A stretch of DNA of 64,000 nucleotides from Ramlibacter aurantiacus (lineage in GTDB: Bacteria > Pseudomonadota > Gammaproteobacteria > Burkholderiales > Burkholderiaceae_C), in assembly GCF_016722895.1 (NCBI RefSeq), contig NZ_JAEQNA010000001.1, positions 992,001 through 1,056,000 on the forward strand, given 5' to 3'. Made by a program: the position numbers and the translations under genes. The notes beneath the pieces are model-generated. The model made no database searches. It saw only the letters and a list, made by a program, of their open reading frames with translations, and was not told where the DNA came from. Position 1 is the stretch's first letter. Every line of letters starts with the position of its first letter. Below, piece by piece: positions 1 through 64,000 of the stretch.

Positions 1-1166
1 GCGACCGGGTCGAGATCGGTGGGTTCGTCCTGGCCGTCTCGACCGGTGCCGGCAGCGCCGCGCCCGCCGATCCGTTCCGCGACACCTTCGCCGACCTGTT
101 CGGGAGCGAAGCCTCGGCGGCACCGGCGCGTCCGCCGGCCGGGCCTGGGCCACGCCCCCCTGCGGCGCCGGCCGGTCCGCTCATCCCCGACGACTGGGAC
201 CCGTTCGCGTCCACGCAGTCTCCGGCACCCGCGCCACCCGGGTCGCTCCTGGACCCGGCGCCGGACGAGGAGTCACTCGACAAGCTGTTCCAGCTCGGCG
301 GCGACGGCGCGGTCGACGCCGGCCGGCGGCCGCCACCGAACCGGTCGGGCACGCCGCCCGACCACGACTCGGACCTGAACGCGCCCTGGCCCACGCCAGG
401 CAGGCCGCGCGCCCCCGCCGGACCTGTCCTGTCCTGGGACCAGGAGCGGCCACAGGCGCAGCGGGTCGCTCCCCTGGGTGGCGCGCGCACGGATCCGCGC
501 GCGGGCCATCCGGCCCCCACGCCTGAAGTGGCGCCGGGGCCTGAACGACACCCGGCGCCCGCGGACGCGGCGGCCGAGGACGCCCGCCTGCAGGCCCTGC
601 TCGATGGACTGGGCCTGGCCGACCTCCAGCCGTCACAGCTCGACGCGGCCCGGCTCAGGAACCTCGGACTGCTGCTGCGCGAAGCCACGCAGGGCACCGT
701 GCAGCTGCTGCAGGCCCGGGCCGCCTTCAAGCGCGAACTGCGCGCGCGCGTGACGATGATCGCCCCGCGCGAGAACAACCCCCTGAAGTTCGCCGCCGAT
801 GGAGACACGGCGCTGCACCACCTCCTGCGGGCGGGATCGCCCGCGTACATGCAGCCGGAGGCGGCCATGCGCGATGCCTACGACGACCTGCAGGCGCACC
901 AGCTCGCCGTGATGGCGGGCATGCGGGCCGCGGTGCAGGGCCTGCTGGAGCAGTTCAGCCCGGCATCGCTGGAACAGCGGATCACGCAGCGCGGCGGACT
1001 CTCGTCGCTGCTGCCGTCCGGACGCAAGGCCCAGCTCTGGGAGCAGTTCGCGGCGCTTTACGGAAAACTCTCGCAGGAGGCCGAGGACGGCTTCTACGAC
1101 CTCTTCGGCTCCCGTTTCCTCGAAGCGTACGAGGCCGAGATCCAGCAGTTGCGGCAGCGGCGTTAG
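1..1166 (+). CDS. tagH: T6SS-associated FHA-domain protein TagH (5' partial)
   Basis: The reading frame is open from the window edge to the TAG at 1164-1166, so only the C-terminal ~387 residues are seen. The first residues (DRVEIGGFVLAV) look like the end of an FHA phosphothreonine-binding fold. They are followed by ~180 residues of Pro/Ala-rich linker and a helical C-terminal domain of the VI_FHA type (from about LQALLDGLGLADLQP to the end). In T6SS clusters TagH acts with a Ser/Thr kinase (PpkA) and a phosphatase (PppA) in a phosphorylation switch. The next gene is that phosphatase, starting 9 bp later, and two kinases lie at 17.9-22.5 kb on the other strand. The family assignment rests on the C-terminal domain and the neighbours; the FHA domain itself is mostly off the window. 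Confidence 0.85.
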   Translation, partial: DRVEIGGFVLAVSTGAGSAAPADPFRDTFADLFGSEASAAPARPPAGPGPRPPAAPAGPLIPDDWDPFASTQSPAPAPPGSLLDPAPDEESLDKLFQLGGDGAVDAGRRPPPNRSGTPPDHDSDLNAPWPTPGRPRAPAGPVLSWDQERPQAQRVAPLGGARTDPRAGHPAPTPEVAPGPERHPAPADAAAEDARLQALLDGLGLADLQPSQLDAARLRNLGLLLREATQGTVQLLQARAAFKRELRARVTMIAPRENNPLKFAADGDTALHHLLRAGSPAYMQPEAAMRDAYDDLQAHQLAVMAGMRAAVQGLLEQFSPASLEQRITQRGGLSSLLPSGRKAQLWEQFAALYGKLSQEAEDGFYDLFGSRFLEAYEAEIQQLRQRR

Positions 1167-1175
1167 GAGAGACCC

Positions 1176-1952
1176 ATGCTGAATGTCGACATCGCGATGA
1201 TCAACGAGACCGGCGGGCGGGACGAGAACCAGGACGCCTGCGGCTGGTGGCAATCGGATGACAAGCTGTGCTGCGTGGTGGCCGATGGCGCGGGGGGCCA
1301 TGGCGGCGGCAGGCATGCCGCTCAGTTTGCGGTGAAGCACCTGTTGCAGTCCTTCATGGACCGCCCCAGCCAGGACAGCCAGCAGCTCGCATCCCTGGTC
1401 CGACAGACCAACGGCGAGCTGCGCAAGGCGCGCGTGGAAGGCACTCCCCTGGTCGACATGTACAGCACCATCGCCTGCCTGGTGATCGACCTGCTCGAGC
1501 ACCGCGCCTACTGGGTGCACGCCGGCGACACCCGCATCTACTGGTTCCGGCATGGGCGGCTGTCCTCGCGCACCCGGGACCACAGCGTCGTGCAGGCGAT
1601 GGCCGACCAGGGCCTGCTCGAAGCGGCCGACCTGCGCGGCCACCCGCGCCGCAGCGAGCTGCTCTGCGCCCTGGGCAGCGAGCCCGACGACCTGCAGGTC
1701 GGGGAAGGCGAGGCGGCCGATCTCCAGGCCGGCCAGGACGCCTTCCTGCTCTGCACCGACGGGGTGTGGGAACTCGCGAACGATGCCGCGCTGGAGTCTG
1801 CGCTGGCCGCGGGTGACGGCGCCGGCGAGTGGGTGGCCACGGTGGAGGACATGGTCCGCAAGGCCGCGGACGGCTCGCCGCGCCACGACAACTTCAGCGC
1901 GCTGGCCGCACGGCTGATGGACCACGACGAACCGGCCGACCGGCCGCAATGA
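1176..1952 (+). CDS. pppA: PP2C-family protein phosphatase (PppA-like, T6SS)
   Basis: A 258-aa cytoplasmic protein with PPM/PP2C metal-binding motifs: DENQDA near residue 13-18, VVADGAGGHGGG around 29-40, a central HAGDTRIY, LLCTDGVWE near 190, and the C-terminal DNFSAL. These Asp residues bind the two metal ions used to dephosphorylate Thr/Ser. There is no signal peptide or membrane segment. The gene starts 9 bp after tagH, and AGGAGAG lies just upstream of the ATG. In Pseudomonas the PppA phosphatase opposes PpkA and turns off the T6SS; the same role is inferred here from position. Confidence 0.9.
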   Translation: MLNVDIAMINETGGRDENQDACGWWQSDDKLCCVVADGAGGHGGGRHAAQFAVKHLLQSFMDRPSQDSQQLASLVRQTNGELRKARVEGTPLVDMYSTIACLVIDLLEHRAYWVHAGDTRIYWFRHGRLSSRTRDHSVVQAMADQGLLEAADLRGHPRRSELLCALGSEPDDLQVGEGEAADLQAGQDAFLLCTDGVWELANDAALESALAAGDGAGEWVATVEDMVRKAADGSPRHDNFSALAARLMDHDEPADRPQ

Positions 1953-1968
1953 ACCCCAAGGAGCCGCC

Positions 1969-2355
1969 ATGCCGATGCAGACCTGTACCGCCGGAACGCT
2001 GCGATGCAGCTTCGGCGCCGCGCCGAGCACCTTCGTCGCCACGCCGCGCCCGGTGATGACGGCCAACGTGCCCGCCGGCAACATCCTGGACCACCAGCCG
2101 CTGGTCAATATCCAGCCCTTCGGGGTCTGCATGTCGCTCGCCAACCCGAGCGTGGCGGCCGCGACATCGGCCGCCCTGGGCGTGCTCACGCCCATGCCCT
2201 GCGTGCCGAACACGCCCGCCCCCTGGATCGCGGGCGCACCCAACGTCCTGATCTGCAACGCGCCGGCCCTGGACAACGTCTCCACCCTGATGTGCGCCTG
2301 GGGCGGCGTCATCACCTTCGTGTCGCCCGGCCAGTTCACCCATCACATTCCCTGA
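1969..2355 (+). CDS. DUF4280-type PAAR-like protein
   Basis: A small (128 aa) Cys/Pro-rich beta protein with no signal peptide. The start (MPMQTCTAGTLRCSFGAAPS), the internal NIQPFGVC and the late Cys (LICNAPALD...LMCAWGG) fit the DUF4280 family, PAAR-like tip proteins often found inside T6SS or related contractile clusters. They are thought to cap the VgrG spike and carry effectors. It sits between the phosphatase and tssK with short gaps on both sides (16 and 11 bp), so it is probably co-transcribed. It could serve the Tlde1-like protein at the end of the cluster, but that is inference. Confidence 0.8.
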   Translation: MPMQTCTAGTLRCSFGAAPSTFVATPRPVMTANVPAGNILDHQPLVNIQPFGVCMSLANPSVAAATSAALGVLTPMPCVPNTPAPWIAGAPNVLICNAPALDNVSTLMCAWGGVITFVSPGQFTHHIP

Positions 2356-2366
2356 GAAGCCCCAGC

Positions 2367-3704
2367 ATGACTTGGCACGACAAGGTTCTGTGGACGGAGG
2401 GCATGTTCCTCCAGCCACAACACTTCCAGCAGCACGAACGCCACCTCACGCGCACGCAGCAACGCCTGCTGTCCGCCCTGGTCCCGTTCATGCGCGGCTA
2501 CGTGGCGCTGGAGATCGATGAGGCCGGGCTGCAACAGGGACAGCTGGTGCTGACCGCGGCACGAGGGGTGCTGCCCGACGGCACGCCCTTCGACGTGCCG
2601 GGCGACGACCCGGCTCCGGCGGCCCTGGACATTCCCGCGGATGCGCGCGACGAGCTGGTGCTGCTGGGCGTGGCGCTCACGCGCCAGGGCGTGCCGGAGA
2701 GCGACGTGGAGGACCGCCAGGCCTCCATGCCGGCCCGCCTGCACGCCGTGGAGGTGGAGGTGGCCGACTGCCATGCGGCCAGCCTGCGCCAGGCGCCGGT
2801 GCAGCTGGGGCGGCTCAACCTGCGCCTGCTGCTGGCGCGCGATGCCGGCGAAGGCTTCGCGACGCTGGGCGTGGCACGCGTGCTGGAGCGCCGGGCCGAC
2901 GGCCGCGTACTGCTGGACCGGGACTACATCCCGCCCACCCTGCACGTGGGCGGGCAGCGCACGCTCGATGGCTTCTTGCGCGAGATCGCCGGGCAGTTGC
3001 ACCAGCGCGGCGAAGCGCTGGCCGCGCGGCTCGCCCAACCTGGCCGTGCGGGCGTCGGGGAGATCGCCGATTTCCTGATGCTGCAGCTGTACAACCGCGC
3101 GGAGCCCGAACTCACGGCGCTCCAGCAGCATCCCCTCGCACATCCGTCCGTGCTCTACGAGCAGTTCGTCGGACTGGCCGGCGAGCTCAGCACCTTTCGC
3201 GAGTCGCGCCGCCCGCCGCCCTACCCCGCCTACCAGCATGACGATCCGCAACCCTGCTTCGCCTTCGTCATGGCGGACCTGCGGCAGTTGCTGTCCATGG
3301 TGGCGGAGCAGGCGGCATTTCCAATCGACCTGCAGGAACGCAAGTACGGCATCCGCGTGGGCCTCATCCCCGACCTGGAGCTGCAGCGCAGCGCGCAGTT
3401 CGTGCTGGCCGCCAACGCCAACATGCCGGGCGACGCGCTGCGCAGCCGCTTTCCGGCGCAGGCGAAGATCGGCCCGGCCGAGCGCATCCGCGACCTGGTG
3501 ACGCTGCAGTTGCCGGGCGTGCCGCTGCGGGTGCTGCCGGTGGCGCCGCGCCAGATCCCTTTCCACGCCGGCTTCACGTATTTCGAGCTGGACACCCGCG
3601 GCAGCGAGCTGTGGCGCCAGCTCGAGTCGTCCCGGGGACTGGCCATCCACGTCGCCGGCGAGTTTCCGTCGCTGGAACTGGAGCTGTGGGCGATCCGCGC
3701 CTGA
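2367..3704 (+). CDS. tssK: T6SS baseplate protein TssK
   Basis: 445 aa, the normal length of TssK. The N-terminus (KVLWTEGMFLQPQHFQQHER) is the diagnostic TssK opening, and the C-terminal part has the usual domain (RIRDLVTLQLPGVPLRVLPVAPRQIPFHAGFTYFELD). TssK is the trimeric adaptor that links the phage-like baseplate to the TssJLM membrane complex. I chose the ATG at 2367 because it gives the conserved N-terminus; the open frame upstream is a shadow of the DUF4280 gene. tssL follows after 12 bp. Confidence 0.97.
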   Translation: MTWHDKVLWTEGMFLQPQHFQQHERHLTRTQQRLLSALVPFMRGYVALEIDEAGLQQGQLVLTAARGVLPDGTPFDVPGDDPAPAALDIPADARDELVLLGVALTRQGVPESDVEDRQASMPARLHAVEVEVADCHAASLRQAPVQLGRLNLRLLLARDAGEGFATLGVARVLERRADGRVLLDRDYIPPTLHVGGQRTLDGFLREIAGQLHQRGEALAARLAQPGRAGVGEIADFLMLQLYNRAEPELTALQQHPLAHPSVLYEQFVGLAGELSTFRESRRPPPYPAYQHDDPQPCFAFVMADLRQLLSMVAEQAAFPIDLQERKYGIRVGLIPDLELQRSAQFVLAANANMPGDALRSRFPAQAKIGPAERIRDLVTLQLPGVPLRVLPVAPRQIPFHAGFTYFELDTRGSELWRQLESSRGLAIHVAGEFPSLELELWAIRA

Positions 3705-3716
3705 TGGGAGACTGCC

Positions 3717-5051
3717 GTGAGCCAGGGCAACGATGACCCCTTCGCCTCCTTCGAACGCACGGTGATCAAGCCGCGCGCCGGGCGAGGCGCCCGCCCGGAT
3801 GCGCCGGGCACGCCGGCCCCCGCGCCGAGGGCGCCCGCGGCTGCGCCGCCGGAACTGGACGAAGCCTTCGGGCGGGACGTGTCGTCCAACCCGCTGGTCG
3901 CCGCCGCATCGCCGCTGCTGTCCGCCTACACGCGGATCCGCGTGACCGCCCAGCACCCCGACCCGCGCGAGCTGCAGGCCACGCTGGCCACCGCCGTCCG
4001 GCGGTTCGAAGCCGACGCCCGACGGGCCGGTGTGCCCAACGAGCAGGTGATCGCCGGTCGCTACGTGCTATGCACCATGCTCGACGAGGCGGCATCGGGC
4101 ACGCCCTGGGGCGGCTCCGGCAGCTGGGCCTCGCACAGCCTGCTGGTGGCCTTCCACAACGAGACCTGGGGCGGCGAGAAGTTCTTCCAGCTGCTCGACC
4201 GGGTGCTGCAGAACCCGCCGCCCAACCGCCCGCTGCTGGAGCTGATGGCGATCGCGCTCTACCTCGGTTTCGAGGGCCGCTACCGCGTGCAGGCGAACGG
4301 GGCCAGCCAGCTGGAGGGCATCCGCGAACGCGTGGCGCAGGTGCTGCAGGAACCCGACGCGCGCGGCGACCGCGAGCTGTCACCGCACTGGAGCGGCGAA
4401 CGCCGTGCCGATGCGCGCATCCGCGACGGCGTGCCCGTGTGGGTGGCCGCTGCCGTGACGGCCGGCGTGCTCGCGGGGGTGTTCCTGGGGCTGCGGATCG
4501 GCATCAACACCGAGACCGATCCGACCTTCCAGGCCCTGCAGGCCATCGACATCCGCAAGCCCGCTGCGCCGGCCCTCCCGCCGCCCCCGGCGGTGGTCGC
4601 ACAGCCCGCCCCGGCCCCGCCGCGCCTGGCGAGCTTCCTGAAGCCGGAGATCGATGCCGGCCAGGTCGAGGTGCGCGACCACCCCGACCGCTCGGTGGTG
4701 ACGATCCAGGGGGACGGCCTGTTCGAGCCGGGAAGCGCCGAGCTGGCGCGCCGGGTCCAGCCGCTGATCGGACGCATCGGCCAGGCCCTCGGGAACGTGC
4801 CCGGCACGGTGCTGGTCACCGGCCACACCGACAGCCTGCCGATCCGGTCGTTGCGCTACCCGTCCAACTGGCACCTGTCGCGGGACCGCGCCGAAGCGGT
4901 CCGCACGCTGCTCGCGAAGACCGTCCAGCCTGAGCGCCTGCGGGCCGAGGGGCGTGCGGACACCGAACCGCTGGAGGCGAACAACTCGCCCGCCGGCCGC
5001 TCTCGCAACCGGCGGGTGGAGATCATCCTGCACGCCGCTGCCACCCCGTAG
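3717..5051 (+). CDS. tssL: T6SS membrane protein TssL (DotU/IcmH) with C-terminal OmpA domain
   Basis: 444 aa with a GTG start at 3717. The cytoplasmic DotU-like domain covers roughly residues 45-220 (LDEAAS...WASHSLLVAFHNETWGGEKFF...LYLGFEGRYR, a strong TssL signature). One transmembrane helix follows at about 241-263. After a Pro/Ala linker comes an OmpA-like peptidoglycan-binding domain (about 315-440) with TGHTDSLP and NRRVEI motifs. TssL with TssM and TssJ anchors the apparatus in the envelope. The fused OmpA domain makes this the 'evolved' TssL form that binds the cell wall directly. Confidence 0.96.
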   Translation: MSQGNDDPFASFERTVIKPRAGRGARPDAPGTPAPAPRAPAAAPPELDEAFGRDVSSNPLVAAASPLLSAYTRIRVTAQHPDPRELQATLATAVRRFEADARRAGVPNEQVIAGRYVLCTMLDEAASGTPWGGSGSWASHSLLVAFHNETWGGEKFFQLLDRVLQNPPPNRPLLELMAIALYLGFEGRYRVQANGASQLEGIRERVAQVLQEPDARGDRELSPHWSGERRADARIRDGVPVWVAAAVTAGVLAGVFLGLRIGINTETDPTFQALQAIDIRKPAAPALPPPPAVVAQPAPAPPRLASFLKPEIDAGQVEVRDHPDRSVVTIQGDGLFEPGSAELARRVQPLIGRIGQALGNVPGTVLVTGHTDSLPIRSLRYPSNWHLSRDRAEAVRTLLAKTVQPERLRAEGRADTEPLEANNSPAGRSRNRRVEIILHAAATP

Positions 5052-5072
5052 AGCCACAGGGAGGACCGCGCC

Positions 5073-8000
5073 ATGAAATCCCTGCTGCGAACGCTGGCCA
5101 GCCCGCTCGTCCTGGGCACGCTGGGCATGGCGGTGCTGTCGGCCCTGGTCTGGTGGATCGGCCCGCTGGTGTCGATCGGGCAGGTGGCCATCCTCGCGGA
5201 CACCTCCACGCGCATCGTGACGCTGGCCGTGCTGTGGGTCGCCTGGGCCGGCTACGTGGCGTTGCGCATCGGGAGCCGGCGCCGGCGCAATGCGATGCTG
5301 CTGCAGGGCATCGGCGGGCCGCAGTCCGCCGCCGACCGCGAAGGCCAGGTGCTGAAGCAGCGCTTCGACGAAGCCATCGGCCGGCTGCAGCCCGGCGCCG
5401 GCTGGCGGCGCGCGCTGCTGGGCCGAAGCGACGGCCTGTACGGCCTGCCCTGGTACATGTTCATCGGCGCCCCCGGCTCGGGCAAGACCACGGCGCTGCT
5501 GAACGCGGGCCTGCACTTCGTCGTCGAAGACCCCGAACGCCGCTCCGTGCAGGGCATCGGCGGCACGCGCAACTGCGACTGGTGGTTCACCCGCGAAGCC
5601 GTGCTGATCGACACCGCCGGCCGCTACACCTTGCAGGAATCCGATCGCAGCATCGACTCGGCCGCCTGGAATCGGTTCCTTTCGTTGCTACGCCAGGCGC
5701 GGCCGCGGCGCCCCATCAACGGCGTACTGCTCACCGTGAACGTGCAGGACCTGCTGCAGCAGGACGACACGCTGCGGCAAGAGCACGCGGTGAAGCTGCG
5801 CAGCCGCCTGGCCGAACTGCAGGCCAAGCTGGGGGTGCGGCCGCCGGTCTACGTGCTGGTCACCAAGGCCGACCTCATCGGGGGATTCACCGAGACTTTC
5901 GAGCTCCTCGGCAAGGAGGACCGGGACCAGGTCTGGGGCTTCACCTTCCGGGCGGACCGCTTCGATCCGTCCGATCCCCTGCGCGACTTCGAGTCCGAGT
6001 ACCGGCTGCTGCAGGAGCGGCTGGGCGCGGGCCTGCTGGACCGCCTGCGCGCCGAGCGCGACCCGGTCCGCCGCGGGCTGATCTTCGGGTTCGGCTCCGA
6101 GTTCGCAGCGCTGCGGCCCGTGCTGTCGGACTTCCTGCAGCGGGTCTTCGGCAGCAGCGCAGGACCGCACGAGGGCGTCACCCTCAGGGGCGTGTACTTC
6201 ACGAGCGGCACGCAGGAAGGCACGCCCATCGATCGGGTCATGGGCATGCTCTCGCGGACCTTCGGCATGGAGGAACGCGCATCCCGTCCACCCAGCGGGC
6301 GTGGCCGCAGCTACTTCCTGCGGCGCCTGCTGCAGGACGTGGTGTTCGCCGAGTCACACCTGGTCTCGTTCAATGCAGCCGCGGAGCGCCGCCGCCGGAT
6401 GACCCGGGTCGCGGGGTTCGCCGCGGTGGGCGTCGCGGCGCTGCTCGTGGTGGCCGGGTGGGCGGTCAGCTATCTGCGTAACGTGCGCCATGCCGAGGAA
6501 GTGGCCGCGCGCGTGCCACCCCTGCGCGCCGCCGCCGAGGCGCTGCCGTCGTCCGGCGCCGACGTGCTGCGGCTGCTGCCGGTGCTGGACGCGGCCGCGA
6601 CCGCAGGAGCCGCCGGCGCCTTCCCGGTCGATGACCCGCCCCTGCTGCACACCCTGGGCCTCTACCAGGGCGAGAAGCTGGATGCGGGGGCGCAGGCCGG
6701 CTACCAGAAGCTGTTGCAGAACGGCCTGGCCCCGCGGGTGGTGCGTCGGCTGGAGGAGCGCCTGCGCGCGAGCAACCGCAACAACCTCGAACAGGCCTAC
6801 GAGGCGCTCAAGGCCTACCTGATGGTGTACTCGCCCCAGCACTTCAATGCCGAGGCCCTGAAGGCCTGGGTCGAGGTCGACTGGGACGAGCAGTTACGGC
6901 AACTGGCCCCCGAGCAGCGGCAGGCGCTGGACAGACACCTCGATGCGATGCTGGCCCTGGGAGCGCCGGCCGCCATCGCGCCGGCCGACGCCCAGCTGGT
7001 GGCCGGCACGCGCGACATGCTGGCCTCCTTCCCGCTCGAATACCGCATCTACAGCCGACTGCATCGGCGCTACCGCGCCGAGCTGCCCGAGTTCACCGTG
7101 GCCGGTGCCGCCGGACCGCAGGCGGCCAACGTGCTGGTACGCGCCAGCGGCGAGCCGCTGTCGCGCGGGGTGCCGGGCCTCTACACGCGCGATGGCTATG
7201 CCAAGGTGTTCCAGCAGGGCCCGCTCGCGCGGGTGTCGGCGCAGATGGCGGCGGAGGACGCCTGGGTGCTGGGCCGCGCCTCGCGGCCGGTGGCGGTGGC
7301 GCTGGGCGCGGAGCTGGAGAACCGGGTTCGCCGTCTCTACCTGGAGGACTACGCGCGGCATTGGGAACGGCTGCTGGCCGACGTGCGGCTCGCGCCGCCG
7401 GCAGGCCTGCAGGCCTCCATCGATTCGGCACGCGTGCTGAGCGGCCCCGACTCACCGATGGCCGCGTTCCTGCGCGCCGCGGCCCGGGAAACGGTTCTCA
7501 GCCCGGCGGCCAGGGAACCCTCGGCCCTGGGCCAGGCCGCGGCGGCCGCCAACCAGGCGAAGAAGGAGATCTCGCGCCTGGTCGACACCGGCCCGGCACC
7601 GGTCGCGGGACAGGGCCCCATCGAGCGCATCGTCGATGACCGATTCGCCTCGTTGCACCGCCTGTTCGCCGGCCAGCCTGCGCCCATCGAGCAGATGACG
7701 CGGATCTTCGCCGACGTGCATGCCCAGCTCGCCGCGGTCGATGCGGCCCAGAAATCCCGGTCAACGCCGCCGCCGGTGGATGCCGTGAAACTGAAGGCGG
7801 CCGCGGCGCAGCTGCCCCCCTCGGTGCAGTCTGCCGTGCAGGCGCTGGTCGATTCGGGCACGCGCACCGGGCGTGAGGCGGAGCAAAGTGCCCTGGCCGG
7901 GGAGCTGCGGCCGATCTACGAGTTCTGCGCGCGCGCCGTGGCCAACCGGTACCCGCTGGCGGCGGGCTCGCGGGCCGACGTGCTGCCGGGGGACTTCGGG

Positions 8001-8567
8001 CAGCTGTTCGCACCCGGCGGCCTGCTGGACGAGTTCTTCCAGCGCCGGCTGGCCCACCTGGTGGACACCGGCACCAACCCCTGGTCGTACAAGCCGCTGG
8101 CCGACGGCAGCCGGCCCGCGGCCCAGGGCTCGCTGGCGGAGTTCCAGCGCGCGGCGCGGATCCGGGACGTCTTCTTCCGCGGTGGCGGCCGCATGCCCAA
8201 CTTCCGGCACGACCTGCGGGCCGTGGAGTTCAGCGGTGACGTGAAGGAGGTGAAGCTGGAGATGGATGGCCAGGTGACCACGATCACCCCGGGATCGACG
8301 GCTTCCCTCACGGTTCCGGCCCCGCGCGCGGTGTCGCAGCTGCGCGTGCACCTCGGCACATCGCCCCCGCTGCAATTCGAGGGACCCTGGGCCGCGTTCC
8401 GGATGTTCGACCACTTCGAGGTCCTGCCCGCTGCCCAGCCCGAACGGTTCGGGCTGCTGATGATCCGCGGGGCCAGCCAGGCGCGGCTGGAGGTCGTGGC
8501 GAACAGCGCCTTCAACCCCTACCGCATGCGGGAGCTGCGGCAGTTCCGTTGCCCGGGGTCGCTGTGA
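5073..8567 (+). CDS. tssM: T6SS inner-membrane protein TssM (IcmF)
   Basis: 1164 aa, the typical size. Two N-terminal membrane helices (about 10-30 and 45-63) precede the cytoplasmic NTPase-like domain with a Walker A motif GAPGSGKTTALLNAG (Lys138) and a DTAGRY motif. A third membrane helix near residue 445-465 leads into the large periplasmic IcmF-related region and the C-terminal beta domain that contacts TssJ. The intact Walker A motif is notable because some TssM proteins have lost it. It ends in a GTGA overlap with tagF. No tssJ is visible in the window; it may lie upstream of the left edge. Confidence 0.97.
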   Translation: MKSLLRTLASPLVLGTLGMAVLSALVWWIGPLVSIGQVAILADTSTRIVTLAVLWVAWAGYVALRIGSRRRRNAMLLQGIGGPQSAADREGQVLKQRFDEAIGRLQPGAGWRRALLGRSDGLYGLPWYMFIGAPGSGKTTALLNAGLHFVVEDPERRSVQGIGGTRNCDWWFTREAVLIDTAGRYTLQESDRSIDSAAWNRFLSLLRQARPRRPINGVLLTVNVQDLLQQDDTLRQEHAVKLRSRLAELQAKLGVRPPVYVLVTKADLIGGFTETFELLGKEDRDQVWGFTFRADRFDPSDPLRDFESEYRLLQERLGAGLLDRLRAERDPVRRGLIFGFGSEFAALRPVLSDFLQRVFGSSAGPHEGVTLRGVYFTSGTQEGTPIDRVMGMLSRTFGMEERASRPPSGRGRSYFLRRLLQDVVFAESHLVSFNAAAERRRRMTRVAGFAAVGVAALLVVAGWAVSYLRNVRHAEEVAARVPPLRAAAEALPSSGADVLRLLPVLDAAATAGAAGAFPVDDPPLLHTLGLYQGEKLDAGAQAGYQKLLQNGLAPRVVRRLEERLRASNRNNLEQAYEALKAYLMVYSPQHFNAEALKAWVEVDWDEQLRQLAPEQRQALDRHLDAMLALGAPAAIAPADAQLVAGTRDMLASFPLEYRIYSRLHRRYRAELPEFTVAGAAGPQAANVLVRASGEPLSRGVPGLYTRDGYAKVFQQGPLARVSAQMAAEDAWVLGRASRPVAVALGAELENRVRRLYLEDYARHWERLLADVRLAPPAGLQASIDSARVLSGPDSPMAAFLRAAARETVLSPAAREPSALGQAAAAANQAKKEISRLVDTGPAPVAGQGPIERIVDDRFASLHRLFAGQPAPIEQMTRIFADVHAQLAAVDAAQKSRSTPPPVDAVKLKAAAAQLPPSVQSAVQALVDSGTRTGREAEQSALAGELRPIYEFCARAVANRYPLAAGSRADVLPGDFGQLFAPGGLLDEFFQRRLAHLVDTGTNPWSYKPLADGSRPAAQGSLAEFQRAARIRDVFFRGGGRMPNFRHDLRAVEFSGDVKEVKLEMDGQVTTITPGSTASLTVPAPRAVSQLRVHLGTSPPLQFEGPWAAFRMFDHFEVLPAAQPERFGLLMIRGASQARLEVVANSAFNPYRMRELRQFRCPGSL

Positions 8568-9322
8568 GCGCGCCTGGCTGGCACGGCAAGCTGCCCTCGC
8601 TCGGCGACTTCGCGTCGCGCCGGCTGGACGCCAGGTTCCTCGAGCCCTGGGATGCCTGGCTGTCGCAGGGCCTGGCGATGCTGCAGGCGCAGCCCGACTG
8701 GCTGGACCGCTACCTGCAGAGCCCGGCTTGGCGCTTCCTGCTGATGCCCGGCGTAATCGACGAGCGCACCTGGAGCGGCGTGCTGATGCCCTCGGTGGAC
8801 CGGGTGGGGCGCTACTACCCGTTCACGCTGGTGGCGACCTTCGAGGTTCCGCCAGCGCTCACGCAGGCGGCGGCGCATTGGGCCTGGCTGGGGCAGCTGG
8901 AAGACCTGGCCTTCTCGGCGCTGGACCGGGAGTGGTCGGTGGACGAGTTGGAGGGCCGCCTGAACCGGTTGAACCCGCCGGAACCGGATGGCGAAAGCGA
9001 TTCGGTTCCGCACTCGTTGCAATGGCACCAGGGCTTGCGCGGCAAGAGCTGCTGGTATGCGGCCCCGGCGGTAGGGGCGAGCAAATTCCTCATCTGCGAG
9101 CGGCTGGATTCGAACGATCTGCCTCGAACCCTGTTCGCGCCGGCCGCGCCGGAAACCGCCGGCACGCCAGCGGCGAGCAACGACCTTCCGCGAATCGACC
9201 ATCCGTCGGCCGGGGAGGGGGGTGACCGCCGATCACTCCAGCCATCCACCACCACGTCACAGGAGCCGCCATGCCGAAACCCACCTTCGATCTCGTCTAC
9301 TACGTCTGGTCCGAAACCCTGA
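8564..9322 (+). CDS. tagF: T6SS-associated protein TagF
   Basis: The opening GWHGKLPSLGDFASRRLDARFLEPWDAWL is the TagF signature, followed by VGRYYPFTL. TagF is a post-translational repressor of T6SS firing in Pseudomonas, often working alongside the PpkA/PppA/FHA pathway that is also encoded here. The GTG at 8564 overlaps the tssM stop (GTGA), which fits translational coupling; a TTG at 8549 is an alternative. The last ~35 residues are low-complexity and run 52 bp into the next gene, through its ribosome-binding site. So the C-terminus may be a read-through of a small frameshift or simply non-conserved. Confidence 0.88.
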   Translation: MSAPGWHGKLPSLGDFASRRLDARFLEPWDAWLSQGLAMLQAQPDWLDRYLQSPAWRFLLMPGVIDERTWSGVLMPSVDRVGRYYPFTLVATFEVPPALTQAAAHWAWLGQLEDLAFSALDREWSVDELEGRLNRLNPPEPDGESDSVPHSLQWHQGLRGKSCWYAAPAVGASKFLICERLDSNDLPRTLFAPAAPETAGTPAASNDLPRIDHPSAGEGGDRRSLQPSTTTSQEPPCRNPPSISSTTSGPKP

Positions 9323-9780
9323 TCGGCCAGATCGGCAAAGAGTCGTTCCGGATCCATGCGGTCACCGGGGGCGGCCGTGGCCGCACCAAGGGCAAGGAAG
9401 AGCGCTCGATGGATTCGTTCTCACCGTACCGCGCGACGGACAAGTCAGAGGATGTGCGGGGCGGCGCGCTGCCGCCCGGGCGCTGGCGCATCGAGAAACC
9501 GAGTGAGTACAAGGGCAAGATGAGAAAGCCGGTCGCCAAGCTCACGCCGAAGGGCAACCAGCTGACGGACTTCGCCATGCGCGACTACACAGACGCGCCG
9601 TTCCTGATCCATGGCCGAGGTGAAGAAGGAAGCGACGGCTGCCTAGTCATCGAGCCCGACGAGCGCCAACGTCTGCTGAACGCGGTCGAAGAAGCCGGGG
9701 GCGCCATCCTATTCGTGACGCTCGACACGCGCCCGGGCGACATGATCCAGAAGACACCCACCTTTCACCACACCGCATGA
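9271..9780 (+). CDS. Tlde1-like (DUF2778, L,D-transpeptidase-fold) candidate T6SS effector
   Basis: A 169-aa protein with no signal peptide. Visible motifs are G-LPPG-W-I around residues 65-74 and FLIHGRGEEGSDGCLVI with His114, Ser121 and Cys124. This fits the H...S-x-G-C catalytic motif of DUF2778/Tlde1 proteins, T6SS effectors that exchange D-amino acids on or cleave peptidoglycan stem peptides in the target periplasm. AGGAGCC precedes the ATG. It is the last gene of the T6SS operon. No Tldi-type immunity gene follows: the next gene is a porin on the other strand. Family placement is from the motif only; a cytoplasmic housekeeping role cannot be excluded. Confidence 0.7.
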   Translation: MPKPTFDLVYYVWSETLIGQIGKESFRIHAVTGGGRGRTKGKEERSMDSFSPYRATDKSEDVRGGALPPGRWRIEKPSEYKGKMRKPVAKLTPKGNQLTDFAMRDYTDAPFLIHGRGEEGSDGCLVIEPDERQRLLNAVEEAGGAILFVTLDTRPGDMIQKTPTFHHTA

Positions 9781-9808
9781 CGTGGCACACCGCGTGGGGC
9801 TGCCGCCT

Positions 9809-10810
9809 TCAGAAGCGGTAGCGCACCCCCACCGCGACCGACAGGCCGCGGGTCTGCCCCCGCACGCGATCGTCCATGCCGATCAGGTAGATGTCGGTCA
9901 CGCTGTCGTACGGGTACAGGTAGGCCGCGCTCGCCGTGCCGTGCCGCCGGTCGACGGCTGGGCCGTCGGCCTGGGCCCGGCCGTATTGGGCCTGCAGGGT
10001 GCCGGGCCCGACGGGGACCGCGACACCGGCCGTCGCGAGGTGGCTTCGCACGTCCAGCCCCTTGTCGCGGGTGCGCGTGTAGAGACCGAACACGCGCGCG
10101 AAGCCGAAGTTGTAGGTGGCCCCCAGCTGCCACGCGTTTTCGCTGAGCAGGTCGTCGATGCCGTCGTCCCGGTGCACGCGCTGCGCCGAGAGCGCCCCGG
10201 CGAACAGGCCCTTGGCCACCACCAGGCTGGCGGCGTAGCGGTCGCCGCGCGCCGAGTTGTCGCCCTGGCTGTACATGAGGTTGCCGGTGATGCCGTCGAA
10301 GTTTGGCGTGCTGTAGCTGATCGCCCGGTTCCAGTAGAAATCGCCCTGCACGCCTTCGAGGTTGCCCGACCCGAACACATGCCGCAGCGCGGGTGAGAAG
10401 GCCGGCGAGTTGCCCAGCGCGTTGAAGCGCGCCGTGGTGTCGAACAGGAAGGTCTGCAGGCGGCCGACGCGCGCCGTGCCGTAGGGGCTGGCCAGCGAGA
10501 CGAAGGCGTTGCGCGAGAACAGCGGGTCGTCGTTGTTGCGGCCGAGGCGCCAGTCCTGGAAGCGCAGGAAGGTCTCCAGCGTCATGCCCGGCGTCCAGCC
10601 GCCCTCCAGGCCGTAGGTGGCGTTCACGCCGACGAAGCTGGCACTGAGCGAATTGCTGTTGAAGCGGTGTTCGCGGTAGAAGCCGCTGCGCTCGAAGCGG
10701 CCGTAGGAGAGGTCGAGCACGCCGTAGAAGGAGTGGTCGAACTGGGCGTGGGCTTCCAGGGCGGCGAAGCACAGCAGACCGGCTGCGTACCTCAGAATCT
10801 TTGTGTGCAT
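9809..10810 (-). CDS. Gram-negative outer-membrane porin
   Basis: 333 aa with a signal peptide (MHTKILRYAAGLLCFAALEAHA, cut before QFDHSFYG). Many amphipathic beta strands alternate aromatic and polar residues, and it ends in VGVRYRF, the C-terminal Phe signature recognised by the BAM machinery. This matches trimeric general porins of beta-proteobacteria in layout, slightly shorter than the usual 350-380 aa. It lies 28 bp from the T6SS operon (convergent) and 44 bp upstream of the end of the mrtJ gene on the same strand, so it could be the last gene of that operon or have its own promoter. Confidence 0.85.
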   Translation of the reverse strand: MHTKILRYAAGLLCFAALEAHAQFDHSFYGVLDLSYGRFERSGFYREHRFNSNSLSASFVGVNATYGLEGGWTPGMTLETFLRFQDWRLGRNNDDPLFSRNAFVSLASPYGTARVGRLQTFLFDTTARFNALGNSPAFSPALRHVFGSGNLEGVQGDFYWNRAISYSTPNFDGITGNLMYSQGDNSARGDRYAASLVVAKGLFAGALSAQRVHRDDGIDDLLSENAWQLGATYNFGFARVFGLYTRTRDKGLDVRSHLATAGVAVPVGPGTLQAQYGRAQADGPAVDRRHGTASAAYLYPYDSVTDIYLIGMDDRVRGQTRGLSVAVGVRYRF

Positions 10811-10854
10811 CGGTGTTCCGTTTCTTATTGCTCTTCAATGGGTGCGGGGGCGAA

Positions 10855-11295
10855 TCAGCCCCGGACTGACATTCCCGCCATGTGCCAGGCGAGCCATCCG
10901 GCATTCATCACCGCATGCAGTGCAACGCAGTAACGGAGCTTGCCCGTGCGCTCGTACACCACACCGATCACCAGCGCGGGGATGACGACGGCGAAAGCTG
11001 TCGCATCGTCGCGTGCCAAGGCATGCGCCGCGCCGAACGCGACCGCCGTCAGCGCATTCGCCGCCATCGCCGGCCATGCAGGCCAGCGTCGCAGCAAGAT
11101 TTCTTGCATGCCGCTCCGGAACAGTGCCTCCTCGACCAGCGGCGCCACCACCAGCAGCATGACGATGCGTGGCCATTCGTGAACTGCTGCTGCCGCTGCC
11201 ACGACCGACACCAGCACGCCCGCTGCGATCAGCGGTCCGTAGGAATGCCTGCGAAACCATCCGCCCCCTGCCGCGCGGAGCCGGCCGAAGGTCAT
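10855..11295 (-). CDS. mrtJ: JDVT-CTERM-type CPBP/CAAX glutamic intramembrane protease (MrtJ-like)
   Basis: 146 aa and very hydrophobic, with about four membrane helices. The CPBP motifs are present: EE (Glu55-Glu56 in APLVEEALFR), His91 (FGAAHAL) and His127-x3-Asn131 (HAVMNAG). Short single-domain proteases of this type are dedicated partners of proteins with a JDVT-CTERM tail. The gene directly upstream encodes exactly such a tail, and the two overlap by ATGA at 11292-11295, so I use that ATG rather than the GTG at 11301. The likely job is to cleave or process the C-terminal anchor of that cytochrome-like protein. A generic CPBP protease is the alternative. Confidence 0.82.
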   Translation of the reverse strand: MTFGRLRAAGGGWFRRHSYGPLIAAGVLVSVVAAAAAVHEWPRIVMLLVVAPLVEEALFRSGMQEILLRRWPAWPAMAANALTAVAFGAAHALARDDATAFAVVIPALVIGVVYERTGKLRYCVALHAVMNAGWLAWHMAGMSVRG

Positions 11296-14009
11296 GGACA
11301 CCTGACTCGCGCCGCCGTCCGGCGCCGATGGAATACCGCGGCAGCAGCGAGCAGCACCAGCGCCCAGAGCGTCGGGTCGGCCAGCGCGTCGCCGGAAGCA
11401 ATCGAGCAGCCGCCGCTCGAGACATCGGTTCGCTCCTGCCCACTACCGGCCAGTGGCACCTCGAGTGCCTTGGCGTCCAGATCGGTGCTCACGCGCAGCA
11501 TTCCCGTCGCTGCATTCCCATCCGTTGGCGTGAACATCACGGACACGGTGCAGTCGCTGCCCCGTGTCAGCGTGAATGGAGGCGTTGGGCAGGTTTTGGA
11601 TTGAACGCTGAACGGCGCATCGGCGCTAATTGCGGTCACCTCGAGCACGCCATCACCCGCGCTGGCGAGTCTCAACTCAAGCGGCGCTGATTGCGCTCCT
11701 ACTCGCACGCTGCCCAGTGCCATGCTGGAGCTGGAGGCAGTCAGGTGGGCCGAGGTGCCACCGACCGCGCGTCCGCTCACCGCGACCAGCGGCGGGGGAA
11801 TGCCGAAGGACGAGACCACCTCCAGCTGCGCATGCTTGGCGCCGCCGCTGCCAGGCACGAATTGGACGCTGATCACGCAGGAACCTCCCGGGAACATCAC
11901 CGCAGGACACCCGCTGACGCTGAAGTTGGATGCATCCGCGCCAACCATGCGAATCGCGTGGATCCCGGCGTTCACCGAACCCGCGTTGCGCAGCACCACC
12001 ATCCCAGGCCGCTCCGACTGTTGACCCGCGATGACGAAGCCGGCAAAAGTGATCGGTCCCGGCGCGTCGGCGAACACGAGCACCGGTGGGGATTCCAGCG
12101 TGCCGGCGACGGCCGACAAGCCGACGGTACGTGTAGGAGCTGACGGGGCGTCGGTATTGATCTGCAAGGAGCCGCTGTAGCTTGCTTCAGGTCGCGTCGG
12201 GTCAGGGGTGAACTGGACATACACCGTACAACTCGCCCCCGGGGCAAGCACCTGGTCGTCACAGGTCGATTGCGTGGCGGGATCCGGCACGATCACGAAC
12301 CCGCCGCCGGACAGAGACACTGTATTGATGCGCAGAAAGGAGCTCGCTCCTTCGCCATTGCCAATGACAACGGGTTCAGGCAGAAACGCGCCATTGATCG
12401 CTCGACGGCCGAAATCGATCGACTCGCGTGAGAGCGTCAACAGCGGGCCTGGCACGGCCACCCCGTTCCCACAGACCTCAACTGCTTGCGCACCATTGCT
12501 GCTGACTGCGGCGCTAATCGTCACCGTCGTACAACTTTGCCCCAGGCGTCTCGGTGTAAAGCGCAACGTTATCGCGCAGTTGGGGGCGTTGCTGCCGCTC
12601 GTGATTCTGGGCAAGGGCGGCGCTGACGCGCAGTCGTCGGTAAGTGCGAACCCGTCCGGGTTGGTGGATGTGACAGGATTGAGGTCGAGTCCGTCTGCAG
12701 TGCCCGTGTTGAACACGAGTAACTCATTCCACGGCGCACTCGTGGTATTGATGGGTTGAGCAGCAAATGCCGGCGGAGATACTCGTCCTGCTACAGCGCT
12801 CGGGCTTGTAAACAGACCGATGCGGGGTCGGTTCACGGTCGCCACGTCACCGGTCATCAGAAAGTCTGCCACCGTCCCGGCCGTGGGGGCGTTGTGTATC
12901 ACCCGCAGCATGGCGTTACGCGCGCCAGTGCGGCCAGCTTCGCCAAACTTGGAGGGGTTGAACCGAATAGCCAAGGTACAGGCCGAATCTGCGGGGCGGA
13001 GCGTCGTTTCACCAGATATGGGGCTCCCTATGGAGGCATTGCAAGGGCGGTGCGCCGCCGAACACCTCGCGTTGTCGCCCCACTCGAAATACGAGGAATG
13101 ATCAGCTTCGTCATTTGCCTGCAGCACCGAAAAGTCGAGCGTCAGGATTCCATCGCCCGCGTTCTGAATGGTTGGGCAAAGCGTGTCGGAACCATCGGGC
13201 GGCGCCGAGAATTGTCGGAGCGCGTCGAATCCCGCAGTTGAGAAAATAGGACCAACCGGGGGCGGGCCTGCGGACGTCCCCGTAAAGCGAATCCGATATT
13301 GAACGTCTGAAGGCGTCTGCCCCGCTGCGAACCTCAGATTCAGATCGATCACGGAGGATAAGCTGTCACCATTGTTCGTTCCTGCCGCTGGGGAGAACTT
13401 GATGTCAATTTCGCATTCCTCAGCGATTGTTCCCGCCGAGCCAGCTACCACGGGGGGGTTCGGCGGGCTCGGCGGGCTCGGCGGAGCAATACAGGTATTC
13501 CGGGAGATGCTTAGGTGGGTCATCGCCCCCGCAAGGCCCACGACCTGGAGCGGTTTCGCGCGAGTGTTTGCTATACGGATAGTGACCGCATCACTAGATG
13601 ATCCAACTTGGACAGGGGTTGTGAAGGTGTGGGATCCTTCTGCCGACGTATAAATTCTGCGGCCATCGAGGAATACCAGAGCATCCCGAACGGTTATCAG
13701 GTACTCGCGGATAAGCTGAACCTCATTGATATTCAGCACACCCTGCATTGGGGAGGTCCCCCGATAAATACCGCTGGCATCACTGGTGGCAACAAACTCT
13801 TGCAAGTACTTGTGCAAGGCTGCATCGGCCCCCAGGCGGTCATCGCCCCCGAGGTTCGGCATGTTGAATTTCCCCTCCACGCCCGGTGGAGTGCCATGGC
13901 AAGAAGAGCAGCGGCTACTGTAAAGAGGGGGGACGTCTACATCCGCCGCCGTTGCCGCGGAGATCAGGATGACCGACGTGGCAAGACATATCAGGTAGCG
14001 TGCGAGCAT
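11292..14009 (-). CDS. Secreted cytochrome c / ASH-repeat protein with JDVT-CTERM-like sorting tail
   Basis: 905 aa from the ATG at 14009, chosen because it gives a clean signal peptide (MLARYLICLATSVILISAATA). A mono-heme c domain follows (C34-S-S-C37-H38). The rest is a chain of about five to six ~100-residue immunoglobulin-like ASH/choice-of-anchor-D repeats (recurring C-x-V-x-V-x-F-x-P and L-x-F-G-x-R patterns). The last ~40 residues read SSGGCSIASG, then DPTLWALVLLAAAAVF, then HRRR: a Gly/Cys motif, one helix and a basic end, the layout of JDVT-CTERM sorting signals. A Pro/Ser tract PPSPPSPPNPP lies near residue 180. It is probably exported, processed by the adjacent protease and exposed at the cell surface. 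Its redox role is unknown. Confidence 0.78.
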   Translation of the reverse strand: MLARYLICLATSVILISAATAADVDVPPLYSSRCSSCHGTPPGVEGKFNMPNLGGDDRLGADAALHKYLQEFVATSDASGIYRGTSPMQGVLNINEVQLIREYLITVRDALVFLDGRRIYTSAEGSHTFTTPVQVGSSSDAVTIRIANTRAKPLQVVGLAGAMTHLSISRNTCIAPPSPPSPPNPPVVAGSAGTIAEECEIDIKFSPAAGTNNGDSLSSVIDLNLRFAAGQTPSDVQYRIRFTGTSAGPPPVGPIFSTAGFDALRQFSAPPDGSDTLCPTIQNAGDGILTLDFSVLQANDEADHSSYFEWGDNARCSAAHRPCNASIGSPISGETTLRPADSACTLAIRFNPSKFGEAGRTGARNAMLRVIHNAPTAGTVADFLMTGDVATVNRPRIGLFTSPSAVAGRVSPPAFAAQPINTTSAPWNELLVFNTGTADGLDLNPVTSTNPDGFALTDDCASAPPLPRITSGSNAPNCAITLRFTPRRLGQSCTTVTISAAVSSNGAQAVEVCGNGVAVPGPLLTLSRESIDFGRRAINGAFLPEPVVIGNGEGASSFLRINTVSLSGGGFVIVPDPATQSTCDDQVLAPGASCTVYVQFTPDPTRPEASYSGSLQINTDAPSAPTRTVGLSAVAGTLESPPVLVFADAPGPITFAGFVIAGQQSERPGMVVLRNAGSVNAGIHAIRMVGADASNFSVSGCPAVMFPGGSCVISVQFVPGSGGAKHAQLEVVSSFGIPPPLVAVSGRAVGGTSAHLTASSSSMALGSVRVGAQSAPLELRLASAGDGVLEVTAISADAPFSVQSKTCPTPPFTLTRGSDCTVSVMFTPTDGNAATGMLRVSTDLDAKALEVPLAGSGQERTDVSSGGCSIASGDALADPTLWALVLLAAAAVFHRRRTAARVRCP

Positions 14010-14046
14010 CTTCCATCTCCCACATCGGATCTGGCAGTTCGAGACG

Positions 14047-15435
14047 TCAAACACAATCCACCACCCTGAATTCGACCCGCCGGTCCAGCGCATCGCGTTG
14101 ATCGTCCGTCCCCAGTCCCACCAGCGCCTCGCGCGAGCCCACGCCGCTGGCGGTCAGGCGGGTGCCCAGGCTGCGGTTGCGCTGCTCCAGCATCTTCTGC
14201 ACCGCCTCGGCGCGCTGGCGCGAGAGCCGTTCGTTGACCCGCGCACTGCCGGTGCGGCTGGTGTGGCCGACGATGCGCACGCAGGCCGCGGCCTTGCCGG
14301 TCTGCTGCGCCAGCGAGGCGAGCCAGATCTGGTATTGCTCGCGCAGGTCGCCGATCTCATTGAAGGTGGTGCGCCCAGGCTGGAACAGCAACTTGACCGG
14401 CAGGCGCTTGGCTTCCAGGCCCGAGTCGACCAGCCGGGCGAAGGCATCGCGCGCCGCCTCACGCTGCCCCAGTTGCCAGTTGGTGAGGTAGAGCCCGTTC
14501 AGCACCCGAAGGTCACCCGGGTCAGCCAGTGATTCGGCTTCCTTGTACAGCTTGTTCGCCAGCGGGATCTCCCCCTTGCCATAGGCCAGGATGGCTTCGT
14601 TGACCACCGCCGCGGCCGGCAGGCGGGCGAGGTACTCGGGGTCCGCCAGGTCGCCGATCTTGGTGTTGACCTGGCACGAGTTGATGTAGCCCAGCACGGT
14701 CTTGTCCCGGTGCCAGGTCGGGCTGTCCTTGTAGAAGGGCAAGGGCTCCGGGTTCACCGAATCCGCGGTCGCACGGTCGATCTGCTTGGCGATGACCTGG
14801 CCGGTGCGCAAGTCGATCAGCGTGAGCCAGACGCGGAACGCATCCGGCACGGTGTCGACCGCCCGTTCCACGTTGACCGGCGTGAGGGTTCCGATCAGCA
14901 GCAAGGGCTTATCGGCCAGCGCCTGCCGGGTCAGCGGCTGGACGGTCCAGCGTGCCTGCCGCGCCTTGACCATCGACTCGAGCTGCTCACCCATCTGGGC
15001 GGTGCTCACCGTCTGCGCACCGGTGTTGGCGTCGATCAGCGGATCGATGACCAGCACGCGCGGCTCGTCCCCCAGCCGGGTGCGGGCTTGCGCGAACAGG
15101 TCCTGGCCGGCCCGGGTGACGGAGTTCTCGAAGGGCACCGGGGCGGGCGCGACGAAGTTGCTGTCGGCCCGAGCGGGTGTTGCAGCGGCCGCTCGCGTGG
15201 CTGGCGCCGCCGCGGGCGGCACGGCGACGGCCGGTGGCTGCGGAAGCGGGCTCGCGACGTGCGCCGCGGCCGGTGGCGCGGCGACATCCCCCGTCATGCG
15301 CACCACTGCAGACGGCGGCGGGCTAGCAGTGCCCGCCGAAGGACGCGCAGGCATGTTCGGGCTGGAGCAGCCGGCGAACAGGGCCGCCGTCATCAGCAAC
15401 GTGGTCCAAGCCGGCCTGCGAAGCGACTGGTTCAT
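14047..15435 (-). CDS. OmpA-family outer-membrane lipoprotein
   Basis: 462 aa from the ATG at 15435 (an upstream in-frame ATG at 15456 would add seven residues before the signal). The signal ends in a lipobox (LFAGC-SS), so the mature protein is predicted to be lipid-anchored. A Pro/Ala linker precedes a curli-assembly-like/FlgT-like middle region (VLVIDPLIDANTGAQTVSTAQMG..., LTLIDLRTGQVIAKQ). Short TPR-like helices follow at about 255-325, and a C-terminal OmpA-like domain (RIVGHTSRTGS...RRVEFRVVDC) should bind peptidoglycan. It lies 30 bp downstream of the diheme lipoprotein gene and 37 bp upstream of the cytochrome c/ASH gene. Co-expression with these and a structural role for the complex are likely. 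Confidence 0.8.
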   Translation of the reverse strand: MNQSLRRPAWTTLLMTAALFAGCSSPNMPARPSAGTASPPPSAVVRMTGDVAAPPAAAHVASPLPQPPAVAVPPAAAPATRAAAATPARADSNFVAPAPVPFENSVTRAGQDLFAQARTRLGDEPRVLVIDPLIDANTGAQTVSTAQMGEQLESMVKARQARWTVQPLTRQALADKPLLLIGTLTPVNVERAVDTVPDAFRVWLTLIDLRTGQVIAKQIDRATADSVNPEPLPFYKDSPTWHRDKTVLGYINSCQVNTKIGDLADPEYLARLPAAAVVNEAILAYGKGEIPLANKLYKEAESLADPGDLRVLNGLYLTNWQLGQREAARDAFARLVDSGLEAKRLPVKLLFQPGRTTFNEIGDLREQYQIWLASLAQQTGKAAACVRIVGHTSRTGSARVNERLSRQRAEAVQKMLEQRNRSLGTRLTASGVGSREALVGLGTDDQRDALDRRVEFRVVDCV

Positions 15436-15465
15436 GAATCGATTTCCTTCTGCCATGCGCCACCA

Positions 15466-17745
15466 TCAGCGCTTCGGATACGCCGGATCGGGCCGAGGTG
15501 AATCGCACCCGAGGAAGTTGCGCATCAATGCCGCGAGAGTGGGATCGGTCCGGGTCCGCTCCGCGACACGGTTCATCGTCACCAGTGCATTGGGCATGGT
15601 CGCGTTGCGCGCTACATCGGGCGTTCCACCGCAGACGTAGGGCTCCGCTTGCGTCCTGAGTCCAAGAGGTCCGATGAAGTCCCAATCGAAGTTGTCTCCA
15701 AGCGCGGTATGACAGGTGCGGCAGGAAGAGCCGATCACCTCGCGATAGAACTTCCCGGCACCGGCATGTGCCTGCGTCTCGTCCACGCGCCAATTCGGCG
15801 GCACGTAGCTCTTGTCCAGGGTCTTGCCGCCGTGTGCATACCAGCCGTCGATGAGTCGGGTGGTCGCGGTGCTCGGCGATTTGGATGTCGAAGGTTCGGT
15901 CGCACGCACCAGCCGGTTCAGCTCGAAGATCGCCTCGCTCTGGGCCTGTTCGGTCAGGCGCGGGCTGGAGCCGAAGCGGAAGTTGCCGGTGTCGAAGGGC
16001 AGGAACCTCGCCCCGAGGTAGGGCGAGGGGTTGCCCTTGTCGGGGAAGCGCCCGTTGTACTGCGTGCCGCCGTGGCAGGCCACGCACGCACCCGGCATGA
16101 ACTTCTCACCACGGCCGTCGAGATTGATGGACGGCAGCAGTGATCCATCGGGCGCGAAGGTCAGGAACTTGGTGAAGGGCAAGCCCGCGTTGACGCCCGG
16201 CGTGGTGGTCCATTCCATCGCGACGCAGGCCACCCGCTTCTCGTCCCGCAGACCCGCTTCGATCACCCTGTCGACTTCGGCCTGCGTGCTTCCATCCGGC
16301 CCAGGATGGTTGCAGACGTAGAAGGCGATCGAATCGGGAGCGTTTTCCGTGGCCACCATGCGCCGGACCAGGTTCAGGTCCATGCGGTTGATGAAGTCGG
16401 CCCGATACTCCGTGTTGGTGCCGGCGTAGGGCTTGAACTTGTGCTGCCGCTTCCAGTCCTCGAACGAGATGGGTCGGACCATCCGCCCCTGGTCATCACA
16501 GTCGCCGGCAGCGCCGAAAGAGCGGTAGTACATGCAAGCGCTGCGCCGCGTGTCCTTGCCCTTGTAGGTCAGGAAGTGGTCCGGTTGCGGCAGGGCCTTG
16601 GATTGATCGCCCTCGAATTCCAGCTGCAACATCTCGCCGCGAACGTTCCCGTCGGGACCACTGGCGAGCATCTTCACGGTACGGGGCCGGCTGTTCGGGA
16701 TCTGGTGCGAGAGCTCGACCGGGGAGCTGCTCACATATCCGAGCACAGGCGATGCCGGCGGCGGCAAGTCCAGGGTAGTCGCGTACGACTCGCACTGCAC
16801 GCGCAGCTTGAGCCTGGCCGTGACCGCGACCGCCGCATCGATTGCATAGTCGCCGAAACGATTGACGCGAACCGGCGGCGCCAGTGATGTGCCGTCTACC
16901 GCAAGCAACTGGACCGTGGCTGCACTCTGTATACCCAGGAACTCGTTCTCCGTGCCACAGACGCCGCCGTCGGCGAGGGCGACGTGTCCGTGCAGTCGGA
17001 GGTTTCGCGCGCCGTTGCGCGCGTCTCTCGTTGGGGATTCGAGTGTGACCACAGCAGCCTTGGCGTCCTGTTCCAAAGTGAACCGGCCACAGAGTTCGAG
17101 TACGGCGCCCTGATTCGTCGCGCACCGGACCTGGTAGCTTTCGCCTGCACGAAGCTTGGGCAGGCTGACCTCGCCACTGAGGTCGGACGCGCCGCTGAAC
17201 ACCACCTCTGCGCCAGACACCACCTGGACCTGCACGTCGGGCAGGTAGACCATGCGTCTCACGGCTGCACCGCCACCCGGTGGCGCGAAATTGGTATCGC
17301 CGCTGGCGTGGAATCGCAGGCGCCGCGGCGCGCCGGCGATCTCGGTCACGGGCGGTGGGACATGGCTCACCGGCTGCGGCGCCCGCCCTTCCCCGCCGAT
17401 GGCGTCGCTCGATGCCGCGTACTGCTGCTCGACGTAACCGCCCTTGCCATCGGACACCAGGACATAGGCGAAATGCAGGCCCGGGCCTTCCGGCAGGGTC
17501 CATACGGTTTCGCGTGCATTACGGTTCTCGATCGTGCCGCCGGTGACACGCCACTGGTATCGCAAGCTGTCGCCGTCGACGTCGGCCGCATCCACGCGAA
17601 GCGAGGTCTTGGTGGGGCCGCTGTTCTCGGGGCTGCCGGTGCTGCCCGCGCCACCACCACATCCAGCCAGCGAGGCGGCCATCAGGCCGAGCGCCATTGC
17701 AATCCAGCCCTTGCGAGGGAGGTGCCCAGGGTGACGAGAGTTCAT
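15466..17745 (-). CDS. Large lipoprotein with two heme c motifs (CVACH, CRTCH)
   Basis: 759 aa. The signal peptide ends in a lipobox (ASLAGC-GGG). Residues ~45-110 are a cadherin/PKD-like segment (DGDSLRYQW), residues ~170-330 are beta-rich carboxypeptidase-regulatory-like modules, and the C-terminal ~330 residues carry two c-heme attachment sites, C554-V-A-C557-H558 and C675-R-T-C678-H679, plus other Cys. This looks like a surface or periplasmic diheme protein; no peroxidase or oxidase signature is evident to me. It is the first gene of the operon that continues with the OmpA lipoprotein, the cytochrome c/ASH protein and the MrtJ-like protease. Function unknown; an electron-transfer or redox-enzyme subunit is possible. 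Confidence 0.75.
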   Translation of the reverse strand: MNSRHPGHLPRKGWIAMALGLMAASLAGCGGGAGSTGSPENSGPTKTSLRVDAADVDGDSLRYQWRVTGGTIENRNARETVWTLPEGPGLHFAYVLVSDGKGGYVEQQYAASSDAIGGEGRAPQPVSHVPPPVTEIAGAPRRLRFHASGDTNFAPPGGGAAVRRMVYLPDVQVQVVSGAEVVFSGASDLSGEVSLPKLRAGESYQVRCATNQGAVLELCGRFTLEQDAKAAVVTLESPTRDARNGARNLRLHGHVALADGGVCGTENEFLGIQSAATVQLLAVDGTSLAPPVRVNRFGDYAIDAAVAVTARLKLRVQCESYATTLDLPPPASPVLGYVSSSPVELSHQIPNSRPRTVKMLASGPDGNVRGEMLQLEFEGDQSKALPQPDHFLTYKGKDTRRSACMYYRSFGAAGDCDDQGRMVRPISFEDWKRQHKFKPYAGTNTEYRADFINRMDLNLVRRMVATENAPDSIAFYVCNHPGPDGSTQAEVDRVIEAGLRDEKRVACVAMEWTTTPGVNAGLPFTKFLTFAPDGSLLPSINLDGRGEKFMPGACVACHGGTQYNGRFPDKGNPSPYLGARFLPFDTGNFRFGSSPRLTEQAQSEAIFELNRLVRATEPSTSKSPSTATTRLIDGWYAHGGKTLDKSYVPPNWRVDETQAHAGAGKFYREVIGSSCRTCHTALGDNFDWDFIGPLGLRTQAEPYVCGGTPDVARNATMPNALVTMNRVAERTRTDPTLAALMRNFLGCDSPRPDPAYPKR

Positions 17746-17931
17746 GTACCAGCAACCCTTCTCCAGATCCCAACGGACTCGCCAGCTGGCGCTGGCTTGC
17801 CCGCGCCTCGTATCGGCAAGTCATTCTAGGAAGGGGGTCTTCGTTGCCGTCCAGGAGATTTGTCCCGATTTAGAACCACCCGGGATGAGTCCATTTTCTG
17901 GATCAATCCCGAAGCGGCGCTTACAGCCCGG

Positions 17932-19647
<1,716 letters not shown>

Positions 19648-19740
19648 GCTGTCCTCGCGGGGTGAGGCGGCAGGCAGCCGGCGCGGGACCGGGTCACCTC
19701 ACGGCGTTCATGCGCAAGTCGCGCCGCGCGGGCGTGGGCC

Positions 19741-22479
19741 TCACCGGGCATTGCCTTCGACAGGACGCGCCGGCTCCGCCGGAGGACCTCCGGCCGATTC
19801 GATTCCCGGCCCATCGACCGAACGGCCGTCCGCGAACACCGTCTTGCCGTTGTCCGTCTTCTTGCCGTCCCTGAACTCGCCCTCCCAGAAGGTGCCGCTG
19901 GGCCACAGGTACTTGCCGTGCCCGTGGTGCCTCCCCTTGACCCAGCTGCCGGTGTAGGTGTCGCCACTCACGAAGCGCATGCTGCCCTGGCCATGCGGCT
20001 CGTCGGCGGCGAAGTCGCCCGTGTAGCGCTGGCCATTGGCCCAGACGAACTGGCCCCTGCCCTGCCGGTGTCCGTTCACCCAGCGGCCGGTGTACACGTC
20101 GCCGTTGGTGAAGCGCATGCTGCCTTCACCGTGCGGCTGGTCCGCCGACCACTCGCCCTGGTAACGCTGGCCGTTCGCCCAGACGAACTCGCCCTTGCCG
20201 TGCTGTTTTCCCTTCACCCATTCGCCCGTGTAGACGTGTCCGCTGGCGAAGCGCATCGTGCCCTGCCCGTGCGGCACGTCACCGGCCCATTCGCCGCTGT
20301 ATCGCTGGCCATTGGCCCACTCGAAGGTCCCCTTGCCCTCCTTGCTGCCGTTGACCATGCGCCCTTCGAAGCGGTCGCCGTTGGGATAGGTGATCTGGCC
20401 GTTGCCGGACAGGGCACCGGTCGCCGGATCGCGTGCGAAGGGACCGGGGGCCGCTGCCACTCTTGGCGCAGCTGGCGCAGCAGTGGGCGCCGCAGGTGAG
20501 GCGGCGGGCGGTGGCGGCACCGCTGCCGCGGCCGGGGCCGATCCGACCAAGTTCGGGGGCGCGGCCTCCGTCCTGGACGGCGCTGCGGGCGAAACCTGCT
20601 CGCGGGCTCCAGGCGCAGCCGGCAGCAGCGGCGGTGGCCGGGTGACGGTGATCTGCGATGGAGCTGGCTCGAACGGACGTGCCGAAGCGGGTGCGGCATC
20701 GGCCGGTGCGGATCCCGCGCCCGGTGGGGTGGGCGCCGTCGCGGCGCGAGGAGCCGTCGCAGGCGGCACCGGCGCAGCCGCCGGAGCAGGAGCTGCCGCG
20801 AGCCTGGTCTGCCTGGCCTCCAGCATCATCCGTGCCGCATCGGCATGCCTGCCGCGCGGATAGCGCCGGAGATACGCCTCATAGGCAGCGGCGGTGTCCC
20901 GCATGGTGGCGCCCCTCCAGAACTCGTCCTCGGGGGACAGCCCCGGACCGGGTGCCAGGGCCACTGATGGATTCGCAGCGCCCGCCGCCGCCGGAGGCGG
21001 GGACGTGTCTGTTCCGGGCGCAGGGGAACGCGACGGGGGGCTGGTCGCCTGCGGATCCGGCAGGGGTGCGGGTGCTGGAGGTACCGGTCCCTGGACAGAC
21101 GCGGACGCTGGCTCTGATGGAACTGAAGCGCGCGGTGCAGCCGGTGGTGCCGACGGTGGTGGAGATGGCTGCGCCGGACCGCTGACGGACGGGCCGGCAG
21201 CGGCCACCTCCGTCGACGAGCGCGCGTCGGAAGCGCCGGCTTCTTCGCCGGTTGCTGATCCGAAGAGGTATGCGAACAGGGCTGCGCCCGTCACGGCTGC
21301 CCCGGCCACGCCAGCCATTGCCCAGCCGGTCCGGCTCCTGTTGCCGGCCTTGGGCTCGGGCTGGCCCATGGTGTGCCGATCGCCTGGGTTGGCCGTGGTG
21401 CTGCCGGGCGGCAGCGAGGGGGGCCATGTCCGCAACTGCGGCTCGATTCTCGGCGGCTGGACCGCAGCGGCACCCGCTGCCTTGCCAATGGTGCGCACCG
21501 CCCCGGGCATCGTCCGCGGCCCGCTCTCTTCCGCCAGGGCCTTCCGAAGCTCCGACACGTTCTGGATACGCTGGCTCGGGTGGACGGCTAGCGCGTGATC
21601 GATCGCATCGAGCAGGTTCTCGCTGTACCGCCCGCGTCCGGCTTCGCGCGCGGGAAGCATCTCGTCTCCGACGATCCGGGCCGCCGATGGCGGTGGCGCC
21701 GTGCCGGTGATCACGAAGTACGCCACGGCCCCCAGCGCGTAGATGTCCGTCCACGGACCCTGCTTCATGCCCGGCGAGTCCGCGTACTGCTCGATGGGAG
21801 CGAAGCCGGGCTTGAGGATGACGGTGAGCCCGCGCGTCGTATCCCCGATCACCCGCCTGGCGGCTCCGAAGTCCAGCAGCAGCGGCCTGCCGTCCTTCAG
21901 GATGAGGATGTTGTCGGGCGCGATGTCACGGTGATAGCAATGCTCCCCGTGGATGGTCTCCACGGCGTCGAACAGGTTCACGAGCATGGCACGCAGCCAG
22001 CGCTCGTTGGCATCGACGCGGCCCTCGCGCAAGGACTGGCGCAGCGTGACGCCTTCGTAGAACGGCATCACCATGTAGGCGGTCCCATTCGCTTCCCAGA
22101 ACCGATACACCTTGACCAGCGAAGGCGAATCGAAGCGCGCCAGCAACCGGGCTTCCCCGACGAAGCTCTTCAAGCCCGCCGAGAAGGTCTCGACGTGCTG
22201 GCGGGACCGGACGGTCACCTGCAGGGCCTGCGTTCGCGAGGCCATGCCCGAGGGCATGAATTCCTTGAGCGCGACCATGCGGTGGAGCGAGCCGTCGTAA
22301 GCCAGGTAGACGATTCCGAAGCCACCTTCCCCGATCACCCCCCGGATCTCGAATTCACCGAGTTGCGTGCCCGGTGGCAGCGCGTTCTCCGGCCATGTGC
22401 CCGGCGCTTGCGAACTCGGCGAGCCGCTTCGAAGCACGGTCTTGTCTGGATCAGGTTCCTGGTCTGTGGACGAGTTCAC
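19741..22479 (-). CDS. Transmembrane Ser/Thr protein kinase with eight MORN repeats
   Basis: 912 aa. Kinase domain ~40-310: Gly loop G-E-G-G-F-G, Lys72 (VALKEF), HRDIAPDNILI and LLDFGAARRV. A membrane helix (WAMAGVAGAAVTGAALFAYLFG) is near 390-412. It is followed by ~280 residues of Pro/Ala-rich linker with an inserted short helical segment (DEFWRGATMRDTAAAYEAYLRRYPRG...). Residues ~698-881 are eight MORN repeats of 23 residues. MORN units often bind lipids or membranes, so this protein may sense the envelope and signal inward. It lies 93 bp upstream of the other kinase on the same strand. Kinases of this plan occur near T6SS loci in Comamonadaceae; a T6SS role is inferred. Confidence 0.87.
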   Translation of the reverse strand: MNSSTDQEPDPDKTVLRSGSPSSQAPGTWPENALPPGTQLGEFEIRGVIGEGGFGIVYLAYDGSLHRMVALKEFMPSGMASRTQALQVTVRSRQHVETFSAGLKSFVGEARLLARFDSPSLVKVYRFWEANGTAYMVMPFYEGVTLRQSLREGRVDANERWLRAMLVNLFDAVETIHGEHCYHRDIAPDNILILKDGRPLLLDFGAARRVIGDTTRGLTVILKPGFAPIEQYADSPGMKQGPWTDIYALGAVAYFVITGTAPPPSAARIVGDEMLPAREAGRGRYSENLLDAIDHALAVHPSQRIQNVSELRKALAEESGPRTMPGAVRTIGKAAGAAAVQPPRIEPQLRTWPPSLPPGSTTANPGDRHTMGQPEPKAGNRSRTGWAMAGVAGAAVTGAALFAYLFGSATGEEAGASDARSSTEVAAAGPSVSGPAQPSPPPSAPPAAPRASVPSEPASASVQGPVPPAPAPLPDPQATSPPSRSPAPGTDTSPPPAAAGAANPSVALAPGPGLSPEDEFWRGATMRDTAAAYEAYLRRYPRGRHADAARMMLEARQTRLAAAPAPAAAPVPPATAPRAATAPTPPGAGSAPADAAPASARPFEPAPSQITVTRPPPLLPAAPGAREQVSPAAPSRTEAAPPNLVGSAPAAAAVPPPPAASPAAPTAAPAAPRVAAAPGPFARDPATGALSGNGQITYPNGDRFEGRMVNGSKEGKGTFEWANGQRYSGEWAGDVPHGQGTMRFASGHVYTGEWVKGKQHGKGEFVWANGQRYQGEWSADQPHGEGSMRFTNGDVYTGRWVNGHRQGRGQFVWANGQRYTGDFAADEPHGQGSMRFVSGDTYTGSWVKGRHHGHGKYLWPSGTFWEGEFRDGKKTDNGKTVFADGRSVDGPGIESAGGPPAEPARPVEGNAR
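19837..20388 (-). repeat. Eight 69-bp MORN-coding repeats arranged as a 138-bp super-repeat
   Basis: The MORN modules alternate between two types: WANGQRY-x-GEW/DF...PHGxGxMR, and F-x-x-G-x-x-YTG-x-W-V-x-G-x-x-x-GxG-x-F/Y. Each pair makes 46 residues. Units 2-7 are highly similar in DNA and protein, which points to duplication of a two-repeat block. Confidence 0.85.
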
Positions 22480-22857
22480 GATGGGCTACCGCAGAGAATC
22501 ACTGGCTGGGCATTCGGGCAATGGACGAAGGGACAAGAGGATGACGCCAACACGAACAAATTCAAAGCTCATCCTGTCCACCAGCCCGGCCCTATTTGAG
22601 CCAGGGCCTGCACGCCCGTACATAGGTCGGTCGTCACGGCGGTCCCAGGACAAGCCACCTACCAGGGCAGGTGATCGGGCGGCGCGGGTGCCTGCCCTCT
22701 CGGAAAAGCCTCATGAACCTGATGCCGGATCTGCAAAGGTGTAAGCGGTCCACCGACTCCCGGGACACACGTCATCCGGCGACGGGACAAACCGCAGGGG
22801 ACATGGCCGACCCGTCATGTTTCTAATGATCCATTCCCGTCAGGGGAAAGGTCAGCC
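22480..22857. other. 378-bp divergent intergenic region
   Basis: Lies between the MORN kinase (leftward) and the 201-aa gene (rightward) and so must hold both promoters. Its left part is relatively A-rich (ACGAACAAATTCAAAGCTC near 22552-22570). It contains one copy of the AGGACAAGCC-type 19-bp direct repeat at 22647-22665. Just before 22858 there is GGGGAAAGG, a plausible ribosome-binding site. I see no coding frame with a credible start. Confidence 0.6.
22647..22665 (+). repeat. 19-bp direct repeat, copy 1
   Basis: AGGACAAGCCACCTACCAG. It matches copy 2 at 23517-23535 in 17 of 19 positions. The two copies flank the 201-aa unknown gene, 870 bp apart. Confidence 0.55.
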
Positions 22858-23463
22858 ATGGGAGTCTTCGCGAACAGTGCCGCCTTCGAACATCCGACGA
22901 GCCGATTGCGGGCGTTGGGCACGGACCTGTCGCCGGACCGGGCCATCGTCGACCAGCATGGAAACGTCGTTGCTCGCGCCAGGACCGGAGGAATGGCCAG
23001 TCCTTCCAGGTTCGAGCTGAAACGTCGTTCGACCGTTTACCGATTCGGAGGACACGGCATGTCGCCTCGCCATGTCGCACAAGGAGCATGGTGGATCGAG
23101 AGGAGCGAGTTCGAGAAGCTGGTCAACTTTGCGAACGCCCAGGAGATCTTCATCGGTCTTGCAATGCGGGTCTTGTGCCTCGTGCCTCCGGAGTGGAGTG
23201 ACGCGAGTGTCCTGGTACGTGCCCGCGTGGCCCGGGACCTGCTGGCCTGGCGAGGCCTTGCCAATTCCGTGGTCACTCCGGCGAAGACGGGACCGCTGGG
23301 TACGGTGAAGATGCCCCATCAGAATGACATCTCGGCGCGCCGCATCCACCAGCTCTTCATCCCCGGGCTGGATGAGCCCGGGTTGGTGGACCCGCCGATG
23401 TCGATCGAGCACGCCTTTCATCTCGATCCACGCGAAGGGACCCGTGGCTTCCTCTACTTGTGA
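22858..23463 (+). CDS. Conserved-looking protein of unknown function next to the kinases
   Basis: 201 aa, soluble, with no signal peptide or membrane helix. I do not recognise a known domain. The body (residues ~60-170) looks like a real folded protein: GGHGMSPRHVAQGAWWIERSEFEKL, then a helix with IFIGLAMRVLCLVPPEWSD, then LLAWRGLANSV, and a C-terminal ISARRIHQLFIPGL. Codon use is G/C-biased at the third position like its neighbours, and GGGGAAAGG lies upstream of the ATG. It sits alone on the + strand between the kinase operon and the VWA lipoprotein, both leftward. A role with the T6SS or kinases is possible from location only. Confidence 0.65.
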   Translation: MGVFANSAAFEHPTSRLRALGTDLSPDRAIVDQHGNVVARARTGGMASPSRFELKRRSTVYRFGGHGMSPRHVAQGAWWIERSEFEKLVNFANAQEIFIGLAMRVLCLVPPEWSDASVLVRARVARDLLAWRGLANSVVTPAKTGPLGTVKMPHQNDISARRIHQLFIPGLDEPGLVDPPMSIEHAFHLDPREGTRGFLYL

Positions 23464-23516
23464 GAGTCGGGTCGGGGTTCTGTTGGTGGGTGGTGTCCGC
23501 GGTGCTCGGTGCCGGT

Positions 23517-23535
23517 AGGACAAGCCGCCCACCAG
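23517..23535 (+). repeat. 19-bp direct repeat, copy 2
   Basis: AGGACAAGCCGCCCACCAG, 17 of 19 identical to the copy at 22647-22665. It lies in the 177-bp gap after the 201-aa gene. Confidence 0.55.
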
Positions 23536-23640
23536 CACCGGGAGCCGCGCGTTCGATCTTCTCGGCAGGAAGTTGAGCTCGGCGTTCTTCGGAATCGCGC
23601 AAAACGGGCGATGACGCCGTTCACCGAGTCGCATTCCAAC

Positions 23641-24774
23641 TTAACGATTGACCACATCGAAGGCCTGCTTGAACGTGAACGGCACCAGCGTCCCGTCGAT
23701 TCTGACGGCGCGGGTGAATGTCCATGTCCTGCCGGTGCCTTGCACAAATTGAGCCGCATCTCCGCTCAGGTCCGTCTTGACCGTCACCTTACAGGTGCTG
23801 GCGTTGCCACTGAGGATCGCCGCGAGCGACTTGTAAGCGGCGAAGAGTTGTTGTGCTTCCGAGGCGAAAAAGAACGAGCCTCCGGTCTCCTTGGCGATTT
23901 GCGCCAACGCGCCGTTATCCCCTTCTTTCAAACCGACGGGAAACACAGGGATCTGTAGTCGCTTGCTTTCACTGATGACATCGTTTTCCGTCGCTGCACC
24001 TTCGTTGTTCTGGCCATCCGTGAATGCCAAGACTGCCTTGTTTGCTTTACCGCCTTGGGAAGATGTGTACGACAAGCTCGACATGATGGAACTGTACAAG
24101 GGTGTTCCGCCGTCGGGTCCTCCAATGGAGCGAACCGCTGATTTGATGCGGCCGACGTCGGCCGTAAATCCCGTGTAGATGTTGAATTCGCTGGGCCGAT
24201 TGTTGGATGCGCTCGTCGGAAATGCGGCGACCGCCGCCTCATCTGCCGCTGTCATTGCGTCTGCGAACACTTGCCCGGCTTGGAGGGACAGGTCGCCAGG
24301 ATCGTTGGATGACATGCTGCCGCTACGGTCGAACAGCATCATTGCAGAGTAATTACCCTTAGGAAATGTCTGCGCCGATGTACCGCAATCGACAGATTGC
24401 ACGTCGAACGTCTGTGTCGACGTGGCACCGGTATCCGGATTCCGCCATGTGGTCGACGAGAACTGAAGATCGGCCGGCGTTGGTGCTCGAAATGTGCCGT
24501 CCGCACCCACGAAATAGAGGTCATTCTCCACGATTGCCGAAATCGAGGACATGCTCAGTACTCGATCACTTCGATAACCACTGACCGGTAGTGAGGACTG
24601 AGCAGGAGGACCTGATGGTTGGGCAGGCGCCTCCGGCGGCGGCGCCGTTGGTGCCGCCGCCGGAGGCGCTGGAGCTGTCGGTGCGGCGGCAATCGGCTCA
24701 CCACCATCACCCCCACCACCACAAGACATGAGACTGAATGCAATGCAAATCAGTGGCCACTTTGGCTTCCGCAT
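23641..24774 (-). CDS. VWA-domain lipoprotein
   Basis: 377 aa. The signal ends in a lipobox (FSLMSC-GGGG) and is followed by a Pro/Ala linker. A beta segment then leads into a von Willebrand A domain at ~145-340. The MIDAS metal site DRSGSMSSNDP is intact (D-x-S-x-S), and a Thr (GGTPLYSS) and Asp (FTDGQNNEG) lie at the expected later positions. VWA lipoproteins mediate protein-protein contact at the envelope. Base composition here is lower in GC than the flanking kinase and catabolic genes. It is the next leftward gene upstream of the kinases, separated by the 201-aa gene. Partner unknown. Confidence 0.82.
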   Translation of the reverse strand: MRKPKWPLICIAFSLMSCGGGGDGGEPIAAAPTAPAPPAAAPTAPPPEAPAQPSGPPAQSSLPVSGYRSDRVLSMSSISAIVENDLYFVGADGTFRAPTPADLQFSSTTWRNPDTGATSTQTFDVQSVDCGTSAQTFPKGNYSAMMLFDRSGSMSSNDPGDLSLQAGQVFADAMTAADEAAVAAFPTSASNNRPSEFNIYTGFTADVGRIKSAVRSIGGPDGGTPLYSSIMSSLSYTSSQGGKANKAVLAFTDGQNNEGAATENDVISESKRLQIPVFPVGLKEGDNGALAQIAKETGGSFFFASEAQQLFAAYKSLAAILSGNASTCKVTVKTDLSGDAAQFVQGTGRTWTFTRAVRIDGTLVPFTFKQAFDVVNR

Positions 24775-24871
24775 GACGTCTCCTTTGAACCGGTTTGCAA
24801 AGTTGCCTTAAATCCCATTGTTCGCGGCTGTCGCGATGGACACGGTTGCTCCACGCCAAGCGACAGCAGCG

Positions 24872-25171
24872 CTAACTGCAGGTGCGCAGGCACGCGGCCG
24901 GCACGGCCGGTACAGAGGTGCCCAGCAACCCGTTCCCTGTCAGCCGGGCGATCGTCCGGGAGCGGGAATCGACGGTGTTGCCAGTTGCCGGCGGGCTGCA
25001 GTTTCCGGGATGGAAATTGACCCGAGTGCTGTCCGTCCCCTGGACTGAGTTCGGGTGACTGGTGACAAACCGGATGCGAGCCGCAGGGCCATCCAGGGTC
25101 GGTTTGTACGGACTCGCGCAAGCGGCAAGGGACACGACGAGCAGCCATCCAAGGTATATGAGGATTTTCAT
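24872..25171 (-). CDS. Small putative lipoprotein (possibly frameshifted at its 3' end)
   Basis: 99 aa from the ATG at 25171, chosen because it gives a typical lipoprotein signal with lipobox (VVSLAAC-ASPYKP). The mature part (LDGPAARIRFVTSHPN..., then SRSRTIARLTGNGLLGTS) resembles small envelope lipoproteins of beta-proteobacteria. The last ten residues are Cys-rich and end abruptly. In another frame the DNA continues with a plausible tail (CAPAVSAAVAWRGATVSIATAANNGI then stop), so a one-base frameshift near 24890 is possible. No function can be assigned. Confidence 0.5.
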   Translation of the reverse strand: MKILIYLGWLLVVSLAACASPYKPTLDGPAARIRFVTSHPNSVQGTDSTRVNFHPGNCSPPATGNTVDSRSRTIARLTGNGLLGTSVPAVPAACLRTCS

Positions 25172-25782
25172 GGAACCTGGCTTGGGTAATGACAGCACTG
25201 TTCCCTGCGTCGATTGAGCCGAGTCAATCAGGGCCAAACGGGTAGACGCCGCGATTGATGGTGCTGGCGGCTGTCGGGGAAGTCTATGGTCGATATGTCA
25301 TGGCAAGGTCCTAGCCATGGACCTCAAGCATCGAGCAGTCAGTGGCGTCTCTCAAACGTGGGCTACCGTAGGACCAGAGCACGAGCGTCGACCTGCGGCT
25401 CCGCGGCGTGTGAATCTGGACTCAGGCTCGAACTTTGCCGTTGGGCATTCGATCCAAGCTCGGGTCAACATGGCGTTGAGCATCTGAAAGCTCATCCTGC
25501 TTCTGCTGGATGGCACCGGGCAGCCAGGCCCATGCGAACACGACGGTCTTGAAGGACATGGGAAGCGATCGTCGGTCAGCGTTTCAGGCCAGCCTGGTGG
25601 CAACGACGGGTGTGCGTGAATGGCAGCATCGGCCGGGGCAAGCATGCGTCCATTCGCGCGGCACCGGCGCCGCGGCGGGGACGGCTGCGGCGACTTGCTC
25701 CTGTTCAGGCGTGTCGCCCGGGTGTGGCGCCTCCGGGCGAGCTCAGCGCTCCGGCGCGCCTTCGGCACCGATCACGATTCGT
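25172..25782. other. 611-bp region without a convincing gene
   Basis: Separates the envelope/T6SS-associated block from the resorcylate genes. Open frames here have no sensible start or domain, and their composition reads like shadows. A 57-codon frame starting at 25317 (MDLKHRAVSGVSQTW...) has no recognisable feature. It may be decayed sequence. No terminal repeats or transposase remnant are evident. Confidence 0.5.
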
Positions 25783-26859
25783 TCAGTCCGGCCGCACGCC
25801 GTCAAAGGCGCGCTGCAAGAGATCGCGGATCTCGCCGCGTTGCGCAGCATCGATGGGACGTGGGTTCCAGTAGGGATTGCCAACGGCGATCTGCGCCGCG
25901 CGGTCCAGGTCCTCGCGGCGCATTCCGATCTCCTTCAGCGATACGGGCGCCCCGTTGTCTCGCGCCAGGTCGAACAGCGCCGCAGGCGCGCTGGCCCGGC
26001 CCGACGTGCCCAGGGCGCGCTCGATGCGCTGCATGGCAAGCGGCGCCGCCGGGGCATTGAAGGCCATCGCCTGCGGCAGCACCACGGTGTGCACCTGCGC
26101 ATGCGGCAGCTCGAAGCTGCCGCCCAGCGTGTGGCACAGCTTGTGGTGCAGCGCCATGCCGACGTTTCCCAGCACCGTGCCGCAAAGCCAGCTGCCGTAG
26201 AGTGCGTCGCCGCGCACAGCCAGGTCGTCGGCGCGCTGGCGCAGCGCGGGCAAGGCCTGCGCCAGCGCGCGGATGCCCTCCTCGGCCAGCAGGTCCATCA
26301 CCGGATTGCCGTCCCGGGCATACAGGCCTTCGGCCGCATGGGCGATCGCGTTGATGCCGCTGGTCACGCTCAGGCCCACCGGCAGCGTCAGTGTCAGTGC
26401 CGGGTCGTAGATCACCGTTCGCGGCAGCACCCGCGGGTCGCTGCCCGTCTTCTTCAGGCCGTCCTCGGTGATGCCGTAGATCGGCGTCATCTCGCTGCCC
26501 GCGTAGGTGGTGGGGATGGCCAGGATCGGCAGCCCCGACTCGAGGGCGATGGCCTTGCCAAGGCCGGTGGTCGAGCCGCCGCCGAACGCGATGACGCAGT
26601 CGGCATCGAGGCGGCGGGCTTCCTCGCGGGCCTGCCGGGCGATCTCGACGGGCACGTGCATCGCCGCCCGCGCAAAGACACCGACCACGCGGCGAGGCAG
26701 GCGATCCGCGATGTCACCGGCGGGGTCCGCGTGCCCCGGCGTGGCCAGGAGCAGCGCGCGCCTGGCGCCCAGCAGATCGAGCTCGCGCTCCAGGTGCGCG
26801 AGGGAACCCGCGCCGAACACCACGCGGGCCGGCTGGCCGCTGTAGACGAACGCCCTCAT
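25783..26859 (-). CDS. Maleylacetate reductase (iron-containing alcohol dehydrogenase family)
   Basis: 358 aa. It reduces maleylacetate to 3-oxoadipate with NAD(P)H, the last step before the beta-ketoadipate route. It shows the family nucleotide-binding motif FGGGSTTGLGKAIAL, IPTTYAGSEMTPIYG, the metal-site region SGINAIAHAAEGLYA and the His pair in LHHKLCHTLGGSFELPHAQVHT. I start at the ATG at 26859, which overlaps the stop of the upstream dioxygenase gene (ATGA at 26856-26859); the longer frame is not supported. The pathway fits hydroxyquinol cleavage, whose direct product is maleylacetate. Known gra/tsd gene clusters contain the same pair. Confidence 0.95.
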   Translation of the reverse strand: MRAFVYSGQPARVVFGAGSLAHLERELDLLGARRALLLATPGHADPAGDIADRLPRRVVGVFARAAMHVPVEIARQAREEARRLDADCVIAFGGGSTTGLGKAIALESGLPILAIPTTYAGSEMTPIYGITEDGLKKTGSDPRVLPRTVIYDPALTLTLPVGLSVTSGINAIAHAAEGLYARDGNPVMDLLAEEGIRALAQALPALRQRADDLAVRGDALYGSWLCGTVLGNVGMALHHKLCHTLGGSFELPHAQVHTVVLPQAMAFNAPAAPLAMQRIERALGTSGRASAPAALFDLARDNGAPVSLKEIGMRREDLDRAAQIAVGNPYWNPRPIDAAQRGEIRDLLQRAFDGVRPD

Positions 26860-27704
26860 GCCGCTTCCCGCTGCGCCGCCGCCGGGTTCAGCACGAAGTC
26901 GTACTCCAGAAGGTAGCTGCCATCGGGCTGCTGGACCCAGTCGCACACCAGCGACTGGCGCACGCCGAACACCGCGTCGGAATCCAGGTAGTCGCTGCGG
27001 TCCCGGAACACGTGGGTGATCAGGGTTTCATAGCCGGGTGCCGTGACCATGAAGTGCAGGTGCGCCGGACGCCACGGGTGGCGTCCCGTCGCCTCCAGCA
27101 ACTGGCCGACCGGGCCGTCGTGCGGGATCGAGTACGGCACGGCCAGGATGGAGCGGAAGTGGTAGCGGCCCTGCGCGTCCGCGGTCACCACGCCGCGCGC
27201 CTGCGCCTGCTCCAGCCCCTCGTGCTGCACGTCGTACAGACCGTCGTCGTCCGACTGCCAGACGTCGAGCACCGCCCCGGGCACCGGCTCTCCGTCCAGG
27301 CCGCTGACCCTTCCGCGCACCAGGCAGGGCGTGCCCTTGGCGCCGTTGGCGATGTCCGCGCCCAGCTCGTAGTGCGGCGCGCCTGCGACATGGAAGGGCC
27401 CGAACACGGTCGATTCGGTGCAGCCCGCCGGCTTGTCGTTGTTCATGGCCACGGTCAGCATGGACAGGCCCAGGACATCCGACAGCAGGATGAACTCCTG
27501 GCGCTTGTCGCTGGTGATGTGGCCGCAGCGAGTGAGGAAGTCGATCCCCTGGAACCACTCCGCCTCGGTCAGCTTCACCTCCCGCGCAAACGCGTGCAGG
27601 TGCTGCACCAGGCTGGTCATGATCTGCTTGATCCGCGGGTCTTCGGTCGCCGAAAAACTGGCGATGACGGCTTGGGTGATGTTGTCCTGGTTCAGGTTGC
27701 GCAT
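26856..27704 (-). CDS. Hydroxyquinol 1,2-dioxygenase (intradiol, Fe(III))
   Basis: 282 aa, non-secreted. The N-terminal helical dimerisation domain (ITQAVIASF...DPRIKQIMTSLVQHLHAFAREVKLTEAEW) is typical of catechol/hydroxyquinol 1,2-dioxygenases. In the catalytic domain the Fe(III) ligands are visible as Tyr in GLYDVQ and YHFRS, and His in WRPAHLHFMV. ESTVFGPFHV is the family motif. It opens hydroxyquinol (1,2,4-trihydroxybenzene) to maleylacetate, supported by the overlapping maleylacetate reductase gene and the resorcinol hydroxylase across the regulators. The ATG at 27704 gives the conserved N-terminus (MRNLNQDNITQAV). Confidence 0.95.
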   Translation of the reverse strand: MRNLNQDNITQAVIASFSATEDPRIKQIMTSLVQHLHAFAREVKLTEAEWFQGIDFLTRCGHITSDKRQEFILLSDVLGLSMLTVAMNNDKPAGCTESTVFGPFHVAGAPHYELGADIANGAKGTPCLVRGRVSGLDGEPVPGAVLDVWQSDDDGLYDVQHEGLEQAQARGVVTADAQGRYHFRSILAVPYSIPHDGPVGQLLEATGRHPWRPAHLHFMVTAPGYETLITHVFRDRSDYLDSDAVFGVRQSLVCDWVQQPDGSYLLEYDFVLNPAAAQREAA

Positions 27705-27761
27705 GGCGGCTCCGTTATGGCCGGGCCCCTCGCAGGGCCCGATACGCGCCACTCTAGAATC

Positions 27762-27773
27762 TTGCGAAGGCAA
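27762..27773. promoter_or_regulatory. Palindromic operator candidate TTGC-GAAG-GCAA (site 1)
   Basis: A perfect inverted repeat, extending to CTTGC-N4-GCAAG, in the 113-bp gap between the divergent hydroxyquinol dioxygenase and lysR genes. A site identical in 11 of 12 bases lies at 29424-29435 in the marR/hydroxylase gap, so one regulator probably binds both. Confidence 0.65.
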
Positions 27774-27817
27774 GTGAAAGTCCCTTGCTGGAATTGACTT
27801 TTCCAAGGCACGGAACG

Positions 27818-28738
27818 ATGGACCGGTTCACCGAGTTGGCGCTCTTCGTCCAGGTCGCCGACAAACTCAGCCTCAGCGCCGCCGCCGAGGCGATGGGTCT
27901 GTCCAGACCGGCCGCGACGCGGCATTTGGCCGCCCTCGAGAGCCGCCTGAACGTGCGACTGGTGGAGCGCAGCACGCGGCGCCTCTATCTCACCGGCGAA
28001 GGGCAGGAGTTCGTCGAGCGTGCCAGGCAGGTGCTGGCTGAACTGCAGGACGCCGAATCGACGCTGCACCGCAGCGCGGCAAGTCCTTCGGGGCTGCTGC
28101 GGGTGGGCGCATCGCTGTCGTTCGCCATGCAGGTCATCGCGCCGCGACTGCCCGAGTACCACCGCCGCTACCCGCAGGTGCGCGTGCACCTGGAGACCGC
28201 GAACCGTTACCTGGACATCATCGACGAGGGCATCGACGTCGCGATCCGCACGCGCGAGTGGGAACCGGACAGCAGCATCACCATCCGCAGGCTCGCCGCG
28301 ACCCGCCGCGTCCTGGCGGCCTCACCCGGCTACCTGGCGGCCCGGGGCAGGCCCTCATCCCCCGCGGACCTGCGCGGGCACGACCTGCTGGTCTACGTGC
28401 ACGCCAACAACCCGCACGAGCTGAAGTTCGCTCGCGGCAGCGACCGGCAGACGGTCTCGGCGCCCGGCCTGCTCGAGTCGAACGACGGCCAGGTGCTCAG
28501 GGCCGCCGCGCTGAACGGCCTGGGCATCCTGATCCAGCCCAGCTACATCCTTTACGAGGACATCGTGGCGGGGCGGCTGGTGCCGGTGCTGGACGACTGG
28601 GAGCTGCCGCGCCTGCAGATCAACATCAGCTATCCGAGCCGCAAGCACCTGTCGGCCAAGGTGCGCACCTTCATCGACTTCATGGTCTCGGAGTTCGAGC
28701 AGAACCAGTACGAGAAGCGCTGGACGAGCCGGATCTGA
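27818..28738 (+). CDS. LysR-family transcriptional regulator
   Basis: 306 aa. The N-terminal winged helix-turn-helix (residues ~1-62: FTELALFVQVADKLSLSAAAEAMGLSRPAATRHLAALESRLNVRLVERSTRRLYLT) is followed by a LysR substrate-binding domain of the AaeR/CrgA-like subgroup. The ATG at 27818 fits the standard LysR N-terminus. It is divergent from the hydroxyquinol dioxygenase/maleylacetate reductase operon, which suggests that LysR controls it in response to a pathway compound. A second inverted repeat, TGGAA-N7-TTCCA, lies at 27789-27805 close to the start codon. Confidence 0.92.
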   Translation: MDRFTELALFVQVADKLSLSAAAEAMGLSRPAATRHLAALESRLNVRLVERSTRRLYLTGEGQEFVERARQVLAELQDAESTLHRSAASPSGLLRVGASLSFAMQVIAPRLPEYHRRYPQVRVHLETANRYLDIIDEGIDVAIRTREWEPDSSITIRRLAATRRVLAASPGYLAARGRPSSPADLRGHDLLVYVHANNPHELKFARGSDRQTVSAPGLLESNDGQVLRAAALNGLGILIQPSYILYEDIVAGRLVPVLDDWELPRLQINISYPSRKHLSAKVRTFIDFMVSEFEQNQYEKRWTSRI

Positions 28739-28791
28739 GCCTGCGGATCGGGTTGGTTTGCTTGAAAAAGAAAGGATTCTCGAGCGCTGCC

Positions 28792-28819
28792 GCTGAGCCC
28801 GGACCGCGCCGGGTTCAGC
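28792..28819 (-). terminator. Hairpin at the end of marR, facing lysR
   Basis: An 11-bp stem (one G-T pair) with the 6-nt loop ACCGCG. It overlaps the marR stop codon. On the marR (-) strand the hairpin is followed, about 14 nt later, by a T-rich run (CCTTTCTTTTTC). It probably ends marR transcription; for the converging lysR transcript there is no T tract. Confidence 0.55.
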
Positions 28820-29363
28820 TCCCGGGGTCGAGCACGGCCATGTTGTCGTAGAGCTTTCGCAGCATGGCCTTGAGGCTGTCGACCTGCGGCTTGGAAAGCC
28901 CGGCCAGGGCGACGCGCTCGTACAGCTGCGCCAGCGGGATCACCCGCTGGGTCAGGTCGACCCCTTCGGGTGTGAGCCGCAGCGCGATGGCTCGCGCATC
29001 GTCTTCGCTGCGCTCGCGCGCGACCAGCTTGCGCTGGATCATTCCGTCGACGATCCGGGACAGCGTCGAAGGCTCCGCCGTCGTCTGCACCGCCAGGTCC
29101 GACAGCCGCTGGTGCGGCCTCTCGTGCAGGGCCGCACAGACGCGCCACTCGGCCAGGTTGAGGTCGAACGATCGAAGCTGCTTCGAAAAAGCCTGGCCCA
29201 TGCGCATCCCCGCTCGCGTGACCAGGTAAGGCACCGCGTCGGCCAGATCAAATTCCGCGGTCGCCGGCACCGCCGGCGCCTGGACATCATCCTGCCGGCT
29301 CCGCCGGCGCGGGCCCCTGGCAGTGACCGTTTTCGCCGGGTTGCGTTCGACTCCTTTGCTCAT
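28815..29363 (-). CDS. MarR-family transcriptional regulator
   Basis: 182 aa. A charged N-terminal extension of ~35 residues precedes a standard MarR winged helix domain (LNLAEWRVCAALHERPHQRLSDLAVQTTAEPSTLSRIVDGMIQRKLVARERSEDDARAIALRLT). It is divergent from the flavin hydroxylase/decarboxylase operon. MarR proteins near aromatic pathways usually repress and are released by the phenolic or its CoA ester. The palindrome at 29424-29435 and its twin at 27762-27773 are its most likely operators, since MarR sites are often short perfect inverted repeats of this size. Confidence 0.92.
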   Translation of the reverse strand: MSKGVERNPAKTVTARGPRRRSRQDDVQAPAVPATAEFDLADAVPYLVTRAGMRMGQAFSKQLRSFDLNLAEWRVCAALHERPHQRLSDLAVQTTAEPSTLSRIVDGMIQRKLVARERSEDDARAIALRLTPEGVDLTQRVIPLAQLYERVALAGLSKPQVDSLKAMLRKLYDNMAVLDPGS

Positions 29364-29423
29364 GCACGGATCTTAAGCCAGCCGGATTTAGCCCGGCGCG
29401 GGTAAACCCCGACCAAATTTCGA

Positions 29424-29435
29424 TTGCGAATGCAA
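29424..29435. promoter_or_regulatory. Palindromic operator candidate TTGC-GAAT-GCAA (site 2)
   Basis: An inverted repeat in the 126-bp gap between marR and the hydroxylase operon, embedded in an A/T-rich stretch (CAAATTTCGATTGCGAATGC then AAATAT). It differs from site 1 at 27762-27773 by one base in the spacer. Its position suits repression of both divergent promoters. Confidence 0.65.
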
Positions 29436-29489
29436 ATATCCTGTCCGACACTAAACGTGCAGTTTCCACTAAACAACCGGGTCCCGACC

Positions 29490-30755
29490 ATGCCTCAAGC
29501 CCCCTCGTCCACCTTGATGAATTCGTCCGCGCTGCCCGTCGCACCGGGTCGCCAATCGCCCGTCTCGTCGGCACCGCCGCTGGAAACGATCCTTGCGAAC
29601 GCACGCGAACTGGTGCCGGTGCTGCGAGCGCGCGCGCCGGCCACCGAACGAGAGCGCCGCGTGTCCGAGGAAACCACCCGCGCCTTCCGGGAAGCGGGTT
29701 TCTTCCGGCTGATGCAGCCGGCGCGCTATGGCGGCTACGAGTACGGATTCACGGCCTTCATGGACGTGATCGGCGAGCTGGCGCGCGGCTGCACCGCCTC
29801 GGCCTGGGGCTGTTCGCTGGGAGCGATCCACCAGTGGCTGATCGGCACCTTCCCGCAGCAGGCGCAGGACGATGTCTGGCTGCATGACCCGGATGCGATC
29901 GCCTGCGGCTCCTATGCCCCGGCCACGCTCGCCCAGGCCGTCGACGGCGGCTACATGATCCAGGGACGCTGGCTGTTCGCCTCCAACGTGGACAACTCGC
30001 AGTGGGCGCTGCTGGGGGTGAACTTCCCGCCGGCCGAGAAGGGCGCGCCGCCGCAACCCGGCTTCCTGCTGGCCCCGCGCAAGGACTGGGTCATCGAGGA
30101 CGACTGGCATGTCGCCGGCCAGGCCGGCACCGGCTCCAAGGCCATCCGCATCGACGATCCGATCTTCGTTCCCGGCCACCGCAAGATCACCTTCGCCGAG
30201 GCTTCCTCGGGCCGCCCTCCGGGCTCGCAGGCCAACGGCAACCCGATCTACCGGATCCCCTTCCTGTCCGCCGTGCCCGTGTGCCTGGTCGCCCCGATCG
30301 TGGGGACGGCGCAGGGCGCGGTCGACGCTTTCATCGAGCTTTGCGGCAGCCGGGTCACGCGGGGTGCGGCGGCTGGCGGTGGGGCCCGGCTGGCCGATTT
30401 CTTCCCGGTGCAGTCGCGCCTGGCGGAAGCGGCCGCCTCGGTGGACGCGGCGCGCCTGCTGCTCGATCGGGACACCACCGACGTGGAGCGGCTGGCGCTG
30501 CGCGGCGAGGCCATCACCGTGGCCGATCGGATCCGCAACCGGCGGGACCACGCGTTCGCGGCCCGCCTGTCCAAGGAGGCGGTGGAGGCCGTGTTTGCCT
30601 GCGTCGGCGGGGCCGGCCTCGCCCTGGACCAGCCGATCCAGCGGATGTGGCGCGATGCGAACTCCATCGCCCGCCACTACAGCCTCAACTGGGACGCGGT
30701 CTCCTCGATGGTGGGCCAGTACCTGCTGGGGCTGGAACCCAAGGGCCAGTATTGA
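29490..30755 (+). CDS. graA: Flavin-dependent resorcinol hydroxylase, oxygenase component (acyl-CoA dehydrogenase fold)
   Basis: 421 aa from the ATG at 29490. It belongs to the group D flavin monooxygenases related to HsaA and 4-hydroxyphenylacetate C2 oxygenase: REAGFFRLMQPARYGGYEYGFTAF near the N-terminus, ARGCTASAWGCSLGAIHQWL, GRWLFASNVDNSQWALLG, GTGSKAI, and a C-terminal helical bundle ending WDAVSSMVGQYLLGLEP. It uses reduced flavin supplied by the partner reductase encoded 12 bp downstream. Flanked by gamma-resorcylate decarboxylase and hydroxyquinol dioxygenase genes, its substrate is most likely resorcinol (to hydroxyquinol), as in the gra cluster of Rhizobium MTP-10005. Substrate is inferred from context. 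Confidence 0.85.
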   Translation: MPQAPSSTLMNSSALPVAPGRQSPVSSAPPLETILANARELVPVLRARAPATERERRVSEETTRAFREAGFFRLMQPARYGGYEYGFTAFMDVIGELARGCTASAWGCSLGAIHQWLIGTFPQQAQDDVWLHDPDAIACGSYAPATLAQAVDGGYMIQGRWLFASNVDNSQWALLGVNFPPAEKGAPPQPGFLLAPRKDWVIEDDWHVAGQAGTGSKAIRIDDPIFVPGHRKITFAEASSGRPPGSQANGNPIYRIPFLSAVPVCLVAPIVGTAQGAVDAFIELCGSRVTRGAAAGGGARLADFFPVQSRLAEAAASVDAARLLLDRDTTDVERLALRGEAITVADRIRNRRDHAFAARLSKEAVEAVFACVGGAGLALDQPIQRMWRDANSIARHYSLNWDAVSSMVGQYLLGLEPKGQY

Positions 30756-30767
30756 GCGGGGCCTGCG

Positions 30768-31319
30768 ATGTTTGCCTGGGCCCCTGCCGCCATCGACGCT
30801 CCGGCGCACGACCACAGTCTGCTGCGCCGCGCGCTCGCAACCTTTCCCACCGGCGTCTGCCTGGTGACCACCGTGTCCGACGCAGGCAAGCGCGAGGGCA
30901 TGACCATCAACTCGTTCGCCTCGGTGTCCATGTCGCCGCCGCTGATTCTCTGGAGCATCCGCGACGAGGCGCGCAGCGCCGACGCGTTCCTGACCTGCCG
31001 GCACTTCTGCGTGAGCGTGCTGTCGGCGGCGCAACGCGACCTGGCCATGCACTTCGCCCGCCCGGCGCCGGACAAGTTCGCCGATTGCGAGGACCGCTTC
31101 CAGCCCGGCTTCGGCGGCTGCCCGGTCCTGCGCGAAGCCGCCGCCAACTTCGAGTGCTCGACCTATTCGCGCTACCTGGAAGGGGACCACACCATCCTCC
31201 TGGGTCGCGTGGAGCGATTTTCCAGCCAGCCCGCCGCTTCGCTCGTTTTCCATTCCGGCCAGATGGGGTCGGTGTGGGAGCTGGCGGCCAGCCTTCCCCA
31301 ACCATCACAAGCCATCTGA
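30768..31319 (+). CDS. graD: Flavin reductase component of the hydroxylase
   Basis: 183 aa, flavin reductase-like FMN-binding split-barrel family: LRRALATFPTGVCLVTTVSDAGKREGMTINSFASVSMSPPLILWSI is the diagnostic N-terminal block, followed by FCVSVLSAAQRDLAMHFA and a C-terminal DHTILLGRVERF. It reduces FMN/FAD with NAD(P)H for the oxygenase immediately upstream (12-bp gap), and the decarboxylase follows. The three genes form one operon with the Bug receptor. Two-component pairing is strongly supported by adjacency. Confidence 0.9.
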   Translation: MFAWAPAAIDAPAHDHSLLRRALATFPTGVCLVTTVSDAGKREGMTINSFASVSMSPPLILWSIRDEARSADAFLTCRHFCVSVLSAAQRDLAMHFARPAPDKFADCEDRFQPGFGGCPVLREAAANFECSTYSRYLEGDHTILLGRVERFSSQPAASLVFHSGQMGSVWELAASLPQPSQAI

Positions 31320-31334
31320 ACAGGAGACATGCAC

Positions 31335-32324
31335 ATGCAAGGAAAGATCGGACTCGAGGAACATTTCGCCATCGAAGACACCCTGCAGGATTCGGCCGGA
31401 TTCGTTCCGGGCGACTACTGGCGTGAACTCAGCGCACGCCTGCTCGACATCCAGGAGCGGCGGCTGCGCGAGATGGATGCGCACGGCATGCAGATGATGC
31501 TGCTGTCGCTCAACGCCCCGGCGGTCCAGGCCATTCCCGCGGTGGCCAGGGCCCACGAGATCGCGCTGCGGGCGAACGACTTCCTGGCCGAACAGGTCGC
31601 CCGGCGTCCGGACCGCTTCCAGGGTCTCGCGGCGCTGCCCATGCAGGACCCGGACCTGGCTACCCGGGAGCTCGAGCGCTGCGTGCGCGAGCTCGGCTTC
31701 AAGGGCGCGCTGGTCAACGGCTTCTCGCAGGTGGGGACCCCGGACCACATCGTCTACCTGGACGATGCGCGCTACGACGGCTTCTGGGCCGCGGTGGAAC
31801 AGCTGGACGTGCCGTTCTACCTGCATCCGCGGAACCCGATCCCCACCTGGTCGCAGATCTATGAGGGGCACCCCTGGTTGCTCGGGCCCACCTGGGCCTT
31901 CGGCCAGGAGACCGCGGTGCATGCGCTGCGCCTGATGGCCTGCGGCCTGTTCGATCGCCACCCTGGACTGAAGATCGTGCTGGGCCACCTGGGCGAGGGA
32001 CTGCCCTACAGCATCTGGCGCGTGGACAACCGCAACGCATGGGTGCAGACGCCCAAGGCCTATCCGGCCAAGCGGGCGCTGGGCGACTACTTCCGCGAGA
32101 ACTTCTGGATCACCACCTCGGGCAACTTCCGCACGCAGACGCTGATCGACGCCATCCTGGAAATGGGCTCCGACCGGATCCTCTTCTCCACCGACTGGCC
32201 GTTCGAGAACGTCGATCACGCGGCGCAGTGGTTCGACAACGCCAGCATCAGCGAGGCCGACCGCCGCAAGATCGGACGCGGCAACGCCGTCGAGCTGTTC
32301 AAGCTGGGTTCCACGCTGGCCTGA
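31335..32324 (+). CDS. graF: Gamma-resorcylate (2,6-dihydroxybenzoate) decarboxylase
   Basis: 329 aa, amidohydrolase-2 superfamily. It non-oxidatively converts 2,6-dihydroxybenzoate to resorcinol (reversible). The N-terminal metal motif GLEEHF (Glu and His), LHPRNP, LGHLGEGLPY and the C-terminal STDWPFENVDHAA match the known gamma-resorcylate decarboxylases almost word for word, including FVPGDYW and SLNAPAVQAIP. Two ATGs are possible; I chose 31335 because AGGAG lies at the proper distance from it and too close to the ATG at 31329. It feeds resorcinol to the hydroxylase encoded just upstream. Confidence 0.96.
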   Translation: MQGKIGLEEHFAIEDTLQDSAGFVPGDYWRELSARLLDIQERRLREMDAHGMQMMLLSLNAPAVQAIPAVARAHEIALRANDFLAEQVARRPDRFQGLAALPMQDPDLATRELERCVRELGFKGALVNGFSQVGTPDHIVYLDDARYDGFWAAVEQLDVPFYLHPRNPIPTWSQIYEGHPWLLGPTWAFGQETAVHALRLMACGLFDRHPGLKIVLGHLGEGLPYSIWRVDNRNAWVQTPKAYPAKRALGDYFRENFWITTSGNFRTQTLIDAILEMGSDRILFSTDWPFENVDHAAQWFDNASISEADRRKIGRGNAVELFKLGSTLA

Positions 32325-32350
32325 CCCATCCGACACGAAGGAGACATGAC

Positions 32351-33346
32351 ATGAGCCCATCCCTTGCCCGACGCCGCCTGCTCACCGCGGCCGCATCCCT
32401 CGCAGCCGCCGCACTGCTGCACTCACCCGCCGCCTGGGCCCAGGGGCCGAACTGGCCCACCCGACCGGTCAAGCTGGTCGTGCCCTTCCCCGCAGGTACC
32501 GCACCCGACGTCGCAGCGCGGCTCCTGGCCGACAAGCTGTCGCAGGGCTGGGGGCAAAGCGTGGTGGTGGACAACCGGCCCGGGGCCGGGGCCATTCCGG
32601 GCATGGTGGCCGCCGCGCGCTCGGCCCCGGACGGCTACACCATCGCCTTCGTACCGGCGGCGGCTGCGACCATCACGCCCTTCGTCCACAAGAACCCGCA
32701 GTACGACATCAACACGGATTTCGTGGCCGTCGCGCCCGTCGCGACCGCGCCGATGATGATCGTGGTCGACGCCAGGTCGGACGTGCACAACCTCGCCGAC
32801 CTGGCCCGGCTGTCCCGCAGCAAGCCCGGCAAGCTGAACTTCGCCGCCGCGCAAGTCAATTCGCTCCCCCACCTGACCGGCGCGATGCTCGATCGCCTGG
32901 GCAAGCTGGGCATGTTCACCGTGCCCTACCAGGGGTCGCCCGCCGCCGTGAACGGCGTGCTCGGCGGCGATGCGCTGATGACCATCGACGGCATCGCCGG
33001 CCTGGTCCAGCATGTCAAGGCGGGCAAGCTGCGCGCGCTGGCCATCACCTCGGACAAGCGCTTACCTGGCTTCGAGGACATTCCCACCGCCTCGGAAACC
33101 TACAAGGGCTTCGAATCGGTCGGCTGGTTCGGCCTGTTCGTCCCGACGGGCACTCCGCAGCCCATCGTCGATGCCATCAACGCGCACACGAACAAGGCCA
33201 TGGCCAACCCGGACCTGGTGCAGCGCTTCGCCGAACTGGGCATGTACCCGCGCACCGGCTCGGCCGCCTCGCTGAAGGACTTCACGCAGGAGCAGCAACA
33301 GCTGTTCAAGCGTTGGGTTGCCGAGCTGGGCCTGCAGGCGCAGTGA
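32351..33346 (+). CDS. Bug-family tripartite tricarboxylate transporter receptor
   Basis: 331 aa, a periplasmic binding protein of the Bug/TctC family. The signal peptide has an Arg-rich start (SLARRRLLTAAA) and ends AWA-QGPNWPTRPVKLVVPFPAGTAPD, the typical opening strand and loop. VDNRPGAGAIPG and the C-terminal YKGFESVGWFGLFVPTGTP are further family motifs. It starts 26 bp after the decarboxylase stop, so it probably captures an aromatic acid such as gamma-resorcylate for the pathway. No TctA/TctB membrane genes are in the window. It is one of five such receptors here. Confidence 0.93.
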   Translation: MSPSLARRRLLTAAASLAAAALLHSPAAWAQGPNWPTRPVKLVVPFPAGTAPDVAARLLADKLSQGWGQSVVVDNRPGAGAIPGMVAAARSAPDGYTIAFVPAAAATITPFVHKNPQYDINTDFVAVAPVATAPMMIVVDARSDVHNLADLARLSRSKPGKLNFAAAQVNSLPHLTGAMLDRLGKLGMFTVPYQGSPAAVNGVLGGDALMTIDGIAGLVQHVKAGKLRALAITSDKRLPGFEDIPTASETYKGFESVGWFGLFVPTGTPQPIVDAINAHTNKAMANPDLVQRFAELGMYPRTGSAASLKDFTQEQQQLFKRWVAELGLQAQ

Positions 33347-33433
33347 CCGCCGCGCCCATGCCGCCGCGCACGCACACGGTCGACTCGCGGACCCGTACCA
33401 TCCGCAGGTTGTGCACACGATTCCAAGACACTC

Positions 33434-34072
33434 ATGATCCATCTGCATGCCTACGACACGCCCAACGGCCGGAAGATCAGCGTCGCCCTCGAGGAAATGC
33501 AACTTCCCTACGACGTGACCATCGTCGATATCGGCAAGGGCGAGCAGTTCAGCGATGAGTTCCTGCGCATCAGCCCGAACAACAAGATTCCTGCCATCGT
33601 CGACGACGCTGGGCCCGAAGGGGAACTGAGCATCTTCGAGTCCGGTGCGATCCTGGTGTACCTCGGCCAGAAGACCGGCAAGTTCTGGCCCGCATCGATC
33701 GCGGAGCAGGCAGAAGTCATGCAGTGGCTGATGTTCCAGGTCGGTGGATTCGGGCCCATCCCCGGGCAGGTGCACCATTTCCTCGGGCTTGCCAACGAAG
33801 AGGAGCGGCGCTACGGCCTGGCGCGATTCCAGTCGGAGACGCGGCGGCTTTACGGCGTGATGGATCGCCATCTGGAGGACCGCCGCTATTTCGCGCGAGA
33901 CATCTCCATCGCGGACTTCGCGATCCTCGGTTGGGTGTGGCGACACGCCAGGCACCAGGTCGACCTGGCCGACTTCCCGGCGGTGGCGCGCTGGTACGAA
34001 GAGATGATGGCGCGGCCCGGCGTGACGCGGGGGTTCCAGGTGGCGCTGCGCCGGAATGAAGCGAAGGCCTGA
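33434..34072 (+). CDS. Glutathione S-transferase family protein
   Basis: 212 aa. The N-terminal thioredoxin-like domain (MIHLHAYDTPNGRKISVALEEMQLPY...NNKIPAIVDD...IFESGAILVYLGQKTG) carries the Pro-Ala and Glu-Ser glutathione-binding positions. The C-terminal helical domain has WLMFQVGGFGPIPGQVHHF and DISIADFAILGW. It resembles YfcG/YghU-type nu-class GSTs, whose active residue is Asn after Thr-Pro (here Thr-Pro-Asn). It lies 87 bp after the Bug receptor; it could protect against reactive quinones from hydroxyquinol, but that is inference. Confidence 0.92.
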   Translation: MIHLHAYDTPNGRKISVALEEMQLPYDVTIVDIGKGEQFSDEFLRISPNNKIPAIVDDAGPEGELSIFESGAILVYLGQKTGKFWPASIAEQAEVMQWLMFQVGGFGPIPGQVHHFLGLANEEERRYGLARFQSETRRLYGVMDRHLEDRRYFARDISIADFAILGWVWRHARHQVDLADFPAVARWYEEMMARPGVTRGFQVALRRNEAKA

Positions 34073-34114
34073 GGCCGCGGTCCTTTCGGCATCCGGCCTG
34101 TCCGGAGAAGTCTC

Positions 34115-36745
34115 CTAGAACTGCTCCGGCCTGCCCAGCGCACGGCGCGCCGCGCGGACGATCGCCGCGGCATCCACGCCGAAGAACTGCCGCAGGGCCG
34201 CGCGCGTATCGCTGCGGCCGAAGCCGTCGGTGCCCAGGGTGACGTAGCGGCGCCCGGCCGGCAGGTACGCCCGGATGCTTTCCGGCACGGCCCGGACGTA
34301 GTCACTGGCGGCGATCACCGGGCCCTCGCCGTCCAGCCGCTGCGCCACGTGAGGCACGAGGTCGCCGCCTGCGCCATCCAGGGCACGCTGTTCGCAGGCC
34401 AGGCCGTCGCGCGCCAGCTCACTCCAGCTGGTGACGCTGAACACGTCGGAGGCGATGCCCTGCGCAGCCAGCTGCTCGGCCGCCTGGATCACTTCGGTCA
34501 GGATGGCGCCGGAGCCGAGCAGCGTGACCCGCTGCGTCGCATCCGCATCGCCGTATCGCGCGAAGCGCCAGCAGCCGCGGAGCACGTCCGCGTGCGCCCC
34601 GGGCGGCACGTCGGGCTGCGCGTAGCTCTCGTTCATCAACGTGAGGTAGTAGAAGACGTCGCGCTGTTGCACCAGCATCTCCCGCATGCCGTGGTCCACG
34701 ATGACGGCCATCTCGCCCGCGAACGCCGGGTCGTACGCCTTGCAGTTCGGGATGGTGGCGGCCACCAGGTGGCTGCTGCCGTCCTGGTGCTGCAGGCCTT
34801 CGCCGGCCAGGGTGGTGCGGCCCGCCGTGGCCCCCAGCAGGAAGCCGCGCGCGCGCTGGTCGGCGGCCGCCCAGATGGCGTCACCGACGCGCTGGAAACC
34901 GAACATCGAGTAGTAGATGTAGAAGGGCAGCATGGCCAGCCCGTGCACGCTGTAGCTGGTGGCTGCCGCCGTCCAGCTGGCGATGGCGCCGGCCTCGCTG
35001 ATGCCCTCCTCCAGGATCTGGCCGTCCAGCGCTTCGCGGTACGAGAGCACCGAGCCGATGTCCTCCGGCTCGTACTTCTGTCCCACGCTCGAGTAGATGC
35101 CCACCTGCTTGAACAGGTTGGCCATGCCGAAGGTGCGCGCCTCGTCCGCGACGATGGGCACGATGCGCGGGCCGAGCTCCGGGTCCTTCAGCAGCGCACC
35201 CAGCAGGCGCACGAACGCCATGGTGGTGGACATCTCCTTGCCGGCCGCCTGCAGCGCGAAGCGCGCATAGGCATCCGTGGGCGGAACCGGCACGACGGCG
35301 CACGCCGTCTCGCGCCGGGGCAGGTAGCCACCCAGCGCCTGGCGCCGCGCGTGCAGGTAGCGCATCTCGGCGCTGTCCTCGGCCGGCTTGAAGAACGCGA
35401 GCTGGGTGGCCTGCTGGTCGGACAGGGGCAGGTTGAACCGGTTGCGGAATTCCAGCAGCGCCGTCTCGTCGAGCTTCTTCTGGCTGTGCGTGGTCATCTT
35501 TCCCTGCCCTGCGGTGCCCATGCCGTACCCCTTCTTGGTGTGCGCCAGGATCACCGTGGGCTGGCCACCGTGCGCCGCGGCGGCGGCATAGGCGGCGTGG
35601 ATCTTGACCAGGTCGTGGCCGCCGCGCTTCAGGCGGTCGATCTGCTCGTCGGTCATGCCCTGCGCCAGGCGGGCGAGTGCGTCGTCCTGGCCGAAGAAGT
35701 GATCGCGGTTGAAGCGGCCGTCCTTGGCGGCGAAGGTCTGCATCTGGCCGTCGACGGTGCGGGCGAAGGTGCGCACCAGGGCATTCGTGGTGTCGCGCGC
35801 GAACAGGCCGTCCCAGTCACTGCCCCACAGCAGCTTGATCACGTTCCAGCCGGCGCCGCGGAACAGCTTTTCCAGTTCGTCGACGATGCGGCCGTTGCCG
35901 CGCACCGGGCCATCGAGGCGCTGCAGGTTGCAGTTGACCACCCACACCAGGTTGTCCAGCTTCTCGCGCGAGGCGAGCGTGAGCGCGCTCATGCTCTCGG
36001 GCTCGTCCATCTCCCCGTCCCCGAACACGCCCCACACCTTGCGCCCGCCGCAGTCGAGCAGGTTGCGATGGCTGAGATAGCGCATGAATCGGGCGTGGTA
36101 GATCGAGCTGATCGGGCCGATGCCCATCGAGCCCGTGGGGAACTGCCAGAAGTCCGGCATCAGCCAGGGGTGCGGATAGCTGGAAAGGCCGCGAGCGCCC
36201 TGCGCCGGCGCGGTGACCTCCTGGCGGTAATGGGCCAGGTCCTGCTCCGTCAGCCGGCCCTCGAGGAAGGCGCGCGCGTAAACGCCCGGGGCGCTGTGCG
36301 GCTGGAAGAACACCAGGTCGCCCGACGGGGCGGTGTCGCGACCCCGGAAGAAATGGTTGAAGCCCACTTCGAAAAGGTCCGCGGCGCTCGCATAGCTGGC
36401 GATGTGGCCGCCCAGCTCGCCATACGCGGTGTTGGCCCGCACCACCATGGCCAGGGCGTTCCAGCGGATCAGAGATCCCAGGCGCTCCTCGATGGCCAGG
36501 TCGCCGGGGAAGTCGGGTTGGCGCTCCACGGAAATCGTATTCACGTAGGGCGTGACCAGCTCCGGCGACCAGCCCACCACCGGGGCGCGGGCCATCACCG
36601 CGAGTTCGTCCAGGATGAAGCGCGCGCGCTCGGGGCCCTCGGTCTCGACGAGTGACAGGAACGCGTCGCGCCACTCCTGCGTTTCGACGGGATCGGCGTC
36701 GCCGGACAGGTCGATGAAGTGACGGGTGATGCTGTGGTTGGCCAT
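34115..36745 (-). CDS. aceE: Homodimeric 2-oxoacid dehydrogenase E1 component (AceE / MdeB type)
   Basis: 876 aa from the ATG at 36745, full length for homodimeric E1. The thiamine diphosphate site is visible (GDGEMDEPES...WVVNCNLQRLDGPVRGNG) and other conserved AceE blocks occur (GHIASYASAADLFEVGFNHFFRG, HTKKGYGMG, YYSMFGFQRVGDAIWAAADQRARGF, TAGRTTLAGEGLQHQDGSSH). No E2 or E3 gene accompanies it. The divergent Lrp-type regulator recalls the mdeR-mdeB arrangement of Pseudomonas, where MdeB is a 2-ketobutyrate dehydrogenase E1. So this may be a specialised paralog rather than the housekeeping pyruvate dehydrogenase. The substrate cannot be settled from sequence alone. Confidence 0.9.
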   Translation of the reverse strand: MANHSITRHFIDLSGDADPVETQEWRDAFLSLVETEGPERARFILDELAVMARAPVVGWSPELVTPYVNTISVERQPDFPGDLAIEERLGSLIRWNALAMVVRANTAYGELGGHIASYASAADLFEVGFNHFFRGRDTAPSGDLVFFQPHSAPGVYARAFLEGRLTEQDLAHYRQEVTAPAQGARGLSSYPHPWLMPDFWQFPTGSMGIGPISSIYHARFMRYLSHRNLLDCGGRKVWGVFGDGEMDEPESMSALTLASREKLDNLVWVVNCNLQRLDGPVRGNGRIVDELEKLFRGAGWNVIKLLWGSDWDGLFARDTTNALVRTFARTVDGQMQTFAAKDGRFNRDHFFGQDDALARLAQGMTDEQIDRLKRGGHDLVKIHAAYAAAAAHGGQPTVILAHTKKGYGMGTAGQGKMTTHSQKKLDETALLEFRNRFNLPLSDQQATQLAFFKPAEDSAEMRYLHARRQALGGYLPRRETACAVVPVPPTDAYARFALQAAGKEMSTTMAFVRLLGALLKDPELGPRIVPIVADEARTFGMANLFKQVGIYSSVGQKYEPEDIGSVLSYREALDGQILEEGISEAGAIASWTAAATSYSVHGLAMLPFYIYYSMFGFQRVGDAIWAAADQRARGFLLGATAGRTTLAGEGLQHQDGSSHLVAATIPNCKAYDPAFAGEMAVIVDHGMREMLVQQRDVFYYLTLMNESYAQPDVPPGAHADVLRGCWRFARYGDADATQRVTLLGSGAILTEVIQAAEQLAAQGIASDVFSVTSWSELARDGLACEQRALDGAGGDLVPHVAQRLDGEGPVIAASDYVRAVPESIRAYLPAGRRYVTLGTDGFGRSDTRAALRQFFGVDAAAIVRAARRALGRPEQF

Positions 36746-36768
36746 GCGGCCACTGTAGTTCGGGCCGT

Positions 36769-36825
36769 GCGGCATAGGATTCCGAAATTCGCGCGATCGC
36801 GCTCGCGGGCAGCACAATATGCCGC
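36769..36825. promoter_or_regulatory. Long inverted repeat in the aceE/lrp divergent promoter
   Basis: Arms GCGGCATA (36769-36776) and TATGCCGC (36818-36825) flank 41 bp that include TTCCGAAATTCGCG. The right arm ends directly at the GTG start of the Lrp gene. Paired arms in the only 80 bp between divergent genes suit a dimeric or octameric Lrp/AsnC regulator that controls itself and the E1 gene. Confidence 0.5.
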
Positions 36826-37299
36826 GTGAAGCACCTAGACACCCTCGATCTGCGCATCTTGCGAGAACTGCAGCAAGACGGCTCCCTCTCCAACGTGGAG
36901 CTGGCGCGCCGCGTCCACCTCTCGCCGTCGCCCTGCCTGGCCCGGGTGAAGGCCCTGGAGGCGGCCGGCGTCATCCAGCGCTACGTGGCGCTGGCCGATG
37001 CGAAGGCCCTGGGGCTGGGCCTCAACGTGTTCATCAACATCAGCCTCAAGGAACAGTCCAAGGCGGCGCTCGCGGATTTCGAGCGGCGCATCGCCGAGCA
37101 CGAGGAGGTGATGGAGTGCTACCTGATGACCGGCGACAGCGACTACCTGATCCGGGTCGCCGTTCCGGACATCGCGGCGCTGGAACGCTTCATCCTGGAT
37201 CAACTGACGCCGATCCCCGGCATCGAGAAGATCCGGTCCAGCTTCACGCTCAAGCAGGTGCGCTACAAGACGGCGCTGCCTTTGCCTCTGGGCGGCTAG
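36826..37299 (+). CDS. Lrp/AsnC-family transcriptional regulator
   Basis: 157 aa with a GTG start. N-terminal helix-turn-helix (LDTLDLRILRELQQDGSLSNVELARRVHLSPSPCLARVKALEAAGVIQRYVALAD) and C-terminal RAM effector domain (LADFERRIAEHEEVMECYLMTGDSDYLIRVAVPDIAALERFI...IPGIEKIRSSFTLKQVRYKTALPL). It is divergent from the E1 gene and probably regulates it in response to an amino acid such as methionine or a branched-chain amino acid. Only 7 bp separate its stop from the stop of the converging FAH gene. Confidence 0.94.
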   Translation: MKHLDTLDLRILRELQQDGSLSNVELARRVHLSPSPCLARVKALEAAGVIQRYVALADAKALGLGLNVFINISLKEQSKAALADFERRIAEHEEVMECYLMTGDSDYLIRVAVPDIAALERFILDQLTPIPGIEKIRSSFTLKQVRYKTALPLPLGG

Positions 37300-37306
37300 G
37301 AGCTGC

Positions 37307-38149
37307 TCAGAGCTCGGCGCGCACCACGTTGCGCAGCACCCCGACCTGCGAAACCTCCACCTCCACCACGTCCCCGGGCTTCATCCAGACCGGCGGGTTG
37401 CGCTTGGCACCGACACCACCGGGCGTGCCGGTGACGATGACGTCCCCGGGCGCCAGCGGCAGGAAGGTCGAGAGGTAGGCGATCAGCCGCGGGATCGGAA
37501 AGATCAGCTGGCTGGTGTCGGCCCGCTGCATCACCTGGCCGTTCAGGCGCGTCTCCAGCGTGAGCACCTCCCCGTCGGCGATGTCGCCGCGCGTGACCAT
37601 CCAGGGGCCGAACGCGCCGGTGCCGGCGAAGTTCTTGCCCGGCGTGAACTGGGCCGTGTGGTACTGCCAGTCACGCACCGATGCGTCGTTGTAGGCGCTG
37701 TAGCCGGCGATGTGTTGCCAGGCGCTGGCCTCGGGAATGCGCCGGCCGGGCTTGCCGATCACCAGGGCGATCTCGCCCTCGTAATCCAGCTGCGTCGATT
37801 CGGCCGGCATCACCAGGGGCCCGGCATGGCCCACCTGCGACGAGGCCACCCGCAGGAACACCGACGGGTTCGCCGTCTTGTCGCGCCGGGTCTCGACCCG
37901 GTGCTCCTCGTAGTTGTGCCCGATGCAGACGATCTTGTCCGGTCGCGGGATCACGGGCAGGAAATGCGCGGTGGCCAGGGGCGCGGTGTCGGGCCGCCCG
38001 CTCGCCTCGCGCGCGAGCGACTCGTGCACGCCGAGTTCCAGGGCGGTCTTCAGGTCGGGGACCTCGGGGCGCGAGAGGTCGATGACGCCGGTGTCCGTGA
38101 CCAGTCCCCAGGCGGGCCGGTTGTCGATGGTGAAGGAGGCGAGTTTCAT
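37307..38149 (-). CDS. Fumarylacetoacetate hydrolase (FAH) family protein
   Basis: 280 aa from the ATG at 38149. The FAH fold is clear: KIVCIGHNYEEHRVE, VFLRVASSQVGHAGPLVMP, LDYEGEIALVIGK (metal-binding Glu), GYSAYNDASVRDWQ, GKNFAGTGAFGPWMV, VTGTPGGVGAKR and MKPGDVVEVEV. Such enzymes hydrolyse or isomerise ring-fission products of aromatic meta-cleavage and related oxoacids. It is downstream of the IclR gene on the same strand and close to the extradiol-type dioxygenase, so a lower-pathway step is likely; the exact reaction is not determined. There is no Shine-Dalgarno sequence before the start: the leader is filled by a 9-bp tandem repeat. Confidence 0.9.
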   Translation of the reverse strand: MKLASFTIDNRPAWGLVTDTGVIDLSRPEVPDLKTALELGVHESLAREASGRPDTAPLATAHFLPVIPRPDKIVCIGHNYEEHRVETRRDKTANPSVFLRVASSQVGHAGPLVMPAESTQLDYEGEIALVIGKPGRRIPEASAWQHIAGYSAYNDASVRDWQYHTAQFTPGKNFAGTGAFGPWMVTRGDIADGEVLTLETRLNGQVMQRADTSQLIFPIPRLIAYLSTFLPLAPGDVIVTGTPGGVGAKRNPPVWMKPGDVVEVEVSQVGVLRNVVRAEL

Positions 38150-38153
38150 GATG

Positions 38154-38207
38154 CGTCGATGGCGTTGATGACGTTGATGGCGTTGATGGCGTTGATGGAA
38201 GGGGGGA
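38154..38207. repeat. 9-bp tandem repeat in the FAH gene leader
   Basis: Five units of CGTTGATGG (one with a base change) at 38163-38207 plus a degenerate sixth at 38154-38162. On the FAH strand this reads as repeated CCATCAACG. It ends 4 bp before the start codon and takes the place where a ribosome-binding site would be. Confidence 0.92.
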
Positions 38208-38219
38208 ACACCGGGAGGG

Positions 38220-38999
38220 TCAGGCGCGGCCATGGCCGCCGCGCTGCTGCCACTCCTGCGCGGCGGTTTCGATGCGGGCCTCGATGCGGCGGCTCGCGCT
38301 CTTGAGCAGAGTGAGCGCACGGGCCTCGGTGGCCAGGCTGGCCGGGGAAGGGATCACCACGCTCAGGCTGCCCAGCAGGCGCCGGCCCGACAGCAAGGGC
38401 ACGGCCAGGCCCATCACCGCCGAGTCGACTTCTTCGCGCGTGACCACATGACCCTGCTCGCGCAGCGGCGCCAGGGCCTCGTACAGGTCGTCGGCCGAGT
38501 GCGGCAGGCCGGCGTCATCGAGCGCGCGGGAGTCGTTCGCCACCAGCTCGCCCAGCTGCACGCGGCTCAGCTGGGCGAGGATGGCCTTGGAGGTGGCGCC
38601 GCGGTACAGCGGCATGGCCCGCCCGCGCTGGTAGCTGGACTGGATGGGCGCGTCGGGCTCGGTCACCTCCAGGATGCACATCACCTTGTTGTCATGCAGC
38701 CGGCACAGCAGCACGATGCCGTTGGTGTCGCGTGCCAGCACCGCCGGCAACTCGCCGGCCGCCTGCAACAGCGGATCGGCCAGGCGGATCTGCCGGTCGA
38801 GTTCGACGATGCGCGGTCCGAGCGCATAGCCGCGGGTATCCACCCGTTCGATGAGCCCGGCTGCCGCCAGCTGCTGCAGGTCGCGGTAGATCGTGGCCCG
38901 CGAGGCACCCAGGTGCGCCATCAAGGCGGCCGGCGTGACGATGGGCTGCTCGAGGCTGAAGGCTTCCAGGATGCGCAGCATGCGGTGCCGCTCGGTCAT
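38220..38999 (-). CDS. IclR-family transcriptional regulator
   Basis: 259 aa. Winged helix at the N-terminus (RHRMLRILEAFSLEQPIVTPAALMAHLGASRATIYRDLQQLAAAGLIERVDTRGYALG) followed by the IclR effector-binding domain (MPLYRGATSKAILAQLS, GHVVTREEVDSAVMGLAVPLL). The ATG at 38999 is preceded by AAGGAGCC; upstream ATGs are less well placed. It is divergent from the VOC/FAD-monooxygenase genes, and the gap holds two perfect CGTCTC-N7-GAGACG palindromes. IclR-type regulators of aromatic pathways are often activators responding to the substrate. Confidence 0.93.
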   Translation of the reverse strand: MTERHRMLRILEAFSLEQPIVTPAALMAHLGASRATIYRDLQQLAAAGLIERVDTRGYALGPRIVELDRQIRLADPLLQAAGELPAVLARDTNGIVLLCRLHDNKVMCILEVTEPDAPIQSSYQRGRAMPLYRGATSKAILAQLSRVQLGELVANDSRALDDAGLPHSADDLYEALAPLREQGHVVTREEVDSAVMGLAVPLLSGRRLLGSLSVVIPSPASLATEARALTLLKSASRRIEARIETAAQEWQQRGGHGRA

Positions 39000-39087
39000 G
39001 GCAGGGGCTCCTTGTGGCATGGGCACATCGCGGCGGAAGTGGACAGAGCGCCGGATGATCGCCGCGAATGATCCCGCCGCCATTCTC

Positions 39088-39106
39088 CGTCTCGCCGATT
39101 GAGACG
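39088..39106. promoter_or_regulatory. Palindromic operator candidate 1 (CGTCTC-N7-GAGACG)
   Basis: A perfect 6+6 inverted repeat with spacer GCCGATT, nearer the iclR start, 89 bp upstream of its ATG. An identical palindrome with a different spacer lies 104 bp away (39192-39210). Confidence 0.75.
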
Positions 39107-39191
39107 CGACACCTGCGCCGACGGTGTTCGATCAAGCCCGGCGGTCCGGGCGCCTGGGCGGCAGGGGGACCGGCCCACTGATTGCGTGCCG

Positions 39192-39210
39192 CGTCTCGCG
39201 CGATGAGACG
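39192..39210. promoter_or_regulatory. Palindromic operator candidate 2 (CGTCTC-N7-GAGACG)
   Basis: A perfect 6+6 inverted repeat with spacer GCGCGAT, 69 bp upstream of the VOC dioxygenase start. Same arms as site 1, so a shared regulator (most simply the divergent IclR protein) is likely. Confidence 0.75.
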
Positions 39211-39278
39211 TTCGTTTGCCGCCCTGGCGGTCGCTGCCGATCATCCGGCCGCATCACGTCTCCCACCCTGTTCTCGCC

Positions 39279-40106
39279 ATGACCCTCCGCGCCGTCCTTC
39301 ACCGATTGCACCTGCAATCCCCCCGCCCGCAGCCCATGGCCGCGTTCTACGGCCGTGCCTTCGGCATGCAGGTGGCGGCTGATGCAGGGCTCTTGCGCTG
39401 CACCGCGCCCGAGCGCGAAGTGAGCTTCTCCGAAGGTCAGGCGCAGCAGCTCGGCTACGCCTTGTTCCGCTTCGACCACGCGGCGGACTGGTCGGGTTTT
39501 CTCGACAGGATCGCCGCGCGGCCCACGGCGGATGCCTCGCAGCTGCCGGGCCTGCCGGATGGCGCCCGCCTGGTGCGCGACCCCGACGGCACCTGCCTGG
39601 CGTTCTTCCTTGCCGGCAAGCCGGCCGATCGGCCCGCCCCCGCCCTGCCCCCCGCCTGCGGCCAGCACTTCGCGCTGCGCACGCAACGCATCGACGAGAT
39701 GGTGGCCTTCTATGCCGACGTGCTGGGCTTCGTGGTGTCGGACCGGGTGCGGGATGCGCAAGGTCGGCTCACCGCCTGCTTCCTGCGCACGCACGACCTG
39801 CACCATTCGCTGGCGCTGTTCTCGGCGCCGGTCACCTGCTTCGACCACCAATCCTTCGAGACGCCGAACTGGGGCGACCTCAAGACCTGGGCCGACCACA
39901 TGGCCCATGAGCGGATCGAGATCGTCTGGGGCGTCGGCCGGCACGGCCCCGGCAACGATGCCTTCTTCATGGTGCGCGACCCCGACGGCAACCTGGCCGA
40001 GATCTCCACCGAAATCGAGGTTTGCGAAGCGGACCGGCCCGCGGGTTCGTGGCGCCACGAGGAGCGCACGCTGAACCTGTGGGGCAAAGCCATCCTGCGC
40101 AGCTGA
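39279..40106 (+). CDS. VOC-family extradiol dioxygenase-like protein
   Basis: 275 aa with two vicinal-oxygen-chelate modules (~1-115 and ~125-255). The second has the type I extradiol metal ligands in their expected places: His in CGQHFALRT, His in HHSLALFS, Glu in DPDGNLAEIS. The layout matches BphC/2,3-dihydroxybiphenyl-type enzymes, which cut catechols next to the hydroxyls. The ATG at 39279 fits the domain start. It is followed by the FAD hydroxylase gene (32-bp gap), giving a plausible hydroxylate-then-cleave pair. Actual substrate unknown. Confidence 0.88.
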   Translation: MTLRAVLHRLHLQSPRPQPMAAFYGRAFGMQVAADAGLLRCTAPEREVSFSEGQAQQLGYALFRFDHAADWSGFLDRIAARPTADASQLPGLPDGARLVRDPDGTCLAFFLAGKPADRPAPALPPACGQHFALRTQRIDEMVAFYADVLGFVVSDRVRDAQGRLTACFLRTHDLHHSLALFSAPVTCFDHQSFETPNWGDLKTWADHMAHERIEIVWGVGRHGPGNDAFFMVRDPDGNLAEISTEIEVCEADRPAGSWRHEERTLNLWGKAILRS

Positions 40107-40138
40107 GACGCCGTGGACACCGTTCGCAGACGCCGCCC

Positions 40139-41776
40139 ATGAACCCCACCCACTACCCCGTCGCCATCGTCGGCACCGGCCCGACCGGCCTGGTGCTGGC
40201 CCACCTGCTGGCACGCCAGGGTGTCCGCGTCCTGGTGCTGGAGCGCTCGCCGGGCACCGAGCCCGAAGCCCGCGCGGTCACCATCGACGACGAAAGCCTT
40301 CGCACCCTGCAAGCCACCGGCATGCTGCCGCAGCTGCTGCCGGACATCGTGCTGGGCTATGGCGTGCACTACTACTCGTGGCGCAACCGGCTGTTCGCAC
40401 GGATCGAGCCGCAGTCGGCCGAATACGGCTATCCCAAGCGCAACGCCTTCCGCCAGGGCCTGCTCGTGCAGCGACTGGCCCAAGGGCTGGCGCGGCATCC
40501 CACGGTGGACTTGCGCTTTCGGCACGAATTGCTCGGGTTCGAGCAGACCGACCGCGCGGTGCTGCTGCGCGTGGCCACGCCCGAGGGTGAAGCGACCTTC
40601 AGCTGCGATTGGCTGGCCGCCTGCGACGGCGGGCGCAGCCCCGTGCGCGAGGCGCTGGGCATCGCGCTGTCCGGCACCACCTACGCCGAGAAGTGGGTCA
40701 TTGCCGATCTGCTCCAGCGCCGCAGCAGCTTCCGCCACACACGCACCTACTGCGATCCCATCCGCCCGGCGATCCGGCTGCCCGGCCCGCAGTCCACCGT
40801 GCGCTACGAGTTCATGCTGCACCCCGGCGAGGAGCCCGGGCAGGCGCTGGACGAGGGCCGTCTGCGCGCGTGGATCCGCCAGCGCGAGCCGGCCGACGCC
40901 GACCTGCCGATCGCCCGCAAGGTGGTCTACACCTTCCATGCGCGCATGGCCGAGCGCTGGCGCGCGGGCCGGGTGCTGCTGGCCGGCGACGCCGCGCACC
41001 TCACGCCGCCCTTCGCGGGACAGGGCATGAACAGCGGCATCCGCGACGCGGCCAACCTGGCCTGGAAGCTCGCCGCGGTGGCGAAGGGGCAGGCCCGGCC
41101 CGCGCTCCTGGACACCTACGAACAGGAGCGCAAGCCGCACGCGTGGTCGTTGATCCGCATGGCGCTGCGCATCGGCGCGTTCATGCAGCCGAAGTCCCGA
41201 CCCGGCGCCGCGATTGGCCAGACCCTGCTGAAGCTGGCCTGCCTGGTGCCCGGCGCGCGCGACTACGTGCTGCAGCTGAAGTTCAAGCCCAGGCCGCGCT
41301 TCGCGGCCGGCCTGCTGCACGCCGGCGCGCACGCGCGGGCAGCCATCCCCCCGGGCCAGCTGATGACGCAGCCTCGCATGCAACTCGCCGGCGGCGGCGA
41401 CATCCTGCTGGACGACGTGCTCGGCGCCGGCTTCGCCGTCATCCAGTGGGCCAGCTCACCGACGGCGGTGCTGCCGGGCGTGCTGGCGGCTCGGACGCTC
41501 CGCGTGCTGCGCAGGGAGGACGACTTTCTCGACAGCACCGCCGACCCGGCTGGCGAGCACGCCCTGGTGCGCGACGTCGGCGGCGAAATCGCGCGGGTGC
41601 TGGACAGCGCGGGCGCCGATGCCCTGCTGCTGCGCCCCGACCGGCATGTGCTCGCCTACCGCGAGCGGGGTGCGAGCGCATGGGCCGACACCCTGCAGCG
41701 GGTGCTGGGGCCCTACTTCGACGAGAGCGGCGCCGATGGCCGAGCGGTGTCCACGACGCAGGCCCTTGCGGCCTGA
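40139..41776 (+). CDS. FAD-dependent aromatic monooxygenase (MhpA/PheA-like)
   Basis: 545 aa, class A flavoprotein hydroxylase. The FAD-binding G12-T-G-P-T-G17 motif, the second Asp-Gly motif (CDGGRSP, Asp163) and the ribityl-binding GDAAHLTPPFAGQGMNSGIRDA (Gly283-Asp284) are intact. The C-terminal ~150 residues form the thioredoxin-like domain seen in MhpA and related phenol hydroxylases. It likely ortho-hydroxylates a phenolic acid to the catechol used by the VOC dioxygenase just upstream. I chose the ATG at 40139 because it gives the standard N-terminus. Confidence 0.92.
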   Translation: MNPTHYPVAIVGTGPTGLVLAHLLARQGVRVLVLERSPGTEPEARAVTIDDESLRTLQATGMLPQLLPDIVLGYGVHYYSWRNRLFARIEPQSAEYGYPKRNAFRQGLLVQRLAQGLARHPTVDLRFRHELLGFEQTDRAVLLRVATPEGEATFSCDWLAACDGGRSPVREALGIALSGTTYAEKWVIADLLQRRSSFRHTRTYCDPIRPAIRLPGPQSTVRYEFMLHPGEEPGQALDEGRLRAWIRQREPADADLPIARKVVYTFHARMAERWRAGRVLLAGDAAHLTPPFAGQGMNSGIRDAANLAWKLAAVAKGQARPALLDTYEQERKPHAWSLIRMALRIGAFMQPKSRPGAAIGQTLLKLACLVPGARDYVLQLKFKPRPRFAAGLLHAGAHARAAIPPGQLMTQPRMQLAGGGDILLDDVLGAGFAVIQWASSPTAVLPGVLAARTLRVLRREDDFLDSTADPAGEHALVRDVGGEIARVLDSAGADALLLRPDRHVLAYRERGASAWADTLQRVLGPYFDESGADGRAVSTTQALAA

Positions 41777-41817
41777 CCCGGCTGGCGCGAAAACGTCCGA
41801 CTTGTTATACCGGTGCC

Positions 41818-41836
41818 TGTCTCAGCCCATGAGAAG
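41818..41836. promoter_or_regulatory. Degenerate third copy of the IclR-type palindrome
   Basis: TGTCTC-AGCCCAT-GAGAAG: same architecture (6-N7-6) as the two perfect sites between iclR and the VOC gene, with 10 of 12 arm bases kept. It sits 67 bp upstream of the Bug receptor start, in the promoter region of the next operon, next to TTGTTATAC. Confidence 0.45.
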
Positions 41837-41903
41837 CCCACCCCCCACCCGCCATCCGGCCTTCCACAATCACCTCGACCAACCACACACGGAGACAAAC
41901 CGC

Positions 41904-42878
41904 ATGATCCGCATCCCCTCGTCCCTCCGGCTCCTGGTGGGCGCTTGCGCCCTGCTCGCCGCCGCCGCCTCTTCAGCCGCGCCGTTCTCGGGCGGCAACG
42001 TGACCATCGTGGTGGGCGGCCCGCCCGGCAGTTCGTTCGACAACGCGGCCCGGCTGGTCGCCGAACCACTTTCGAAGGAATGGGGCGTGCCCGTGGTGGT
42101 GGAGAACCGCCCCGGTGCCTCGGGGATGATTGCCGCGTCCCAGGTGGCGCGCGCCGCACCCGACGGCCGGACCATCCTGCTGACCGTCACCCCCACCGTC
42201 CAGGCGCCGCACCTGGTGCGCAACCCGAGCTACGACCCCGTGGCCAGCTTCGCGCCGCTGGGCCAGATGTTCGACGCGCGCCTGTGGCTGGCGGTCAATG
42301 CCAGCGTGCCGGCGCAGACGCTGCCGCAGTTCCTGCAGGTGGCCCGCAAGCCCGACGCCCGCTTCAGCTACGCCTCGCCCGGCAACGGCTCCACGCCGCA
42401 CCTGAACGCGCTGCTGCTGACCCAGCAGGCGAAGGTCGACATGCTGCACGTGGCCTACAAGGGCATTCCTCCGGCGGTGATGGACACCGTCTCCGGCCAG
42501 GTCACGGCCGTGTTCGCCTCGTACTCCGACGTCGCCCCGCACGCGCGCGCGGGCAAGCTGCGCATCCTGGCCAGCACCGGCCGCGGCCGCTCCGAACTCA
42601 GTCCCGACGTCCCCAGCTTCCGCGAGCAAGGCTTCAACAGCCTGGACTTCGTGGGCTTCGGCGGCCTGGTGGTGCCGGCCGCGACGCCCGCGCCGGTGGT
42701 CGCCGAGATGGCGCAGGCCCTGCAGCAGGTGATGGGCCGCACCGACATCAAGGCCCGACTGTTCGCGCTCGGCTTCGAGCCGAAGTCGGCCGGGCCCGAA
42801 GCCTTCGGCAAGGTGATCCGCGAGCAGAGCGCCTTCTGGAAGAAGCTGATCCAGGACGCGCGCCTGACCGCCGAATGA
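41904..42878 (+). CDS. Bug-family tripartite tricarboxylate transporter receptor
   Basis: 324 aa. Signal peptide MIRIPSSLRLLVGACALLAA... ending SSA-APFSGGNVTIVVGGPPGSSFD. Family motifs: VVVENRPGASGMIAASQVARAAPDGRTIL, VAYKGIPPAVMDTVSGQV, VPSFREQGF. It is the first gene of an operon that runs through the TAXI protein, bicupin, alcohol dehydrogenase and dienelactone hydrolase, most with ATGA overlaps or very short gaps. It probably binds the carboxylated aromatic or ring-fission acid used by these enzymes. Confidence 0.93.
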   Translation: MIRIPSSLRLLVGACALLAAAASSAAPFSGGNVTIVVGGPPGSSFDNAARLVAEPLSKEWGVPVVVENRPGASGMIAASQVARAAPDGRTILLTVTPTVQAPHLVRNPSYDPVASFAPLGQMFDARLWLAVNASVPAQTLPQFLQVARKPDARFSYASPGNGSTPHLNALLLTQQAKVDMLHVAYKGIPPAVMDTVSGQVTAVFASYSDVAPHARAGKLRILASTGRGRSELSPDVPSFREQGFNSLDFVGFGGLVVPAATPAPVVAEMAQALQQVMGRTDIKARLFALGFEPKSAGPEAFGKVIREQSAFWKKLIQDARLTAE

Positions 42879-43873
42879 AGAAGGGCCCCATGAGCACCTC
42901 GCCCCGCCTCGAGCGCTCCTACCACCTGACCTTCGTCGGCGACTGGGGACAGGCCAACTTCCACCGCATCTGCTCCTGGCTGTGCGAAGAGTTCTGCCGC
43001 CGCACCGGCGACAAGAGCCGCGTCGCCATCTGGAGCATCCGGCACGGCGGCATCGAAGCGGTGGACCTGGTGCAGCAGGGCGAGGCCGACCTGTGCATCG
43101 TCACGCCGGCCATGCTGCTGCCCCAGGCGCTCACCGGGACAGGCATCTTCCAGGGGCACGCCGCGCCCAACCTGCGCGCGCTGGCGGTGCTGCCGCAGAA
43201 CGACCGCATGATCCTGGCGCTGGACCCGAAACTCGGCATCCGCTCCTTCGAGGAGCTGCGGCAGAAGCGGCCTGCGCTGCGCATCGCGGCCTCGCGCGAC
43301 GACGGCACCAACTTCATCGGCCACGTGGGGCGCCTGGTGATGGCGGCGCACGGCATCGACGAAGCCACGCTCGCGTCCTGGGGCGGCAGCTACCGGGTCG
43401 GCACCAAGCCACAGGAAAGCCTGGCCCTGATGCTCGAAGGCCAGGTCGACGCCGTGCTGCAGGAGGCCATCATGACCCCGCAGTGGCACGAGCTGGTCGA
43501 GTCCGGCCGGGCGGTTCCGCTGCCGGCGGAACCCCAGGCCATGGCGAGCCTGCGCGAGCAGCACGGCATCGGCTCGGACGTCCTGCCGGCGGGCTACTGG
43601 ACGCCGCTGGCGCAGCCGCTGCCCGCGGTCGATTTCTCCGACTTCGTGATCCTGGTGCGCGACGACCTGCGCGAAGAAGTCGCGCACCTGCTGACCTGGT
43701 GCCTGGTCGAGACCCGCGCCGCGATCGAGCGCCAGTACAAGCACCTGCCGCCGCACCGCAGTCCCTTGAGCTACCCCCTGCTGCCGGAGCGCATGGCGCG
43801 GCCGCCGATCGAATTGCATCCCGGTGCCCGCCGCTACTACGTCGAGTCGGGCGTGCTTGCCGCAAGCGCCTGA
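42875..43873 (+). CDS. TAXI-type TRAP solute-binding protein homolog lacking a signal peptide
   Basis: 332 aa, starting in an ATGA overlap with the Bug receptor. The fold reads as the TAXI family of TRAP binding proteins: GGIEAVDLVQQGEADLCIVTPAML, LRALAVLPQNDRMILALDP, DGTNFIGHVGRLVMAAHGID, and the typical end LHPGARRYYVESGV. But the protein begins MKKGPMSTSPRLERSYHLTFVG, with no export signal of any kind, and no alternative upstream start is possible because the preceding gene ends there. It would therefore stay in the cytoplasm, unlike normal TAXI proteins. A ligand-sensing or storage role is conceivable. Confidence 0.8.
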   Translation: MKKGPMSTSPRLERSYHLTFVGDWGQANFHRICSWLCEEFCRRTGDKSRVAIWSIRHGGIEAVDLVQQGEADLCIVTPAMLLPQALTGTGIFQGHAAPNLRALAVLPQNDRMILALDPKLGIRSFEELRQKRPALRIAASRDDGTNFIGHVGRLVMAAHGIDEATLASWGGSYRVGTKPQESLALMLEGQVDAVLQEAIMTPQWHELVESGRAVPLPAEPQAMASLREQHGIGSDVLPAGYWTPLAQPLPAVDFSDFVILVRDDLREEVAHLLTWCLVETRAAIERQYKHLPPHRSPLSYPLLPERMARPPIELHPGARRYYVESGVLAASA

Positions 43874-43886
43874 ACAGGAGAAACCC

Positions 43887-44864
43887 GTGACCATCGTCCG
43901 TGAGGCCATCGACGCCTTCCCTTTCGAGGCCGAGCCCTTCGTCATCGAGCGCCGCGAGGACCTGCTGCTGTCCGCGCCGCTGCCCCACAAGGGCGCTCGC
44001 GAGCCCCGGCCGCCGCTGCAGGCCGCCCACTTCGCGCCCCGCTACATCGACCAGCCCTTCGTGCCGCCGCGCGGCGTGTACGAGAGCGAGTTCATCCGCG
44101 TCGAGTGGCAGACCATGGACGCACGCCAGCCCTTCTACCACCGCAACTGCGGGGTGGACGAGCTCTCGTTCCAGGTCGATGGCGATCGCACCCTGATGAC
44201 CGAACTGGGCAGCGTCGAGCTGCGCCCGGGTGACTTCACGCTGCTGCCGGATGGCGTGGCCCACGACAACTTCGGCCGGCGCGACATCCACCTGCTGTTC
44301 TACGTGCCCGGTGGCGTGGTGCCGCTGCAGGCGCCGGTGCGCGAGTCTCGGCACCTGCTGCCGCCGTTCGAGGGCTGGCAACCCGCCGTGCTCAACGAAC
44401 TGGTGACCCAGGGCCTGGCGGGCCCGGGGCAGGACGTGGTGATGGCCCCGGTGGACGAGCGCCTGTTGCTGGAGCAGGCCGCTCGCCAGCCCCGCCGCCT
44501 GCAGGTGCTGCGCGCGGGCGACCACGAGGGCACGCACTGGCTCTACCAGGCGCCGGAGGTGCGGATCGGCATGGCCCGCGCCAGCGCCAGCGACGGCACG
44601 CGCTACACCCGCCACCGCGATGCCGACGAACTGCACTACCAGGTGTCCGGCACCCGCACGCTGGTCACGCAACGGGGCTGCATCGAGCTGCAGCCCGGCG
44701 ACTTCGTCTGCGTCCCGCGGGCCTTGGCCTTCACCAGCATCCACCACCAACCCAGCTCCCATCTCGTGCTGGCCTCGCGCCAGCCGCTGCCGCTGGTGGC
44801 GCCCGCCAGCCGCACGGCCGAACGCTTCTCCCCTGAACGCCTGCGCGAACTGCGCGGCACTTGA
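43887..44864 (+). CDS. Bicupin protein (homogentisate/gentisate dioxygenase-like)
   Basis: 325 aa with a GTG start preceded by AGGAG. Two cupin domains: the first (residues ~70-145) has HRNCGVDELSFQ and a later His (DGVAHDN); the second (~225-300) has TRHRDADELHYQVSGTRTL...RPGD-like LQPGDFVCVP. The order and the H-x5-E spacing recall homogentisate 1,2-dioxygenase relatives more than classic gentisate dioxygenase. It may be a ring-cleaving dioxygenase or a non-catalytic bicupin. It lies in the middle of the Bug/TAXI/ADH/DLH operon. Confidence 0.75.
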   Translation: MTIVREAIDAFPFEAEPFVIERREDLLLSAPLPHKGAREPRPPLQAAHFAPRYIDQPFVPPRGVYESEFIRVEWQTMDARQPFYHRNCGVDELSFQVDGDRTLMTELGSVELRPGDFTLLPDGVAHDNFGRRDIHLLFYVPGGVVPLQAPVRESRHLLPPFEGWQPAVLNELVTQGLAGPGQDVVMAPVDERLLLEQAARQPRRLQVLRAGDHEGTHWLYQAPEVRIGMARASASDGTRYTRHRDADELHYQVSGTRTLVTQRGCIELQPGDFVCVPRALAFTSIHHQPSSHLVLASRQPLPLVAPASRTAERFSPERLRELRGT

Positions 44865-44875
44865 ACCTTTCGATC

Positions 44876-45982
44876 ATGAACACCATGCTTGCTGCGCGCG
44901 CCCACCAGGGCGCAGCGGAACTTCGCCTCGAACAAGTCCCCATCGCCGAGCTCGGCCCGCGCGAGGTGCGGGTGCGGGTGGCTGCCGCCGGCATCGCGCC
45001 CGGCATGATGAAGCTGCTGGAGAAAGGCCTGTTCAAGCACCTGCCCTCGACCCCCGGGCACGAGATCGCCGGCGTCGTCGAGTCCATCGGCTCCGACGTC
45101 GATCCGGCCTGGGTCGGCCGGCGGGTGCGCGTGCACCCCATGCTGTCCTGCGGCGAATGCGACTACTGCCGCACGGACCGGCAGCAGATGTGCAGCGAGT
45201 GCGCCATGATCGGCCACGCCGCCTTCGGCACCGGGCCGCTCGCCCTGTACGCGCGCTACCACGACGGCGGCCTGGCCGAGTTCGCGCGGGCGCCGGTGGA
45301 TCTGCTCGATGTGTTGCCCGATCCCGTGAGCTTCGAGGTCGGCGCCAAGGTGCACGACCTGGCCAATGCCGTGCGCGCGCTCAAGTGCTCGGCGCTGCCC
45401 GCATCCGGACGGCTGGTCGTCACCGCGGCCACCGGCACCATGGGCACGGCCACCATCAAGCTCGCCCGCTTCTTCGGCGCGCGCGAGCTGGTGCTGGTGG
45501 CCCGGTCGCGCGAACGCCTGGAGGCGGTGCGCGGCATGGCCGGTGAGCTGCCGGTCTCGCTGGTGCCGCTCGAGGAACTGGGCGCCGACTGGGAAACCGC
45601 CCAAGGCCTGACGCGCCGGCTGCGCGAGATCTGGCCATCGGGCGCCGATGGCGTGCTGGATTACTTCCCTTCCGGGCCGGGCACCGGCCAGGCGATGGCG
45701 GCCCTGGCCCTGGGCGGGACGCTGGTGCACATGGGCGGCAACCCGAGCCCCGTGACCTGGCCCATCGCCCGCATCATGCAAAGCTGCTGGCGCATCGTCG
45801 GCACGCGGGCCTGCACCCGCTCGGACACCGACGCCGTCCTGCAACTGCTCGCCACGGGCGAATTGCAGGCCGAGGACCTCATCACCCACCGCTTCCCGCT
45901 GTCCCGGGTGAATGCCGCGCTCACGGCCATGATGGACCGCAGCGAGCCCATGTGGATGACCGTGGTGCAGCCGGGCGCATGA
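44876..45982 (+). CDS. Zinc-type alcohol dehydrogenase family oxidoreductase
   Basis: 368 aa, MDR superfamily. N-terminal GroES-like domain with PGHEIAGVVESIGSDVDPAWVGRRV, and the structural zinc cluster C-G-E-C-D-Y-C-x7-C near residue 92-106. The Rossmann domain is present but its glycine motif is unusual (VTAATGTMGTATIKLA). The usual catalytic-zinc Cys in the first loop is replaced (AAAGIAPGMMKLL), so it may be a quinone-oxidoreductase-like or non-classical member. It is preceded by the bicupin (11-bp gap) and ends in an ATGA overlap with the dienelactone hydrolase. Confidence 0.85.
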   Translation: MNTMLAARAHQGAAELRLEQVPIAELGPREVRVRVAAAGIAPGMMKLLEKGLFKHLPSTPGHEIAGVVESIGSDVDPAWVGRRVRVHPMLSCGECDYCRTDRQQMCSECAMIGHAAFGTGPLALYARYHDGGLAEFARAPVDLLDVLPDPVSFEVGAKVHDLANAVRALKCSALPASGRLVVTAATGTMGTATIKLARFFGARELVLVARSRERLEAVRGMAGELPVSLVPLEELGADWETAQGLTRRLREIWPSGADGVLDYFPSGPGTGQAMAALALGGTLVHMGGNPSPVTWPIARIMQSCWRIVGTRACTRSDTDAVLQLLATGELQAEDLITHRFPLSRVNAALTAMMDRSEPMWMTVVQPGA

Positions 45983-46725
45983 GACCGATGGACCCCCGAA
46001 CGACGGGCACCCGGCAATGGGTGGCCCTGCCCATGCCGGGCGGGCACATGGACGTCTTCGTGGCCCGGCCCGAGCGGCCCCCGGGCCGCGCGGTGGTGGT
46101 GCTGCAGGAAGCCTTCGGCGTCAACGCCAACATCCAGGACATCGCGCTGCGGATGGCCGCGCGCGGTTGGCTTGCGGTGGCGCCCGACCTGTTCCATCGC
46201 ACCGGCCCGCGCGAACTCGGCTATGCCGAGCGCGAGGAAGCGATGGCCCTGATCTCGGCGCTGGACGCGGACGCGGTCACCGACGACATCCGCGCCGTGC
46301 TGCACTGGCTGGCGCGTGACGCGTCGGTCGCCCCGGCGTCGGTCGCCCTGCTGGGGTTCTGCTTCGGCGGCCGGGCGGCGTTCACCGCCGCGACGGCGCT
46401 GCCGGACCTGGGCGCCACCGTGGTCTTCTACGGGCCCGGCATCGCGGCCGGCCCGCACGCGGTGCTGGCCCGCGCCCCGGCGATCACGGCGCCGGTGCAA
46501 CTGCACGTGGGCGACCAGGACTCGAGCATCCCGGTCGAACAGGTGCGCGCCATCGACCAGGCGCTGTCGGCGGCGGGACTGCGGTTTGAACAGCACGTGT
46601 ATCCGGGCGCCGGCCATGCCTTCGCCTGCGAGGCGCGGCCCGGGATGTTCCGGGCCGACGCGGCCGCGCTGGCCTGGGAGCGCAGCTTCGAGTTTCTCGA
46701 CCGGCATGTGCCGGTCGCGGCATGA
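45979..46725 (+). CDS. Dienelactone hydrolase family protein
   Basis: 248 aa, alpha/beta hydrolase. The DLH nucleophile is a Cys in LGFCFGGRAAFTAAT, the acid is probably Asp in VGDQDSSIP, and the His is in PGAGHAFACE. The oxyanion-side Glu motif is QEAFGVN. It starts in an ATGA overlap with the alcohol dehydrogenase gene, so it is the last gene of this operon. Dienelactone hydrolases convert cis-dienelactones to maleylacetate, and the maleylacetate reductase at 25.8 kb could use that product, but the true substrate here is unknown. Confidence 0.92.
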   Translation: MRPMDPRTTGTRQWVALPMPGGHMDVFVARPERPPGRAVVVLQEAFGVNANIQDIALRMAARGWLAVAPDLFHRTGPRELGYAEREEAMALISALDADAVTDDIRAVLHWLARDASVAPASVALLGFCFGGRAAFTAATALPDLGATVVFYGPGIAAGPHAVLARAPAITAPVQLHVGDQDSSIPVEQVRAIDQALSAAGLRFEQHVYPGAGHAFACEARPGMFRADAAALAWERSFEFLDRHVPVAA

Positions 46726-46791
46726 CTCCGTTCAACCGCCTGGGCGGCCGCGGTGTTCGCCGCCAGCTGGCTGCAGCGCCCGGAACCGCGC

Positions 46792-47364
46792 TTATCTCGC
46801 TCGCCCGGACGCCGCCCCGTGCTGGTGCTCCGTCTCACCGAGCTGACCGCGAATGGCCCCTGCCGGGTACTCGCTGTTGTGGACATTGATATAGAAGTTG
46901 GACGGATTGTTCAGGATGCGCTGGACGATGCCGGCCTCTCCGGTGGGGAACTTCAGGCCGGACGGGTCGGTTTCGCCCTCGGTGAGGCAATCGGCCGCCT
47001 GGCCGTTCTGGGGCCACGCCAGGTTGGCAACGACGGGGCCGTTCGCGCCACGCGCCGCTTCATGGATGTGCGCCGCACGGCCTGCGCCGGGAGCCATCTC
47101 GACTTCCCCCAGCTTCTTCACGTTGACGATGAGGTAGCACAGCGTGCGCGGATCACCATCGATCCCGAACACGTACGCTTCGGCACGCGCATCCGGATCA
47201 CCGGCGATGGCCCGGTTGGTTGCCCCGGCAGGGACTTCTTCGCGACCGTCCAGTTCGGCGTGCAGCACCGGATTGACATGGCCGGCGAATGCGGGCGTAG
47301 CCCATGCGGTGATCGATAGCAGGCCAGCGGCCAGGAGCGACGCGCGCGACTTCGTAGGGTTCAT
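46792..47364 (-). CDS. Secreted CHRD-domain protein
   Basis: 190 aa from the ATG at 47364, with a signal peptide (MNPTKSRASLLAAGLLSITAWATPAFA). The mature part is one CHRD domain: LHAELDGREEVPAGA, CYLIVNVKKLGEVEMAPGAGRAAHIHEAARGANGPVV, and FYINVHNSEYPAGAIRGQL. Bacterial CHRD proteins are periplasmic or surface proteins of unknown function. It is convergent with the dienelactone hydrolase operon and is probably unrelated to it. Confidence 0.88.
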   Translation of the reverse strand: MNPTKSRASLLAAGLLSITAWATPAFAGHVNPVLHAELDGREEVPAGATNRAIAGDPDARAEAYVFGIDGDPRTLCYLIVNVKKLGEVEMAPGAGRAAHIHEAARGANGPVVANLAWPQNGQAADCLTEGETDPSGLKFPTGEAGIVQRILNNPSNFYINVHNSEYPAGAIRGQLGETEHQHGAASGRAR

Positions 47365-47576
47365 GGTGGGATCCTTTGCAATGGCTGAGACAAGCTGCGC
47401 CAGCAACTCGGGCCAGCGCATTTGTCTATACGCAGCCAGCTTCGCTTTGGATCAAGACTCCGCGTCGAAATTCCGAGTCAGTCGATCACGACCCGGGCCA
47501 AAAGGCCCTGCGTCGCGCCTGTACGGCAAGCCCGCGCTTGGGCAGGGCCTGCGGACAGCGGCGCCTGAGCATCCGG

Positions 47577-48551
47577 CTACTCGACCTTGATCCCCGCGTC
47601 GCGGATGATCGTCTCGTACTTCGCGGTCTCGGCCTTGAGCAGTTGATGCAGTTCGCTGGGCGTGGTGGCGCGCACGTCGAGCGCCCGGCTGGCGTACTTC
47701 GCCTTCAGCTCAGGCGCGGCCAGGACCTCGCCCACGGCCTTGCCGATCTGCGAGACCACGGCGTCGGGCACCTTGGAGGGCGCGAACAGCGAGAACGCCG
47801 TCGACGGGATCGCCCCCGGCTTGCCGCCGGCCTCGGCGAGCGTGGGCACATCGGGCAGCAGCATGGCCCGCTTGCCCTCGCCGCCGACGAGCAGGCGGAC
47901 CTTGCCGGTCTTGGCGATCTCGCCGAGCGACAGGCCACCGCTCATCACCACGTCCACCTCGCCGCCGAGCATCCCCTGCATCGCCGGCGCCAGGCCCTTG
48001 TAGGGCACGTAGTTGAAGGACAGGCCATGGGCCTGCGCCAGCATCTCCATGCCGATGTGGCTCACGTGGCCGTTGCCGCCCGTGCCCACGTTCACCTTCT
48101 TCGGATGGGCTTTGGCATAGGCGATGAACTCGCCGAAGGTCCGGTAGGGCGCGCCCTCGCGCGCGCCGATGTACAGGCCCACGGCGGCCACGTCGCTGAC
48201 CGGCTTGAGGGCCTCTTCCCAGCGGTAAGGCATCTTCGAATACAGCATCGGGTTGGTGACGATCGCCAGGCGGTCGACCATCAACAGCACGCTGCCGTCG
48301 CCCTCGCCCTTGGCGACCGCATCGGTGCCGATGATCGAGTTGGCACCCGGCCTGTTCTCCACGACGAAGGTCTTGCCGCTGAGCTTGCCCAGGCCCACGC
48401 TCATGTCGCGCGCCAGGACATCCGGCTCGGTGCCCGGCGGATAGGGCACCACGATGCGGACGGTCGAAGCCGACCAGGTCTGCGCCATGGCGGCGCCCAT
48501 GCTCAGTGCGGACAACGCCAGCACGACCAGCTTGGCACGGAGGGATCTCAT
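47577..48551 (-). CDS. Bug-family tripartite tricarboxylate transporter receptor
   Basis: 324 aa, signal peptide MRSLRAKLVVLALSALSMGAAMA, then QTWSASTVRIVVPYPPGTEPD, the Bug entry loop. Other motifs: VVENRPGANSIIGTDAVAKGEGDG, VPYKGLAPAMQGMLGGEVDVV. It is leftward, divergent from the Rieske oxygenase gene across a 345-bp region, so it is not in the same operon. Third of five receptors in the window. Confidence 0.93.
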   Translation of the reverse strand: MRSLRAKLVVLALSALSMGAAMAQTWSASTVRIVVPYPPGTEPDVLARDMSVGLGKLSGKTFVVENRPGANSIIGTDAVAKGEGDGSVLLMVDRLAIVTNPMLYSKMPYRWEEALKPVSDVAAVGLYIGAREGAPYRTFGEFIAYAKAHPKKVNVGTGGNGHVSHIGMEMLAQAHGLSFNYVPYKGLAPAMQGMLGGEVDVVMSGGLSLGEIAKTGKVRLLVGGEGKRAMLLPDVPTLAEAGGKPGAIPSTAFSLFAPSKVPDAVVSQIGKAVGEVLAAPELKAKYASRALDVRATTPSELHQLLKAETAKYETIIRDAGIKVE

Positions 48552-48896
48552 GTCGCGACTTCCTTTCAGAGGTGGAGGATGGGCACGTCGGTGCGTCGAA
48601 ACGTCGCCCGGGGTCGAACCGCCGGGCTCGCGTCAGGACTTCGCGCCGCCCGTTGCTTGAGACTGGAATATATGATTTGTAATGGGCAGCCGGCGACGCG
48701 GGTTTTCCCTGTTGGCACGATGCGCCTCCCCGGCATAAGGCCGCTCAAGGCACTTGCACAGCCGGGCGGCGGACCCGTCCAGGCCTTCCAACTCCTTGGT
48801 TCGTCACTGCACAATGGCCACGCCTGTCCAGTGCCGTGCGTTGGCGAAGACACAGGACCGGGGACGCTGTTTCGATCCCAGGAAAGGACTGCACCG
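48552..48896. other. 345-bp divergent promoter region with an AT-rich island
   Basis: Holds the promoters of a Bug receptor (leftward) and the Rieske oxygenase (rightward). The only AT-rich part, GGAATATATGATTTGTAATG (48665-48684), stands out strongly from the GC-rich surroundings. TTGCTT (48654) and TGTAAT (48678) are 18 bp apart and could be -35/-10 of the rightward gene. AGGAAAGG precedes its ATG. No coding sequence seen. Confidence 0.5.
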
Positions 48897-50267
48897 ATGG
48901 ACCCGCAGGAAGTCCGCAATGCCACCCGCCCCTATGGCGGCTACGACCGGAAAGCCGCCACCCGGCCGGACCTCGAACTGACCCAGGTCGGTCGCGGCAC
49001 CCCTTGCGGCGAATACCTGCGCCGCTTCTGGCACCCGGTCGCGCTGGCCGCCGAGGTGAAGGACCTGCCGGTGCCGATCACCATCCTGGGCGAGGAACTC
49101 GTGCTGTTCCGCGACCGGATGGGGCGCCTGGGCCTGCTGGAGCGCTCCTGCAGCCACCGCCGCATGTCCCTGGAGTTCGCGCTGGTCGTGGACCATGGCA
49201 TCCGCTGCGCCTACCACGGCTGGCACTACGACGTGGACGGCGGCATCCTGGACGTGCCTGGCGAGAAGACACCGGGGGCCACCGCCAGGCGCATGCACCA
49301 CGGCGCCTACCGCACGCGTGAGTTCCGCGGCCTGGTGTTCGCCTACATGGGCCCGCCGGACGAGGTGCCCGAGTTTCCTTCGTTCGACTTCATGCACCAC
49401 GACGAGGAGGAGTACCTGCCCTTCGCCTGGCACAACCCCTGCAACTGGGTGCAGCTGCGCGAGAACACGCAGGACCCGATCCACCTGACGTTCCTGCACT
49501 CGATGTTCGGGATCCAGCAGTTCGGCGACTATGCCTACGACCTGCCGGTGATCCAGGCGAAGGAGACGCCCATCGGGCAGATCACCACCAGCGTGCGTCG
49601 CGTGAAGGACCTGTATTACTGCCGGGTCAACGAGCTGATCCTGCCCAACATGGCCCGCGTGCCCGACGGCATCCGCCTGGGTGATGCCATTCCCGAGAAC
49701 ATGATGGGCAAGCCGGGCGAGCGGCAGGCGGGGCCGATGAAGTACGCCCGCCAGCTGCCCTCCAGCCATCGGCTGGGCCTGTCGACGTGGATCGTGCCGA
49801 ACGACGACACCCACGCGATGCACATGGGTTGGCTGCACCTGTCGCGCGCCTGGAGCGAGAAGGCGCGCGCCGATTACCTGGCCACCATCACCTTCGGCCA
49901 GACCGGCGAGCGCAGCTACGAGGAGCGGCACCGCAACCCCGGTGACTGGGACGCGTGGGTGAGCCAGGGCCGGATCGCGGTCACCGCGAACGAGAACCTC
50001 ACCGCGGCCGACGTGGGCATCGTGATGTTCCGCCGCCAGTTGCGCGAGGGCATCCGAGCCGTCGCCGAAGGCCGCACACCCAAGGGACTGGTGCATGGGC
50101 GCGGCGCGCCGGTCAAGACCTACGGTCACGCCCTGACACGGCCCGCGGCGCCGCTGCCGGAGGCCGAGGACCTGAAACAGAAACAGCTCTACGCCGCTGA
50201 AAGCGAGGAGCTGATCCTGTCGCACCACGCGCCCGACATCGAGCGGGCCCTCGAGCCCGCCCCGTAA
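48897..50267 (+). CDS. Rieske non-heme iron aromatic oxygenase, large subunit
   Basis: 456 aa. N-terminal Rieske domain with C-S-H ... C-A-Y-H-G-W (Cys/His pairs around 85-108) and C-terminal catalytic domain with the iron-site DPIHLTFLHSMFG (two His) plus a later Asp. It resembles phthalate 4,5-dioxygenase or vanillate demethylase-type monomeric oxygenase components. No ferredoxin/reductase gene is adjacent, so electrons must come from elsewhere. A Bug receptor gene starts 50 bp downstream on the same strand, suggesting uptake of the substrate. ATG at 48897 chosen; the long open frame upstream is a shadow of the Bug gene. Confidence 0.93.
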   Translation: MDPQEVRNATRPYGGYDRKAATRPDLELTQVGRGTPCGEYLRRFWHPVALAAEVKDLPVPITILGEELVLFRDRMGRLGLLERSCSHRRMSLEFALVVDHGIRCAYHGWHYDVDGGILDVPGEKTPGATARRMHHGAYRTREFRGLVFAYMGPPDEVPEFPSFDFMHHDEEEYLPFAWHNPCNWVQLRENTQDPIHLTFLHSMFGIQQFGDYAYDLPVIQAKETPIGQITTSVRRVKDLYYCRVNELILPNMARVPDGIRLGDAIPENMMGKPGERQAGPMKYARQLPSSHRLGLSTWIVPNDDTHAMHMGWLHLSRAWSEKARADYLATITFGQTGERSYEERHRNPGDWDAWVSQGRIAVTANENLTAADVGIVMFRRQLREGIRAVAEGRTPKGLVHGRGAPVKTYGHALTRPAAPLPEAEDLKQKQLYAAESEELILSHHAPDIERALEPAP

Positions 50268-50277
50268 CCCTTCCGGG

Positions 50278-50297
50278 GCGGTGTCCAGTGACACCGC
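50278..50297. promoter_or_regulatory. 8-bp perfect hairpin between Rieske and Bug genes
   Basis: GCGGTGTC-CAGT-GACACCGC begins 11 bp after the Rieske stop and ends 20 bp before the Bug start. No T-run follows, so it is more likely an RNA-processing/stabilising hairpin or an operator than a terminator. Confidence 0.5.
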
Positions 50298-50317
50298 GGA
50301 CTTTCCATGGAGCCGAT

Positions 50318-51298
50318 ATGACACGCATCCGATCTCGCAAGCTGCTGACAGCCGCCGCCCTGCTGGCTTCATGCGCCACGGTGTTCGCGCAGGCCTGGCC
50401 CACCCGACCCGTCACCATCGTGGTGGGCTATCCGGCCGGCGCGGGCACCGACATCATCGCGCGCACCGTCGCCGAAAAGCTCGCGCCGCGCCTGGGCCAG
50501 CCGGTCGTGGTCGAGAACCGCGTCGGCGCGAGCGGCGTGGTGGGGGTGAGTACCGTGGCCCGCGCGCCGGCCGATGGCCACATGGTCCTGGTCGCCCCCA
50601 ACACGGTCTACATCGCCCCGCACGTGCTGTCCAAGGGGACGGCCGCCGAGCAGGCGGCGATGGTGAAGGACCTCGTGCCCGTGGTGCAGCTGTCCACCGG
50701 CACCATGGTCATGGTGGCCACGCCCTCACTGGGCGTGAAGAACGCGCAGGAGCTCGCCGCCAAGGCCCGCCAGCAGCCGGGCATCACCTACGCCTCGCCC
50801 GGCAGCGGCTCGCCCATGCACATCGCCGGCGAGCTGTTCAAGCGGGCGGCCAAGGTGGACATGAACCACGTGCCGTACAAGGGCTCGGCACCGGCCATGA
50901 CCGACCTGATCGGTGGACACGTGCAGACCTTGTTCGGCGTGCTGGGCTCGGTCGAGCCGCACATCCAGAGCGGCAAGATGGTCCCCCTCGCCGTGGTGCA
51001 GAAGGAGCGCTCGCCGCTGGCGCCCCAGGTCCCGTCCATGGCCGAACTCGGTTTTCCGAACGTGGAGACCAAGACCTGGTACGGCGTGCTGGCGCCCAAG
51101 GGCACACCGGCCCCGGTGCTCGATCGGCTGAACCGGGAGATCAACGCCGTACTGGACATGCCGGACGTCCGGGATCGGATCCGCGGCATGCGCGAGGCGC
51201 CGGTCGGCGGATCGGCCGATGCCTTCCGGGAAGTGACGCAGCGCGAGTTCGACACCTACGGCCGCATCGTGAAGGAGTTCGGCATCGCCGCCGACTGA
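50318..51298 (+). CDS. Bug-family tripartite tricarboxylate transporter receptor
   Basis: 326 aa, signal peptide MTRIRSRKLLTAAALLASCATVFA, then QAWPTRPVTIVVGYPAGAGTD. Motifs VVVENRVGASGVVG, ITYASPGSGSPMHIAGELFK, VPYKGSAPAMTDLIGG, VETKTWYGVLAPKGTP. It follows the Rieske oxygenase gene on the same strand (50-bp gap with a hairpin), so it likely binds the oxygenase's substrate. It is one of the five receptors. Confidence 0.94.
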   Translation: MTRIRSRKLLTAAALLASCATVFAQAWPTRPVTIVVGYPAGAGTDIIARTVAEKLAPRLGQPVVVENRVGASGVVGVSTVARAPADGHMVLVAPNTVYIAPHVLSKGTAAEQAAMVKDLVPVVQLSTGTMVMVATPSLGVKNAQELAAKARQQPGITYASPGSGSPMHIAGELFKRAAKVDMNHVPYKGSAPAMTDLIGGHVQTLFGVLGSVEPHIQSGKMVPLAVVQKERSPLAPQVPSMAELGFPNVETKTWYGVLAPKGTPAPVLDRLNREINAVLDMPDVRDRIRGMREAPVGGSADAFREVTQREFDTYGRIVKEFGIAAD

Positions 51299-51327
51299 AA
51301 GAGCCCCGGCGCGAAGCCGGTCACGGC

Positions 51328-52218
51328 TCAGGGGACCGGGGCGCCGGTGGCACCTTCGTGGCGTTCGATCCGTTCGTACTCCGAGATCACCTGTGCGCCC
51401 AGCAGCAACAGCCCGGCTGCCAGCTCCAGGCTCAGCAGCACCACGATGGCGGTGGTGAGCGAGCCGTACACGACGCTCACCTGCGACAAGGTACCGAAGT
51501 ACCAGACGAGCACCCGCCGGGTCAGCTCCCACAGCAGGGCCGCCGTGACTCCGCCCATCAGCGCATGCCGCCACGACAGGCGGCCGACCGGCATCACCAG
51601 GTAGATCGAGGTCAGCAGGATCACCTCGCCGAACAGCCCCGTGAGATACAGCAGCGTGCCGACCGCGCCTTCGAGCTCCCACTCGCGGCCACCCAGGCTG
51701 ATGCTGCGCTGCCCCAGGGCCTCGATGGCGCCCGAGACGAAGGTCACCACCAGCAGGCCGATGCCGACCGACAGCACGTACAGGTAGGGCAGCACGGCCG
51801 AGACCAGGAAATGCCGGCGGCGGATGGAGAAACGGTGCAGGAAGATCACCGCCATCGCCTTCTCCAGCACCGTGAAGGCCAGGGAGCTGAAGAACAGCAT
51901 GGTGGCCAGCAGGAACCAGCCGACCACGTCGCGGTGTTCGACGAAGCGGGCCAGTTCCGGGACGATGGCGCCCGACTGCCCCGGCATCAGCCATTCGAGG
52001 TAAAGACCCAGCGTTTCGAGCAGCCGGTCGGGATCGACCCAGTGCGACAGCGCGATCACCGCCAGCAGCAGCAGCGGCACGACCGAGAGCAGCGCGTAGT
52101 AGGCCACCGCGCCCGCCAGCAACAGGCCCTGGTTGGCCTGGAAACCCTTGAGGACGCGGCGCACGAAGGCACCGGGATGGGCCAACACCTGGGCGGCGGC
52201 CGGGCTCACCATGCGCAT
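51328..52218 (-). CDS. YihY/virulence factor BrkB family membrane protein
   Basis: 296 aa with about six membrane helices. Family signature near the N-terminus: FQANQGLLLAGAVAYYALLSVVPLLLL, then LFFSSLAFTVLEKAMAVIF, and the C-terminal GSLTTAIVVLLSLELAAGLLLLGAQVISEYER. YihY proteins are inner-membrane proteins of uncertain function, some once annotated as RNase BN. It is convergent with the Bug receptor and divergent from the KaiC operon. Confidence 0.92.
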   Translation of the reverse strand: MRMVSPAAAQVLAHPGAFVRRVLKGFQANQGLLLAGAVAYYALLSVVPLLLLAVIALSHWVDPDRLLETLGLYLEWLMPGQSGAIVPELARFVEHRDVVGWFLLATMLFFSSLAFTVLEKAMAVIFLHRFSIRRRHFLVSAVLPYLYVLSVGIGLLVVTFVSGAIEALGQRSISLGGREWELEGAVGTLLYLTGLFGEVILLTSIYLVMPVGRLSWRHALMGGVTAALLWELTRRVLVWYFGTLSQVSVVYGSLTTAIVVLLSLELAAGLLLLGAQVISEYERIERHEGATGAPVP

Positions 52219-52333
52219 GCCCCGAGTATGTGACAGCGACCCGGGATCCGGCGGACACCGGAACCGCCGGGTTCACAGGCATTCGCGCGCTGCGCCTACA
52301 AGGTCTCGCGGCTGGCTCTGCGATGCTCAGCGG

Positions 52334-52444
52334 ATGACGACCTACCCACCGGCCGTGGATGCGGTGCGCGCCGGCGACGCTGCCGAGCCACGCGGAGCCC
52401 GGGCACTCGATGCATACCTGGCGCGCAAAGGAGGCAAGCCATGA
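52334..52444 (+). CDS. 36-aa leader ORF coupled to the kaiC-like gene
   Basis: MTTYPPAVDAVRAGDAAEPR then GARALDAYLARKGGKP, ending in an ATGA overlap with the KaiC-like gene at 52441. The AAAGGAGG just inside its end is the ribosome-binding site of the KaiC gene. It could be a translated leader or a tiny protein; there is no known domain. It is supported only by position and start/stop coupling. Confidence 0.4.
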   Translation: MTTYPPAVDAVRAGDAAEPRGARALDAYLARKGGKP

Positions 52445-53931
52445 CTGCTGAAGATCCAGCCGACCTTCTGTCCACGGGCATCCCGGGACTGGATGTGATC
52501 CTGGGCGGCGGACTCACGCCGCACCGCATCTACCTGGTGGAGGGCGAGCCCGGCACCGGCAAGACCACGACCGGGCTTCAGTTCCTCAACGAGGGCGCCC
52601 GCTCGGGCGAGCGGGTGGTCTACATCACCCTGGCCGAGAACCATGACGAGCTCACGGCGGTCGCCGCCTCGCACGGGATCGACGTGTCGGGCATCCATAT
52701 CCACGAAGTCCTGCCGACCGAAGACCTGCTGGCCGCCGAGCAGCAGGTCACCACCTTCCACCCCTCGGAGGTGGAGATGGCCAGCACGTTGAAGCTGATC
52801 CTCGGGGTGGTCGAAGAGCTCAAGCCTGCCCGCGTGGTGCTGGACTCGCTGTCCGAGCTGCAGCTGCTGGCCGATTCGCCATTGCGCTACCGGCGCCAGG
52901 TGCTGGCCCTGAAGCAGTTCTTCTCCAAGCGCCAGTGCACCGTGCTGCTGCTGGACGACCGCACGTCCTCGGCTTCGGGCGACCTGCAGGTGCGCAGCAT
53001 CGCGCATGGGGTGATCCAGCTCGACCACATGGTCAAGGACTATGGCGCGGAGCGACGGCGCATCCGGATCGTGAAGTACCGGGGCCGCAGTTTCCTCGGC
53101 GGCATGCACGACTACAACCTGGTGCGTGGCGGCCTCTGGGTCCACCCCCGGCTGGTGGCGGCGCAGTCGCGCGGCATCAACCGGCGCGAGCAGCGCAGCA
53201 CCGGCCTGCCCAAGCTCGACCTGCTGCTCGGCGGCGGGCTCGAGCAGGGGACCAGCACGCTGATCGTGGGTCCACCGGGCACCGGCAAGTCCTCGCTGGC
53301 CTCGCAGTTCGTGGCGGCCGCGAACGCACGGGGTGAACGCGCGGCCATCTTCCTGTTCGAGGAATCGGCCAGCAACATGCTCCACCGCAGCGACGGCCTG
53401 AACCTGCCCATTCGCGCGGCGATCCAGGCCGGCTCCCTCACCGTGCAGCAGGTGGATCCCGCCGAACTCTCGCCCGGCCAGTTCTCGTCCGCCGTGTGCA
53501 AGGCCGTGGAAGCGGGGGCGAAGGTGGTGGTGATCGACAGCCTCAACGGTTACCTCAATGCCGTGCCGGACGAGCGCTTCCTCACCACGCACCTGCACGA
53601 GTTGCTCACCTACCTCGGGCAGCACCAGGTGATGACCGTGCTGGTGGGCGTGCAGCAGGGGATGCTGGGCGGCGCGATGTCCTCGGCGATGGACGCCAGC
53701 TACATCGCCGACAACGTGCTGATGCTTCGATATTTCGAGGACGACGGCGTCATTCGCCAGGCGGTGTCGGTCTTCAAGAAGCGTGGCAGCGCCCATGAAC
53801 GCACCATCCGATCGTTTTCGCTGACTCCCACGGGCATCGAAGTCGGGGATGTGCTGCGCGGCTACCGCGGCCTTCTGACCGGCGTACCCGTGTCGCTGAC
53901 GGGCGGCTCCGCCATTGATCTCAGGGCGTGA
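52441..53931 (+). CDS. KaiC-like double RecA-fold ATPase
   Basis: 496 aa with two RecA/KaiC domains in tandem. Domain 1 has Walker A G35-E-P-G-T-G-K41-T-T, domain 2 has GPPGTGKSS (Lys283). Domain 2 keeps the catalytic Glu pair (LFEESASN), domain 1 has the ITLAEN variant. DSLSELQLLADSPLRYRRQV and IDSLNGYLNAVPDE are the Walker B regions. There is no KaiA or KaiB, so it is not the circadian oscillator. It overlaps (ATGA) the hybrid histidine kinase, a pairing seen in many proteobacteria, where the KaiC-like protein is thought to modulate the kinase. Confidence 0.9.
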   Translation: MTAEDPADLLSTGIPGLDVILGGGLTPHRIYLVEGEPGTGKTTTGLQFLNEGARSGERVVYITLAENHDELTAVAASHGIDVSGIHIHEVLPTEDLLAAEQQVTTFHPSEVEMASTLKLILGVVEELKPARVVLDSLSELQLLADSPLRYRRQVLALKQFFSKRQCTVLLLDDRTSSASGDLQVRSIAHGVIQLDHMVKDYGAERRRIRIVKYRGRSFLGGMHDYNLVRGGLWVHPRLVAAQSRGINRREQRSTGLPKLDLLLGGGLEQGTSTLIVGPPGTGKSSLASQFVAAANARGERAAIFLFEESASNMLHRSDGLNLPIRAAIQAGSLTVQQVDPAELSPGQFSSAVCKAVEAGAKVVVIDSLNGYLNAVPDERFLTTHLHELLTYLGQHQVMTVLVGVQQGMLGGAMSSAMDASYIADNVLMLRYFEDDGVIRQAVSVFKKRGSAHERTIRSFSLTPTGIEVGDVLRGYRGLLTGVPVSLTGGSAIDLRA

Positions 53932-55472
53932 TGGAACGCCGCATCCTCGTTTACTCGCGCCCTGGGCGCGACGTCATCCTGGTGGAGAAAGTGCTGCGCG
54001 CCGGCGGGCTCGATCCGCTCCACTGCGACACCCCGATCCGGCTGGCCGAGCAGCTTCGCCTGGGCGTTGGCGCGCTCATGCTCGGGGAAGAAACGCTCAA
54101 TGGCGTGACCGTGGCCGCGCTGTCGGACTACCTGCAGGAGCAACCGGCCTGGTCGGACCTGCCCATCCTGCTGCTGGCCAAGCACGGCGCGGACTCACTG
54201 GAGGCGCAGCGCGGCATCGAGAAGCTGGGCAACGTGACCCTGCTCGAGCGGCCGGTCCGCACCATGGCGCTGATCAGCGCGGCGCGATCCGCCCTGCGCG
54301 CCCGCGACCGCCAGTACGAGATGCGCGCGCTCAACCAGCGCAAGGACGAATTCCTGGCAGCGCTGGCCCATGAGCTGCGCAACCCGCTCGCGCCGATCAG
54401 CCATGCGATGGCGCTGCTGCAGCGGCAGCATCCCTCGGCACAGACCGACAAGCTCACCGGCATCGTGGAGCGCCAGGTCAGCCATCTCAAGCGCCTGGTG
54501 GACGACCTGCTCGACATCGCGCGCGTCACCAACGGCAAGCTCGAATTGCAGCGGTCGATGACCCGGGCGGACAAGGTGGTCCAGCACGCGGTGGAGATCG
54601 CACAGGCGGGCATCACGGCCCAATCGCATCGCCTCTCGATCGAGGTGCCCTCCGAGCCGGTGGACCTGTACGCCGATCACGTGCGCCTGGTGCAATGCGT
54701 GGCCAACCTGCTGGTGAACGCCGCGAAGTTCACGCCACCCCGCGGCGAGATCACCTTGTCGGTCAAGGTCGCGCCGCCGGTGGTGCAGTTCGCGGTGCGC
54801 GACAACGGCAAGGGCCTGGATGCGGAATTCCTCGGCCGCATCTTCAGCATGTTCTCGCAGTCACGCACGGTGGGTGAGCCGACCACGGGCCTGGGGCTGG
54901 GGCTGCACCTCACCCGCGCCTTCGCCCAACTTCACGGCGGCTCGGTCACCGCGCACAGCGACGGCCCCGGATGCGGCAGCGAGTTCGTGCTGAGCGTGCC
55001 GGCCGTGGTGGAGGCAGCGGGGGCGCAGGTGGCGGTGGCCAGTCCCGGCGCGAACCCGCTCCAGCGCAGCATCCTGGTGGTGGACGACAACGTGGACGCC
55101 GCCAGCACCTTGGGCGCCCTGCTCACGCTGCAGGGCGCCTCGGTCGAGGTGGCGCACGACGGTGCCCAGGCCCTGGCCGCCGTCAAGCACAAGCAACCCG
55201 AGGCCGTGGTGATGGACATCGGCATGCCCGTGATGAACGGCTACGAGGCCGCGCGCGCCATCCGCGCCCTCGTACCGAAAGGCGCGCTCACCCTCATCGC
55301 GCTGTCCGGATGGGGGCAGTACGCCGACAAGGCACGTGCGCTGGAGGCCGGCTTCGACTACCACTTCGTCAAGCCGCTGGACATCGACGACCTGATCGGC
55401 TGCCTGCAATCGACAGCGCCGGTCGGTGCCGGCGCGGAGGCGGCGGGTCGCTTCGCCTCTCAGGGCTTGTAG
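53928..55472 (+). CDS. Hybrid histidine kinase with N-terminal pseudo-receiver
   Basis: 514 aa, cytoplasmic, no membrane helix. N-terminal ~125 residues look like a receiver fold, but the phospho-acceptor site is not Asp (GALMLGEETLNG), so it is a pseudo-receiver. Then HisKA with H-box LAHELRNPLAP (His148), the HATPase domain (CVANLLVNAAKFTPPRGEI, DNGKGLD, TTGLGLGLHLTR) and a C-terminal true receiver (VVMDIGMPVMNGYEAARAIR, Asp430). It is translationally coupled to the KaiC-like gene. Its last 13 bp overlap the end of the converging Bug receptor gene. Confidence 0.92.
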   Translation: MMERRILVYSRPGRDVILVEKVLRAGGLDPLHCDTPIRLAEQLRLGVGALMLGEETLNGVTVAALSDYLQEQPAWSDLPILLLAKHGADSLEAQRGIEKLGNVTLLERPVRTMALISAARSALRARDRQYEMRALNQRKDEFLAALAHELRNPLAPISHAMALLQRQHPSAQTDKLTGIVERQVSHLKRLVDDLLDIARVTNGKLELQRSMTRADKVVQHAVEIAQAGITAQSHRLSIEVPSEPVDLYADHVRLVQCVANLLVNAAKFTPPRGEITLSVKVAPPVVQFAVRDNGKGLDAEFLGRIFSMFSQSRTVGEPTTGLGLGLHLTRAFAQLHGGSVTAHSDGPGCGSEFVLSVPAVVEAAGAQVAVASPGANPLQRSILVVDDNVDAASTLGALLTLQGASVEVAHDGAQALAAVKHKQPEAVVMDIGMPVMNGYEAARAIRALVPKGALTLIALSGWGQYADKARALEAGFDYHFVKPLDIDDLIGCLQSTAPVGAGAEAAGRFASQGL

Positions 55473-56416
55473 CCGGACTTCTTCACCACCGGAGCCCACT
55501 GCTCGCGGTAGGCCTTGAGCATGGCCTCGCTCTGCGCGCGGGTGGCGCTCACCGGCGTGAGCCTGGCGTCGGTGAATTTCTTCTGCGTGTCGAGGTCGTC
55601 CATCACGTCCTTGATGGCGCGCGCCAGCCGGTCGACTTCCGCCGCGGGCATGCTGGCCGGCGCGAAGAACGCGTTCCAGCCCGTGGCGACGATGTCGACG
55701 CCGCCCTCCCTGAAGGTGGGGATGGCCGGTGCGAACGGTGAGCGCCTGGCACCGGACACCGCCAGGATCCGGAGCTTGCCGCCTTCGTGGTGCGGCAGCA
55801 CCGTGTCGAACGTGTCGATGGACACCGGGATCTGCCCACCGATCAGATCCGCGATCAGGGGGGCCGAGCCCTTGTAGCCCACCACTTCGGCCCTGGTGTT
55901 CGCCCGGTCGCCCAGCATCAGCGCGAAGAAGTGCGGCAGGCTGCCCGTGGCTGGGACGCCGAAATTCGCCTTGCCGGGGTTGGCCTTCAGCCACTCGAGC
56001 AGCTTCGGCAGGTCCTGCACGGGCAACGACTGCGGCACGCTGAGCGCGAACTCGTAGTCGTTGACGTGCGAGACGATCTTGAAGTCGCGCTCGGCGTCGT
56101 AGCCGGTGTCCGCGAAGACCAGGGGCGCCACCACCATGACCGCGGGGTTGGCGATCATGAGCACGTCCTGGCCGGCCGGCGTGTTCTTCAGCTGCTGGGC
56201 GGCCAGGCGTCCGCCGGCGCCGGTCTTGTTCTCCACGATCACCGTGGTGCCGAGCTTGGCCTGCAGCTTCTCGCCGACCAGCCGCGCGACCCGGTCGGTG
56301 GCGCCACCCGGCGCGTAGCCGGACACCAGGCGCAGCGGCGCACCACTTTGGCCGAAGGACCCGAAGCTGGCGGTGGCGGTGGCGGTGGCCACCAGGAAAT
56401 GTCGACGCGATGGCAT
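55460..56416 (-). CDS. Bug-family receptor with Tat-like signal
   Basis: 318 aa from the ATG at 56416. The N-terminus PSRRHFLVATATATASFG fits a twin-arginine signal (S-R-R-x-F-L), unlike the Sec-type signals of the other four receptors. Mature motifs: LRLVSGYAPGGATDRVARLVGE, VIVENKTGAGGRLAAQQLKN, VVGYKGSAPLIADLIGGQIPV. It is leftward and divergent from the MFS transporter gene. No partner enzymes are adjacent. Its C-terminal codons overlap the kinase gene end by 13 bp (convergent). Confidence 0.92.
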   Translation of the reverse strand: MPSRRHFLVATATATASFGSFGQSGAPLRLVSGYAPGGATDRVARLVGEKLQAKLGTTVIVENKTGAGGRLAAQQLKNTPAGQDVLMIANPAVMVVAPLVFADTGYDAERDFKIVSHVNDYEFALSVPQSLPVQDLPKLLEWLKANPGKANFGVPATGSLPHFFALMLGDRANTRAEVVGYKGSAPLIADLIGGQIPVSIDTFDTVLPHHEGGKLRILAVSGARRSPFAPAIPTFREGGVDIVATGWNAFFAPASMPAAEVDRLARAIKDVMDDLDTQKKFTDARLTPVSATRAQSEAMLKAYREQWAPVVKKSGYKP

Positions 56417-56565
56417 ACCGATGTGCTCCTTGCTTGTGCCCTTGGCCAATCCGGCCACTCTACGCCGATCGGGCTCCAGGCAAGCTGGGAGCTTCCCGGA
56501 CCGAATCCGCAGGGCGCAGGTCCGACCTCTGGCATGCTTGCGCGCGCCGACACACTGGCCTGCGA

Positions 56566-57966
56566 ATGCCCGACCTCGCCCCTTCACCCACCGACACCCG
56601 GACGCCGCAGCCGCAGGCGCAGCTGGCGGCAGTGGTCGTCATCACGCTCGGCATCGCCCTGTCGGTGCTCGACTCGACGCTGCTGATGCTGGCGCTGCCC
56701 GACATCGCGCGCGATTTCCGGGTCGATGCGCACGCCACCATCTGGGTGGTCAATGCCTACCAGCTGGCGGCGCTGTGCCTGTTGCTGCCCTGTGCGCAGA
56801 TCGGCGACCGCATCGGCTATCGGCGCGTCTACCTGGCGGGGGTGGCCGTGTACACCGTGGGCAGCGTGGCGAGCTGGGCCGCGCCCTCGCTGCCGTGGCT
56901 GGTCGGCGCGCGAGCCTTCCAGGGCCTGGGCTCGGCGGGGATGATGGCGGTCAACGCGGCCCTCATCCGCCTCAGCTTCCCGGCGTCGCGGCTGGGAGCG
57001 GCCATGGCCCTGAACTCGGTCGTGATCGCCGTGGCATCCGTCGCCGGCCCGGGCATCGCGGCGGCGGTCCTGGCGTTCGCGCCGTGGCATTGGTTGTTCG
57101 CGATCCAGGCGCCGCTCGGGCTGGTGGTGCTGCTGCTCGGGTGGAAGTCGCTGCCGGCGAACACGCACCCACCGGCCAAGGGAAATTTGTCCATGCTCGA
57201 CGTGCTGCTCAACGTGCTGATGTTCGCCCTGCTGTTCCTGGCCACCTACGAACTCGGCACCCGGTCCGGCGACGGGATGGCGGGCAAGGGCGTGGGCGCC
57301 GCCTTGCTGGCGGCGGGCGCCGTGGTGGCCACGGTCTTCGTGCGCCGGCAGCGTCGGCTCGCGCTGCCGCTGCTGCCGGTCGACCTGCTGCGCATCCGCG
57401 TCTTCAGGCTGTCGATGTGCACCTCGGTGGCCGCCTTTGCCGGGCAGACGTCCGCGTTCGTCGCCCTGCCCTTCCTGCTGCTGGAATCGCAGGGCCGCAG
57501 CCACCTGGCCGCGGGCGCGCTGCTGACCGCCTGGCCCGCTGCCACCATCGTCTTCGCCCCGCTGTCCGCCCGCTTGATGACCCGCCATCCCGCGGGCGTG
57601 GTGAGCGGCATTGGCCTGGTGACCCTGGCCACCGGCCTGGCCCTGCTCGCCCTGCTCGATCCGCAGGCCGCTCCGACGCAGGTGGCCTGGCGCCTGGCGG
57701 TGTGCGGCGCGGGATTCGGGCTGTTCCAGAGCCCGAACAACCACACCATCGTGACCAGCGCCCCCATCGATCGCTCGGGAGCGGCGGGCGGCATGCTGGG
57801 CACGGCGCGCATGACCGGCATGTCCTTGGGCGCCATCCTGACCGGCCTCGTGTTCAGTGCCGTCGGCGTGAAGGCAGGACCCGGACCGGCCATCGCACTG
57901 GCCGCCGCCAGCGTGCTCTCGGCCATGGCGGCGGTGTTCAGCCTCTTGCGCACCAGGCCGAGTTGA
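56566..57966 (+). CDS. MFS efflux transporter (DHA2-like)
   Basis: 466 aa with about 14 hydrophobic segments. The DHA2-type motifs are visible: LDSTLLMLALPDIARDF in helix 1, the loop 2-3 motif GDRIGYRRVYLAG (G-D-R-x-G-R-like), and ARAFQGLGSAGMMAVNAALIRLSFP in helix 4-5. Such transporters usually export drugs or toxic organics. No adjacent TetR/MarR regulator. The ATG at 56566 gives a short soluble N-terminus before helix 1. Confidence 0.9.
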   Translation: MPDLAPSPTDTRTPQPQAQLAAVVVITLGIALSVLDSTLLMLALPDIARDFRVDAHATIWVVNAYQLAALCLLLPCAQIGDRIGYRRVYLAGVAVYTVGSVASWAAPSLPWLVGARAFQGLGSAGMMAVNAALIRLSFPASRLGAAMALNSVVIAVASVAGPGIAAAVLAFAPWHWLFAIQAPLGLVVLLLGWKSLPANTHPPAKGNLSMLDVLLNVLMFALLFLATYELGTRSGDGMAGKGVGAALLAAGAVVATVFVRRQRRLALPLLPVDLLRIRVFRLSMCTSVAAFAGQTSAFVALPFLLLESQGRSHLAAGALLTAWPAATIVFAPLSARLMTRHPAGVVSGIGLVTLATGLALLALLDPQAAPTQVAWRLAVCGAGFGLFQSPNNHTIVTSAPIDRSGAAGGMLGTARMTGMSLGAILTGLVFSAVGVKAGPGPAIALAAASVLSAMAAVFSLLRTRPS

Positions 57967-58012
57967 GCCTGGGAAGTAAAGTCCGCCGCGATCCCGGCAA
58001 CAAGGAACACGC

Positions 58013-58336
58013 ATGAACATTCGAATGCTCGCGCTGGCGCTCGGGCTGTGCGCCGGCCAGGCCAGCGCACACCTGGTCAGTGGCAATGAGCTGATGCAGA
58101 TGTTGCTCGATCCATCCAACCCCTCCGCGTACAGCCGAGGCGTGGGCTATGTGCTGGGCGTCGCGGACGGCAGCGACAGCATCCTGTTCTGCTTGCCCGA
58201 GGGCGTGGGCGTGCGGCCATTGATCGAAACCGTCTCGCGCGAGCTGTCGCAAGCGGCCGATGTGCGGCACCTGAACGCCAGCATGACGGTGACGGCGGCA
58301 TTGGCTGCGTCCTTCCCCTGCAAGAAGGAACCATGA
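58013..58336 (+). CDS. Rap1a/Tai-type immunity-like periplasmic protein
   Basis: 107 aa with a signal peptide (MNIRMLALALGLCAGQASA). The mature domain follows the Rap1a/Tai pattern: SGNELMQMLLDPS, YSRGVGYVLGVADGSDSILFCLPEGV, then V-S-x-E-L and a C-terminal AALAASFPC; the two Cys can form the conserved disulfide. Some family members protect against Ssp/Tae4 amidase effectors of the T6SS, but many are orphans with no effector nearby. There is no effector gene here, so an immunity role is not shown. Confidence 0.75.
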   Translation: MNIRMLALALGLCAGQASAHLVSGNELMQMLLDPSNPSAYSRGVGYVLGVADGSDSILFCLPEGVGVRPLIETVSRELSQAADVRHLNASMTVTAALAASFPCKKEP

Positions 58337-58508
58337 CGTCTTCGCGAACGCCCCTGCAAGGGCCGCGCCGAGCTTGCGCTGGTGCCGCGCGCATGCCACG
58401 GTCGAGGAGGCATCTTCATCGGCGATGACCAACCGTCGCGGGGTGGTCTTTGCATTGACCTCGGGCCCTGCGTCCGTCACGATGGCCCCCGATGAAGAAG
58501 GGTCCTCA

Positions 58509-59027
58509 ATGGTTGTAGCAACCCGCCCGCGCATGCGCATTCTGGTGGCCGAGGAAGATCGAGAAGAGGCCGACATCCTCTCCCTCCTGCTCGACGTCGA
58601 GGGACACCGCAGCGCTGTTGCCTATGACGGCAAGCGGGCCCTGCAGCTGGCGCAGCAGATGCGTCCCGATGCCGTCCTTCTCGACTTGCGCCTGGCCGAG
58701 GTGAACGGTCTGGACCTGTGCAGACAACTGCGCGCGCAGGCGCCGCCATACCAGCCGCCGGTGATCATCTTCACCGGCCACTTGCGCCCGCAGGACATCG
58801 CCGCCAGCCGCATCGCGGCTGCCGACGGCTACCTCGCCAAGCCAGCGGTCCCCGACAAACTCCTCGCCGTGCTCGACCGCATCGTCGCGGCCCGCAAGGC
58901 CATGCTGGTGGCGCTCCGGCGCCGCTCCACCGAGCCGGCCATGCTGCGCGCAGCGGCCCGCAGCGAGGCCGTGGGATTCCAGCGCGTGGACCACCCCGCC
59001 CCATCGGACGCGCTGATCCGCGGCTGA
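58509..59027 (+). CDS. Single-domain response regulator
   Basis: 172 aa from the ATG at 58509. Receiver domain residues ~9-125: acidic pair EED near residue 14-16, phospho-acceptor Asp59 (VLLDLRLAEVNGLDLC), Thr (IIFTGH) and Lys (LAKP). No output domain follows, only a basic C-terminal helix (VAARKAMLVALRRRS) and a tail. A stand-alone regulator of this kind usually works in a phosphorelay; the hybrid kinase 3 kb upstream is a candidate partner, but the link is inferred. Confidence 0.88.
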   Translation: MVVATRPRMRILVAEEDREEADILSLLLDVEGHRSAVAYDGKRALQLAQQMRPDAVLLDLRLAEVNGLDLCRQLRAQAPPYQPPVIIFTGHLRPQDIAASRIAAADGYLAKPAVPDKLLAVLDRIVAARKAMLVALRRRSTEPAMLRAAARSEAVGFQRVDHPAPSDALIRG

Positions 59028-59097
59028 GGAAACGCACCTCGCCGCGAGGTATGATGGCGCCCGTTTTCGCGAGGCCTTTCACAAGGCTTCCAGCGGG

Positions 59098-59173
59098 GGG
59101 TTCTTAGCTCAGTTGGTAGAGCAGCGGACTCTTAATCCGTAGGTCGAAGGTTCGAATCCTTCAGGACCCACCA
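59098..59173 (+). tRNA. tRNA-Lys (anticodon CTT)
   Basis: A 76-nt cloverleaf: acceptor GGGTTCT/AGGACCC, D arm GCTC/GAGC, anticodon stem GCGGA/TCCGT with loop CTCTTAA (anticodon CTT), T arm GAAGG-TTCGAAT-CCTTC, and an encoded CCA end. TATGAT at 59050-59055 may be its -10 box. tRNA genes are frequent integration sites, but no integrase or flanking repeat of the 3' end is visible within the window. Confidence 0.98.
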
Positions 59174-59237
59174 CCCCACCATTGCTCGATGGCGCTTCGA
59201 CGAAGTCGCCCTCCGGCCGCCGCTCCTTCGGACACGG

Positions 59238-59265
59238 CAATCCCGGCGCGTGAGCGCCGGGATTG
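59238..59265 (-). terminator. Perfect 12-bp hairpin between tRNA-Lys and the next gene
   Basis: CAATCCCGGCGC-GTGA-GCGCCGGGATTG: a perfect 12-bp stem with a 4-nt loop, 22 bp past the stop of the leftward 228-aa gene and 64 bp past the tRNA. It is symmetric, with no clear T-run on either side, so it may work as a bidirectional or Rho-assisted terminator. Confidence 0.65.
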
Positions 59266-59287
59266 CGCCGAAGTGATGCCGGTTGAC

Positions 59288-59974
59288 TTACTTCGCGTCC
59301 TTCTTATCGGCGGCACCAGCGCCCATCCGGGAGCTGTCACCCGGCGAGTAGGCCATCACCATCGCCGACTGCGTCTCGATCAAGGCCTGGTTGGCCTCGC
59401 GGATCGCCTTGTTGCGCTGCTCACCTGCGGGCATCTGCGCCATGGCCTGGACCGACTTCCGGAGGGAATCGGCGGCCTGCATCATCTTGTTGACCGATTC
59501 GCTGTACTCGGCGTCCGAAATGCCGGGCGAGTTGCGGATCTCTTTCGGCAGGGCTTGCATCGCCTGCTGGGTTTGCTGGAGTGCGCTCTGGGCCTGGTTG
59601 ATCGCCTTCTCGCGGTCATCACCTTTCTTGTCCTTCAGCGCCTGGATGGACTCGCGCAGCCGGTTGGAGGCCTCCTGGAGCTTCTGGACGGACTGCTGCT
59701 GAGCGGCCGTGAGCGGTGCCCCGGGCGCCGCCCCGGCGGCGGAGCCGCTGCTGGCACCGGCGCCCGAGGTGTGGGTGCCAGGCGCCTTGCTGTCTGCTGC
59801 CGACTTGCTGTCCCCAGGAGCAACCGGCACCACCGGCACCACGGGCACCACCGGAACGACCGTCGTGCCTTGCCCAGCTGCTGAGGAGCCGGCGCCACTG
59901 CTGCCGGTTTGCGCCGCGGCCATGCCGGCGGCAAGCATTGCGGACACGACGAAGGCGGTGGGTTTTAGCTTCAT
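59288..59974 (-). CDS. Secreted helical protein of unknown function
   Basis: 228 aa, signal peptide MKLKPTAFVVSAMLAAGMAAA then QTGSSGAG. A Val/Pro repeat (VVPVVPVVPVVPVAPG) and a Ser/Ala/Gly linker are followed by ~130 residues of amphipathic helix with heptad-like Gln/Leu (LTAAQQQSVQKLQEASNRLRESIQALKDKK..., ANQALIETQSAM), suggesting a coiled coil. A strong Shine-Dalgarno AGGAGG lies before the ATG. No domain recognised. It looks envelope-localised. Confidence 0.7.
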   Translation of the reverse strand: MKLKPTAFVVSAMLAAGMAAAQTGSSGAGSSAAGQGTTVVPVVPVVPVVPVAPGDSKSAADSKAPGTHTSGAGASSGSAAGAAPGAPLTAAQQQSVQKLQEASNRLRESIQALKDKKGDDREKAINQAQSALQQTQQAMQALPKEIRNSPGISDAEYSESVNKMMQAADSLRKSVQAMAQMPAGEQRNKAIREANQALIETQSAMVMAYSPGDSSRMGAGAADKKDAK

Positions 59975-60305
59975 TGCAAACCTCCTATAAGAGTGATGGA
60001 CACCGGATGCGGTCGAGTGACTCGCCATCCGGACTGCGGCCAGATGATCCGGCCCCCTGGCACGGCCGATTGCTTCTCGATGTAAACCTCCTGGCCTCGG
60101 CACGGCCGAGCTCGCAGGCGCTCGTCGGGGCGGTGGCTGTGGAGCGGACGAGCCGCCACGACGATGGGCGGCGACGAAGCGGGAGACCCCAGGAAAGAAG
60201 CAGGGGCCGCTTGACATTGCCATCATGGGAAGGTTGATCCTGCCCTGCGGGCGTCCCGCCGCGTCGTGCGGACGTCCCGACAATCGGAACCATCAGGAGC
60301 ACGCC
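59975..60305. other. 331-bp divergent region before the copper ATPase
   Basis: Holds promoters for the helical protein (leftward) and the P1B ATPase (rightward). A short hairpin CTCGGC-ACG-GCCGAG is at 60096-60110. No clear CueR-type operator (long dyad with the CCTTCC...GGAAGG style) is seen. The ATPase start is preceded by AGGAGCACGCC. No gene. Confidence 0.45.
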
Positions 60306-62597
60306 ATGCAATGGAAAGACTCGTCACTCGAAGAGCACGGGACCGGACCGCACGAACATCCGCTTCATGGGCATGCCAGCCACGAGCCGGGCATGAACCA
60401 CGGCGGCGCCAGCCCGCCGCACCACCACCACCACGGCCGCGCTGCTCCCAAGGCCCAGCCACCCGTGGGGCCCCACGACCAAGGCATCGAGTACACGTGC
60501 CCGATGCACCCGCAGATCCGCCAGATGGGGCCCGGGAGTTGCCCCATCTGCGGCATGGCGCTGGAGCCGGTCATCGCGACCGGCGACACCGGCGAAAGCC
60601 CCGAGCTGCGGGACATGACCCGCCGCTTCTGGATCGGACTGGTGCTGACCTTGCCGGTGTTCATCCTCGAGATGGGCGGGCACCTGGTCGACATCGGCCA
60701 CCTGGTGGGGGCGCAGGCCTCCAACTGGGTCCAGATGATCTTCGCGACACCGGTCGTCCTGTGGGCGGGCTGGCCGTTCTTCGCGCGAGGCTGGGCCTCG
60801 GTGAAGAACCGCAGCCTGAACATGTTCACCCTCATCGCGCTGGGCACGGGCGCAGCCTGGCTGTACAGCATGGTGGGCACCCTCGCGCCCGGCCTCTTCC
60901 CCGCGGAGCTGCGGGGGCACGGCGGCGCGGTCGCCATCTACTTCGAGGCCGCCGCCGTCATCACGGTGCTGGTGCTGCTGGGCCAGGTGCTGGAGCTGCG
61001 CGCGAGGGAGAAGACCTCGGGCGCCATCAAGGCCCTGCTGGACCTCGCGCCCAAGACGGCTCTTCGCGTGCGGCCCGACGGCTCGGATGAGACGGTGCAG
61101 ATCGACACCATCGCACCGGGCGAGCTGCTGCGCGTGCGGCCGGGGGAGAAGGTGCCCGTCGACGGCGAACTGGTCGAGGGCAAGGGAACGGTGGACGAGT
61201 CGATGGTCACGGGCGAGCCGATGCCGGCGGTCAAGGCGCCGGGCTCCAAACTCACTGCCGGCACCCTCAACCAGACCGGCGGGTTCGTGATGCGGGCCGA
61301 GAAGGTGGGCGCCGACACCCTGCTGTCCCAGATCGTGCACCTGGTGGCGGCCGCGCAGCGCAGCCGCGCGCCGATCCAGCGCATGGCCGACCAGGTGGCG
61401 GCCTGGTTCGTTCCGGCGGTCCTGCTGGTGGCTGCGCTCACATTCGCGGCGTGGCTGGCGTGGGGGCCGAGCCCGGCGTTCTCGTATGCGCTGATCGCGT
61501 CGGTGGCGGTCCTGATCATCGCGTGCCCTTGCGCACTCGGGCTGGCCACGCCCATGTCCATCATGGTGGGCGTCGGCCGCGGCGCCCAGCACGGGGTGCT
61601 GATCCGCGACGCCGAAGCGCTCGAGCGCATGGAGAAGGTCGATACGGTGGTCGTCGACAAGACCGGCACCCTGACCGAAGGGCGGCCGCAGGTGGTCCAC
61701 GTCGAGGCAGCCCAGGGGTTCGAGGCCGACGAGGTGCTCCAGAAGCTTGCGAGCGTCGAACGCGCCAGCGAACACCCGCTGGCGATGGCGGTGGTCGCCC
61801 AGGCGCAGGCGCGCAAGCTCCAGCTCGCGCAGGTCAGCGGCTTCGATTCCCCGGTCGGCAAGGGCGTCGTCGGCCAGGTGGCGGGCGTGAACCTGGTGAG
61901 CGGCGCGGCCAAGTTCCTCGCCGAGCATGGAGTGGATGTCGCACCGCTGCACGAGGCAGCGGAGCGGCAGCGCGCGAAGTCGGCGACGGTCATCTTCGTC
62001 GCCATGGATGGCCGGCTCGCCGGGTTCGCCGCGATCGCCGATCCCATCAAGCCGAGCACCCCGGCGGCGCTCGAAGGCTTGCGTGCCGCGGGCGTGCGCA
62101 TCGTCATGCTCACCGGTGACGGAAGGACGACGGCGCAAGCGGTGGGCCAGGAGCTGGGCATCGACGAGGTGGTGGCGGAGGTCTTCCCCGAGGACAAGGC
62201 CGCCATCGTGCAGAAACTGCGCCAGCAAGGCCGCGTGGTCGCGATGGCGGGTGACGGGGTCAATGACGCGCCAGCCCTCGCCGCGGCCGACGTCGGGATC
62301 GCGATGGGCACGGGGACCGACGTGGCCATGGAGAGCGCCGGCATCACCCTGCTCAAGGGCGACCTGATGGGCATCGTGCGCGCCCGGCGGCTGTCCCGCG
62401 CGACCATGAAGAACATCCGCCAGAACCTCTTCCTGTCCTTCGCGTACAACGTGGCCGGCATCCCCTTGGCCGCGGGCGTGCTCTACCCGTTCTTCGGCCT
62501 GCTGCTCTCGCCGGTCGTGGCCGCGGCGGCCATGGCGCTTTCCTCGGTCAGCGTCATTGCCAACGCGCTGCGGCTGCGCAGCGGTTCGGTGGATTGA
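60306..62597 (+). CDS. Copper/silver-translocating P1B-type ATPase with N-terminal YHS-like metal site
   Basis: 763 aa. The N-terminal ~45 residues are His-rich ([17 protein letters not shown]), then a heavy-metal-binding motif [22 protein letters not shown] (Cys pairs at ~65-85). Membrane helices follow; the transport motif is CPC ([19 protein letters not shown]), the phosphorylation site is [14 protein letters not shown], the HP motif is [10 protein letters not shown], and the [20 protein letters not shown] hinge is intact. Resembles CopB/SilP-type ATPases, which export copper or silver from the cytoplasm. No adjacent regulator or chaperone; likely a stand-alone resistance gene. Confidence 0.94.
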
Positions 62598-62661
62598 GGG
62601 CACCCATCGGGGGCCGGGTTGACCTACAGTGGCCTTCCCCTCGATTCACGGAGAACGAGAC

Positions 62662-63039
62662 ATGCCCATTCGTACTGCCTCATCCACCAAGCGGCTCGCG
62701 CAGAACGGCCAGGCGCTGCATCGCGCCATGATGAGCCGCGGCTCCGACCAGGAGCCTTCCGACGACGAGCGAGCCCTCCTCGAGGAACGCCGTCGATTGA
62801 AGGAGGAACGGGACCAGCGCAAGGAGCGCGCGCTGCAGCCTTCTCCCAGCGCCGTGGACCGCCTGGTGCGCACGCACCGTTCGCAGGCCAAGGACAAGCC
62901 GCAGGCCAGCAAGGACGCGCAGGGCCATGGCGAGACGAAGAAGCCGAAGTCGCGCCGATCACGGGCCGAGAAGCACGCGGAACTGGCCGCCGCGCAGGAG
63001 GCTGCCCGCAAGTCGTCGAAGAAGAGTCCCGCGAAGTAG
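62662..63039 (+). CDS. Small Lys/Arg/Glu-rich protein of unknown function
   Basis: 125 aa from the ATG at 62662 with GGAGAACGAGAC upstream. The middle is a highly charged helix (DDERALLEERRRLKEERDQRKERAL), the end is Lys/Ser-rich (RSQAKDKPQASKDAQ..., ARKSSKKSPAK). No secretion signal. It may bind nucleic acid or be partly disordered. It starts 64 bp after the ATPase stop. Confidence 0.6.
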   Translation: MPIRTASSTKRLAQNGQALHRAMMSRGSDQEPSDDERALLEERRRLKEERDQRKERALQPSPSAVDRLVRTHRSQAKDKPQASKDAQGHGETKKPKSRRSRAEKHAELAAAQEAARKSSKKSPAK

Positions 63040-63161
63040 GCCCTCGGCAAGCGGCGCGCCATCCGGTCGTGCTGCAAGTTGCGGCAGCTGTTACGCGCGC
63101 CACCTGAGCAGGCGACGCTGGCGGTCCCTAGGATGGTTTCTTCCTTTCTGGAGATCCAGCC

Positions 63162-63521
63162 ATGCAAACAGCCCGTCACGTGTCCCGAGGATTCGCGGTC
63201 GTTCTTGCAGCGGTCCTGTCGTCACAGGTTCCGCTCGCCCACGGTGAGATCGTCGATACCGACGCCTTGGCCGCTCCGAGCCAGGTCGAGGTCGATCGGG
63301 CCAAGGTCCAGGCCTTCATGGACCGCGCCAACGTCAAGGAACGGCTGCAGGCCATGGGTGTCAGCGGACTCGTCGCCGGTGACCGCGTGGCATCGCTGAG
63401 CGAGGCGGAAGTCCACGCACTGGCCGAGCGCATCGACACCATGCCCGCCGGTGGAGCCCTCAGCACGCAGGACTGGATCCTCATCGGGCTGGTGGCCCTG
63501 CTGGTGCTGGTGCTGCTCTGA
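63162..63521 (+). CDS. PA2779-family envelope protein
   Basis: 119 aa. N-terminal signal peptide (HVSRGFAVVLAAVLSSQVPLAHG), a helical middle (VEVDRAKVQAFMDRANVKERLQAMGVSGLVAGDRVASLSEAEVHALAERID), and a C-terminal membrane helix DWILIGLVALLVLVLL. This is the layout of PA2779-type proteins, always paired with a PA2778-type C39 peptidase, which is the next gene here. Function unknown; the pair may act together in the envelope. Confidence 0.82.
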   Translation: MQTARHVSRGFAVVLAAVLSSQVPLAHGEIVDTDALAAPSQVEVDRAKVQAFMDRANVKERLQAMGVSGLVAGDRVASLSEAEVHALAERIDTMPAGGALSTQDWILIGLVALLVLVLL

Positions 63522-63538
63522 AGGGCGTGCTTGCGTCG

Positions 63539-64000
63539 ATGCCGGCGCGCCGGCGACTCCTGCTGGGCATCGCCCTGTGGGGCCTTGCGGGATGCGCCTC
63601 GATCACCGGGCCGCAGGTCGGCAGCGGCCTTCCGGCTTCGCTCGCCCGGCAGGTCGAACTGACCGAGGTGTCGTTCTTCCCGCAGGAGGATTACCAGTGC
63701 GGTCCCGCTGCATTGGCCACCGTGCTGCACAGCGCGGGCATCGCTCGCACGCCGGCTCAATTGGTCGAGCAGGTTTACGTGCCGCAACGCCAGGGGAGTC
63801 TGCAGCCTGAGATGCTGGGCGCATCGAGGCGCGCGGGCGCCGTGCCTTACGTGCTGCGCGGAGAGCTCGCCGAACTGCTGCGCGAGGTGGCGGCCGGGCA
63901 TCCCGTGGTCGTGCTGCAGGACGTGGGTTGGCTGGTGCGATCACAGTGGCATTACGCGGTGGTCGTGGGCTACGACCTCGGCCAGCGAACGATCACGCTG
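63539..64000 (+). CDS. PA2778-type C39-like cysteine peptidase lipoprotein (3' partial)
   Basis: The first 154 residues are in the window; no stop before the end. Signal with lipobox (LWGLAGC-ASITG). The C39/papain-like site: catalytic Cys in DYQCGPAALATVL, and a later His in SQWHYAVVVGYD. It starts 17 bp after the PA2779-type gene. ATG at 63539 is preferred over a GTG at 63527. The peptidase's substrate is unknown. Confidence 0.85.
   Translation, partial: MPARRRLLLGIALWGLAGCASITGPQVGSGLPASLARQVELTEVSFFPQEDYQCGPAALATVLHSAGIARTPAQLVEQVYVPQRQGSLQPEMLGASRRAGAVPYVLRGELAELLREVAAGHPVVVLQDVGWLVRSQWHYAVVVGYDLGQRTITL

Follow-up and report, generated by a model that had tools for sequence, protein, structure and literature searches.

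The protease MrtJ and the sorting tail JDVT-CTERM are described as a neighborhood of two genes in PMC11980579, which also gives, for the related protease MrtX, a precedent of surface sorting and a count of 35 MYXO-CTERM target proteins in M. xanthus. Control of type VI secretion systems (T6SSs) offers further comparisons. Among the threonine phosphorylation pathways (TagQRST-PpkA-Fha-PppA and RtkS-PpkA), TagQR-PpkA is a precedent (PMC6657622), and in the OmpA-TslA-TssM system of Acinetobacter an OmpA-domain protein is thought to report cell contact to the T6SS (PMC10482370).

We analyzed a window of 64,000 nucleotides of Ramlibacter aurantiacus DNA, in which one locus resembles each of these systems in part. 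As in the described pair, MrtJ and the JDVT-CTERM tail both score above curated cut-offs, are adjacent, and occur once each in the genome; here, however, they belong to a conserved unit of heme, porin, and kinase genes, with a T6SS nearby in some genomes. The protease is related to MrtX, and the tail, like MYXO-CTERM, has an invariant Cys, a helix, and an Arg-rich end, but there is one target. The region shares lipoproteins, a membrane Ser/Thr kinase, an FHA protein, a PP2C phosphatase, and TagF with the phosphorylation pathways and differs from them in its heme proteins, JDVT sorting, porin, and kinase tail with two Cys. As in Acinetobacter, an OmpA-domain protein would be tied to a T6SS, but the signal here would pass via a kinase, and the OmpA domain belongs to a lipoprotein and is without the Asp of the GHTD motif. 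Porin-cytochrome conduits bring together a porin, a lipoprotein, and surface CxxCH proteins, and have many CxxCH motifs; the locus has the same kinds of component, but only three CxxCH motifs, a porin of a general family, and a linked kinase.

Gene unit and sorting pair

The earlier note had described four genes, for a diheme lipoprotein (DihemeLP), an OmpA-domain lipoprotein (OmpALP), a cytochrome/ASH/JDVT protein (CytASH), and MrtJ. These are present in that order on the minus strand, and the spacing is exact with the starts used (gaps of 30 and 37 bp, and a 4-bp overlap, ATGA). The unit extends further than was thought, in that a porin gene is also part of it, a kinase gene flanks it, and a T6SS cluster adjoins it (Table 1). 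Just beyond the window edge (stretch L140) are tssA, tssC, an hcp-like gene, tssF, tssG, tssH, and vgrG. Promoter and terminator scans did no better than on shuffled sequences, and Rfam at gathering scores yielded one tRNA only.

Table 1. Features of the gene unit and its neighbors in the window.
Feature	Position	Strand	Evidence
T6SS cluster end: FHA protein, PP2C phosphatase, TssK, TssL, TssM, TagF, weak Tlde1-like gene	3..9780	+	
Porin_4 outer-membrane porin, last gene of unit	9809..10810	-	PF13609 110.5 bits
MrtJ, CPBP-type glutamic intramembrane protease; intact EExxxR, H, and HxxxN motifs	10855..11295	-	NF033192 99.7 bits
CytASH, exported; N-terminal CSSCH, ASH/choice-of-anchor-D repeats, JDVT-CTERM tail	11292..14009	-	NF012200 140.2 bits, NF033191 43.1 bits
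OmpALP, OmpA-domain lipoprotein; N-terminal domain weakly LpoB-like	14047..15435	-	PF00691 40.5 bits, AF2, Foldseek
DihemeLP, lipoprotein; two CxxCH (CVACH, CRTCH), N-terminal beta-rich part	15466..17745	-	motifs, lipobox
Ser/Thr kinase, single-pass; C-terminal two-Cys tail (last ~30 residues)	17932..19647	-	PF00069 88.1 bits
Second Ser/Thr kinase, MORN repeats, without two-Cys tail	19741..22479	-	PF00069, PF02493, C-terminus

Related genomes conserve the four genes as a set. DihemeLP and OmpALP are adjacent in 17 genomes from many genera, and a Ser/Thr kinase gene flanks the unit at all 17 loci. One locus (L071) is cut by a contig end for CytASH, MrtJ, and the porin; CytASH followed by the porin occurs downstream at all 16 uncut loci, the window included. 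Two loci cut upstream of OmpALP (L201 and L202) were dropped before counting, and four (L193–L196) that duplicate the contigs of L076, L069, L070, and L072 were counted once. A genome of the same class but another order (G835) and other weak DihemeLP relatives were excluded as members, since neither OmpALP nor CytASH was matched in the fetched stretches.

The assignment of the sorting pair was borne out: the tail scores 43.1 bits against the JDVT-CTERM cut-off of 27, and the protease 99.7 bits against the MrtJ cut-off of 75. The genome has a single gene of each kind, and the two are adjacent. The catalytic EE, H, and HxxxN are kept in 14 of 14 aligned operon MrtJ sequences. In the JDVT tails, which have the Cys, the helix, and the Arg-rich end, GGC and one Arg column are invariant (n = 12). 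All 12 scanned CytASH sequences match both NF012200 and NF033191 at E<=0.01, and four of these tails also match TIGR03901 (MYXO-CTERM) at that threshold. The coupling of the pair to a heme lipoprotein likewise holds, with MrtJ in the unit at 14/16 uncut loci, at one of which (L070) it is located after the porin. The remaining two (L048 and L072) keep the other unit genes and the JDVT tail, and a MrtJ-like gene scoring below cut-off lies elsewhere in the genome. Across 399 genomes of the order, MrtJ exceeded its cut-off at 17 places, of which only the window's has this unit; no DihemeLP or OmpALP occurs in the stretches fetched for the other 16 (L051–L066). A plasmid search found no MrtJ.

The earlier note had expected CxxCH motifs in two further lipoproteins, which is right for DihemeLP but not for OmpALP. 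Both DihemeLP motifs are present at 17/17 loci, and its lipobox is present in 12 of 12 relatives as well as in the window. OmpALP has none in the window translation or in any of the 12 relatives scanned. CytASH has one, conserved at all 16 uncut loci, which brings the unit to three. With Pfam cytochrome model PF13442, the two heme proteins score 16.8 and 14.7 bits, under the cut-off of 27. CytASH varies in length from 747 to 1399 amino acids among 12 sequences (905 in the window; the others measured stop to stop). Foldseek returned just unspecific beta-domain matches for DihemeLP (model pLDDT 63.7).

OmpALP and the two-Cys kinase tail

LpoB (4q6l) and TagL (7bba) are among the best Foldseek matches to the AF2 model of OmpALP (pLDDT 72.7). 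In OmpA domains, we take the Asp of the GHTD motif to contact peptidoglycan, with this Asp and an Arg contacting DAP. In 16 distinct operon rows, the Arg is kept and the Asp is replaced, by Ser in 15 and by Thr in one. This replacement, together with the two-Cys-tailed partner that the family usually has, weakens the suggestion that OmpALP fixes the cytochrome to the wall, and led us to reject wall anchoring as its main role.

The flanking kinases have in common a C-terminal tail with two Cys (17/17 loci). The window's kinase has a hydrophobic segment at 378–396; a membrane segment exceeds the hydropathy cut-off in only 11/17 flanking kinases. At three loci the kinase motif and the tail are in separate ORFs: the motif is in a neighboring ORF in L068, two ORFs overlap in L072, and L069 is cut by a contig end. 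An HMM built on the 17 operon tails and run on 16,765 ORFs gave, as next-best matches, kinases beside OmpALP paralogs; these matches are weak, their E values running from 0.01 to 2.4, and one unrelated ORF has an E value of 2.3. A regular expression composed after the tails had been seen matched 42 of 5,357 ORFs (2,231 of which are in loci with OmpALP), as compared with 2.75 for shuffled tails. All 42 are in OmpALP loci, and 41 are kinase- or TIR-type partners, from 28 distinct genes.

OmpALP was listed at 79 places, comprising 10 operon orthologs and 69 paralogs. Neighbors were examined for 32 of these paralogs and for one plasmid copy (L217), 31 of the 33 being uncut. A tailed neighbor on the same strand lies just upstream in 25 of the 31, the six without one being L203, L204, L224, L225, L226, and L237. 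The tailed neighbors are 15 kinases (14 in one ORF, and L229 with tail and kinase domain in different frames), six TIR proteins (four by Pfam; L189 and L190 by motif), two short proteins (L232 and L233), and two unassigned proteins (L217 and L234). PADLOC gave generic matches only (kinase, TIR, and MotB-like).

Association with type VI secretion

All 17 operon genomes have a T6SS, with TssM above cut-off in 13/13 of one set and 4/4 of another. In one sample of 399 family genomes, a T6SS was found in all 10 genomes that carry the operon versus 121 of the 389 that lack it (Fisher 1.1e-5, with genome size and ancestry uncontrolled); the 10 fall in six genera. Most T6SS genomes in the sample (121/131) are missing the operon. 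T6SS genes border six of the 17 operons in differing arrangements, namely those of the window, Zoogloea L074, Massilia L075, Polaromonas L078, G1078, and G1136; in the other 11 genomes, the operon has no T6SS gene in view next to it, and TssM is located on a different contig. At the thresholds applied, both OmpALP and TssM are missing from five further genomes of the window's genus. In a TssM tree, the operon genomes do not form one clade, and the operon does not follow one T6SS clade.

Pairs of a tailed kinase and OmpALP without heme genes also occur at T6SS clusters (G1016, G1009, and G462). OmpALP paralogs are found far from T6SSs as well, and among 50 genomes with paralogs only, TssM is present in 33 and lacking at E<=1e-30 in 17; the OmpALP chassis is therefore not T6SS-specific. 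Other kinases at T6SS loci have no tail (7/7), and these could be the real T6SS kinases. A general scan of the window genes, not dedicated to TagQ/R/S/T, returned none of these names.

Proposed role and alternatives

We propose, at a probability of roughly 45%, that the module is a trans-envelope receptor for the membrane Ser/Thr kinase and works with the neighboring T6SS. Judged from sequence, the kinase probably acts on the T6SS, and because of the kinase, porin, and T6SS context, the role likely shifts from electron-transfer device to envelope sensor. The hemes would be attached in the periplasm. By analogy with what has been shown for MrtX and TraA, the JDVT Cys would be lipidated, MrtJ would cleave beside it, and CytASH would be displayed on the surface, where it may form an outer-membrane antenna with DihemeLP and the porin. 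OmpALP might contact the kinase tail and relay contact, damage, or redox state, upon which the kinase could phosphorylate an FHA or T6SS target, with PP2C as the resetting enzyme; the injection machine would thereby fire at sites of envelope contact or damage.

The conserved CxxCH motifs of CytASH and DihemeLP and the porin at every uncut locus would also suit a surface redox or electron-transfer assembly, that is, a short porin-cytochrome conduit whose outer cytochrome is placed by MrtJ. Such an assembly, suggested in the earlier note, is possible, with the three CxxCH motifs as its sole basis. We consider it unlikely: three motifs are too few for a heme chain spanning the outer membrane, the porin belongs to a general family (Porin_4), and neither the kinase tail nor the T6SS link is explained. 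The repeat-rich CytASH of variable length, the LpoB and TagL matches, and the T6SS adjacency are consistent with a T6SS-associated set for adhesion or envelope remodeling, in which the ASH protein is a displayed adhesin or spacer, OmpALP helps to build the wall or to place the machine, and the hemes have a structural role. This is doubtful in view of the invariant retention of both DihemeLP motifs and of a tailed kinase gene beside all 17 loci.

It is highly improbable that an ordinary two-gene JDVT-CTERM/MrtJ pair has come to lie by chance among unrelated envelope genes. The pair is known as such a neighborhood (PMC11980579), and 16 of the 17 MrtJ places lack DihemeLP and OmpALP in the fetched stretches, but identical neighbors in conserved order in 17 genomes of many genera largely contradict chance, as do the displaced MrtJ in L070 and the otherwise intact units in L048 and L072. 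The paralog pairs away from T6SSs, some with TIR domains, and the TssM enrichment that paralog-only genomes also have could instead reflect a receptor module whose kinase has no connection with T6SS, with co-occurrence arising from large, socially complex genomes. We think this improbable, given that six operons and three paralog pairs are at T6SS genes.

Beyond the proposed kinase receptor, it is possible, and we suggest tentatively, that OmpALP and the tail with two Cys work as a trans-envelope signaling pair of general use, whose inner output is exchangeable (kinase, TIR, or short protein). The branch seen here would have gained the MrtJ-sorted surface cytochrome, the diheme lipoprotein, and the porin, and would pass surface redox state or damage, perhaps via a disulfide switch of the tail Cys, to a T6SS-arming kinase.

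Literature searches found no paper combining T6SS with choice-of-anchor D, or CPBP with T6SS and intramembrane protease, and a search on kinase, OmpA, TIR, and T6SS found none describing the module by title or abstract opening. The analysis places the JDVT-CTERM/MrtJ pair in a definite biological context, suggests that T6SS control may have an outer part that bears heme, and brings to light a recurrent pairing of lipoprotein and tail that feeds into kinase or TIR outputs. It bears on how Gram-negative cells carry a signal from the outer membrane to a cytoplasmic kinase, and the module may tell the cell what happens at its own surface.

Composition and conservation of the operon

The window contains the four minus-strand genes, spaced as the earlier note had claimed: a lipoprotein with two CxxCH motifs (DihemeLP), an OmpA-domain lipoprotein (OmpALP), an exported CxxCH/ASH-repeat protein (CytASH), and a glutamic intramembrane protease of the CPBP type. 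The assignment of the protease as MrtJ (99.7 bits, cut-off 75) and of the CytASH tail as JDVT-CTERM (43.1 bits, cut-off 27) was borne out. A search of the genome gave a single match to MrtJ and a single JDVT-CTERM tail above cut-off, with six more tail matches far under cut-off. The same note's two further lipoproteins with CxxCH sites are reduced to one: DihemeLP (759 aa) has CVACH and CRTCH, while OmpALP lacks any CxxCH. Hemes are expected on both DihemeLP sites and on CSSCH of CytASH; the Pfam cytochrome model scored under cut-off for both proteins. A porin gene ends the operon, and two Ser/Thr kinase genes, one with MORN repeats, lie upstream. Upstream of both kinases are a 260-aa protein without a Pfam match and a VWA protein. 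At gathering scores, Rfam matched the window only at a tRNA gene.

Scanning genome contigs with DihemeLP gave 11 loci (52–68% identity) in Piscinibacter, Rhizobacter, Massilia, Zoogloea, Polaromonas, Caldimonas, and further beta-proteobacterial genomes. With the window and five other loci (G580, G1078, G1136, G986, and G1056), 17 loci were compared, and across these the gene order largely holds, in keeping with the proposal that the four genes stay together in relatives. DihemeLP and OmpALP are adjacent in 17/17; CytASH and the porin come next in all 16 uncut loci, and 14 of these 16 also have MrtJ in position. MrtJ is located after the porin in L070 and is absent from L048 and L072, whose genomes have an MrtJ-like gene elsewhere (63.3 and 68.7 bits, under cut-off) and retain the JDVT tail. 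All 12 CytASH proteins scanned matched JDVT-CTERM (E≤0.01); the four remaining tails were judged by eye. Both DihemeLP CxxCH sites are kept at 17/17 loci and one CytASH site at 16/16 uncut loci. Identity to the window copy is 57–79% for OmpALP (12 relatives) and only 27–50% for CytASH (11 relatives).

The operon is rare, occurring in 2/200 and 10/399 family genomes (orthologs in the 399 being called at an OmpALP profile score of at least 685 bits). Among 369 genomes of the class, full-length DihemeLP was found only in the window and in G835, which is without the rest of the unit. This genome, from another order, has two distant DihemeLP homologs ~25 kb apart, with no OmpALP or CytASH matches near them. 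MrtJ occurs above cut-off at 17 places in 399 genomes of the order. At 16 of these no DihemeLP or OmpALP was found within the 7–20 kb fetched, so the unit, present only at the window's, is one MrtJ setting and not its usual one. G580 also encodes, next to its distant MrtJ, a distinct protein of 1525 aa that combines DUF7948 and SBBP repeats with a JDVT-like tail.

Coordinates of features in the window and in fetched loci (L numbers)
Feature	Locus	Position (strand)
Tlde1-like gene	window	9271-9780 (+)
Porin	window	9809-10810
MrtJ	window	10855-11295 (-)
CytASH	window	11292-14009 (-)
OmpALP	window	14047-15435 (-)
DihemeLP	window	15466-17745 (-)
Ser/Thr kinase	window	17932-19647
Ser/Thr kinase, MORN repeats	window	19741-22479
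260-aa and VWA proteins	window	22852-24774
tRNA	window	59098-59170
DihemeLP homolog, G835	L159	9748-13434
DihemeLP homolog, G835	L160	15521-17848
1525-aa protein, G580	L125	9951-14528 (-)
Tailed TIR protein	L207	8599-9516
Tailed TIR protein	L210	8438-9328
Tailed TIR protein	L211	11001-11921 (-)
Tailed TIR protein	L212	10391-11554 (-)
Tailed TIR protein	L189	533-1426
Tailed TIR protein	L190	467-1420
Tail-OmpALP pair, megaplasmid	L217	4929-7122
Short tailed ORF, 119 aa	L232	10336-10695 (-)
Short tailed ORF, 169 aa	L233	8689-9198

A two-cysteine tail beside OmpALP

Each of the 17 loci has a flanking ORF whose last ~30 residues fit the pattern C-x3-[IL]-x3-[LM]-S-L-G-[ED]-...-C, with variants. Tail and kinase HRD motif share one ORF in 14/17; L068 and L072 are split across two ORFs and L069 is cut. 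The tailed kinase gene is upstream and co-directional in most loci, divergent in L070, and beyond the porin in L073, L074, and L075. In 11/17 kinases, the part following the kinase domain contains a hydrophobic segment over threshold. The window MORN kinase lacks the tail, as do 7/7 further kinases at T6SS loci in genomes that carry the operon.

Run against 16,765 ORFs, an HMM built from the 17 tails returned those same kinases as its first 24 matches, by construction (some loci were fetched twice), and then, at E 0.01 to 2.4, kinases beside OmpALP paralogs and one unrelated ORF. A looser pattern, devised after the tails were seen, matched 42 of 5,357 ORFs of at least 150 aa. All 42 are in OmpALP loci, where 2,231 of those ORFs lie; 41, representing 28 distinct genes, belong to kinase or TIR partners, and one is apparently spurious. 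Shuffled tails gave a mean of 2.75 matches and a maximum of 5.

OmpALP-like genes number 79, in 60/399 family genomes (E≤1e-40). Neighbors were viewed for 32 of the 69 paralogs outside the operon and for one alphaproteobacterial plasmid copy. A same-strand neighbor with a similar tail lies directly upstream in 25 of the 31 uncut cases and is missing in six. These 25 comprise 15 kinases, six TIR proteins (four confirmed by Pfam TIR_2), two short proteins, and two of no assigned type. The TIR proteins, each combining the tail with a single hydrophobic segment, could form an envelope-triggered TIR system. Short tailed ORFs without a kinase or TIR domain occur just upstream of OmpALP, and in the pair on the Indioceanicola profundi (alphaproteobacterium) megaplasmid Pfam gave no match to the upstream protein.

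Association with type VI secretion

The final part of a type VI secretion system (T6SS) cluster occupies the window plus strand as far as 9780 (FHA protein, PP2C, TssK, TssL, TssM, TagF, and a gene weakly resembling Tlde1), and the 20 kb that precede the window contain tssA, tssC, an hcp-like gene (under its cut-off), tssF, tssG, tssH, and vgrG. The operon is transcribed toward this cluster. The Tlde1-like gene (E 0.0015, under cut-off) overlaps tagF and is a candidate T6SS effector. T6SS genes border the operon at 6/17 loci: the window, Zoogloea L074 and Polaromonas L078 (tssK in each), Massilia L075 (tssA to tssH; TssM on other contigs), G1136 (TagF and PP2C, with TssM elsewhere on that contig), and G1078 (kinase and TssM ~8 kb apart). 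At the remaining 11 loci, operon and TssM are on separate contigs. At T6SS loci of operon genomes (L124, L126, L128, L130, and L135), an ORF 28–31% identical to TssC lies near TagF or a kinase, possibly an extra sheath-like protein.

TssM (TIGR03348) was above cut-off in 13/13 and 4/4 genomes with the operon. Within a single sample of 399 genomes of the family, it was above cut-off in 10/10 operon genomes compared with 121/389 others (Fisher 1.1e-5, uncorrected for genome size), a figure inflated by shared ancestry because the 10 genomes fall in six genera; (131/399)^6 is 0.0013. The TssM proteins of operon genomes do not form one clade. At the thresholds used, neither OmpALP nor TssM occurs in five further genomes from the window's genus.

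Pairs of tailed kinase and OmpALP without heme genes lie at T6SS clusters in G1016 (TssM, TagF, and PP2C on one side, VgrG and TssH on the other), G462 (PP2C; VgrG and TssH), and G1009 (TssM on the only side fetched). Genomes with paralogs only are also enriched in TssM (33/50); since the other 17 are without it, the pair is not exclusive to T6SS.

Predicted structures and a possible receptor

The AF2 model of OmpALP (pLDDT 72.7, pTM 0.69; 13 sequences) has a single structural match passing E 0.001, to TagL of the T6SS (OmpA domain; 7bba, E 9.3e-4). The N-terminal domain of OmpALP shows weak likeness to LpoB (4q6l, E 2.3e-3), to GNA1162 and PelC (E 0.01–0.02), and, weaker still, to CsgG. The Asp of GHTD and the Arg of LSxxRA are the diaminopimelate-binding residues of OmpA domains; the Asp is Ser or Thr in 16/16 distinct operon OmpALP rows, and the Arg is retained. 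The DihemeLP model (pLDDT 63.7) gave no informative structural match.

PMC11980579 describes cleavage and surface anchoring of TraA by MrtX, and the MrtJ/JDVT pair as a two-gene neighborhood. By analogy with MrtX, MrtJ would cleave the CytASH tail beside its Cys, leaving CytASH on the surface; DihemeLP, OmpALP, and the porin would be located at the outer membrane. The literature searches, mostly at title and abstract level, did not show the larger unit, its association with T6SS, or the pairing of the tail with OmpALP; all three may nonetheless have been published.

Because OmpALP often has a tailed membrane kinase or TIR protein as its partner, we suggest that it is a relay across the periplasm. 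Templates for T6SS control appear in two reports: TagQ/TagR to PpkA (PMC6657622) and OmpA to TslA to TssM (PMC10482370). Given these templates and the OmpALP-tail pairing, we tentatively favor, at a probability of roughly 0.45, a module that acts as a kinase receptor for T6SS control. The boldest reading is that this receptor would sense redox state through the cysteines of the tail.
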